Below, piece after piece: positions 1-25,773 of a stretch of DNA of 25,773 nucleotides. Made by a program: the position numbers and the translations under genes. This stretch comes from a virus: the IMG/VR virus record IMGVR_UViG_3300031722_000152, positions 1 to 25,773 of that record; one strand, 5' to 3'. Under the pieces are notes generated by a model that did not search any database, was not told the DNA's origin, and saw only the letters and a program-made list of their open reading frames with translations. Within the stretch, counting starts at the first letter, position 1; each line of letters opens with the position of its first letter.

Positions 1-115
1 TCATCTTGGCAGTAAGCTACGCAAAAACAGTATCAACATCCTGTTAGGCGATAAGGTACAAGTGGACGTTTCAGTTTACGACATGACACGCGGAAGAATC
101 ACTTATCGGCTCTAA
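1..115 (+). CDS. infA: Translation initiation factor IF-1, C-terminal part (gene starts before window)
   Basis: The first complete codon in this frame is at position 2 and the stop TAA is at 113-115, so only the last 37 residues are visible. They include [20 protein letters not shown] followed by ITYRL, which matches the end of the S1-like OB fold of bacterial IF-1 (family pattern ILxGDxVxVExxPYDLTxGRIxYR). IF-1 binds the 30S A site during initiation; phage copies are known from some large phages, where a role in steering host translation is inferred. The last 17 bases overlap the 3' end of the convergent homing endonuclease gene. The N-terminal half and promoter lie outside the window. The match is strong despite the short length. 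Confidence 0.85.
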
Positions 116-851
116 ATTTTACCCATCGAAGTTTTTGGTAATCACTTAAACATGTAGGGCAAGCATACATAGATCGACGGTGGACATCTGGCACTTGTTC
201 GAATTCACCGTGGCACGGGCAAATTATTTTCATCGGCGTTGTCATGTTGACAAATGATGATGCATCGTATGAAAATTTATTGTTGTGCTGCAATTGTGCA
301 TCTTGTATAAATTTAGTGTATCCTGTTTTAGTCTTGCTTGCGCCTCGTTGTGACTTACTGCATTGTGGACATCCGCAGCCAGCTAAATGGTCCATAGGTT
401 TTTGATTCCATTCGCCGTGAATAGGACACACTATAGTGACATGCGTGTGGGAATTTTTATATTTGACCCGAACATAAGAATATTTATTTTTGTGTTTTTT
501 ATTAGCTAAGTCGATAAACTCTTGTATTGAACGTTTGTTGACTGATCCAATAAATCTCGGCTTGCCGTAATAACACGACTTGTTTAGTAGCAACGAGTTA
601 TCCCAATATTCGTGTATTGTTTGTTGCTCAAAATCATATGCATCGTTGCCAGATAGAAACTCAGCGATAATCTGCCATTCGAAATCGTCAAACATAGGAT
701 TTACCACTTTTGACGAAGTTCGGTATATAAATAAATCGACATCGGACGGTAACGAATTCGCCTCCCTATACCCGATATAAATTTCACCAGTTACTTTATG
801 TGTGCCAAAATAAACATACGGCCGTACTTGTGTTGAGTGATAAATAATCAT
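99..851 (-). CDS. Free-standing GIY-YIG homing endonuclease with two zinc-binding repeats
   Basis: This 250-residue protein has an N-terminal GIY-YIG-type nuclease domain ([18 protein letters not shown] at about residues 12-29, then [10 protein letters not shown] and [10 protein letters not shown]). Two copies of a Cys/His module follow at about residues 108-164 and 179-234. Each carries CPxHGE or CPCHGE, a hydrophobic stretch and CPxC (C142, H145, C161, C164; C211, H214, C231, C234), the zinc-ribbon repeats seen in phage homing endonucleases. The ATG at 849-851 is preferred because AAAGG lies about 10 bases upstream; an upstream TTG (893) would put the start inside the conserved leader hairpin. 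The gene runs against its neighbours, has its own late-type promoter, and its 3' end overlaps the last codons of infA. It probably cuts infA-like sites in competing phages; the target is inferred. Confidence 0.85.
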
Positions 852-876
852 ACTGACATTGCCCTTTAATGTTAGA

Positions 877-906
877 GTAGTTGGGGACGCCAATCCCGCG
901 AACTAC
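877..906 (-). promoter_or_regulatory. Conserved 5' leader hairpin of the first homing endonuclease
   Basis: On the minus strand the leader folds as GTAGTT / CGC / GGGA / loop TTGGCG / TCCC / C / AACTAC: six outer pairs, an asymmetric CGC/C internal loop, and four inner pairs. It begins a few bases after the late promoter box, so it should sit at the very 5' end of the transcript. The same architecture, with compensatory base changes, precedes the endonuclease at 16125-16712. The ribosome binding site is outside the stem. Confidence 0.6.
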
Positions 907-909
907 ACT

Positions 910-917
910 TATTTATG
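910..917 (-). promoter_or_regulatory. Late-type promoter for the first endonuclease
   Basis: The minus strand reads GCATAAATAAGTG, one mismatch from the T4 late box TATAAATA. It lies about 60 bases before the endonuclease ATG and directly before the leader hairpin. The equivalent box at 16772-16779 is in the same relative place. Confidence 0.6.
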
Positions 918-959
918 CCGGATTATTTATCCCGTGGTCGAATCACCTACCGTCTGTAA
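915..959 (+). pseudogene. infA: Displaced remnant of the infA 3' end
   Basis: Read from 921, this stretch encodes [12 protein letters not shown] followed by TAA, matching the canonical IF-1 C-terminus (PYDLSRGRITYR). The upstream gene end at 1-115 encodes the same eight residues RGRITYRL, but seven of the eight codons differ synonymously. An ATG at 915 would allow only a 14-residue peptide, so this is read as a leftover gene end. It begins right after the late promoter of the endonuclease, so it marks the right-hand edge of the inserted cassette. Origin from the pre-insertion gene is inferred; a fragment from another phage lineage is possible. Confidence 0.65.
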
Positions 960-976
960 CATTCAATCCCACACCT

Positions 977-1004
977 AGTTTAATGCTGTTTCTAGCATTA
1001 AATT
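977..1004 (+). terminator. Stem-loop after the infA remnant, possible terminator
   Basis: TTTAATGCT and AGCATTAAA form a perfect nine-pair stem with loop GTTTCT, extended by one G-T and one A-T pair. No T-tract follows, so it may be an mRNA-end stabiliser or weak terminator rather than a classic intrinsic terminator. It separates the infA region from the late tail operon. Confidence 0.45.
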
Positions 1005-1034
1005 CGCACGACTGAACGGTTGACCCATTTTTGC

Positions 1035-1068
1035 GATCCTGATAAATACTTTAATAAGAAGGATCAGG
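1035..1068 (+). promoter_or_regulatory. Late promoter enclosed by an inverted repeat, start of tail operon
   Basis: GATAAATACTTT at 1041-1052 is a late-type promoter box about 25 bases before the ATG at 1073. It is flanked by GATCCT (1035-1040) and AGGATC (1060-1065); an overlapping register pairs CCTGAT (1038-1043) with ATCAGG (1063-1068). The right arms carry the AGGA ribosome-binding motifs, so read-through RNA could fold over the binding site, whereas RNA started at the late promoter lacks the left arm. Confidence 0.55.
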
Positions 1069-1072
1069 AAGA

Positions 1073-1774
1073 ATGGCACAACAAATCATCAATATCGGGG
1101 CAAATCCATCTGACGGCACAGGTAGCCCGTTACGTGAATCGTTCGACCGAATCAACAAAAACTTCACAGAATTATACTCAGGTAATATTGCTCCACCGAC
1201 AGGCGGAAATACTACACCTACTGGGTCAACAGGGGTAGTCACGTCAGTTGCTGGTAAGGTTGGCCCAGTAAAATTGTATGTCAATGACGTTAATGGCGCA
1301 GTATCGCAAAATTATGTTGACAGCAAAGTTGGTGAATTAGTATTCGACGCAGTCAACGACCAGATTGTTGATCTAACCGCAGCAACCCCGGCTATAGTCG
1401 ACGATATGCGCGTCTTAGCTGCTTCAATCCAGGCAGACAGTGGATATTACGTCGGGCTTGTAGATCAGTTATCAACAAAGCTATCAACAACCAACGGCGG
1501 CACAATGCTCGCACCGTTACGTTTGAATGCTGATCCAGTAGTTCCAACTGAAGCTGCTACGAAACAATATGTTGACGCTAAAGTACAAGCGAATACTACA
1601 GCGATCAATACGCTGGCAGCTGATGTCTACACTAAAGCCGAGATGATTCAGATCTTACTAAATATAACAAACAACACAAACGATTACGGTTCTATTGCGC
1701 CGATTACTGTAGATAATTACGGATCAATAACAGATGCAGTGACAGACATCGAAGATTACGGGGGTATCAATTAA
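1073..1774 (+). CDS. Virion protein with short-fibre-type N-terminal motif
   Basis: The 233-residue protein starts with INIGANPSDGTG followed by LRESFDRINKNFTELY, an N-terminal motif common in tail-fibre or neck/whisker-type proteins of T4-like marine phages. A low-complexity Gly/Thr linker follows at about residues 40-55. Near residues 140-170 comes a segment containing GGTMLAPLRL and EAATKQYVDAKV, also typical of fibre shafts. The last 35 residues carry three DYG repeats (NDYGSI, DNYGSI, EDYGGI). It is the first gene of the late tail operon, with its own late promoter and AGGA 5 bases before the ATG. The stop shares its A with the ATG of the next gene (TAATG). Exact location in the particle cannot be told from sequence. 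Confidence 0.75.
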   Translation: MAQQIINIGANPSDGTGSPLRESFDRINKNFTELYSGNIAPPTGGNTTPTGSTGVVTSVAGKVGPVKLYVNDVNGAVSQNYVDSKVGELVFDAVNDQIVDLTAATPAIVDDMRVLAASIQADSGYYVGLVDQLSTKLSTTNGGTMLAPLRLNADPVVPTEAATKQYVDAKVQANTTAINTLAADVYTKAEMIQILLNITNNTNDYGSIAPITVDNYGSITDAVTDIEDYGGIN

Positions 1775-2280
1775 TGGCATTCTATCCGACTTACCTTTAT
1801 ATGAAACAACATTCTGTAACCGGAAAACTATATTTTGGAAAAACAATTTTGACACACGATAAGATGTTAACATATTCTGGTTCCGGTAAGATTTGGAATT
1901 ATCATTTACGAAAACATCCAGGCGAAGTGTTGACTATTTGGTATTGTTTGTTCTTCGATAAGGACGAATGCATGAAAACTGCTATAGGATTGTCTGAAAT
2001 AGCAAATATAGTTGAGTCGACGGAATGGTATAATCTCAAAAAAGAAACAGGTATTGATGGCGGCCCTCTGCCAGTGCATCTAAGAGAGGCAGCGTGGAAG
2101 AAAACGTCAGCAACAATGACCGGGAAAAGCAAAACCCCCGAACATATTGCTAACGCAGCCTTAGCACTAACAGGCAGGCATCATTCTGAACAACATAATG
2201 CTACGCAGTCATTAGTTAAAAAAGGTATTCCGTGGTCGTCGGCCAGAAGAGAAGCACAAAATAAAAGGAAAATAGCATGA
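1774..2280 (+). CDS. GIY-YIG-family homing endonuclease inserted in tail operon
   Basis: This 168-residue protein opens with YLYMKQHSVTGKLYFGKT, the GIY-YIG-like start typical of phage free-standing endonucleases (YLYMKxHxxTGLKYFGKT), then YSGSGKIWNYHLRKH. The C-terminal third (KSKTPEHIANAALALTGRHH) resembles NUMOD3-type DNA-binding helices. It lies in the same direction as the tail genes, starts in a TAATG junction and ends in an ATGA junction, so it is translated as part of the operon. Unlike the other two endonucleases here it has no private late promoter or leader hairpin. The target is unknown. Confidence 0.8.
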   Translation: MAFYPTYLYMKQHSVTGKLYFGKTILTHDKMLTYSGSGKIWNYHLRKHPGEVLTIWYCLFFDKDECMKTAIGLSEIANIVESTEWYNLKKETGIDGGPLPVHLREAAWKKTSATMTGKSKTPEHIANAALALTGRHHSEQHNATQSLVKKGIPWSSARREAQNKRKIA

Positions 2281-3530
2281 GTCGACAAGTTCAATTACGT
2301 GGTGGAACCACAGCACAGACCGCAGTATTTACAGGCGCAAAAGCAGAGCTCACAGTAGACAAAGATCTCAACATCCTAATTCTGCATGACGGTGTTACCC
2401 CTGGTGGTATCAAGATTGCATCACAGGCATACGCCGAAGCACACGGTGCAGGCGGTGGTGTTGGCACAGTAGGACCGAAGGGTGATATGGGACCACCAGG
2501 GCTCGATGGTGCTAAGGGCGACAAAGGCGATAAGGGTGACCAAGGCATCCCAGGAACCGCAGCCTACAAAGGCGATATTGGTCCAAAGGGCGATTACGGC
2601 GATACTGGGGCCAAGGGCGATAAGGGTGACAAGGGCGACGCTGGACCAAAAGGCGACCAGGGCGATCAAGGTGTCCCGGGAGTTAGCAATGTTCCTGGAC
2701 CAAAAGGCGACCAAGGCGACCAAGGGCCGGCAGGTACTCAAGAAGGTCCTCCGGGTCCTCCAGGTGAGCAAGGCCTACAAGGTAACCCAGGACGCGATAG
2801 CACAGTCCCAGGACCAAAGGGTGATCAAGGCGATCCGGGTGCCACAGGAGCCAAAGGCGACAAGGGCGATGCTGGGCTGCAAGGGCTGCCAGGGCAAGAT
2901 GCTAACACAGGTGACATCTTCTTCACTGGCACCACGATCGGAACGCGATATACAGATCAAAGCATCGACATTGTCCCAGACGGAATTGGCGAGGTCCATA
3001 TCTCCGCTAACGTCGGTATCGAAAATCTTAACCCAGAGTATTCACTCCACGTAGGTAATGCTACTCAGTCAGAAAGCACTGGTGACGTTGGCTTCAGCTT
3101 CAACGATGCTGCTACAACGAATCGCTACTCAGGAACTGCCAGCATTGGTTGGTCCTGGTTTAACGGTATCGACAAAGGCAACAATCAGGTGTCACCGAAG
3201 CACGCCGTGTTTGGTATCTTCAAGCACGGTTCACCAGCAACACCGTGGCTAAGCTTTGATGCTCTTACTCCAGCCAATGCGGTAGTTTTTGCGCCGGCAA
3301 CAGGCGACGCAATCTTCACAGGTAAGGTAGTCGCTACAGCTGGCGTTCAGTTTAGCGACGGATCAGTCCTGAATACAGCGAAGGCAGAAATCCCAGCCAC
3401 AGCAGAAGGACACGCCGGAGATTTAGCCGGAATGGTTGCTTTTGGTCCAGGTTTCCTGTATTACTGCACGGCTGATTACGACGGCACAACGCCGATATGG
3501 ACGCGCACCCCACTAGGAGCAAGCTGGTAA
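2277..3530 (+). CDS. Collagen-like tail fibre protein
   Basis: This is a 417-residue fibre protein. Residues 1-50 (QVQLRGGTTAQTAVFTGAKA, LTVDKDLNILILHDGVTPGG) match the small N-terminal domain found on many phage fibres and tropism-determinant proteins. Residues about 65-210 are Gly-X-Y repeats rich in GPKGD, GAKGD and GDKGD, interrupted in places, which should form a collagen-type triple helix and so a trimeric shaft. The rest is a globular C-terminal region beginning TGDIFFTGTTIGT and ending with aromatic-rich YYCTADYDGTTPIWTRTP, a common end of fibre knobs. The start overlaps the preceding gene by ATGA; the stop overlaps the next start by one base. Host binding is the likely role. Confidence 0.85.
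   Translation: MSRQVQLRGGTTAQTAVFTGAKAELTVDKDLNILILHDGVTPGGIKIASQAYAEAHGAGGGVGTVGPKGDMGPPGLDGAKGDKGDKGDQGIPGTAAYKGDIGPKGDYGDTGAKGDKGDKGDAGPKGDQGDQGVPGVSNVPGPKGDQGDQGPAGTQEGPPGPPGEQGLQGNPGRDSTVPGPKGDQGDPGATGAKGDKGDAGLQGLPGQDANTGDIFFTGTTIGTRYTDQSIDIVPDGIGEVHISANVGIENLNPEYSLHVGNATQSESTGDVGFSFNDAATTNRYSGTASIGWSWFNGIDKGNNQVSPKHAVFGIFKHGSPATPWLSFDALTPANAVVFAPATGDAIFTGKVVATAGVQFSDGSVLNTAKAEIPATAEGHAGDLAGMVAFGPGFLYYCTADYDGTTPIWTRTPLGASW
2473..2910 (+). repeat. Collagen-like Gly-X-Y coding repeat
   Basis: A run of about 48 triplets, mostly Gly-X-Y with Lys-Gly-Asp motifs (AAGGGCGA and AAAGGCGA recur at DNA level). It is a coding repeat within the fibre gene, with short interruptions such as TAAYK, SNVP and TQE. 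Confidence 0.85.
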
Positions 3531-6500
3531 TGGCAGAATTATCCACATCATTAGTCAACATCGGGCTATCGCCGAATGACGGTACAGGTGACAACATTCG
3601 TCGAGCATTCGACATCACGAATCACAATGTCACCAACATCGCTACGTTTTTGGCACTGAACCCAGAATTCACAAACATCACAGTCATCGGCACGGTTGCT
3701 ACTGATTCGCTCACATCGAACTACGGGTCATTCTCTGACCAGGTGATGATGACTGGCAACATCGCAAGCACAAGCACTACCTCCGGCGCCTTAGTGGTTA
3801 CTGGTGGCGCTGGCTTTGGCGGTAATATCAATGTAGGTGGAAACATCAATGTAGGCGACGACTTACGGGTTACTAACGATATCGTTAGCGGCACTGTTAC
3901 AAGCGGATTGCTGACCTCCACCGGCGACTTAACGGTTGTTGGCGATGCTCACGTTATCAAATCGCTAGACGTTGGTGAAGACGTCGTCATTCAAGGTAAG
4001 CTCACAGTTCACGGTAATGTCACAACAGTCACTACCTCTGAGTTCGTCGTGCGTGATCCGATCATCGAAATAGGTGGCGGCGAAGATGCGAACGGTAATC
4101 CGATTTTACTAACCAGCGACGACGGCAAAAATCGTGGTATCCAATTCTACTATTTCGACACTCCTACCCTAGAACAGCGTACTGGATTTATGGGATTTAG
4201 CCCTAGTGACAATAGGTTCATCTTCTATTCGAATATTGCTGGAACTTTAGGAAATGCCGTATTTAATGATATCAATGCTAACATAACATCGATTGGTACT
4301 AGCCACTTCGATAATGTTACTATTGGCAATGCAACGGTCTCCTCTGGTATTTACGGTCCAATTAAGACGCCGGCTCAACCAAGTATTACATCATTAGGTA
4401 TCATCTCAGCGTTGCATACGACAGGGAATGTTACAGTCAATAACGGTACGATAAATCTCAACAATGGGGACATTAACCTGCCGGCAGGGCGCAACGTGTT
4501 CGTCGACGGTGTTGCAGTCGCATTAAGCTCACAGGCGTTTGTTGGGGGATTAGTCCCAAACTCTACCTTTTTTAACAGCGGAGAAGATAGCACTTCATCA
4601 ACTACCGGTGCAGTACGAATTAACGGTGGATTAGGTGTTAGTGGCAATGTTTTTATTGCCCAATCGCTAACTACGTCAACATTCAACGCGAATACATTAG
4701 GCGGTACGCTAACGACAGCAAACCAGCCAAACATAACCACCGTCGGCACACTCGGAAATCTAACGGTTACGAACAGCATCTACTCTAGCACTGCTAGCGT
4801 CAACAATTTAGTCGCAGCGAACTCGATCGATGCTACGGTTATCACTGCGTCACTTGGACTAGGTGGAAAACTAACTACTCCGGCACAGCCCAATGTTACG
4901 AGCCTAGGTACATTGTCCTCGTTGTCTGTAGGTGGCAACATTGTTATGACTGGCAGCAATATTTTAGCTGGATCTACTAACGCTGCATTTAATCAGGTAA
5001 CAGCTAATAGCTTCGTTGGTAATGTTACTGGTTCAGCAACAACGGTTAGTGCGGCTTCCCAACCAGCAATAACATCAGTCGGGACACTATCATCGTTACA
5101 CATATCGGGAACAGCAACAGTTGGGAGCTTAGACTCTGGAACTGGCATCATTAAAACTGACGGAAATATTGTTACTACCACAAACGTAATAGGCTCTTCG
5201 TTATACGGTCAGTTGATGACTAACTCTCAGCCAAACATTACTTCAATAGGCAGTTTGTCGTCTCTGAACGTAAATGGCACAACAACCCTGGACGGATCAA
5301 CCTCAGTCGCAGGATTTTTGAACGTAGGCAACGCGGCATCTTTTTCGGGAGATGTTACTGCCGGTTCGTTTACTACTTTAGGCTCAGTTACTGCTGGAAC
5401 ATTTGTTGGTCAGATAACAGGAACTTCATCAAATATTGCTAACCAGGCTAATTCAGCTACGATTAATTCGACCTCATTGAACATTCCGGGTAACATCGTA
5501 CTACGAGATGCTTCGGGCAATTTTAGTGCCAATACCATAACTGCTTCGTTGTCTGGTAATGTTATTGGATCAGCAACAACCGTTACGGCATCGGCACAGC
5601 CAGCAATAACATCAGTCGGCACATTGTCGAGCCTAGCAGTTATTAATGGTGTGTCGGCATCTACATTTACTGGCTCGGGGGCAGGTCTTACGTCAATTCC
5701 TAATTCTGCATTAGCAGGTGGCGGTGATGTAACGATCGGGTCAACAGTTATCCTACTTGGCGGAACAAGCACCACGTTAAGCGGGTTGACATCAGTTACA
5801 GCTGGTTCATTCATTGGCAATCTTTCTGGATCGGCAGCGACCGTTACGGCAGCAGCACAACCAGCGATTACTTCAGTTGGCACATTGTTGAACCTAACTG
5901 TATCGGGAAATATATCAGCTTCGGATTTCAACGGGACAACTAACGGTACACATATCGGGAGCGTTATCGGGTCGGCAACTACCGTCACAGCCGCAGCTCA
6001 ACCAGCGATTACCTCAGTTGGAATATTAACTTCTATCGCCACTAGCGGTAATGCAACAATAGGCGCAGATCTGGTAGTTAACGGCAATCTAGCAATTAAC
6101 GGCACGACTACAACCATCAATACTGCAACGTTAAACGTGACCGACTTAAACATAACGGTTGCCAAAAACGCTGTCACTCCAGCAGCAGCGAATGGTGCGG
6201 GTCTATCTATTGCTGGTGCAAATGCGTCATTGATCTACAACAATGTTACTGACGGAATGGTATTCAACAAGCGGGTTGACGCTACATCGTTCTACGGTTC
6301 GGGAGTTGGATTAACGTCAATTCCTAATTCGGCAACTACAGCTACGTCAGTAAATACTCCGAATACTATTGTCTCTAGAGATGCTAGCGGAAACTTTGAT
6401 GCTGGCATAATTACTGCGACTGCAACAAGTGCTCAATATGCTGACTTGGCCGAAATGTATCAATCGGATGCGCAGTATGATCCGGGAACTGTACTAGTAT

Positions 6501-6814
6501 TTGGCGGAACATATGAAGTCACAACTACGGGGCACCAGGCTGACGTATCAGTAGCAGGGGTCGTATCAACTGCTCCGGCATATTTGATGAACATTGATGC
6601 TAAACACGCAGTGGCCGTAGCATTACGAGGTAAAGTTCCAGTTCAAGTAATGGGAGCGGTACGAAAAGGTGACCTGCTGGTTACGAGCTATGTACCTGGG
6701 TATGCAATGAGTATAGGTACTAGCACCGAGGTTTCAGCGGTTGCAGTTTTTGCGAAGTCATTAGAAGAAAATCTTGCCGAAGGTCAAAAAATCATTAACG
6801 CGGTCATCATCTAA
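3530..6814 (+). CDS. Long repeat-containing tail fibre protein
   Basis: The 1094-residue protein starts at ATG 3530, which shares a base with the previous stop. The N-terminus (LVNIGLSPNDGTG, RRAFDITNHNVTNI) is a version of the motif that opens the protein at 1073. Next come beta-rich Gly/Thr/Asn segments, with a conserved block near residues 140-240 (VIQGKLTVHGNVTTVTTSEF, DPIIEIGG, GIQFYYFD). Residues about 281-840 hold eight copies of a unit built on AQPAITSVGTLSSL, a repeat known from T4-like phage fibres and expected to form an elongated beta-structured shaft. The C-terminal 125 residues (YADLAEMYQSDAQYDPGTVL to the end) resemble a widespread fibre tip domain. It is most likely a structural fibre carrying a receptor-binding tip. 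Confidence 0.85.
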   Translation: MAELSTSLVNIGLSPNDGTGDNIRRAFDITNHNVTNIATFLALNPEFTNITVIGTVATDSLTSNYGSFSDQVMMTGNIASTSTTSGALVVTGGAGFGGNINVGGNINVGDDLRVTNDIVSGTVTSGLLTSTGDLTVVGDAHVIKSLDVGEDVVIQGKLTVHGNVTTVTTSEFVVRDPIIEIGGGEDANGNPILLTSDDGKNRGIQFYYFDTPTLEQRTGFMGFSPSDNRFIFYSNIAGTLGNAVFNDINANITSIGTSHFDNVTIGNATVSSGIYGPIKTPAQPSITSLGIISALHTTGNVTVNNGTINLNNGDINLPAGRNVFVDGVAVALSSQAFVGGLVPNSTFFNSGEDSTSSTTGAVRINGGLGVSGNVFIAQSLTTSTFNANTLGGTLTTANQPNITTVGTLGNLTVTNSIYSSTASVNNLVAANSIDATVITASLGLGGKLTTPAQPNVTSLGTLSSLSVGGNIVMTGSNILAGSTNAAFNQVTANSFVGNVTGSATTVSAASQPAITSVGTLSSLHISGTATVGSLDSGTGIIKTDGNIVTTTNVIGSSLYGQLMTNSQPNITSIGSLSSLNVNGTTTLDGSTSVAGFLNVGNAASFSGDVTAGSFTTLGSVTAGTFVGQITGTSSNIANQANSATINSTSLNIPGNIVLRDASGNFSANTITASLSGNVIGSATTVTASAQPAITSVGTLSSLAVINGVSASTFTGSGAGLTSIPNSALAGGGDVTIGSTVILLGGTSTTLSGLTSVTAGSFIGNLSGSAATVTAAAQPAITSVGTLLNLTVSGNISASDFNGTTNGTHIGSVIGSATTVTAAAQPAITSVGILTSIATSGNATIGADLVVNGNLAINGTTTTINTATLNVTDLNITVAKNAVTPAAANGAGLSIAGANASLIYNNVTDGMVFNKRVDATSFYGSGVGLTSIPNSATTATSVNTPNTIVSRDASGNFDAGIITATATSAQYADLAEMYQSDAQYDPGTVLVFGGTYEVTTTGHQADVSVAGVVSTAPAYLMNIDAKHAVAVALRGKVPVQVMGAVRKGDLLVTSYVPGYAMSIGTSTEVSAVAVFAKSLEENLAEGQKIINAVII
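4372..6060 (+). repeat. Eight degenerate fibre repeats (QPxITSxGTLSSL units)
   Basis: Protein units are AQPSITSLGIISAL, NQPNITTVGTLGNL, AQPNVTSLGTLSSL, SQPAITSVGTLSSL, SQPNITSIGSLSSL and three AQPAITSVG copies (followed by TLSSL, TLLNL and ILTSI), each followed by a variable beta segment. The last four are most alike and are preceded by GSATTV(T/S)A. DNA copies differ at many third positions. Confidence 0.8.
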
Positions 6815-6816
6815 CT

Positions 6817-9800
6817 ATGTCAAAAATCACGTGGTCAACACCAAAAGGAGCAATTGCTACAGTTAAAGAAGGCAATTACTTTGAATACCAGCTGTTTGCA
6901 AAAGATTCACAAGAGCTGCCGATAACCTACACCCTTATTTCGGGTACATTAGGCAGTGGGCTGCAACTGTTTAAGTCTGGGTTGATTCAAGGTGTGCCTA
7001 CTCTTGAATTCGCGTCGGCAGCTTCTACTTACCTGCAAGTATTTACGGTTAGGGCCACTAACACTAATGGCTCTATTTCTGACAGGACATTCAGCATCAC
7101 CATCAATGAGCTGGCTAGTCCAACTATCATTCCAGAAGAGGACGTTGTACTTGTCGTATATGATGGTGTTTTTGTAGATATGCAGCTAGAGGCGATCGAA
7201 CTTAACCCGTCAGCAACATTAACGTGGACCCAAGCTGGTGGCGAACTTCCGCCAGGATTAATGCTTACTGCACAAGGTCGGTTATTCGGCAATCTTAAAT
7301 CATTCTCCTCTGCTGAGGCTCAGGCTATTATTGGGTGGGCTAATACCCCGTTCGATGCTACTATATGGGATTCGCCTACTGCACAGACGCAGACTCGAAC
7401 TTACCAATTTAAGGTCATGGTATCAGACGGCGTACGAATCGACAAAACCAATTACATCATCAAGGTTCAAGCCAAATCCTTGTTTACGGTAGACAATACT
7501 TCCATTATGGCAAACGATGGCATAATCACTGTTGACACCGATAACAAGCACCTACCATATATTACTACAATACCAGAAAATCTTCCAGAACAACGGCAAG
7601 ACAGTAACTTTGCATTCAGGATTGAAGGAGAAGATCTGGACGGCGACGAAATTTGGTTCAGCATGATTACATATGGCCAGGCAGAATTCGACCAAGGTCC
7701 GACCTTAGATCGGCCAAACACGCCCGGCGTCCCCGGTGATCCGGCTCACCCTGCTGATTTAGACGACGAATCATTGCTACCTGTGGTGCCATTTGACTAT
7801 TACGGGTTTGACCAAGAAGGGCAATCATTGCCACCAGGCATCGTGTTAGATCCAAAAACTGGATGGCTAACAGGTCACCTAGCTGCTCAAGTAGAAGATA
7901 AAAAGACCTATTCATTCACTGTGTTCTGCTACAAGAAGCAATATCCAGATTCTAAGAGTAAACAGGTAACATTTACTCTAACAGTGTTAGGCGATAGAAA
8001 TAATGTCATCACCTGGGTTACTCCAGAAGATTTAGGCAATATCAACAACGGATCCATAAGTGAAATTTCAATTGTAGCAGTATCCAGTCTAGGTAAGAAA
8101 CTGAATTATCGACTAGTCGAGGGGACTCGTCAACCTGCAGAGATTTATTCGTACAATTATCCAGGATCGCAGTATGATGGTGTTATAGAATATACACCGC
8201 CAAAAGCAAGAAGCCAATTACCACAAGGTCTCAAATTATTACCAGATGGTCTCATTGTCGGTAGAGCTGCATTTGATTATTTTTCTCTAGACACCGGGGC
8301 TACAACTATAGACAAGAATGTTACTGAGTTCGACAACGAATACGAATTTAGCATTACAGCATCAAACGAATTAGACGGGTATAAGCCGGCTACAGTATAT
8401 TCGACGAAAACATTTAAGCTCAAAGTTCACAATTGGAATCTAACACCGTATGAGAATATCTATCTGCGGGCCCTACCTAACCGGGACCAAAGAATTCAAT
8501 TCGCTAAATTGATAGATGACGCGACAATTTTCCCAACAGAGCTAATATATCGCCCAAGTGACGAGTGGTTCGGTAAGGCGAAGGACATTAAATTCTTGTT
8601 TGCTGCTGGTCTCGCCCCGTCATTAGCAGGAACCTACGTCAATGAAATGAAGCACAATCATTACAACAAAGTGCTGAATTTGAGCAATGTTAAGACCGCA
8701 GTTGCGCTTGATGAAAACTTCAATGTTAAGTATGAGGTTGTATATGTTGCAGTTGAGGATGCTCTAACAGAGAATGGTAAATCCCCAGCAATCTCTATGA
8801 ATCGATCTACGCAAGTCAAGCCGCCATATAACACTATGCCATTCACTACGATCTATCCTAACAGCCTGGACAACATGAAGGCAGAGGTATCAACTGTCGG
8901 ATATGCTAACAAAGGAGCATTGCCTGGTTGGATGATCAACCAACAAGAAAATGGTCGCGTATTAGGATTTACACGGGGCGTGGTTCTAGCTTACACTAAG
9001 CCTGGTGCTAGTAAGTTGATTGCATTTAGATTGTCAAAACACGACGTAAGCTTCAATAAAATCGACTTTATTGCAGATAGGTATCAGCTCGACCACACCC
9101 TCAGTAAAAATTTCGACATTGCAACGAAGGAATTTATCGAATCGAAGGAAACTACGTTTGATCGATTGCCGCAGACGCAATGGCCAAACGCCGGATCTGT
9201 AGATTTTGCATTTACTATCCCGTTCAACGAAATTAACGGCAGAACCTTAGAATATATTGCCAGAATGGGCGGCATAGAAGGAGCCACAATCAAAACAGGC
9301 CAACGTGCTATTTTCTACATTCAACGAAATTATTCTGTGCCAGCAGTCGACGATTTTGCAATTACTAAGGATTTATTCGGAGCCAATGGATTTGATTACT
9401 ATAGCTTCAACTATGGCACTGTACCAAAACAATATGATCCGGAAGATTTAGAGTACGGGTGGCATTTCGAATCCGGGGCGTTCGGTGCTGAATTATATTC
9501 AGAGGGGGTGTATTCTGGAGTATCTCCATATCACGTAAATTACACCAGACCACCATATCAGGTTCCTCCGGTCGTGTATCCAGAAGCCACGTATTACGAC
9601 GACGGACAATATGCTGAATCATCGATTGTTCCCGGATTCGAGAAGCACGCTAATAACCCTGCTATTCCTAACATGAGGAGTGGTATATGGGAAATCAACG
9701 TATCCGAGGACAAGCTAGTCACTTTAAATTTCGTCAACACTGTCAATCCTATGGAATATGTTACAGTTGGTGGTGGTGGTTATGGTGGGACAAAACTCCA

Positions 9801-10005
9801 GTACAATACCGCTGTAACCCCACCATTCGAAGCTGGACTTGGACCGCAATCATTTACTTTGCTATCTAACAAAGTAGCATTAGCAGGTGACTCTACGCGG
9901 TTCGATGGTGGGGCTACAAGCTTTTACAGCAACAAAGACGAGTATGCAGGTCCGGGAGTACGAGATGCATTCTTGAAATTTCCTAAGCACGGAATTTACA
10001 GATAG
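6817..10005 (+). CDS. Large virion protein with repeated Ig-like (putative He_PIG) domains
   Basis: This 1062-residue protein contains at least four cadherin/Ig-like modules of the He_PIG type. The signature is an LPxGLxL strand followed by GLIxG: LGSGLQLFKSGLIQGVP (about residues 47-63), LPPGLMLTAQGRLFG (about 144-158), LPPGIVLDPKTGWLTG (about 341-356) and LPQGLKLLPDGLIVG (about 468-482). Each is followed by a Tyr/Phe-rich strand ending TITI, IIKV, TLTV or SITA. The C-terminal half is not recognised and has no obvious enzyme motif. The ATG lies 2 bases after the previous stop. Position in the tail operon suggests a baseplate or fibre-associated structural protein; the exact role is open. Confidence 0.75.
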   Translation: MSKITWSTPKGAIATVKEGNYFEYQLFAKDSQELPITYTLISGTLGSGLQLFKSGLIQGVPTLEFASAASTYLQVFTVRATNTNGSISDRTFSITINELASPTIIPEEDVVLVVYDGVFVDMQLEAIELNPSATLTWTQAGGELPPGLMLTAQGRLFGNLKSFSSAEAQAIIGWANTPFDATIWDSPTAQTQTRTYQFKVMVSDGVRIDKTNYIIKVQAKSLFTVDNTSIMANDGIITVDTDNKHLPYITTIPENLPEQRQDSNFAFRIEGEDLDGDEIWFSMITYGQAEFDQGPTLDRPNTPGVPGDPAHPADLDDESLLPVVPFDYYGFDQEGQSLPPGIVLDPKTGWLTGHLAAQVEDKKTYSFTVFCYKKQYPDSKSKQVTFTLTVLGDRNNVITWVTPEDLGNINNGSISEISIVAVSSLGKKLNYRLVEGTRQPAEIYSYNYPGSQYDGVIEYTPPKARSQLPQGLKLLPDGLIVGRAAFDYFSLDTGATTIDKNVTEFDNEYEFSITASNELDGYKPATVYSTKTFKLKVHNWNLTPYENIYLRALPNRDQRIQFAKLIDDATIFPTELIYRPSDEWFGKAKDIKFLFAAGLAPSLAGTYVNEMKHNHYNKVLNLSNVKTAVALDENFNVKYEVVYVAVEDALTENGKSPAISMNRSTQVKPPYNTMPFTTIYPNSLDNMKAEVSTVGYANKGALPGWMINQQENGRVLGFTRGVVLAYTKPGASKLIAFRLSKHDVSFNKIDFIADRYQLDHTLSKNFDIATKEFIESKETTFDRLPQTQWPNAGSVDFAFTIPFNEINGRTLEYIARMGGIEGATIKTGQRAIFYIQRNYSVPAVDDFAITKDLFGANGFDYYSFNYGTVPKQYDPEDLEYGWHFESGAFGAELYSEGVYSGVSPYHVNYTRPPYQVPPVVYPEATYYDDGQYAESSIVPGFEKHANNPAIPNMRSGIWEINVSEDKLVTLNFVNTVNPMEYVTVGGGGYGGTKLQYNTAVTPPFEAGLGPQSFTLLSNKVALAGDSTRFDGGATSFYSNKDEYAGPGVRDAFLKFPKHGIYR

Positions 10006-10012
10006 ATAAATA
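10005..10012 (+). promoter_or_regulatory. Late-type promoter before the last virion gene
   Basis: GATAAATACTTTATC (10005-10019) holds the late box GATAAATA. The surrounding bases form a small dyad, GATAAA-TAC-TTTATC. AAGGAA follows as the ribosome binding site ahead of the ATG at 10039. The sequence is nearly identical to the box at 1041-1052. Confidence 0.6.
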
Positions 10013-10038
10013 CTTTATCACACTTTAAGGAATTAACA

Positions 10039-10929
10039 ATGTCTTCAAATATAAATCCATCTAACATAAATGGTAGTTATCCAGTAGCAGGTCAGGACAA
10101 TGACAGCCAAGGATTCCGCGATAATTTCACTAACATTAGAAATAACCTCACCTATACCAAATCCGAAATCGAAGATTTGCAGAACAAGGTAGTGTTGACG
10201 GCACCGTTAACTGGTAGCACTTCCACTATTGTAACAAACAACCTGTCAGGTGTAGGTTTGACTGGCGCTGTGGTTGCAGAATTTACCGAATTAGCCAATG
10301 TTAATTCAGACGACACTGTCACTAATATGCCCGTCGATTTCACTAAAGGACATTTACACCAGTATAGCAATCTAATTGGCAGCGTTGTTCTAGATTTAAA
10401 CTGGGGTGCAGTAGTTTCTGGGCAATACGCCAAGATGAGACTGTGGGTTAAAATCCCAAACACTTCCTATACTGTGACTTTCCCTGCGTCAGTAACAGTT
10501 GGACTAGATCGTATCTTAGGAATGGCCGGACATCTATTTACTGCTCCGACGGTTGGCGAATACGTCTTCGAATTCAGCACAGTAGATGCTGGATCTAATG
10601 TTGTAATCAGCCCAGTATCAGCGCCAGTAACTGTAATCGAGCAAGGAACTGATGTTGTACTGCCAGGGAATGCAGCTAGTATCTCCACTGCGGTCACTAC
10701 GTTTTCAACTACTGTGGCTTCTACTGCTACTCTCAGCGCAGGTCGAGAAGATCAGGTTAAATCGTTAGTGGCGACTAGTATCGCTGGAAATATGGTATTC
10801 ACTGTAGCAAATCCAGGTTGGGGCGGTCTCGGGCATATCACGTTTGCTACTACTGGCTCTGCCTGCACGCTGCGGTATGTCTCCGGAAAATGGTACTGCA
10901 CCGGCAACAACGGGGCAGCGTTCGCTTAA
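10039..10929 (+). CDS. Virion structural protein
   Basis: The 296-residue protein opens with INPSNINGSYPVAGQDNDSQ then FRDNFTNIRNNL, a motif common at the start of structural proteins of T4-like marine phages and related in pattern to the DGTG..R..F..N.N motif of the fibres at 1073 and 3530. The middle is Thr/Val/Ala-rich beta sequence. The C-terminus (GHITFATTGSACTLRYVSGK, then WYCTGNNGAAFA) resembles the end of other phage structural proteins of this type. It has its own late promoter and AAGGAA ribosome binding site. Exact place in the virion is unknown. Confidence 0.7.
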   Translation: MSSNINPSNINGSYPVAGQDNDSQGFRDNFTNIRNNLTYTKSEIEDLQNKVVLTAPLTGSTSTIVTNNLSGVGLTGAVVAEFTELANVNSDDTVTNMPVDFTKGHLHQYSNLIGSVVLDLNWGAVVSGQYAKMRLWVKIPNTSYTVTFPASVTVGLDRILGMAGHLFTAPTVGEYVFEFSTVDAGSNVVISPVSAPVTVIEQGTDVVLPGNAASISTAVTTFSTTVASTATLSAGREDQVKSLVATSIAGNMVFTVANPGWGGLGHITFATTGSACTLRYVSGKWYCTGNNGAAFA

Positions 10930-10938
10930 CCATAATAT

Positions 10939-10985
10939 TTGCTTTTCCTAGGTAGTTCTGCTATTGTTAAAAGACTACCTAGGAA
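10939..10985 (+). promoter_or_regulatory. Sigma70-type promoter inside a 12-bp inverted repeat
   Basis: TTGCTT (10939-10944), a 17-base spacer and TATTGT (10962-10967) form a moderate host-type promoter. The first 12 bases of the spacer, TTCCTAGGTAGT, pair perfectly with ACTACCTAGGAA (10974-10985), which contains the AGGA ribosome binding motif of the gene at 10994. Transcripts from this promoter would start near the right arm and lack the left arm; read-through RNA would hide the binding site. It could alternatively act as a terminator for the virion operon, but no T-tract follows. Confidence 0.5.
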
Positions 10986-10993
10986 CTTACGCA

Positions 10994-11152
10994 ATGAATC
11001 ACCAACACCATCCAGACTTAGAAGATCAACTAGCATCCATCCTCCAAGAAGAAATTTGGAAGGAAATAACCGCAGAAACTGGCGAAACCAAAGCTGACCT
11101 AGATCGGTCGATCATCGAACAACTCATAAAGTTACACGCCAAAAATGAATAG
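10994..11152 (+). CDS. Small acidic helical protein, unknown function
   Basis: The 52-residue product starts MNHQHHPDLEDQL and continues with a charged amphipathic helix region (ILQEEIWKEITAETGETKAD, LDRSIIEQLIKLHA). The ATG at 10994 is chosen over an in-frame TTG 30 bases upstream because AGGAA lies 8 bases before it and the TTG would fall inside the promoter. The stop overlaps the next start (ATGAATAG). It is the first gene of a run of seven small, overlapping genes that look like an early operon. No family recognised. Confidence 0.6.
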   Translation: MNHQHHPDLEDQLASILQEEIWKEITAETGETKADLDRSIIEQLIKLHAKNE

Positions 11153-11498
11153 AATAGTCGGAGTGCTAGAAGCGTTTTCTGACCAGGGTACAGAAGGTAT
11201 CTGCTGGGCTATCATCGATAATGATAAGACTGGCCCCGAATCGTTGTTATCTGTGAACGACGGGGATTATCTATTTGTCGAAGACGGCAACGGTGGCATC
11301 GACTGGGAGGGCACGATCAGCCTCCGGACTGACACTAACCTAGAACCATACCCGTTCAATGATCGTGGTGATCATTGGCAGCGCGTCAAAAATTGTACGG
11401 TGCACGGTCTACAGGAAAATGTTGAGCCTAACGTATGGTTCGAATGGTTTGCTATGAATCGTCCGGCAGTGTTAATCAAACATCCGGCAGGGTTATAA
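11145..11498 (+). CDS. Unknown phage protein, 117 residues
   Basis: The product is MNRIVGVLEAFSDQGTEGIC and onward; it is acidic, with a segment (FVEDGNGGIDWEGTISLRTD) and a Trp-rich C-terminal half (DHWQRVKN, VWFEWFAMNRPAVLIKHPAG). It overlaps the previous gene by 8 bases and shares one base with the next start (TAATG), so it is translationally coupled. The compact globular composition suggests a soluble protein. No family recognised. Confidence 0.65.
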   Translation: MNRIVGVLEAFSDQGTEGICWAIIDNDKTGPESLLSVNDGDYLFVEDGNGGIDWEGTISLRTDTNLEPYPFNDRGDHWQRVKNCTVHGLQENVEPNVWFEWFAMNRPAVLIKHPAGL

Positions 11499-11764
11499 TG
11501 GGACTCGGGCCGCCAGTTTGCCAGCACTGCCAGGTTATCGGAATTTGCTTAGACACGCCTGTGCCGATCATTAGAACCGAGCAGACTACTACGTTCAATA
11601 AAATGACTAGTTGGATTTGCCCTATTTGCGGCAATACAGATCTTACTGAGCACGCTGGTATGGGCGGTGTAGAGAGTTGGAAGAAATACAAAGACAACGA
11701 GAAATTCTTGTCGTTTATGTTAGACAAGCCATATGACTATGAACGAAACCGAAGAATTAGTTGA
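11498..11764 (+). CDS. Small zinc-ribbon-like protein
   Basis: The 88-residue product carries CQHC (C8, C11) and CPICGN (C41, C44), spaced as in a zinc ribbon, plus C17. It has a charged C-terminal part (ESWKKYKDNEKFLSFML). The ATG at 11498 overlaps the preceding stop and is preferred over an upstream in-frame start inside the previous gene. It overlaps the next gene by 32 bases. Zinc binding is inferred from the cysteines; nucleic-acid binding is possible but not shown. Confidence 0.6.
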   Translation: MGLGPPVCQHCQVIGICLDTPVPIIRTEQTTTFNKMTSWICPICGNTDLTEHAGMGGVESWKKYKDNEKFLSFMLDKPYDYERNRRIS

Positions 11765-12035
11765 ACCGGAACCAGAGTTCTGGACCATACTGAAGACGCC
11801 GTACGTCCGACGCGAGCAGTTCTCGCCAGTGACATTGTTGCTGGTGTGTGACGGGTATTCTTCGATCTACTCGTTTCAAGGAGTATACCCAATCTATTCA
11901 GCTAAGGTGCTCGTCAACGATAACGGGAGAATAATCACCACCGCCGAATATGTAGTGTCAGTGATGGGGACAGAAGGCAGGGTGATGTTTAATACACCAC
12001 CACGAGCCGGGACGTTCATCACAGTTTATTTTTAG
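11733..12035 (+). CDS. Unknown protein with EPEFWTILKTPY N-terminal motif
   Basis: The 100-residue product starts MTMNETEELVEPEPEFWTIL and continues KTPYVRRE, then a beta-rich domain ending TPPRAGTFITVYF. The start could also be the second Met at 11739. The motif EP(E/K)FWTILKTPY recurs near the start of the 57-residue protein at 12278. The C-terminal pattern (VSVMGTEGRVMFNTPPRAGT) resembles small beta-sandwich phage proteins, but no named family is recognised. Confidence 0.6.
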   Translation: MTMNETEELVEPEPEFWTILKTPYVRREQFSPVTLLLVCDGYSSIYSFQGVYPIYSAKVLVNDNGRIITTAEYVVSVMGTEGRVMFNTPPRAGTFITVYF

Positions 12036-12045
12036 GAGGAAAGAA

Positions 12046-12288
12046 ATGTCAGTACATCCACTAATCGGAGACCTGTCAGAGATGACAGATGCAATTCTCC
12101 ACGAGAAATTTAACGATCTGTCGAAGCGATTAAACGCAGCCTACCGAATGGGCTACGGCGATGCGGCACGTCAGTTGCAAATGTTTATGAACGATTATCA
12201 AGCTGAAATCAATCGTCGTAACGAAAAGATGATGGCTGCAATGGCTAGCAAGAATCCAGAATTTAAGAATATCATTGATGTTGGCTAA
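12046..12288 (+). CDS. Conserved small phage helical protein
   Basis: The 80-residue protein MSVHPLIGDLSEMTDAILHE and onward has the HPLIGDLS start seen in small conserved proteins of T4-like phages, then an amphipathic helical segment (LSKRLNAAYRMGYGDAARQL) and a charged helix. A strong AGGAGGAAAG ribosome binding site precedes the ATG. It overlaps the next gene by 11 bases. The function is not known; the predicted helical hairpin could mediate dimerisation. Confidence 0.65.
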   Translation: MSVHPLIGDLSEMTDAILHEKFNDLSKRLNAAYRMGYGDAARQLQMFMNDYQAEINRRNEKMMAAMASKNPEFKNIIDVG

Positions 12289-12451
12289 GAAACGTGCTAA
12301 ACTAAAAGAGCCTAAGTTCTGGACTATACTAAAGACTCCATACAGGCATCGTGATCCAATGGAAGAAATGATAGACCGGATGGCGAAAGAGATAGCCTAC
12401 GACGCCGATAAAGAAATATTGAAAGAATTGCTCAAGCTAGGGAAGAAATAA
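12278..12451 (+). CDS. Small 57-residue protein sharing the FWTILKTPY motif
   Basis: ATG at 12278 opens a 57-residue basic protein: MLAKKRAKLKEPKFWTILKT, PYRHRDP, then a helix (MEEMIDRMAKEIAYDADKEI, LKELLKLGKK). The EPKFWTILKTPY segment matches the protein at 11733 almost exactly in residues, while five of its codons differ only synonymously. The gene overlaps its upstream neighbour by 11 bases and its downstream neighbour by one (TAATG), which supports translation. Confidence 0.6.
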   Translation: MLAKKRAKLKEPKFWTILKTPYRHRDPMEEMIDRMAKEIAYDADKEILKELLKLGKK

Positions 12452-12963
12452 TGCGCACCGACAATTTCGGGCAGGTACATCGCACCGCAAACGAACTATG
12501 TGACCTACTCTACCTAGAGCCATCAACTGATCTTCACGCTGTAGAGATTGACGACCCAGAAGAGTTCAATCGAAGCATCAAAGAAATGTACTACGACTTT
12601 CGACTATTGAAAAAGTATCGAGAGCCGGCTACATCAGTAGAAGAGTTCGACACGATAAACCAGGCTCACTGGTATATGCCAGACGAGTACAAGAAATTCG
12701 ATGTTGCCAAATTTGTGTTAGATCAATGCCACACTGAAGAAGAATTGCAACGCACAGGAAAAGAATTGATGATGTACTTAGATCGAGATCTTATGCCGCT
12801 ATTGCAATTCTTGAAATATTTCGTTGACACAATGAGGAAGAATAACGTGGTGTGGGGAGTAGGACGTGGTAGCTCAGTAGCCAGCTATGTCTTGTTTCTT
12901 CTTGGAGTCCACAGAATCGATTCTCTATATTTTGACCTTCCGATAGAAGAATTCTTGCGGTAG
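12451..12963 (+). CDS. DNA polymerase III alpha-like fragment protein
   Basis: The 170-residue protein has a C-terminal segment (WGVGRGSSVASYVLFLLGVH, RIDSLYFDLPIEEFLR) that matches the palm region of bacterial replicative polymerase DnaE (GxGRGSxxxSxVxYxLGxxxIDxLxYxLxFERFL). The GRGSS motif is at about residues 138-142. In DnaE the catalytic aspartates follow directly after this point, but here the protein stops, so it cannot be a polymerase by itself. The N-terminal 100 residues are helical and acidic. Related proteins appear in other large phages; the role may be binding a replication partner. It is the last gene of the small-gene run. Confidence 0.65.
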   Translation: MRTDNFGQVHRTANELCDLLYLEPSTDLHAVEIDDPEEFNRSIKEMYYDFRLLKKYREPATSVEEFDTINQAHWYMPDEYKKFDVAKFVLDQCHTEEELQRTGKELMMYLDRDLMPLLQFLKYFVDTMRKNNVVWGVGRGSSVASYVLFLLGVHRIDSLYFDLPIEEFLR

Positions 12964-12973
12964 CGAAAATAGC

Positions 12974-12981
12974 GGTAAATA
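12974..12981 (+). promoter_or_regulatory. Late-type promoter before the gene at 13005
   Basis: GGTAAATACATATAAC contains a TAAATAC late box about 24 bases before the ATG at 13005; TTGGAG serves as ribosome binding site. Confidence 0.5.
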
Positions 12982-13004
12982 CATATAACATTTTGGAGTA
13001 AAAT

Positions 13005-13571
13005 ATGGCAAAAGTATATAAGTCAGCATTAGGCAAACAGATCGACGTTGATCACTTAGCGTTGACAAACGAGGACGTAATCGCAGTAGGCAACATGAGG
13101 GTGAACGCGAGAGGCGACCAGTTAGGCGCTGGTGGTAAGGTTGTAAAGACTCGCGATCAGATTATGAAGGAATATTACGCTCTAAATACGCCGGTAGCAA
13201 TGGATCCGCCACTGCCACAAGCAAAGGCAGCAGTGCCAGTAGCCAGGGTAAAGGCTGCTCCAGCGCAAGCTGATCCGATCGTTTTCAACCCAGCGTCCGG
13301 GTTAGATGAAGTAGAGGAAGAACCGGTAATCGACGAGCGGCGTGTATTGCACGTTGACATTGGCGGCATTCCGGCAGCTGAAGTCGCCAATGTAGTCGAA
13401 GCTGTTACTACTGCATTTAAGTCTGCAGAACTGACCCCAGATGCACCACCAGTCAATCACGTCAACCCAGAAATTCGCGGCTCGTTGGCGAGCTCAGTAG
13501 CCAAAACAGCAACCGTAACACAAGTAGAATTACTACCACCGAAGAAAGCAAACGGCGTTCAACGGTTTTAA
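13005..13571 (+). CDS. Conserved T4-like phage protein of unknown role
   Basis: The 188-residue protein has an N-terminal conserved region (residues 1-64: YKSALGKQIDVDHLALTNED, VIAVGNMRVNARGDQLGAGG, KVVKTRDQIMKEYY). A Pro/Ala-rich linker follows at about residues 65-100, then a small domain at 112-138 (RRVLHVDIGGIPAAEVANVV and following EAVTTAF) that also occurs in the next gene product. The TAAATAC promoter upstream suggests late expression and so a virion or assembly role, but this is inference. Confidence 0.65.
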   Translation: MAKVYKSALGKQIDVDHLALTNEDVIAVGNMRVNARGDQLGAGGKVVKTRDQIMKEYYALNTPVAMDPPLPQAKAAVPVARVKAAPAQADPIVFNPASGLDEVEEEPVIDERRVLHVDIGGIPAAEVANVVEAVTTAFKSAELTPDAPPVNHVNPEIRGSLASSVAKTATVTQVELLPPKKANGVQRF

Positions 13572-13589
13572 CCCAAGGAGAAACATATT

Positions 13590-13739
13590 ATGTCACAAAT
13601 CGAATGCAAAAAAGATACAACTCTACAAGACAGGAAAGTATTTTGTATCGATGTAGGGAATGTTACTCAAGAAGAAGCAGCAGACATTATCGCCGCAGTA
13701 ACAGTACAATTCGAGGAGAAGCAAATTGGCAGCATTTGA
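13590..13739 (+). CDS. 49-residue protein with the DVG domain
   Basis: ATG at 13590 with AAGGAG upstream opens a 49-residue protein (MSQIECKKDTTLQDRKVFCI, then DVGNVTQEEAADIIAAVTVQ). Residues 15-41 align without gaps to residues 112-138 of the protein at 13005: 10 of 27 identical, most others conservative. It overlaps the TTG start of the GroES-like gene by 14 bases, and its own codons supply that gene's GAGGAG ribosome binding site. Confidence 0.6.
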   Translation: MSQIECKKDTTLQDRKVFCIDVGNVTQEEAADIIAAVTVQFEEKQIGSI

Positions 13740-14079
13740 CGCACATGAAGTGAAAAGTCTCAAACCGTTGCACGACGGAGTTATTGTCTCGGATATGAAA
13801 TTCACAGAGCGATTCTCGCCGGCCGGGATTTTTATCCCGAGCGACGACAAACTCGTTCAAGGTGTTCGCCCACGCTGGGGCAAAGTCTACGCAGTAGGCC
13901 CAGAACAGAAAGACATCACCGTTGGACAATGGGTCTGCGTCACTCACGGTCGCTGGACACGTGGTATCAAGATCAAAGATGCGAATGGTGAGCACACGGT
14001 TCGCCGCGTAGATAACAACGACATTCTGCTCGTATCAGATGAGCCAGTAGTCGACGAGAATATGGGTCGCCCACTATAA
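13726..14079 (+). CDS. GroES/gp31-like co-chaperonin
   Basis: The 117-residue protein aligns with the Cpn10 fold: LKPLHDGVIVSDMKFTERFS matches the GroES start RPLHDRVIVKR, AGIFIP matches the GGI mobile-loop end, RPRWGKVYAVGPE matches the RGEVLAVGNG strand, DITVGQWVC matches the VKVGDIVIF strand, and VDNNDILLV matches the final strand. T4 gp31 replaces host GroES on GroEL so that the major capsid protein can fold; the same role is likely here. The start is TTG at 13726, 7 bases after GAGGAG; no ATG occurs before residue 24 within the fold. A strong terminator follows. Confidence 0.8.
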   Translation: MAAFDAHEVKSLKPLHDGVIVSDMKFTERFSPAGIFIPSDDKLVQGVRPRWGKVYAVGPEQKDITVGQWVCVTHGRWTRGIKIKDANGEHTVRRVDNNDILLVSDEPVVDENMGRPL

Positions 14080-14096
14080 CCTGATTACCAAAACCA

Positions 14097-14126
14097 TTGC
14101 TTTCACCCAAGATGCTCTGTTACGCT
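14097..14126 (+). promoter_or_regulatory. Possible weak sigma70-type promoter overlapping the terminator
   Basis: TTGCTT (14097-14102) with an 18-base spacer to TACGCT (14121-14126) is a weak promoter-like pair ahead of the CYTH gene. The -10 overlaps the left arm of the terminator, so RNA started here would escape termination. Confidence 0.3.
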
Positions 14127-14149
14127 ATGTAATAGAGCATTTTTATTTT
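14112..14149 (+). terminator. Rho-independent terminator after the co-chaperonin gene
   Basis: ATGCTCTGTTAC (14112-14123), loop GCTAT, and GTAATAGAGCAT (14129-14140) form a 12-pair stem with one G-T wobble, followed by TTTTATTTT. This is a textbook intrinsic terminator, placed 33 bases after the co-chaperonin stop and just before the GGGAGG ribosome binding site of the next gene. Confidence 0.85.
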
Positions 14150-14159
14150 AGGGAGGCAT

Positions 14160-14624
14160 ATGGCACTAGAAATCGAACGAAAATTCCTAGTCAACAGAAT
14201 CAACATCGAAACACTTCGGTCAGCCACTAAGTTAGTGATTCAGCAAGGCTATATCTTTGATTGGTTCAACACTGTTATCCGAACACGTAGGTCAAACGAC
14301 ATTGGATTTCTTACAATCAAACGGAACACCGGATTAGATACGCTAGGTGTGAACGAATATGAATGGTCGATTCCTGGTTGGCTAGCATCGGCGTTGATGT
14401 ACGTATCGTTCTTAGGCAAGATCGAAAAGACGAGGTACAACATCAACTACAAGGGACACACATTCGAGCTTGATATATTCGAAGGTAAGAACGACGGTCT
14501 CGTCGTTGTCGAAGTAGAATTAACTGATCCGGACGAGTATGTTGCATTACCAGACTGGGTCGGTGAAGAAGTAACTGGGCAGAAACAATATTACAACAAG
14601 AATTTAGCGAAAGGAAAGAAATGA
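14160..14624 (+). CDS. CYTH-domain triphosphate-binding protein (putative inorganic triphosphatase)
   Basis: The 154-residue protein has the CYTH signature ExExK at residues 4-8 (EIERK). It also has the alternating charged tunnel-lining residues expected for the triphosphate tunnel fold: R41 and R43, K54, E67 and E69, K90 and R92, D105 in ELDIFEG, and E118 and E120. The family hydrolyses inorganic triphosphate or other triphosphorylated substrates with a metal ion. The length fits a bacterial single-domain CYTH enzyme. GGGAGG precedes the ATG, and the stop overlaps the clamp-loader start by ATGA. Its substrate in phage infection is unknown. Confidence 0.85.
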   Translation: MALEIERKFLVNRINIETLRSATKLVIQQGYIFDWFNTVIRTRRSNDIGFLTIKRNTGLDTLGVNEYEWSIPGWLASALMYVSFLGKIEKTRYNINYKGHTFELDIFEGKNDGLVVVEVELTDPDEYVALPDWVGEEVTGQKQYYNKNLAKGKK

Positions 14625-15595
14625 GTATAAACACACTGTGGACGGAAGCATACCGGCCGAAAACCGTAGATGATTACGTCTTCAAAGATGACGCGCAGCG
14701 AGAGCAGGTTATGGCCTGGATCAAATCCAAAGACATCCCGCATTTGCTGTTTAGTGGCCCAGCCGGCATCGGTAAGACAACGATGGCAAAGCTGTTGATT
14801 AGCCAGCTAGACATTGACCCGTATGATGTGATGGAAATCAATGCATCACGGGAACGCGGTATCGATATTATCCGAAGCAACATTTCAAACTTCTGTAGCA
14901 CTATGCCGTTTGGGCATATGAAGATTGTGTTGCTGGACGAGGCTGACGCATTGACACCAGACGCCCAGAAAAGTTTGAAGGGAACAATGGAGGAATTCTC
15001 CGCGACGTGCCGATTCATCTTGACATCGAATCACCCAAACAAGATCATCCCTCCGTTGCATTCACGTTGTCAAGGCACTCACTTCGAGAAGATCGACCAC
15101 ACTGAATTCACAGCGCGTGTCGCAACTATTCTAGTCACTGAGAACGTCGTGTTTGACTTAGAGACGTTGGACATCTACGTCAAGGCAACTTACCCCGACC
15201 TGCGTAAGTGTATCAATTCGCTGCAACAAAATTCGACGTCCGGAACGTTACGGATGCCATCCTCGGCTGATCGGTCTGTGTCAGATTACAAGCTAGAGTT
15301 TGTGAAGCTGTTTAAGAATGGGCGTATCCGTGAAGCAAGAACGTTGTTCTGCACGTCAGCTACAAGCGAAGATCCAGATGATGTTATCCGCTGGTGTTAC
15401 GATAACCTAGACCTTTGGGCTACTTCAGAAGAAGGGCAAGACGAAGCAATTCTTATCATTCGCAATGCCCTAGTCAACACTAGCTTCTGTGCTGACCTTG
15501 AAGTTAATCTCGCAGCAATGATGACAGAGTTGATTCAAATTGACACAACGCTGACTGTTCGTCGCAGTATCGAAACAGTTGCCCACGCGAGCTAA
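14621..15595 (+). CDS. 44: Sliding-clamp loader ATPase (T4 gp44-like)
   Basis: The 324-residue AAA+ protein has a start typical of RFC small subunits and T4 gp44 (LWTEAYRPKTVDDYVF), Walker A GPAGIGKT (46-53), Walker B VLLDEAD (103-109), the sensor segment FILTSNHPNKI and the arginine-finger motif SRC (148-150). It should form the ATPase ring that opens and loads the sliding clamp (gp45-like) on primed DNA. In T4, gp44 works with gp62; no gp62 is recognisable downstream. It overlaps the CYTH gene by 4 bases. Length agrees with T4 gp44 (about 319 residues). Confidence 0.92.
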   Translation: MSINTLWTEAYRPKTVDDYVFKDDAQREQVMAWIKSKDIPHLLFSGPAGIGKTTMAKLLISQLDIDPYDVMEINASRERGIDIIRSNISNFCSTMPFGHMKIVLLDEADALTPDAQKSLKGTMEEFSATCRFILTSNHPNKIIPPLHSRCQGTHFEKIDHTEFTARVATILVTENVVFDLETLDIYVKATYPDLRKCINSLQQNSTSGTLRMPSSADRSVSDYKLEFVKLFKNGRIREARTLFCTSATSEDPDDVIRWCYDNLDLWATSEEGQDEAILIIRNALVNTSFCADLEVNLAAMMTELIQIDTTLTVRRSIETVAHAS

Positions 15596-15599
15596 TACA

Positions 15600-15809
15600 A
15601 TGACAAAAGACGAAATCGCAAAAGTAACAGCTATGGCCCGGCATCTGTGTGAAAAAGTGACAATAGAGCCTGGCGAACAGAAATATTCTACTCGTATCTG
15701 GAACAGCTACGTAAGAATTGTCAAACCAGTATTTCTCGTGGACGACGAGGCCACGTGCCAAAAGCAGTTTGACGCAGCAGTAAAAACCTATTTTAAGGAA
15801 ACGAAATGA
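15600..15809 (+). CDS. Unknown 69-residue protein downstream of clamp loader
   Basis: The product is MTKDEIAKVTAMARHLCEKV and onward: helical start, then a mixed segment with SYVRIVKPVFLVDDEATCQK. The ATG at 15600 lies 4 bases after the clamp-loader stop and is preferred to an in-frame TTG inside that gene. The stop overlaps the next ATG (ATGA). Its position is that of gp62 in T4, but it is far shorter than gp62 (187 residues) and no similarity is visible. Confidence 0.55.
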   Translation: MTKDEIAKVTAMARHLCEKVTIEPGEQKYSTRIWNSYVRIVKPVFLVDDEATCQKQFDAAVKTYFKETK

Positions 15810-16198
15810 GCAAGCAAAAAGACATTTATGTGATCGCGCAATATTACGCAAAACCCAAAAATCCGAAGATGACTCGCGTGCCGGGTTATATGACCGATGA
15901 AGCAAACATCGCTTGGGATGAGCGTGTTGACGTCACCTACGGATTACGGTCAAAGGATTTAGTCGCATCGAAGGTTGTGATAAATATCAGTAAGCAAGCA
16001 GTCGAAAAAGATAGCTTCAAATCTGGCAGATCATTCGACGAATTGTTCTCATATTTTTATTCTGCAAATCCGAAGCAGATCGCTAACGCGATTCGACAGT
16101 TTGGTATTACTATAGGGCAGACAACTACAGAAGAACTGCCTGCCACTTCGAATATATCCCCTTCTTCGGAGAATGCGTTCCCCGAGCAAGAGCACTAA
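15806..16198 (+). CDS. Unknown protein with C-terminus overlapping an endonuclease gene
   Basis: The 130-residue product begins MSKQKDIYVIAQYYAKPKNP and has a mixed alpha/beta body up to about residue 106 (IANAIRQFGITIGQ). The last 24 residues (TEELPATSNISPSSENAFPE and following QEH) are Ser/Pro/Glu-rich, look unstructured and are encoded antisense to the 3' end of the convergent endonuclease gene. It is coupled to the upstream gene by ATGA. Function unknown; its operon with the clamp loader suggests replication. Confidence 0.55.
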   Translation: MSKQKDIYVIAQYYAKPKNPKMTRVPGYMTDEANIAWDERVDVTYGLRSKDLVASKVVINISKQAVEKDSFKSGRSFDELFSYFYSANPKQIANAIRQFGITIGQTTTEELPATSNISPSSENAFPEQEH

Positions 16199-16712
16199 CT
16201 TTATTTCGATTTAACCCGTGCTGATTGCAAAATAATCCCAATGCTCCATGAATAATATAGTCAACCCCATCTGGTGATGTTATCTTCCAGTGTTGAGCAT
16301 TAGGATTATTTTCTCCTGAGACGTTGGCATGATTCAACGACATGTTCTGTTTAGCCTTGTCGGATTTAGGTTTGTTAAGGTTAGCTACGCTAATCTTTTT
16401 ATTATGACTAGCAGTTCGAATTGCACCTGTAGTACCGTCACCACCATCAGTTAGATTATTAAGAATACCGGTACCTAAATCTTTACGGCCGTACCAAGAT
16501 ATCATTCGCCGTTCTAGGGCGTTTGCTCCTAAGTTGGTTAAATTCGTTTCTAAGAATATAATACGTGATTTGTCAGTTGGTTTATTTCGATGCCGTCCAT
16601 AAGCTCGATACCCAGTCCCTTTACCGATGTAATAAGGGGTTCCGGCTTTTGCTGTTTTGGAATCTTTGCTACGCAGGTATGCGTAGACGTAATAAATAGT
16701 ATTGCTAGACAT
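16125..16712 (-). CDS. GIY-YIG homing endonuclease (second minus-strand cassette)
   Basis: This 195-residue protein has an N-terminal GIY-YIG domain: YYVYAYLRSKD and TPYYIGKGTGYRAYGRH, then the acidic catalytic helix ALERRMISWYGR and NNLTDGGDGTTG. A linker with KISVANLNKPKSDKAKQNMS resembles NUMOD3. The C-terminal part (WKITSPDGVDYIIHG and GLNRNKVSALARGTHSPKKG) is a DNA-binding helix-turn-helix of the kind found in such enzymes. ATG at 16712 is preceded by GGGAGG 5 bases upstream; a longer in-frame start at 16754 lies within the hairpin leader. It sits opposite to its neighbours with a private late-type promoter. Confidence 0.85.
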   Translation of the reverse strand: MSSNTIYYVYAYLRSKDSKTAKAGTPYYIGKGTGYRAYGRHRNKPTDKSRIIFLETNLTNLGANALERRMISWYGRKDLGTGILNNLTDGGDGTTGAIRTASHNKKISVANLNKPKSDKAKQNMSLNHANVSGENNPNAQHWKITSPDGVDYIIHGALGLFCNQHGLNRNKVSALARGTHSPKKGIYSKWQAVLL

Positions 16713-16736
16713 ATAATCCTCCCAAGGATGTTTAGA

Positions 16737-16766
16737 GCAGTTGGATATCCCCATATCGCGAACTGC
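16737..16766 (-). promoter_or_regulatory. Conserved 5' leader hairpin of the 16125-16712 endonuclease
   Basis: The minus strand folds as GCAGTT / CGC / GATAT / loop GGGG / ATATC / C / AACTGC. Length, internal loop and outer stem are the same as at 877-906, but the inner stem has other bases on both arms and one outer pair changes from T-A to C-G. Conserved TCTAA follows the hairpin in both, then the ribosome binding site. Confidence 0.6.
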
Positions 16767-16771
16767 ACATA

Positions 16772-16779
16772 TATTTATG
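16772..16779 (-). promoter_or_regulatory. Late-type promoter for the 16125-16712 endonuclease
   Basis: The minus strand reads GCATAAATATATG, the same box and spacing to the leader hairpin as at 910-917. Confidence 0.6.
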
Positions 16780-16791
16780 CTAGGATACGAA

Positions 16792-17043
16792 ATGTCAGCA
16801 CTTTACTCTAGAATGTTCAAGGAAAAGAAGAAGCGTCCAGTAGACCCGCTAGCGCCACCACGTCCGAACTTGATGTCACAAGCGAAGGAAATCAAGAACG
16901 TTCATCTATCGCTTGAAATGCTGCAATTTCAACTGCAACGGCAACAGGAAGAAATAACCCACCTGAAATCCAAGCTGAATCAGTCGAATTATAGGGTAGA
17001 AATGCTCACAACCTACCTGAAAAACACTAAAACCACCAAGTAA
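16792..17043 (+). CDS. Small coiled-coil protein
   Basis: This is an 83-residue protein. The basic N-terminus (MSALYSRMFKEKKKRP) is followed by a Pro-rich link, then a predicted coiled coil over residues 35-78 (LSLEMLQFQLQRQQEEITHL, KSKLNQSNYRVEMLTTYLKN). The ATG at 16792 has TAGGA 6 bases upstream; an earlier in-frame start would lie inside the endonuclease leader. It directly abuts the endonuclease cassette. No family recognised. Confidence 0.55.
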   Translation: MSALYSRMFKEKKKRPVDPLAPPRPNLMSQAKEIKNVHLSLEMLQFQLQRQQEEITHLKSKLNQSNYRVEMLTTYLKNTKTTK

Positions 17044-17047
17044 TTTC

Positions 17048-17100
17048 TTGACCTACCTCCAGCTTTCGTGTATAATGCATACAATGAAACGTTGGAGGTA
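17048..17100 (+). promoter_or_regulatory. Strong sigma70-type promoter nested in a hairpin covering the ribosome binding site
   Basis: TTGACC (17048-17053), a 17-base spacer and a perfect TATAAT (17071-17076) form a strong host-type early promoter. The first ten spacer bases, TACCTCCAGC (17054-17063), pair with GTTGGAGGTA (17091-17100; one G-T pair), which holds the whole GGAGG ribosome binding site of the gene at 17104. RNA from this promoter starts after the left arm and leaves the site free; read-through RNA would mask it. Confidence 0.7.
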
Positions 17101-17103
17101 CTT

Positions 17104-17826
17104 ATGAAATTTCCACAAACTTCCCCCGCTGGTCGTGTTAGGCCAAATCAACCCACCTTTCCGTTGCTTGATGTCATCGCGGCGGCGACTGTAGCGTTTC
17201 GTAAAAATCACAACACTATCTTGCGCATTGATTGCCCAGCATACGAAGGTTCGACCGACGGAGAATTTCCAGCGACGCCAGAATGTATTTCAAACAAGAC
17301 GATCACGCTGGCGGTGCTGAAGGAAGGCTTGATTACAGACGAAGCAAGGGCCGAAGCTGCTGGAATGGTACAAGCTCTGCAAACCAACATGACATTCTCT
17401 ATTCTCACTGGCAAGGTCGTGTCGACTTTTATGCAAGATATTCACAAGTCACTCGAGAAAGATACTGTGCTATTGAGCGAGGTCGGGAGAACGCTCTACG
17501 TTCCGAGCTTATACGCTGGCATTAAATCCCGTGAGAATTTGCTCGAAGCAGAGATTGGGTTGCGCAACTCTAGCAAGGCGCTCGGAGAAGTCGGTGCAAA
17601 GGTAACCATCAACTTTACACTGATCAGCGACAGGTACGTGGAGACATTTAACTGTTTTGCTGCATTCGGGAAAGACGATCAAGGTAACCTAGTTAGCTTT
17701 TTGACCGGGCACAAAGGACTATGCGCTACAGGGAAGATTACAGGTAAGGTGAAATTTGCCAATCCTGACAAATTCCACGGAAATGCTATTGTGACAAATT
17801 TAAATTTTGTGAAGGCGGTTTCATAG
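17104..17826 (+). CDS. Unknown phage protein, 240 residues, early-type promoter
   Basis: The product begins MKFPQTSPAGRVRPNQPTFP. It is globular alpha/beta, without membrane spans or recognised catalytic motif; segments include LLDVIAAATVAFRKNHNTIL, YVPSLYAGIKSRENLLEAEI and VKFANPDKFHGNAIVTNLNF. The ATG follows GGAGG by 5 bases. The strong promoter in front indicates expression early in infection. The last 41 bases overlap the convergent membrane-protein gene. No family recognised. Confidence 0.65.
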   Translation: MKFPQTSPAGRVRPNQPTFPLLDVIAAATVAFRKNHNTILRIDCPAYEGSTDGEFPATPECISNKTITLAVLKEGLITDEARAEAAGMVQALQTNMTFSILTGKVVSTFMQDIHKSLEKDTVLLSEVGRTLYVPSLYAGIKSRENLLEAEIGLRNSSKALGEVGAKVTINFTLISDRYVETFNCFAAFGKDDQGNLVSFLTGHKGLCATGKITGKVKFANPDKFHGNAIVTNLNFVKAVS

Positions 17827-18160
17827 ACTCTTCGTGGGCGCGAAGTTCGACCTCCAGACTGGTCATACGATTGCCGAGCTCGCCAACAGAAATTCCAAGT
17901 TGAATCTCATGGTAGGTAAAAATCATCAGCCCAGCGCAAGCTAGCCCCGCAAAGAAAACTAGCAATGCAACCCAACGTTTTATCACGACGTTACTCACAT
18001 CGTCACGGCGGCGAACTAGAGCGCGTACAGTATTCTGTCTAGTGTTTCCATGAACGATCCCATGAATACGAGAAGTCGTTTCTTCAATTTTAGTGATCGA
18101 CTCTTTCGCCTGGTCCATCATCTCAGCGTTTGCGCTATTAGTTAGATCATGGTCGTTCAT
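17786..18160 (-). CDS. Single-span membrane protein with coiled-coil ends
   Basis: The 124-residue protein has an acidic helical N-terminal part, a basic stretch (VRALVRRRDDVSNVVIKR), one transmembrane segment at about residues 68-87 (VALLVFFAGLACAGLMIFTY) and a short C-terminal coiled coil (LGNRMTSLEVELRAHEESMK). AAGGAG precedes the ATG, and the ATGA overlap with the gene before it shows coupling. It is the last of four minus-strand membrane genes. Function unknown; a lysis or membrane-exclusion role is possible. Confidence 0.6.
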   Translation of the reverse strand: MNDHDLTNSANAEMMDQAKESITKIEETTSRIHGIVHGNTRQNTVRALVRRRDDVSNVVIKRWVALLVFFAGLACAGLMIFTYHEIQLGISVGELGNRMTSLEVELRAHEESMKPPSQNLNLSQ

Positions 18161-18630
18161 GCTTGATCTCCTTCTTGATGTTTGCTGGTTGGCTTGTGGA
18201 CTATTGCTTCCAGGTATGACACGTTCGCGGCTAATTTAACATTCTCTATTGCGAAACGTTGCATCTCTGTTCGAGCCAACTCAAGACTCGCTCCTAATTT
18301 CTCCACTAGAACTTTGAGCTCAGTCACTTGCACTGATAAGAACTCGACCTCAGCAGTCAGCTTCCCGACTTTGCCGACGGCCTCATTTCGCTCTTGTTCG
18401 ATGACTGTCATTCTCACAATAATTCTGTCCCTATCCTCTTTGGTTTCGTCTCGCTCTTTCTTGTAATTCTCCAGCATTGACTGATACGATTTATCTTCGT
18501 GAATCACCTTCTGGTCCGACGAGATTCGTCGACGAATGATCGATAGTCCATACGCAATTATTACTCCGGCTGACGGCAATCCTACCGCCCAAGAAATCAA
18601 GTCGTTTGTAATTTGTGTATCACCGACCAT
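18157..18630 (-). CDS. Membrane-anchored coiled-coil protein
   Basis: Starting from ATG 18630 (AGGGA 7 bases upstream), the 157-residue product has one N-terminal transmembrane segment (about residues 11-33, WAVGLPSAGVIIAYGLSII), a basic RRR stop-transfer, and then a long coiled coil (about 45-140). An in-frame longer start would run back into the previous gene. The layout (short membrane anchor then long coil) resembles holin-associated or spanin-like proteins, but no family is recognised. Confidence 0.6.
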   Translation of the reverse strand: MVGDTQITNDLISWAVGLPSAGVIIAYGLSIIRRRISSDQKVIHEDKSYQSMLENYKKERDETKEDRDRIIVRMTVIEQERNEAVGKVGKLTAEVEFLSVQVTELKVLVEKLGASLELARTEMQRFAIENVKLAANVSYLEAIVHKPTSKHQEGDQA

Positions 18631-19069
18631 AACAATCCCTAATAAAAATCCACCACGCAATTACAGCACACGCCCACTGGGCTGCTATAATAGTAAGAAC
18701 CCCTTGCTCTATTCTTGATGCTATTAATAAATCTACGTTGAGCGACCATAACATCGCACCAGTAGCAGATACTAACATATTTATGGTTTGTCCGTTCGGA
18801 TAATTTTTGTCAATTTTCAATGTAACGATTATGAATTCAGCGATCCCGTAAATTGTTGTGCAGGTTAACCAGAGCCATAATGGGATAAAATCGAACATTA
18901 CCTTTCGTCCGTGTTCTATGTCATTAATTGTCATACCATAATTCAGCATGACTCCTATCCAAATAATCGTAGTGAAGGCAGTCAATACAAGTGCTAGTCG
19001 TAACGCTACTATATCTGCGTCAGCAATAACATGCCACAAATTCGACGACATTAGGTTAATTTTATTCAT
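18620..19069 (-). CDS. Four-span membrane protein, paralogue of the gene before it
   Basis: The 149-residue product has four hydrophobic segments (about residues 23-43, 60-84, 96-116 and 123-143) and ends IAWWIFIRDCYGR. The third segment (ATGAMLWSLNVDLLIASRI) aligns with FGALLWTISLDLIVLVRL of the protein at 19062, and both end with AWWIFIRD, so the two are paralogues. AAGGAT precedes the ATG. It overlaps both neighbours. Function unknown. Confidence 0.65.
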   Translation of the reverse strand: MNKINLMSSNLWHVIADADIVALRLALVLTAFTTIIWIGVMLNYGMTINDIEHGRKVMFDFIPLWLWLTCTTIYGIAEFIIVTLKIDKNYPNGQTINMLVSATGAMLWSLNVDLLIASRIEQGVLTIIAAQWACAVIAWWIFIRDCYGR

Positions 19070-19502
19070 GTAGATCCTTACTGAAAATGTCGCGTATAAA
19101 AATCCACCAGGCGATAGATGCTGCTAGAAAATGTGCGCTGCCCATAGGCAAAGTATGTTCCGATAAGCGAACCAGAACAATCAAATCTAAACTGATTGTC
19201 CATAACAGGGCTCCGAACATTGACCCTATCGTTATCCATCCTCTGTGTTGTTGCTTCAACAACAGTGCAATGGCACCTACTCCGCCATAAGCAAAAAACA
19301 AGAACGCAAAAAATTGGAGGTGAGAATCCACAAATTCTAAATCGTAATCATTGGCTGCTTCAGGAAATACGAGTAAGACAACTACTACCCAAATCGACCA
19401 CATCAAGGCGCCAGTGTATAGCGCAAGTCTCATTGACGTTAAGTCAGACTTGGCTATTATGAATTTAAAATTTGACCACACGAGCTTGATTACGTCTTTC
19501 AT
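19062..19502 (-). CDS. Four-span membrane protein, first gene of the minus-strand membrane cassette
   Basis: The 146-residue product has four predicted transmembrane segments (about residues 25-46, 63-83, 89-111 and 118-136) and ends AWWIFIRDIFSKDLHE. A late-type box (GCTAAATA, 19523-19530) lies upstream, so the four-gene set may be expressed late. No family recognised. Because the endolysin region has no visible holin, this cassette is a candidate place for one. Confidence 0.65.
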   Translation of the reverse strand: MKDVIKLVWSNFKFIIAKSDLTSMRLALYTGALMWSIWVVVVLLVFPEAANDYDLEFVDSHLQFFAFLFFAYGGVGAIALLLKQQHRGWITIGSMFGALLWTISLDLIVLVRLSEHTLPMGSAHFLAASIAWWIFIRDIFSKDLHE

Positions 19503-19522
19503 GATGCACCTATTCTTTCTTA

Positions 19523-19530
19523 TATTTAGC
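19523..19530 (-). promoter_or_regulatory. Late-type promoter of the membrane cassette
   Basis: The minus strand reads GCTAAATATAAG about 20 bases before the ATG at 19502, matching the TAAATA core of the other late boxes in the window. Confidence 0.45.
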
Positions 19531-19544
19531 AGTATATAGAAAGT

Positions 19545-19561
19545 AATAATGCTGCATTATT
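19545..19561. promoter_or_regulatory. 17-base perfect dyad, possible operator
   Basis: AATAATGC-T-GCATTATT is perfectly symmetric with a single central base, too tight to form a hairpin loop, which suits a protein-binding site. It lies 14 bases upstream of the late-type promoter of the membrane cassette. Confidence 0.4.
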
Positions 19562-19573
19562 GTAGATAAGTGG

Positions 19574-19656
19574 ATCCGAGAGTTGAAGGAAAATTTTGCT
19601 ATCGTGGTCAGTTAACATGACATTTAATGTGTGAGCAATTTTTTCAACTCTCGGAT
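19574..19656 (-). other. Long imperfect stem-loop between phoH and the membrane cassette
   Basis: ATCCGAGAGTTGAA (19574-19587) and TTCAACTCTCGGAT (19643-19656) pair perfectly over 14 bases. After a two-base bulge, four A-T pairs follow, then a second two-base bulge and a five-pair TTGCT/AGCAA stem, about 23 pairs in all, closed by a 33-base loop that itself holds GTCA/TGAC. There is no T-tract. It might be an RNA-processing site, a small RNA, a terminator or a DNA cruciform site. The 178-base gap 19503-19680 holds no gene. Confidence 0.6.
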
Positions 19657-19680
19657 GTTCGAGGATGTTACAGTTATTTG

Positions 19681-20487
19681 TTACTTTGATTCTGGTTTAT
19701 ACAGATTTAAGATCTCCGTAACGATTGGGTGACGCTGTACGTCTTGTACTTCAAACCGTGTTGCTCCGATTGCGTCGCCCTTGTATCCTTCAAATTTGGC
19801 GAAGAAATCAATCAGCCCGTTTGTTTTGGCAAACTGCCTGTCTACCTGATCTAAGTCTCCTGTTACAACCAACCGTGATCCGTCGCTGATACGTGTCAAC
19901 AACATCAGCAGCTGGTTTACGCTACTGTTCTGCATTTCATCAGCGATGATGAAAGCTTTCTTCAAATTTCGACCGCGCATGTAAGCAAGAGGGGAAATTT
20001 CAATAACTTCAGTCTCTAGCATATACGCTACTTCTTTAGGTGAGTAATACTCCTTTATGACATCAAAGATCGGCCTTGTCCATGGCTCCATTTTTTCATT
20101 CAACGTGCCTGGTAAGAATCCGTGTTTCTCATCGTCTACTCCGACTGCCGGACGAGTGATGATGATCTTTTCTACTGTGCCTGCCTTAAATGCTTTGATT
20201 GCAGCTAGGACGCCGAGCATTGTCTTTCCTGTTCCTGCTGGGCCTGTTGCAAACACGATTGTCTTATCTGGGTCGAGTAGGTTGTTGACGTACTCTTCCT
20301 GCTTCAAACTACGCGGTACTAGTGATACTGTTTTTCGTTGCTGAACATATGTATTAAAACTTAAAACGTTTGAGTCTGGCTGATATTTCCTAGCTCCTCG
20401 TTCTCCTCCTCTAGTGTTTGATGTGCGAGTAGGTGCCGTCTCTTCATAATCCTCTTGGACTCTTCTAACATTTCTACGTTTAGGCAA
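19681..20487 (-). CDS. phoH: PhoH-like ATPase
   Basis: The 268-residue protein has a charged N-terminal tail (MPKRRNVRRVQEDYEETAPT), then the PhoH core: Walker A GPAGTGKT (82-89), ITRPAVGVDDEKHGFLPGTL, PLAYMRGRNLKKAFIIADEM with Walker B FIIADE (179-184), and VVTGDLDQVD. PhoH proteins are RNA/DNA-dependent P-loop ATPases related to superfamily I helicases and are common in phages. The start is TTG at 20485-20487, set by AAGGAG 7 bases upstream; the longer frame back to 20682 contains the promoter region and has no PhoH similarity. A late-type box lies upstream. Confidence 0.88.
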   Translation of the reverse strand: MPKRRNVRRVQEDYEETAPTRTSNTRGGERGARKYQPDSNVLSFNTYVQQRKTVSLVPRSLKQEEYVNNLLDPDKTIVFATGPAGTGKTMLGVLAAIKAFKAGTVEKIIITRPAVGVDDEKHGFLPGTLNEKMEPWTRPIFDVIKEYYSPKEVAYMLETEVIEISPLAYMRGRNLKKAFIIADEMQNSSVNQLLMLLTRISDGSRLVVTGDLDQVDRQFAKTNGLIDFFAKFEGYKGDAIGATRFEVQDVQRHPIVTEILNLYKPESK

Positions 20488-20534
20488 GTTATTACTCCTT
20501 AAAAAGTGTGGCAGGTATGTGCTGCTCACAAAAG

Positions 20535-20542
20535 TATTTAAC
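20535..20542 (-). promoter_or_regulatory. Late-type promoter for phoH
   Basis: The minus strand reads GTTAAATACTTTTG, about 48 bases before the TTG start. It shares TAAATACTTT with the boxes at 1041 and 10005. Confidence 0.5.
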
Positions 20543-20617
20543 ACGGATTTTTTCAGACAAAGCATATATATATGAAAGTGGTTGGTCGCCTTAAATAACA
20601 CCACGATTTTCAGCCCA

Positions 20618-20651
20618 GGTAAATACAATGTGAAGCAGAAAAGTATAAATA
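20618..20651 (+). promoter_or_regulatory. Two tandem late-type promoter boxes
   Basis: GGTAAATACAATG (box 20618-20625) and GTATAAATACTG (box 20644-20651, a perfect TATAAATA) lie ahead of the ATG at 20674. The region 20488-20673 carries divergent late promoters and no gene. Confidence 0.65.
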
Positions 20652-20673
20652 CTGTATTACCACGGAAACCATA

Positions 20674-21258
20674 ATGGCACAATCAATAAAAGACGCACTG
20701 AAAAACATCCAAGACATTTATATGAGTGACAGCGCACTATCGACGCTGTTAGACTTTGAGCGTGTCATCGACGAGCTCGGCGTCTACGTATTTCAAAATT
20801 GGAAGAACGGCGAGCTAGTAGCAGGTCCAGCATATGAGAAATATTTTGTGACCTGCACGTTTATGTGGCCCAGGAAAAAAATGCCGGATCCTAGAGGAGG
20901 CGAGCAGTTGCTCAACTATAACTGCGAAGTGCTATTCAAACGTGATCACTTAGAGTTTCCAATTAAACCGAAATCGCCAAGTGATTACCGACCAAACACC
21001 AAAATGGGCAAGTTGAAGAAGACTCCGATATGGCTTGTCACTATCACTATGCCGAAGAAGCTTATGACAGAAATACACCAAGGGTCTGTGGAAGTTGAAA
21101 GTGAAAATCTAGACCTAGAAGACTTGTCGCAAGCATACGAGACTGGTATGGACGAGGAACAAGGACAAGCTGGAGGAGCAGACGATCAAGGTATGAACCC
21201 AGCTGACGAGCAAATGGGAGACATGGGCGGAATGGGCGAGATGGGAGGTATGCAATGA
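20674..21258 (+). CDS. Conserved T4-like phage protein with Met/Gly-rich tail
   Basis: The 194-residue protein starts MAQSIKDALKNIQDIYMSDS. The globular part to about residue 135 includes FERVIDELGVYVFQNWKNGE, EKYFVTCTFMWPRKKMPDPR and PIWLVTITMPKKLM. The C-terminal 55 residues are acidic and end in Met/Gly repeats (MGDMGGMGEMGGMQ). It is under two late-type boxes, suggesting a late role. The ATGA overlap couples it to the next gene. Similar sequences occur in T4-like marine phages, but I do not recognise a function. Confidence 0.65.
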   Translation: MAQSIKDALKNIQDIYMSDSALSTLLDFERVIDELGVYVFQNWKNGELVAGPAYEKYFVTCTFMWPRKKMPDPRGGEQLLNYNCEVLFKRDHLEFPIKPKSPSDYRPNTKMGKLKKTPIWLVTITMPKKLMTEIHQGSVEVESENLDLEDLSQAYETGMDEEQGQAGGADDQGMNPADEQMGDMGGMGEMGGMQ

Positions 21259-21809
21259 TTACCGAAGGATCTGAAATCAACGATCTAGCTCGTTTAGTGA
21301 AACCAGAGCTAACCATCGACGAATTCCGCAGTAAAATGGGCGAAGACAAAGACATTATAGTTCTCGGATTTACTGTTATGAACAAAGAACCAGCAGCCGA
21401 CTTAGTAGACTTCATCGAAAAAAGTTACGACTGGGTGTTAGACGCTGACATTAGCAGTGGTGAAACCTCAGACGGGAATTTCGTTGTGTTCGTTGAAATT
21501 CAACGCAAATCTTCTGCCGCAAAAAACATCTTTGCGATGCTCACCGATGTGTTAAATCTTACATCGCAAGAAATGGACGAATGGACATTCACGTACTACA
21601 AGGGGTCAGACAAATTACCGGTCACTGAAGAGAATCTGACCGACAAAATTATTTCAACACCGGCAGAATACGAACTCAAGACCAACGATAGTCTAGACGA
21701 GAGCATTCGGCTAAACAGTCTTCGTGCTTTAGCAGGCGTTACAGTGCAGCCGAAGAAGATTACAGATTCACTTCTGTACAACATGCAAATTATGGCGGGG
21801 ATAAAATGA
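21255..21809 (+). CDS. Unknown conserved phage protein, 184 residues
   Basis: The product begins MITEGSEINDLARLVKPELT and contains DIIVLGFTVMNKEPAADLVD, WVLDADISSGETSDGNFVVF and EMDEWTFTYYKGSDKLPVTE. It is acidic, alpha/beta and probably soluble. It overlaps both neighbours by 4 bases (ATGA), placing it between the Met-rich protein and the endolysin in one late unit. No catalytic motif is visible. Confidence 0.6.
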   Translation: MITEGSEINDLARLVKPELTIDEFRSKMGEDKDIIVLGFTVMNKEPAADLVDFIEKSYDWVLDADISSGETSDGNFVVFVEIQRKSSAAKNIFAMLTDVLNLTSQEMDEWTFTYYKGSDKLPVTEENLTDKIISTPAEYELKTNDSLDESIRLNSLRALAGVTVQPKKITDSLLYNMQIMAGIK

Positions 21810-22429
21810 AACTTACAGTCGAACAACTCAAAGCAATCTTGACCGAAAATCCACACGCGGGCGATTGGGTAGATGCACTCAACAACAACTTAGAAGCAGC
21901 CAATATCAACACGCCTCATCGCATTGCTGCTTTCTTAGCGCAGACCGCGCACGAATCAACAGACTATACTCACCTCAGTGAAAACCTTAACTACGGAGCG
22001 AAGGGATTACTAGGAACGTGGCCGAAACGATTTGACGCCGTAACGGCAGCGGCTTATGCTCGACAGCCAGAAAAGATTGCAAACAAGGTTTATGCATTAC
22101 GCTTAGGCAACGGTGATGAAAAAAGTGGAGACGGATGGAAGTATCGCGGTCGTGGTATCATTCAGGTAACTGGCAAGAACAACTACGGATCTTGCAGCGT
22201 TGCTATCTACAAAGACACCCGGTTACTTGAGAACCCAGACATTCTTTCTACTGACAAAGACGCTGCGATTAAATCGGCTTGCTGGTACTGGACGGTGAAT
22301 GATCTCAACACGCTAGCAGATAATCAAAAGATCACCGAGATGACGAAGAAGATCAATGGCGGATATCTAGGTCTAGAAGAGCGTATCGCCAAGTTCAACC
22401 TAGCTAACAAAGTATTGGGAGGTGAATGA
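21806..22429 (+). CDS. GH19-type endolysin (lysozyme/chitinase-like)
   Basis: The 207-residue protein matches the glycoside hydrolase 19 lysin fold: FLAQTAHESTDYTHLSENLN contains the two conserved glutamates (E50, E59), followed by YGAKGLLGTWPKRF, KYRGRGIIQVTGKNNY (113-127), SACWYWTVNDLN and TKKINGGYLGLEER. It should cut the glycan strands of peptidoglycan at lysis. There is no signal peptide, so export would depend on a holin. The stop overlaps the i-spanin start. Confidence 0.88.
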   Translation: MKLTVEQLKAILTENPHAGDWVDALNNNLEAANINTPHRIAAFLAQTAHESTDYTHLSENLNYGAKGLLGTWPKRFDAVTAAAYARQPEKIANKVYALRLGNGDEKSGDGWKYRGRGIIQVTGKNNYGSCSVAIYKDTRLLENPDILSTDKDAAIKSACWYWTVNDLNTLADNQKITEMTKKINGGYLGLEERIAKFNLANKVLGGE

Positions 22430-22806
22430 TGTTTGGCCTAGTCGGTATTCAAGCCACCTTACTAAAATATGGTCTCATTCTCCTAGCAGTGTTAGGAGTA
22501 ATCTACGGGATCTATCATGCTGGTGCTCAATCAGTGCAAACTAAATGGGACGCTGCTAACATCAAAACCGAGCAGGAAATCAAGGCCCTTAAAGATAAGG
22601 CAGACACTGCTACTGGTAAGATCGAGATTCAGTATGTTGACCGAGACAAGATCATCGTGCAAAAGGGCGACACGATTGTCAAGTATGTCAACAAATATAT
22701 CACTACAGAGTCAGATGCAAAATGTATCATTCCGAAGAATTTCATTCTACTGCATGATGCCGCAGCATTGAACGTGGTACCACCGGGTGGAGAAGAAACC
22801 AAATGA
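22426..22806 (+). CDS. i-spanin-like (Rz-like) inner membrane protein
   Basis: The 126-residue protein has an N-terminal transmembrane segment at about residues 11-32 (TLLKYGLILLAVLGVIYGIY), followed by a charged coiled-coil periplasmic part (KTEQEIKALKDKADTATGKI) and a small C-terminal region with Cys and Pro. Topology and its place between endolysin and a lipoprotein gene match the i-spanin Rz, which bridges inner and outer membranes in the last step of lysis. The start is ATGATG, overlapping the endolysin stop. Sequence similarity is not diagnostic by itself. Confidence 0.75.
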   Translation: MMFGLVGIQATLLKYGLILLAVLGVIYGIYHAGAQSVQTKWDAANIKTEQEIKALKDKADTATGKIEIQYVDRDKIIVQKGDTIVKYVNKYITTESDAKCIIPKNFILLHDAAALNVVPPGGEETK

Positions 22807-23099
22807 AACTAGCCATCGCAATATTCTTAGGGGTGATGTTATCCGCTTGCGGAAGCAACCCAGTCAAAACGTCATTCCCGGACCTGCCAACTAAGCTAAT
22901 GGTCGAGCCACAAACTCTCAAGACCATCCAAACAAATAGTATTGAGACAATCAAGCTTGACGATTCTACAGCTAGCGAATTGCGTCTTTCGGCATTAGAG
23001 AAGGTAGTAGCTGAAAATTACAAACTCGCCAATCAATGGCGCGAGCAAATACTAGAGCTTCAGCTCTGGCTGAAAACTCAAAAATCCATCAATCCATAA
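22803..23099 (+). CDS. o-spanin-like lipoprotein (Rz1-like)
   Basis: The 98-residue protein starts MKLAIAIFLGVMLSACGSNP, a short lipoprotein signal with lipobox LSAC (Cys16) and Gly after it, compatible with outer-membrane sorting. The mature part includes a helical segment (LRLSALEKVVAENYKLANQW and following REQILELQLW). Overlapping the i-spanin gene by ATGA, it fits as the o-spanin partner, here end-to-end rather than nested. Its mature length (83 residues) is longer than classic Rz1. Confidence 0.75.
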   Translation: MKLAIAIFLGVMLSACGSNPVKTSFPDLPTKLMVEPQTLKTIQTNSIETIKLDDSTASELRLSALEKVVAENYKLANQWREQILELQLWLKTQKSINP

Positions 23100-23156
23100 C
23101 CAAAAGCATTGACTTTTGGCTAAAACTCGTGTAATATAGTGAAATATTGTATTACA
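23100..23156 (+). promoter_or_regulatory. Sigma70-type promoter overlapping two inverted repeats
   Basis: TTGACT (23109-23114), a 17-base spacer and TAATAT (23132-23137) form a strong host-type promoter. CCAAAAG/CTTTTGG (23100-23119) makes a small stem over the -35, and TGTAATA/TATTACA (23130-23156) flanks the -10 and start. These could be an upstream RNA end structure and an operator. AGAGGAAA follows as ribosome binding site. Confidence 0.6.
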
Positions 23157-23170
23157 ACTAGAGGAAACAA

Positions 23171-23350
23171 ATGGATCAAACAGTGCATGAAGAGATGCTC
23201 ACAGCGTTACGAGCTGTAGAACGACTGTTTAAGGAGGCGCATCCGAAATTCAACTGGGGCGCATCATTCTTAGATGCAAATGCAATCAAGCTGCTCAACG
23301 AAGTTCCGCTGCGAGTCAGAGCAGCGATTGAAAGGGCCGAGCAGAAATGA
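23171..23350 (+). CDS. Small 59-residue helical protein
   Basis: ATG at 23171, 4 bases after GAGGAAA, opens a 59-residue protein ([59 protein letters not shown]). It is helical and mildly acidic. The stop overlaps the DnaJ-like start by ATGA, which supports translation and coupling. The promoter in front is host-type, so early expression is likely. No family recognised. Confidence 0.6.
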
Positions 23351-24228
23351 GTGATTATTACGAAACATTAGGCGTCGCCAAAGACGCCAAACCGGAAGAT
23401 ATCAAAAAAGCTTACCGAAAGCTTGCTTCCAAACACCACCCAGATAAAGGTGGCGACACTAAAAAATTCCAAGACGTGCAGATAGCCTACGACACGCTAA
23501 GTGACGAGAACAAACGCGCCGAGTATAACATGCAACAGGACGGTGGGTTCGGCGGGCAAGGCGGCAGTAGTCATTGGTCATTCCGAGCTAGGCAAGGTAC
23601 CGGATTCGCCGGCATGGGCGACATCGACGAGTCAGATATCTTCGAGCACATTCGCCGCCAATTCACTCAGGGTGGTCCGCGTCGTCCTCAAAAGCCAATG
23701 AATCGCGATGTTCGAATCGGCATGCAGCTCAAGATGGTTGACACCCTTGAAGAACACGAGAAGATCATCAAGGTGAATCTCCCGGGCCGTCCTCAAGAAG
23801 AGATCAAGATCAAAATTCCTCGTGGCGTCTATCATGGCGCGCAAATTCGATATCCGGGCCTCGGCGATCACTCTGTCAGCGAAGCACCACGCGGTGACCT
23901 CTACGTGCAGTTTTTGGTCGAAACTCCGGAGAATTTTGAGCAGATTGGTATTGACCTTATCACAGTGATTCCTGTAAGCTGTATTGAAGCTATGGTAGGA
24001 GTCGAAAAGGATGTTGAGGGGATCGACGGTAAAAAATTCAAGATCGTCATTCCGCCAGGGGCGCAATACGGGTCAAAGTTTGCTATCCCGTCACAAGGCC
24101 TATATTCAACCGACACCCCAGGGCGTGGTCGGTTAATCGTGGCTATCGACGTTTACATTCCAACATTGCTGACACCAGAGCAGATAGAAGAACTGAAGAA
24201 AATCCAAGCAACGCAAGAAGAGCAATAA
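23347..24228 (+). CDS. DnaJ/CbpA-like J-domain co-chaperone
   Basis: The 293-residue protein has an N-terminal J domain (residues 3-62: [20 protein letters not shown], with HPD at 31-33), a Gly/Phe-rich linker (about 68-100), and a C-terminal peptide-binding beta domain with [20 protein letters not shown] and [20 protein letters not shown]. It lacks the four CxxCxGxG zinc repeats of DnaJ, so it is of the CbpA (type II) kind. It should recruit host DnaK. Coupled to the upstream small gene by ATGA. A phage J-domain protein next to an AAA+ unfoldase suggests control of host proteostasis. Confidence 0.9.
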
Positions 24229-24231
24229 ATA
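24224..24231 (+). promoter_or_regulatory. Late-type promoter for clpA-like gene
   Basis: CAATAAATATCTTTATAC overlaps the DnaJ-like stop codon and has the TAAATA core. TGGAGT is the ribosome binding site ahead of the ATG at 24255. Confidence 0.5.
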
Positions 24232-24254
24232 TCTTTATACATGGAGTATCATAG

Positions 24255-25773
24255 ATGCAAACAAACCCAGAAATTGAAGTCATCGTTCAAGCTGCAACCC
24301 AAAATGCAAAAGATCAACAGCACGAGTATGTAACTCTCGAGCATTTAGCGTTGGCGCTCGTTAGTTACGAGCCGTTCAACAAGCTGTTGTCAGACTTTGG
24401 AATTGACACTGCTGGTCTGCAACGTGATTTCACCGAATATCTCGGATCGCAACATTACCTCATCAGTAAAGATCCAGAGTATGACATGCCGAAGCGTACC
24501 CATGCATTGGAGCGCGTGTTCAATCGTGCCTTCACTCAGGTCCTGTTTAGCGGGCGTGAAGACATGCAGGTCATCGACGTGTTTATCAGCATCGCAAACG
24601 AAAGCAACAGCCACGTCCAATACTTCTTCATCAAGTACGGGCTAGATCGCCAAGGGCTTATCAACTTCTATCAAAAGAATTACAACGAAGCAGCTGGTGC
24701 CAAGAGCGCCAAGAAAAGCAAAGCTGGTTCGGTTCTCGAAGAATACTGCACGAACCTCAATGAAGCAGCATCAGCAGGCAAGATCGACCCGGTCATCGGG
24801 CGTGATGACGAGCTGGCAGAAATCTCCGAAGTTCTTGCAAAACGCAACAAGAGCAATATTCTGCTCGTTGGTGACCCAGGCGTAGGTAAGACTGCGGTCG
24901 CCGAAGGACTAGCACTGAATATCGTAGACGGACAGGTTCCGGAGTATCTGAAGGACTATATCGTTTACAATCTCGACATCGGCTCATTACTTGCTGGTAG
25001 CAAATATCGCGGCGAGTTTGAAGAAAAGTTGAAGGACGTTATCAAGGCGTTGGAAGAGAAGGGCAAGACGATCTTGTTCATTGACGAAGCTCACCAGATG
25101 AAGGGCGCTGGCGCTGGCAGTGGTTCGAGTGTGGATTTTGCGAACATGATCAAGCCGGCACTGAGCAAAGGCAATATCAAGGTCATCGCCAGCACGACGT
25201 GGGAAGAATACACTGGATCGTTCGAGAAAGATCGTGCGCTGATGCGTCGCTTCTATCGTATGACAGTTACTGAGCCAACGCCAGCAGTCGCAAAAGACAT
25301 TCTCCGCGGTCTTCGCAGCCACTTTGAAAAATTCCACAAAGGTAAGATTGACGATAGCGCCATCGAGGCAGCAGTGGACCTCAGCGTTCGCTACCAAACA
25401 GACAAACGCTTGCCAGACAAAGCAATCGACTTGATTGACTCTGCTTGCGCTAAGGAACGAATCACTAACAAGGCATTCACGATCACACGAGCTAACATCG
25501 TTGCAGCAATTAGCAAGGCAGTCAAACTGCCAGCAGACCAGATCGGTGCGGATCACTCTGCAACGTCGACTAGTTCGTTGGATTCGTTGGAAGGCAACAT
25601 CAAGTCTAAGCTGTATGGTCAAGATGCTGCGGTCGACGAAGTTCTTGAAAAAATCTATGTCGCTAAGGCAGGATTGAAATCAATGGACAAGCCTATTGGT
25701 TGCTTCTTGTTCACAGGGCCATCAGGCTGTGGTAAGACTGAGCTAGCGAAGTTGATGTCGACTTATATGTCAA
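24255..25773 (+). CDS. clpA: ClpA-type AAA+ unfoldase (continues beyond window)
   Basis: 506 residues are visible. An N-terminal Clp domain (MQTNPEIEVIVQAATQNAKD, EYVTLEHLALALV) is followed by the first AAA module: DPVIGRDDELAEISEVLAKR, Walker A GDPGVGKT (about 206-213), YRGEFEEKLKDVI, Walker B ILFIDEAH (about 273-280), sensor ASTTWEEY and RRFYRMTV. The second module starts with LYGQDAAVDEVLEKIY and Walker A GPSGCGKTE before the window ends. The absence of a long ClpB-type coiled coil between modules makes it ClpA/ClpC-like. It would unfold substrates for a ClpP peptidase; no clpP is in the window. Confidence 0.92.
   Translation, partial: MQTNPEIEVIVQAATQNAKDQQHEYVTLEHLALALVSYEPFNKLLSDFGIDTAGLQRDFTEYLGSQHYLISKDPEYDMPKRTHALERVFNRAFTQVLFSGREDMQVIDVFISIANESNSHVQYFFIKYGLDRQGLINFYQKNYNEAAGAKSAKKSKAGSVLEEYCTNLNEAASAGKIDPVIGRDDELAEISEVLAKRNKSNILLVGDPGVGKTAVAEGLALNIVDGQVPEYLKDYIVYNLDIGSLLAGSKYRGEFEEKLKDVIKALEEKGKTILFIDEAHQMKGAGAGSGSSVDFANMIKPALSKGNIKVIASTTWEEYTGSFEKDRALMRRFYRMTVTEPTPAVAKDILRGLRSHFEKFHKGKIDDSAIEAAVDLSVRYQTDKRLPDKAIDLIDSACAKERITNKAFTITRANIVAAISKAVKLPADQIGADHSATSTSSLDSLEGNIKSKLYGQDAAVDEVLEKIYVAKAGLKSMDKPIGCFLFTGPSGCGKTELAKLMSTYMS

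Follow-up and report, generated by a model that had tools for sequence, protein, structure and literature searches.

In a 25.8-kb virus record, a fragment of a giant phage referred to here as the window and analysed over its full length of 25,773 nucleotides, a sigma70-type promoter lies within a hairpin whose 3' arm contains the Shine-Dalgarno (SD) sequence of the gene that follows. This arrangement is likely to be a translational insulator that is built into the promoter and is directed against read-through RNA. Comparison of sequences gives good support for pairing of the promoter spacer with the ribosome binding site in the window, in T4 and in other phages.

The proposed mechanism is as follows. 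RNA from the co-directional upstream gene would have both arms of the hairpin, fold and bury GGAGG. RNA started at the promoter itself would begin past the 5' arm and, as it would lack that arm, its GGAGG would be far cheaper to open. Since the read-through RNA would be masked and the promoter RNA openable, the 240-aa gene would be expressed upon firing of its own promoter, with little product coming from read-through RNA. Here, we infer that read-through RNA reaches the site at 17048, that the fold blocks binding of the 30S subunit in cells and that the promoter is an early one.

The promoter, the hairpin and the buried Shine-Dalgarno sequence

Table 1. Features of the site at 17048-17104 and of the sibling site at 10945
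Feature	Position	Strand	Basis or remark
Upstream ORF, 83 aa from ATG, co-directional	16792..17043	+	ORF list; stop 4 nt before the -35
-35 hexamer TTGACC	17048..17053	+	read directly; promoter search
Promoter spacer, 17 nt; 5' end is TACCTCCAGC	17054-17070	+	read directly
-10 hexamer TATAAT	17071..17076	+	promoter search; transcription start placed near 17083 by inference
Hairpin 5' arm: spacer 17054-17070 plus first 3 nt of the -10	17054..17073	+	fold, shuffle test
Hairpin 3' arm, bulges at 17083 and 17090	17079..17100	+	predicted fold
GTTGGAGGTA, partner of TACCTCCAGC	17091-17100	+	read directly
Shine-Dalgarno GGAGG, within the 3' arm	17094..17098	+	predicted to be buried in read-through RNA
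Start codon ATG of the 240-aa gene	17104	+	read directly
240-aa gene, family of unknown function	17104..17826	+	orthologs L529:9792, L484:4865
Sibling promoter TTGCTT-17-TATTGT, 8/12, TGn before the -10	10939..10967	+	sequence reading; absent from promoter list
Sibling hairpin, perfect 12-bp arms, 17-nt loop; AGGA 10981-10984 buried	10945..10985	+	inverted-repeat search, fold
Sibling arms TTCCTAGGTAGT / ACTACCTAGGAA	10945-10956 / 10974-10985	+	perfect 12 bp
Small gene (52 aa) that follows the sibling hairpin	10994..11152	+	ORF list

The promoter at 17048 is the top match, at 11/12, in a search over positions 10000-25773 (Table 1). TACCTCCAGC and GTTGGAGGTA form 10 bp, including one G.U, and the predicted fold of 17054-17100 extends this to an imperfect stem of 20 pairs with two 1-nt bulges, a 5-nt loop and an energy of -22.1 kcal/mol, with the -10 box at the stem top and in the loop. 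Among all 47-nt windows of the plus strand, this hairpin ranks 1/25,727 for stability. The first-pass annotation had described a promoter with a nested hairpin masking GGAGG at this site, which direct reading and the fold confirm, the stem being larger than had been noted.

The hairpin at 10945 has the same geometry in an unrelated sequence. It is preceded by a 296-aa ORF that ends at 10929, and the 52-aa gene behind it has zero homologs in the 'phages' database and among 80 kin loci. The sibling hairpin is real and its promoter is weak. The first-pass annotation took the same geometry in two unrelated sequences as a sign of a shared temporal switch. The shared geometry is upheld by the two sites and by enrichment in relatives over shuffled or mismatched controls, as explained below, and the switch in time is a putative one. 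It also placed the start of the 5' arm at the first base of the spacer. This is correct for the sites at 17048 and 10945 and does not extend to a rule, since elsewhere the distance from the first base of the spacer to the arm varies from 0 to about 10 nt.

Folding of the two alternative RNAs at each site gave large differences in the computed cost of opening the SD sequence. At 17104, opening costs 15.7-17.2 kcal/mol in read-through RNA versus 5.2-6.5 in promoter RNA (15.7 versus 5.6 with RNA to +40), and at 10994 the costs are 10.3-10.8 versus 0.4-2.0 kcal/mol (10.8 versus 1.7 to +40). The earlier claim that read-through RNA is masked and promoter RNA is not is thus borne out at both sites as a fold prediction. 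The promoter RNA at 17104 is itself predicted to pair its SD with the start of the coding region, with a probability of 0.95-1.0 and a whole fold of -7.4 kcal/mol, and the 'on' state may not be fully open. As the SD is paired in this RNA as well, what the folds predict is a gap of about 9-12 kcal/mol in opening cost and not a contrast of masked versus free.

A stable hairpin between co-directional genes could also be an intrinsic terminator or attenuator that halts read-through RNA, but the 17054-17100 stem has no T-run 3' of it and the hairpin is absent from the terminator scan list, making this reading very improbable. The same scan lists no terminator between the 16792..17043 ORF and the 17048 promoter.

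It might also be that the promoter is real and the hairpin fortuitous, with no selection at 17104. The helix there was equalled by 12/20,000 shuffled spacers and its strength was matched by 30 of the 51,512 17-mers of the window, native placements included. The sibling helix was reached by 0/20,000 shuffled spacers and by 19 of the 51,512 17-mers, native included. The window has few gene starts (25) and, as described in the next section, the hairpin is weak or absent in two orthologs, both of which suit the chance explanation, but the shuffles, the occurrence of two sites in 25.8 kb and the enrichment of the design in kin count against it and we regard it as unlikely.

Two further inverted repeats were seen in the window. 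One is a perfect 14-bp repeat (19574-19587 / 19643-19656, 55 nt apart, -31.5 kcal/mol over 83 nt), which lies in the gap separating the PhoH gene from the next ORF on the minus strand and covers no ribosome binding site. The other (16229-16246 / 16295-16312, 18 nt, 94%) lies in the minus-strand ORF 16125-16754, which has a weak homing-endonuclease match.

Genome setting and orthologs of the 240-aa gene

The clamp loader of the window shares 53.5% identity with its counterpart in Pseudomonas jumbo phages of the PA5oct/Paride group, and the window and Paride have in common the gene order clamp loader, small genes, PhoH (other strand) and virion protein. Megablast of positions 10000-20000 found no close relatives in 'phages', and the exact arms of the 17054-17100 hairpin occur in zero viral contigs. 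Homologs of the 16792..17043 ORF (query 16798-17040) are present in four of the kin loci (L472, L529, L484 and L497).

The motif ATAAATA, which we take to be a T4-like late motif in the window, precedes three genes, namely a baseplate-like one at 1073, one for a virion protein at 20674 and an ORF at 10039, for which no family was found. A motif search found no ATAAATA in 17048-17104. As the gene at 17104 differs in this from the other three, its promoter is probably early, an assignment that is drawn from the sigma70-type sequence.

The 240-aa protein has zero Pfam or PHROG matches. Nothing was found with it by tblastn in 'phages' or by two single-protein scans of viral_contigs, and tblastn of one of its relatives against 'phages' likewise gave zero matches. 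Relatives surfaced only via the clamp-loader alignment (best 80 of 593 kin loci), which yielded two orthologs, 32% and 26% identical in alignment, on contigs that carry a jumbo-phage clamp loader (L484 and L529). A single-sequence fold of the 240-aa protein was unusable (pLDDT 33.8) and a fold from three sequences reached a pLDDT of 57.8. Foldseek of the latter against BFVD returned 23 matches at E <= 0.001, all but one to uncharacterized or unnamed viral proteins. The exception, at rank 19/23, is named as an ssDNA-binding protein, and these matches are too weak to assign a function.

Both orthologs have a sigma70-type promoter immediately 5' of the gene, in support of the one assigned at 17048. 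By the rule used in this analysis, a standard SD is absent from either start. The pairing is not conserved in these two orthologs. L529 has a weaker hairpin, in which 13 pairs are interrupted by a 2-nt bulge, with an energy of -10.5 kcal/mol when folded from the -35 on and a gain of 3-5 kcal/mol, and the ORF 5' of the ortholog points the opposite way. In L484, there is no promoter hairpin, though a short co-directional ORF overlaps the -35. The hairpin is therefore not an old fixture of the 240-aa gene. In addition, L529 has at 9766-9795 a nine-codon ORF that begins near the presumed transcription start, ends in a stop overlapping the start codon of the ortholog (221 aa) and is possibly a leader peptide.

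The design in other phages and the molecule under selection

The first-pass annotation suggested a search for spacer pairing with ribosome binding sites against controls. In relatives and T4, this search revealed an enrichment. Promoters that score at least 10/12 and precede an SD-led ORF were collected from Paride, XacN1 and RaK2, from the initial 400 kb of both Phosso and Atu_ph07, and from T4, where TTTACA was also accepted as a -35. In these five jumbo relatives and T4, 12 spacer-SD helices of <= -15 kcal/mol were found versus about 1.6 expected from swapped spacers (Poisson p ~1e-7). The observed numbers, with the swapped-spacer expectation in brackets, are 1/21 in Paride (0.2), 1/77 in XacN1 (0.1), 1/64 in RaK2 (0.1), 4/32 in Phosso (1.0), 2/44 in Atu_ph07 (0.0) and 3/33 in T4 (0.2). 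The mean helix energy clearly beats the swapped control in Phosso (z -4.8) and T4 (z -3.4) and does so less in Atu_ph07 (z -2.0). It does not clearly differ from the control in Paride (z -1.0), XacN1 (z 0.5) and RaK2 (z -0.8), where the design is found at 1-2 sites only. Vibrio phage 2.275, also a relative, was searched with one DNA pattern, outside the promoter survey.

In Phosso (PV764938.1), the nine best-paired of the 32 promoter sites all have TCCT in the spacer, which is complementary to AGGA, and swapped Phosso spacers also pair well, at a mean of -8.0 kcal/mol. In Paride, a T4-type late motif, ATAAATACTT, lies inside an 8-bp hairpin that masks a ribosome binding site at 6308 (W01, +), apparently a late counterpart of the device within this group of phages.

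Further support came from larger sets. The design was present at 3/76 sites, versus 0.1 expected, in a further set of kin loci (the top 80 among 593 by clamp-loader alignment), and at 3/47 and 2/14 sites in G002 and G005, two IMG/VR contigs that were selected because they had a hit. A broader survey, which took in every SD-led ORF start with or without a promoter and used a simple gene caller, counted SD-covering helices of <= -14 kcal/mol and found 2/25 in the window (0.8 expected from shuffles), 8/209 in Paride (1.6) and 13/168 in T4 (2.8). The statistics of the window are thin, with 25 gene starts and a single SD-led ORF behind a promoter that scores at least 10/12.

IMG/VR was scanned with a pattern of TTGAC, CCTCC within the spacer, TATAAT and GGAGG, and with a control in which CCTCC was scrambled to CTCCC. 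The pattern matched 33 stretches (19 distinct) and the control 9 (8 distinct). Pairing beyond the searched bases, scored by interior shuffles, reached z <= -2 in 13/19 distinct viral elements versus 2/8 of the control; in bacterial genomes, it did so in 19/80 examined elements (88 found). Nine proteins behind the viral elements were scanned, and among them are a RecJ-like exonuclease, an RNA ligase, two endonucleases (one HNH, one homing) and a DNA primase, whose start is unsure and lies at least 29 nt past GGAGG.

A second arm pattern, CTCCT/AGGAG, matched at least 120 stretches, of which 80 were examined (45 distinct). Only 7/45 of the distinct elements had z <= -2, with a mean z of -0.41, and there was no difference in co-directional context (6/7 versus 30/33), so that this is a weak replication of the design. 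The set is dominated by one family (many of L352-L431) with a CTCCTNCGGGAGG hairpin inside the -35/-10 spacer, unpaired with the SD; among the matches listed, these promoters are mostly 8-20 nt after a co-directional ORF.

The stem in read-through RNA could alternatively be a processing site, at which a host or phage RNase cuts and either inactivates or matures the RNA. Double-strand RNases accept substrates in a size range that includes 20 bp, which the stem at 17054-17100 suits. In addition, RNase E takes part in processing the transcripts of some homing endonuclease genes of T4, according to PMC2988022. This explanation is improbable, as stems range from about 8 to 22 bp and it is coverage of the SD that stays constant, partly since the surveys required it.

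The centre of symmetry of the hairpin falls on the -10 region, as would be expected of a DNA palindrome that serves as a repressor operator or as a promoter-tuning cruciform, with the overlap of the ribosome binding site being incidental. This has little to recommend it once the mismatches are considered. Beyond the Watson-Crick seeds (>=7) in 78/386 elements, G.U and A.C oppositions occur at 36:6, versus 108:142 with shuffled spacers (Fisher p 2e-7, and 5e-5 without the uncultured-phage small-protein family), and DNA symmetry would give no G.U preference. The excess of G.U over A.C means that sense RNA, and not DNA, has been selected to pair, and as no RNA but read-through RNA carries the 5' arm, it is read-through RNA that is selected to fold. 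The arms also vary between sites of one genome and among regB and denV orthologs, so there is no common operator. Some promoter palindromes in T4 and XacN1 do stop before the SD, consistent with a function at the DNA level, but in the six genomes, SD-covering helices are more enriched (22 versus 5.05 expected) than those that miss it (15 versus 7.8). The SD-missing palindromes are mostly from T4 and XacN1, one of the 15 being a repeated XacN1 copy; those of T4 lie at 57990, 20612, 73939 and 65799 (minus strand), at early-type promoters.

Covariation was assessed in the uncultured-phage small-protein family, taking the best 80 of 546 relatives, 73 of them with a promoter, and testing 56 distinct pairs. 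Native spacer and leader form a helix of 8.05 bp on average versus 6.77 +/- 0.17 for swapped partners. After dereplication (n=21), the values are 7.52 versus 6.14, with 0/5,000 permutations as high. A helix of at least 10 bp is present in just 11/56.

Insulation from read-through RNA also fits the genes upstream of these promoters. A co-directional ORF lies 5' of 21/22 masked promoters versus 154/240 weakly paired ones (p 0.0017; G002 and G005 included). With a stricter context rule, the figures are 20/22 versus 165/268 (p 0.005); for intergenic promoters, 14/14 versus 103/151 (p 0.011), and without T4, 12/12 versus 89/134 (p 0.018). They are 9/9 versus 81/119 (p 0.057) for intergenic promoters without G002 and G005, and 9/9 versus 94/137 (p 0.058) for promoters of at least 11/12. 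The effect is modest.

T4 early promoters and related systems

T4 itself has early-promoter versions of the device, computed at regB, denV and nrdC.8. In 8/8 regB and 8/8 denV sequences, T4 included, the SD is paired at 0.90-1.00 in read-through RNA and at 0.04-0.37 in promoter RNA (15 of 16 computed); the relatives were hand-picked for divergence from 40 listed records per gene, out of 681 and 739, and are not a random sample. The arms of both genes differ in sequence among genera while the SD pairing stays. In two of the denV sequences, the -10 region takes the place of the spacer as the 5' arm, and at T4 modB it includes the -10 region. Across the T4 GTTTAC promoters with an SD-led ORF, the gain in opening cost is at least 8 kcal/mol in 8/31 versus 1.4 expected (RNA to +20). 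With RNA to +40, seven gain more than 8 kcal/mol (nrdC.8, modB, 30.8, regB, denV, alt.-3 and a start within ndd.4), three gain 4-6 and 21 gain less than 3.

It is conceivable, and here we are tentative, that many phages couple the translation of some early host-takeover genes to initiation at early promoters. If so, a promoter would be the switch-off signal for its own gene when transcription comes from elsewhere, and the T4 set would include regB, denV, nrdC.8 and modB. This would help to explain how early proteins cease though RNA of their regions may persist, and early shut-off would be partly a matter of RNA folding, beyond promoter shut-off and RegB cleavage. T4, with its identified early promoters and easy genetics, gains a testable layer of early-gene control. 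A 2022 study of the T4 transcriptome and proteome states that translational regulatory factors including the Shine-Dalgarno sequence still need study (PMC9697503). The design also suggests a compact synthetic part, in which a promoter insulates its own gene from read-through.

The masking topology is already known. Promoter-in-hairpin masking for T4-type late genes and occlusion of the ribosome binding site for an insertion sequence appear in the sources available to us. Here, the same topology is found with promoters of the host type, and its carriers include jumbo phages, T4 relatives and uncultured phages. A search of the literature, mostly of open papers, did not turn up an early-promoter version, though Liebig and Rueger 1989, reportedly a work on T4 early promoters, might mention it. 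The accessible text of PMC2988021, on T4 early promoters, mentions no such structure. The sigma70-type version, with its proposed mechanism, thus appears to be a new form of the masking known from T4 gene e.

The transposase genes of IS10 and IS50 are protected from read-through transcription. In such systems, RNA that enters from outside runs into structures which either terminate it or conceal the ribosome binding site, and occlusion of the ribosome binding site is described for IS200 (PMC3196728). Unlike in these three systems, the 240-aa protein has no transposase family match, no insertion sequence was recognised and the gene has a strong promoter of its own.

SD-sequestering hairpins are described for T4 e, soc, 49 and I-TevI, and also for segB and Aeh1 mobE, in PMC3014915 and PMC2988022. 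In e, I-TevI and similar genes, a late promoter lies inside the hairpin; the 5' arm is made only from upstream promoters and RNA from the inner promoter lacks it (PMC3014915, PMC2988022). For gene e, the structured RNA is quoted as causing a 100-fold loss of lysozyme synthesis (PMC3014915, PMC2988022), and the T4 genes so regulated are all given as late (PMC2988022). The first-pass annotation held that the T4 version works the other way, and this is wrong by these accounts: in e, soc and I-TevI, the promoter is likewise inside, upstream RNA is masked and the promoter class alone differs.

The site in the window and T4 regB and denV both pair the promoter region with the SD in read-through RNA only, by prediction. 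They differ in that the T4 cases have a GTTTAC -35 box and identified early promoters, whereas the promoter of the window phage is predicted from sequence. The T4 late promoter motif is TATAAATA, and ATAAATA does not occur at 17048-17104. As in T4 e, soc and I-TevI, the SD of the window site is predicted to be in a helix in RNA initiated upstream, and the inner promoter would start its RNA past the 5' arm. Unlike the late promoter of those genes, the promoter of the window site is of the sigma70 type, TTGACC-17-TATAAT.
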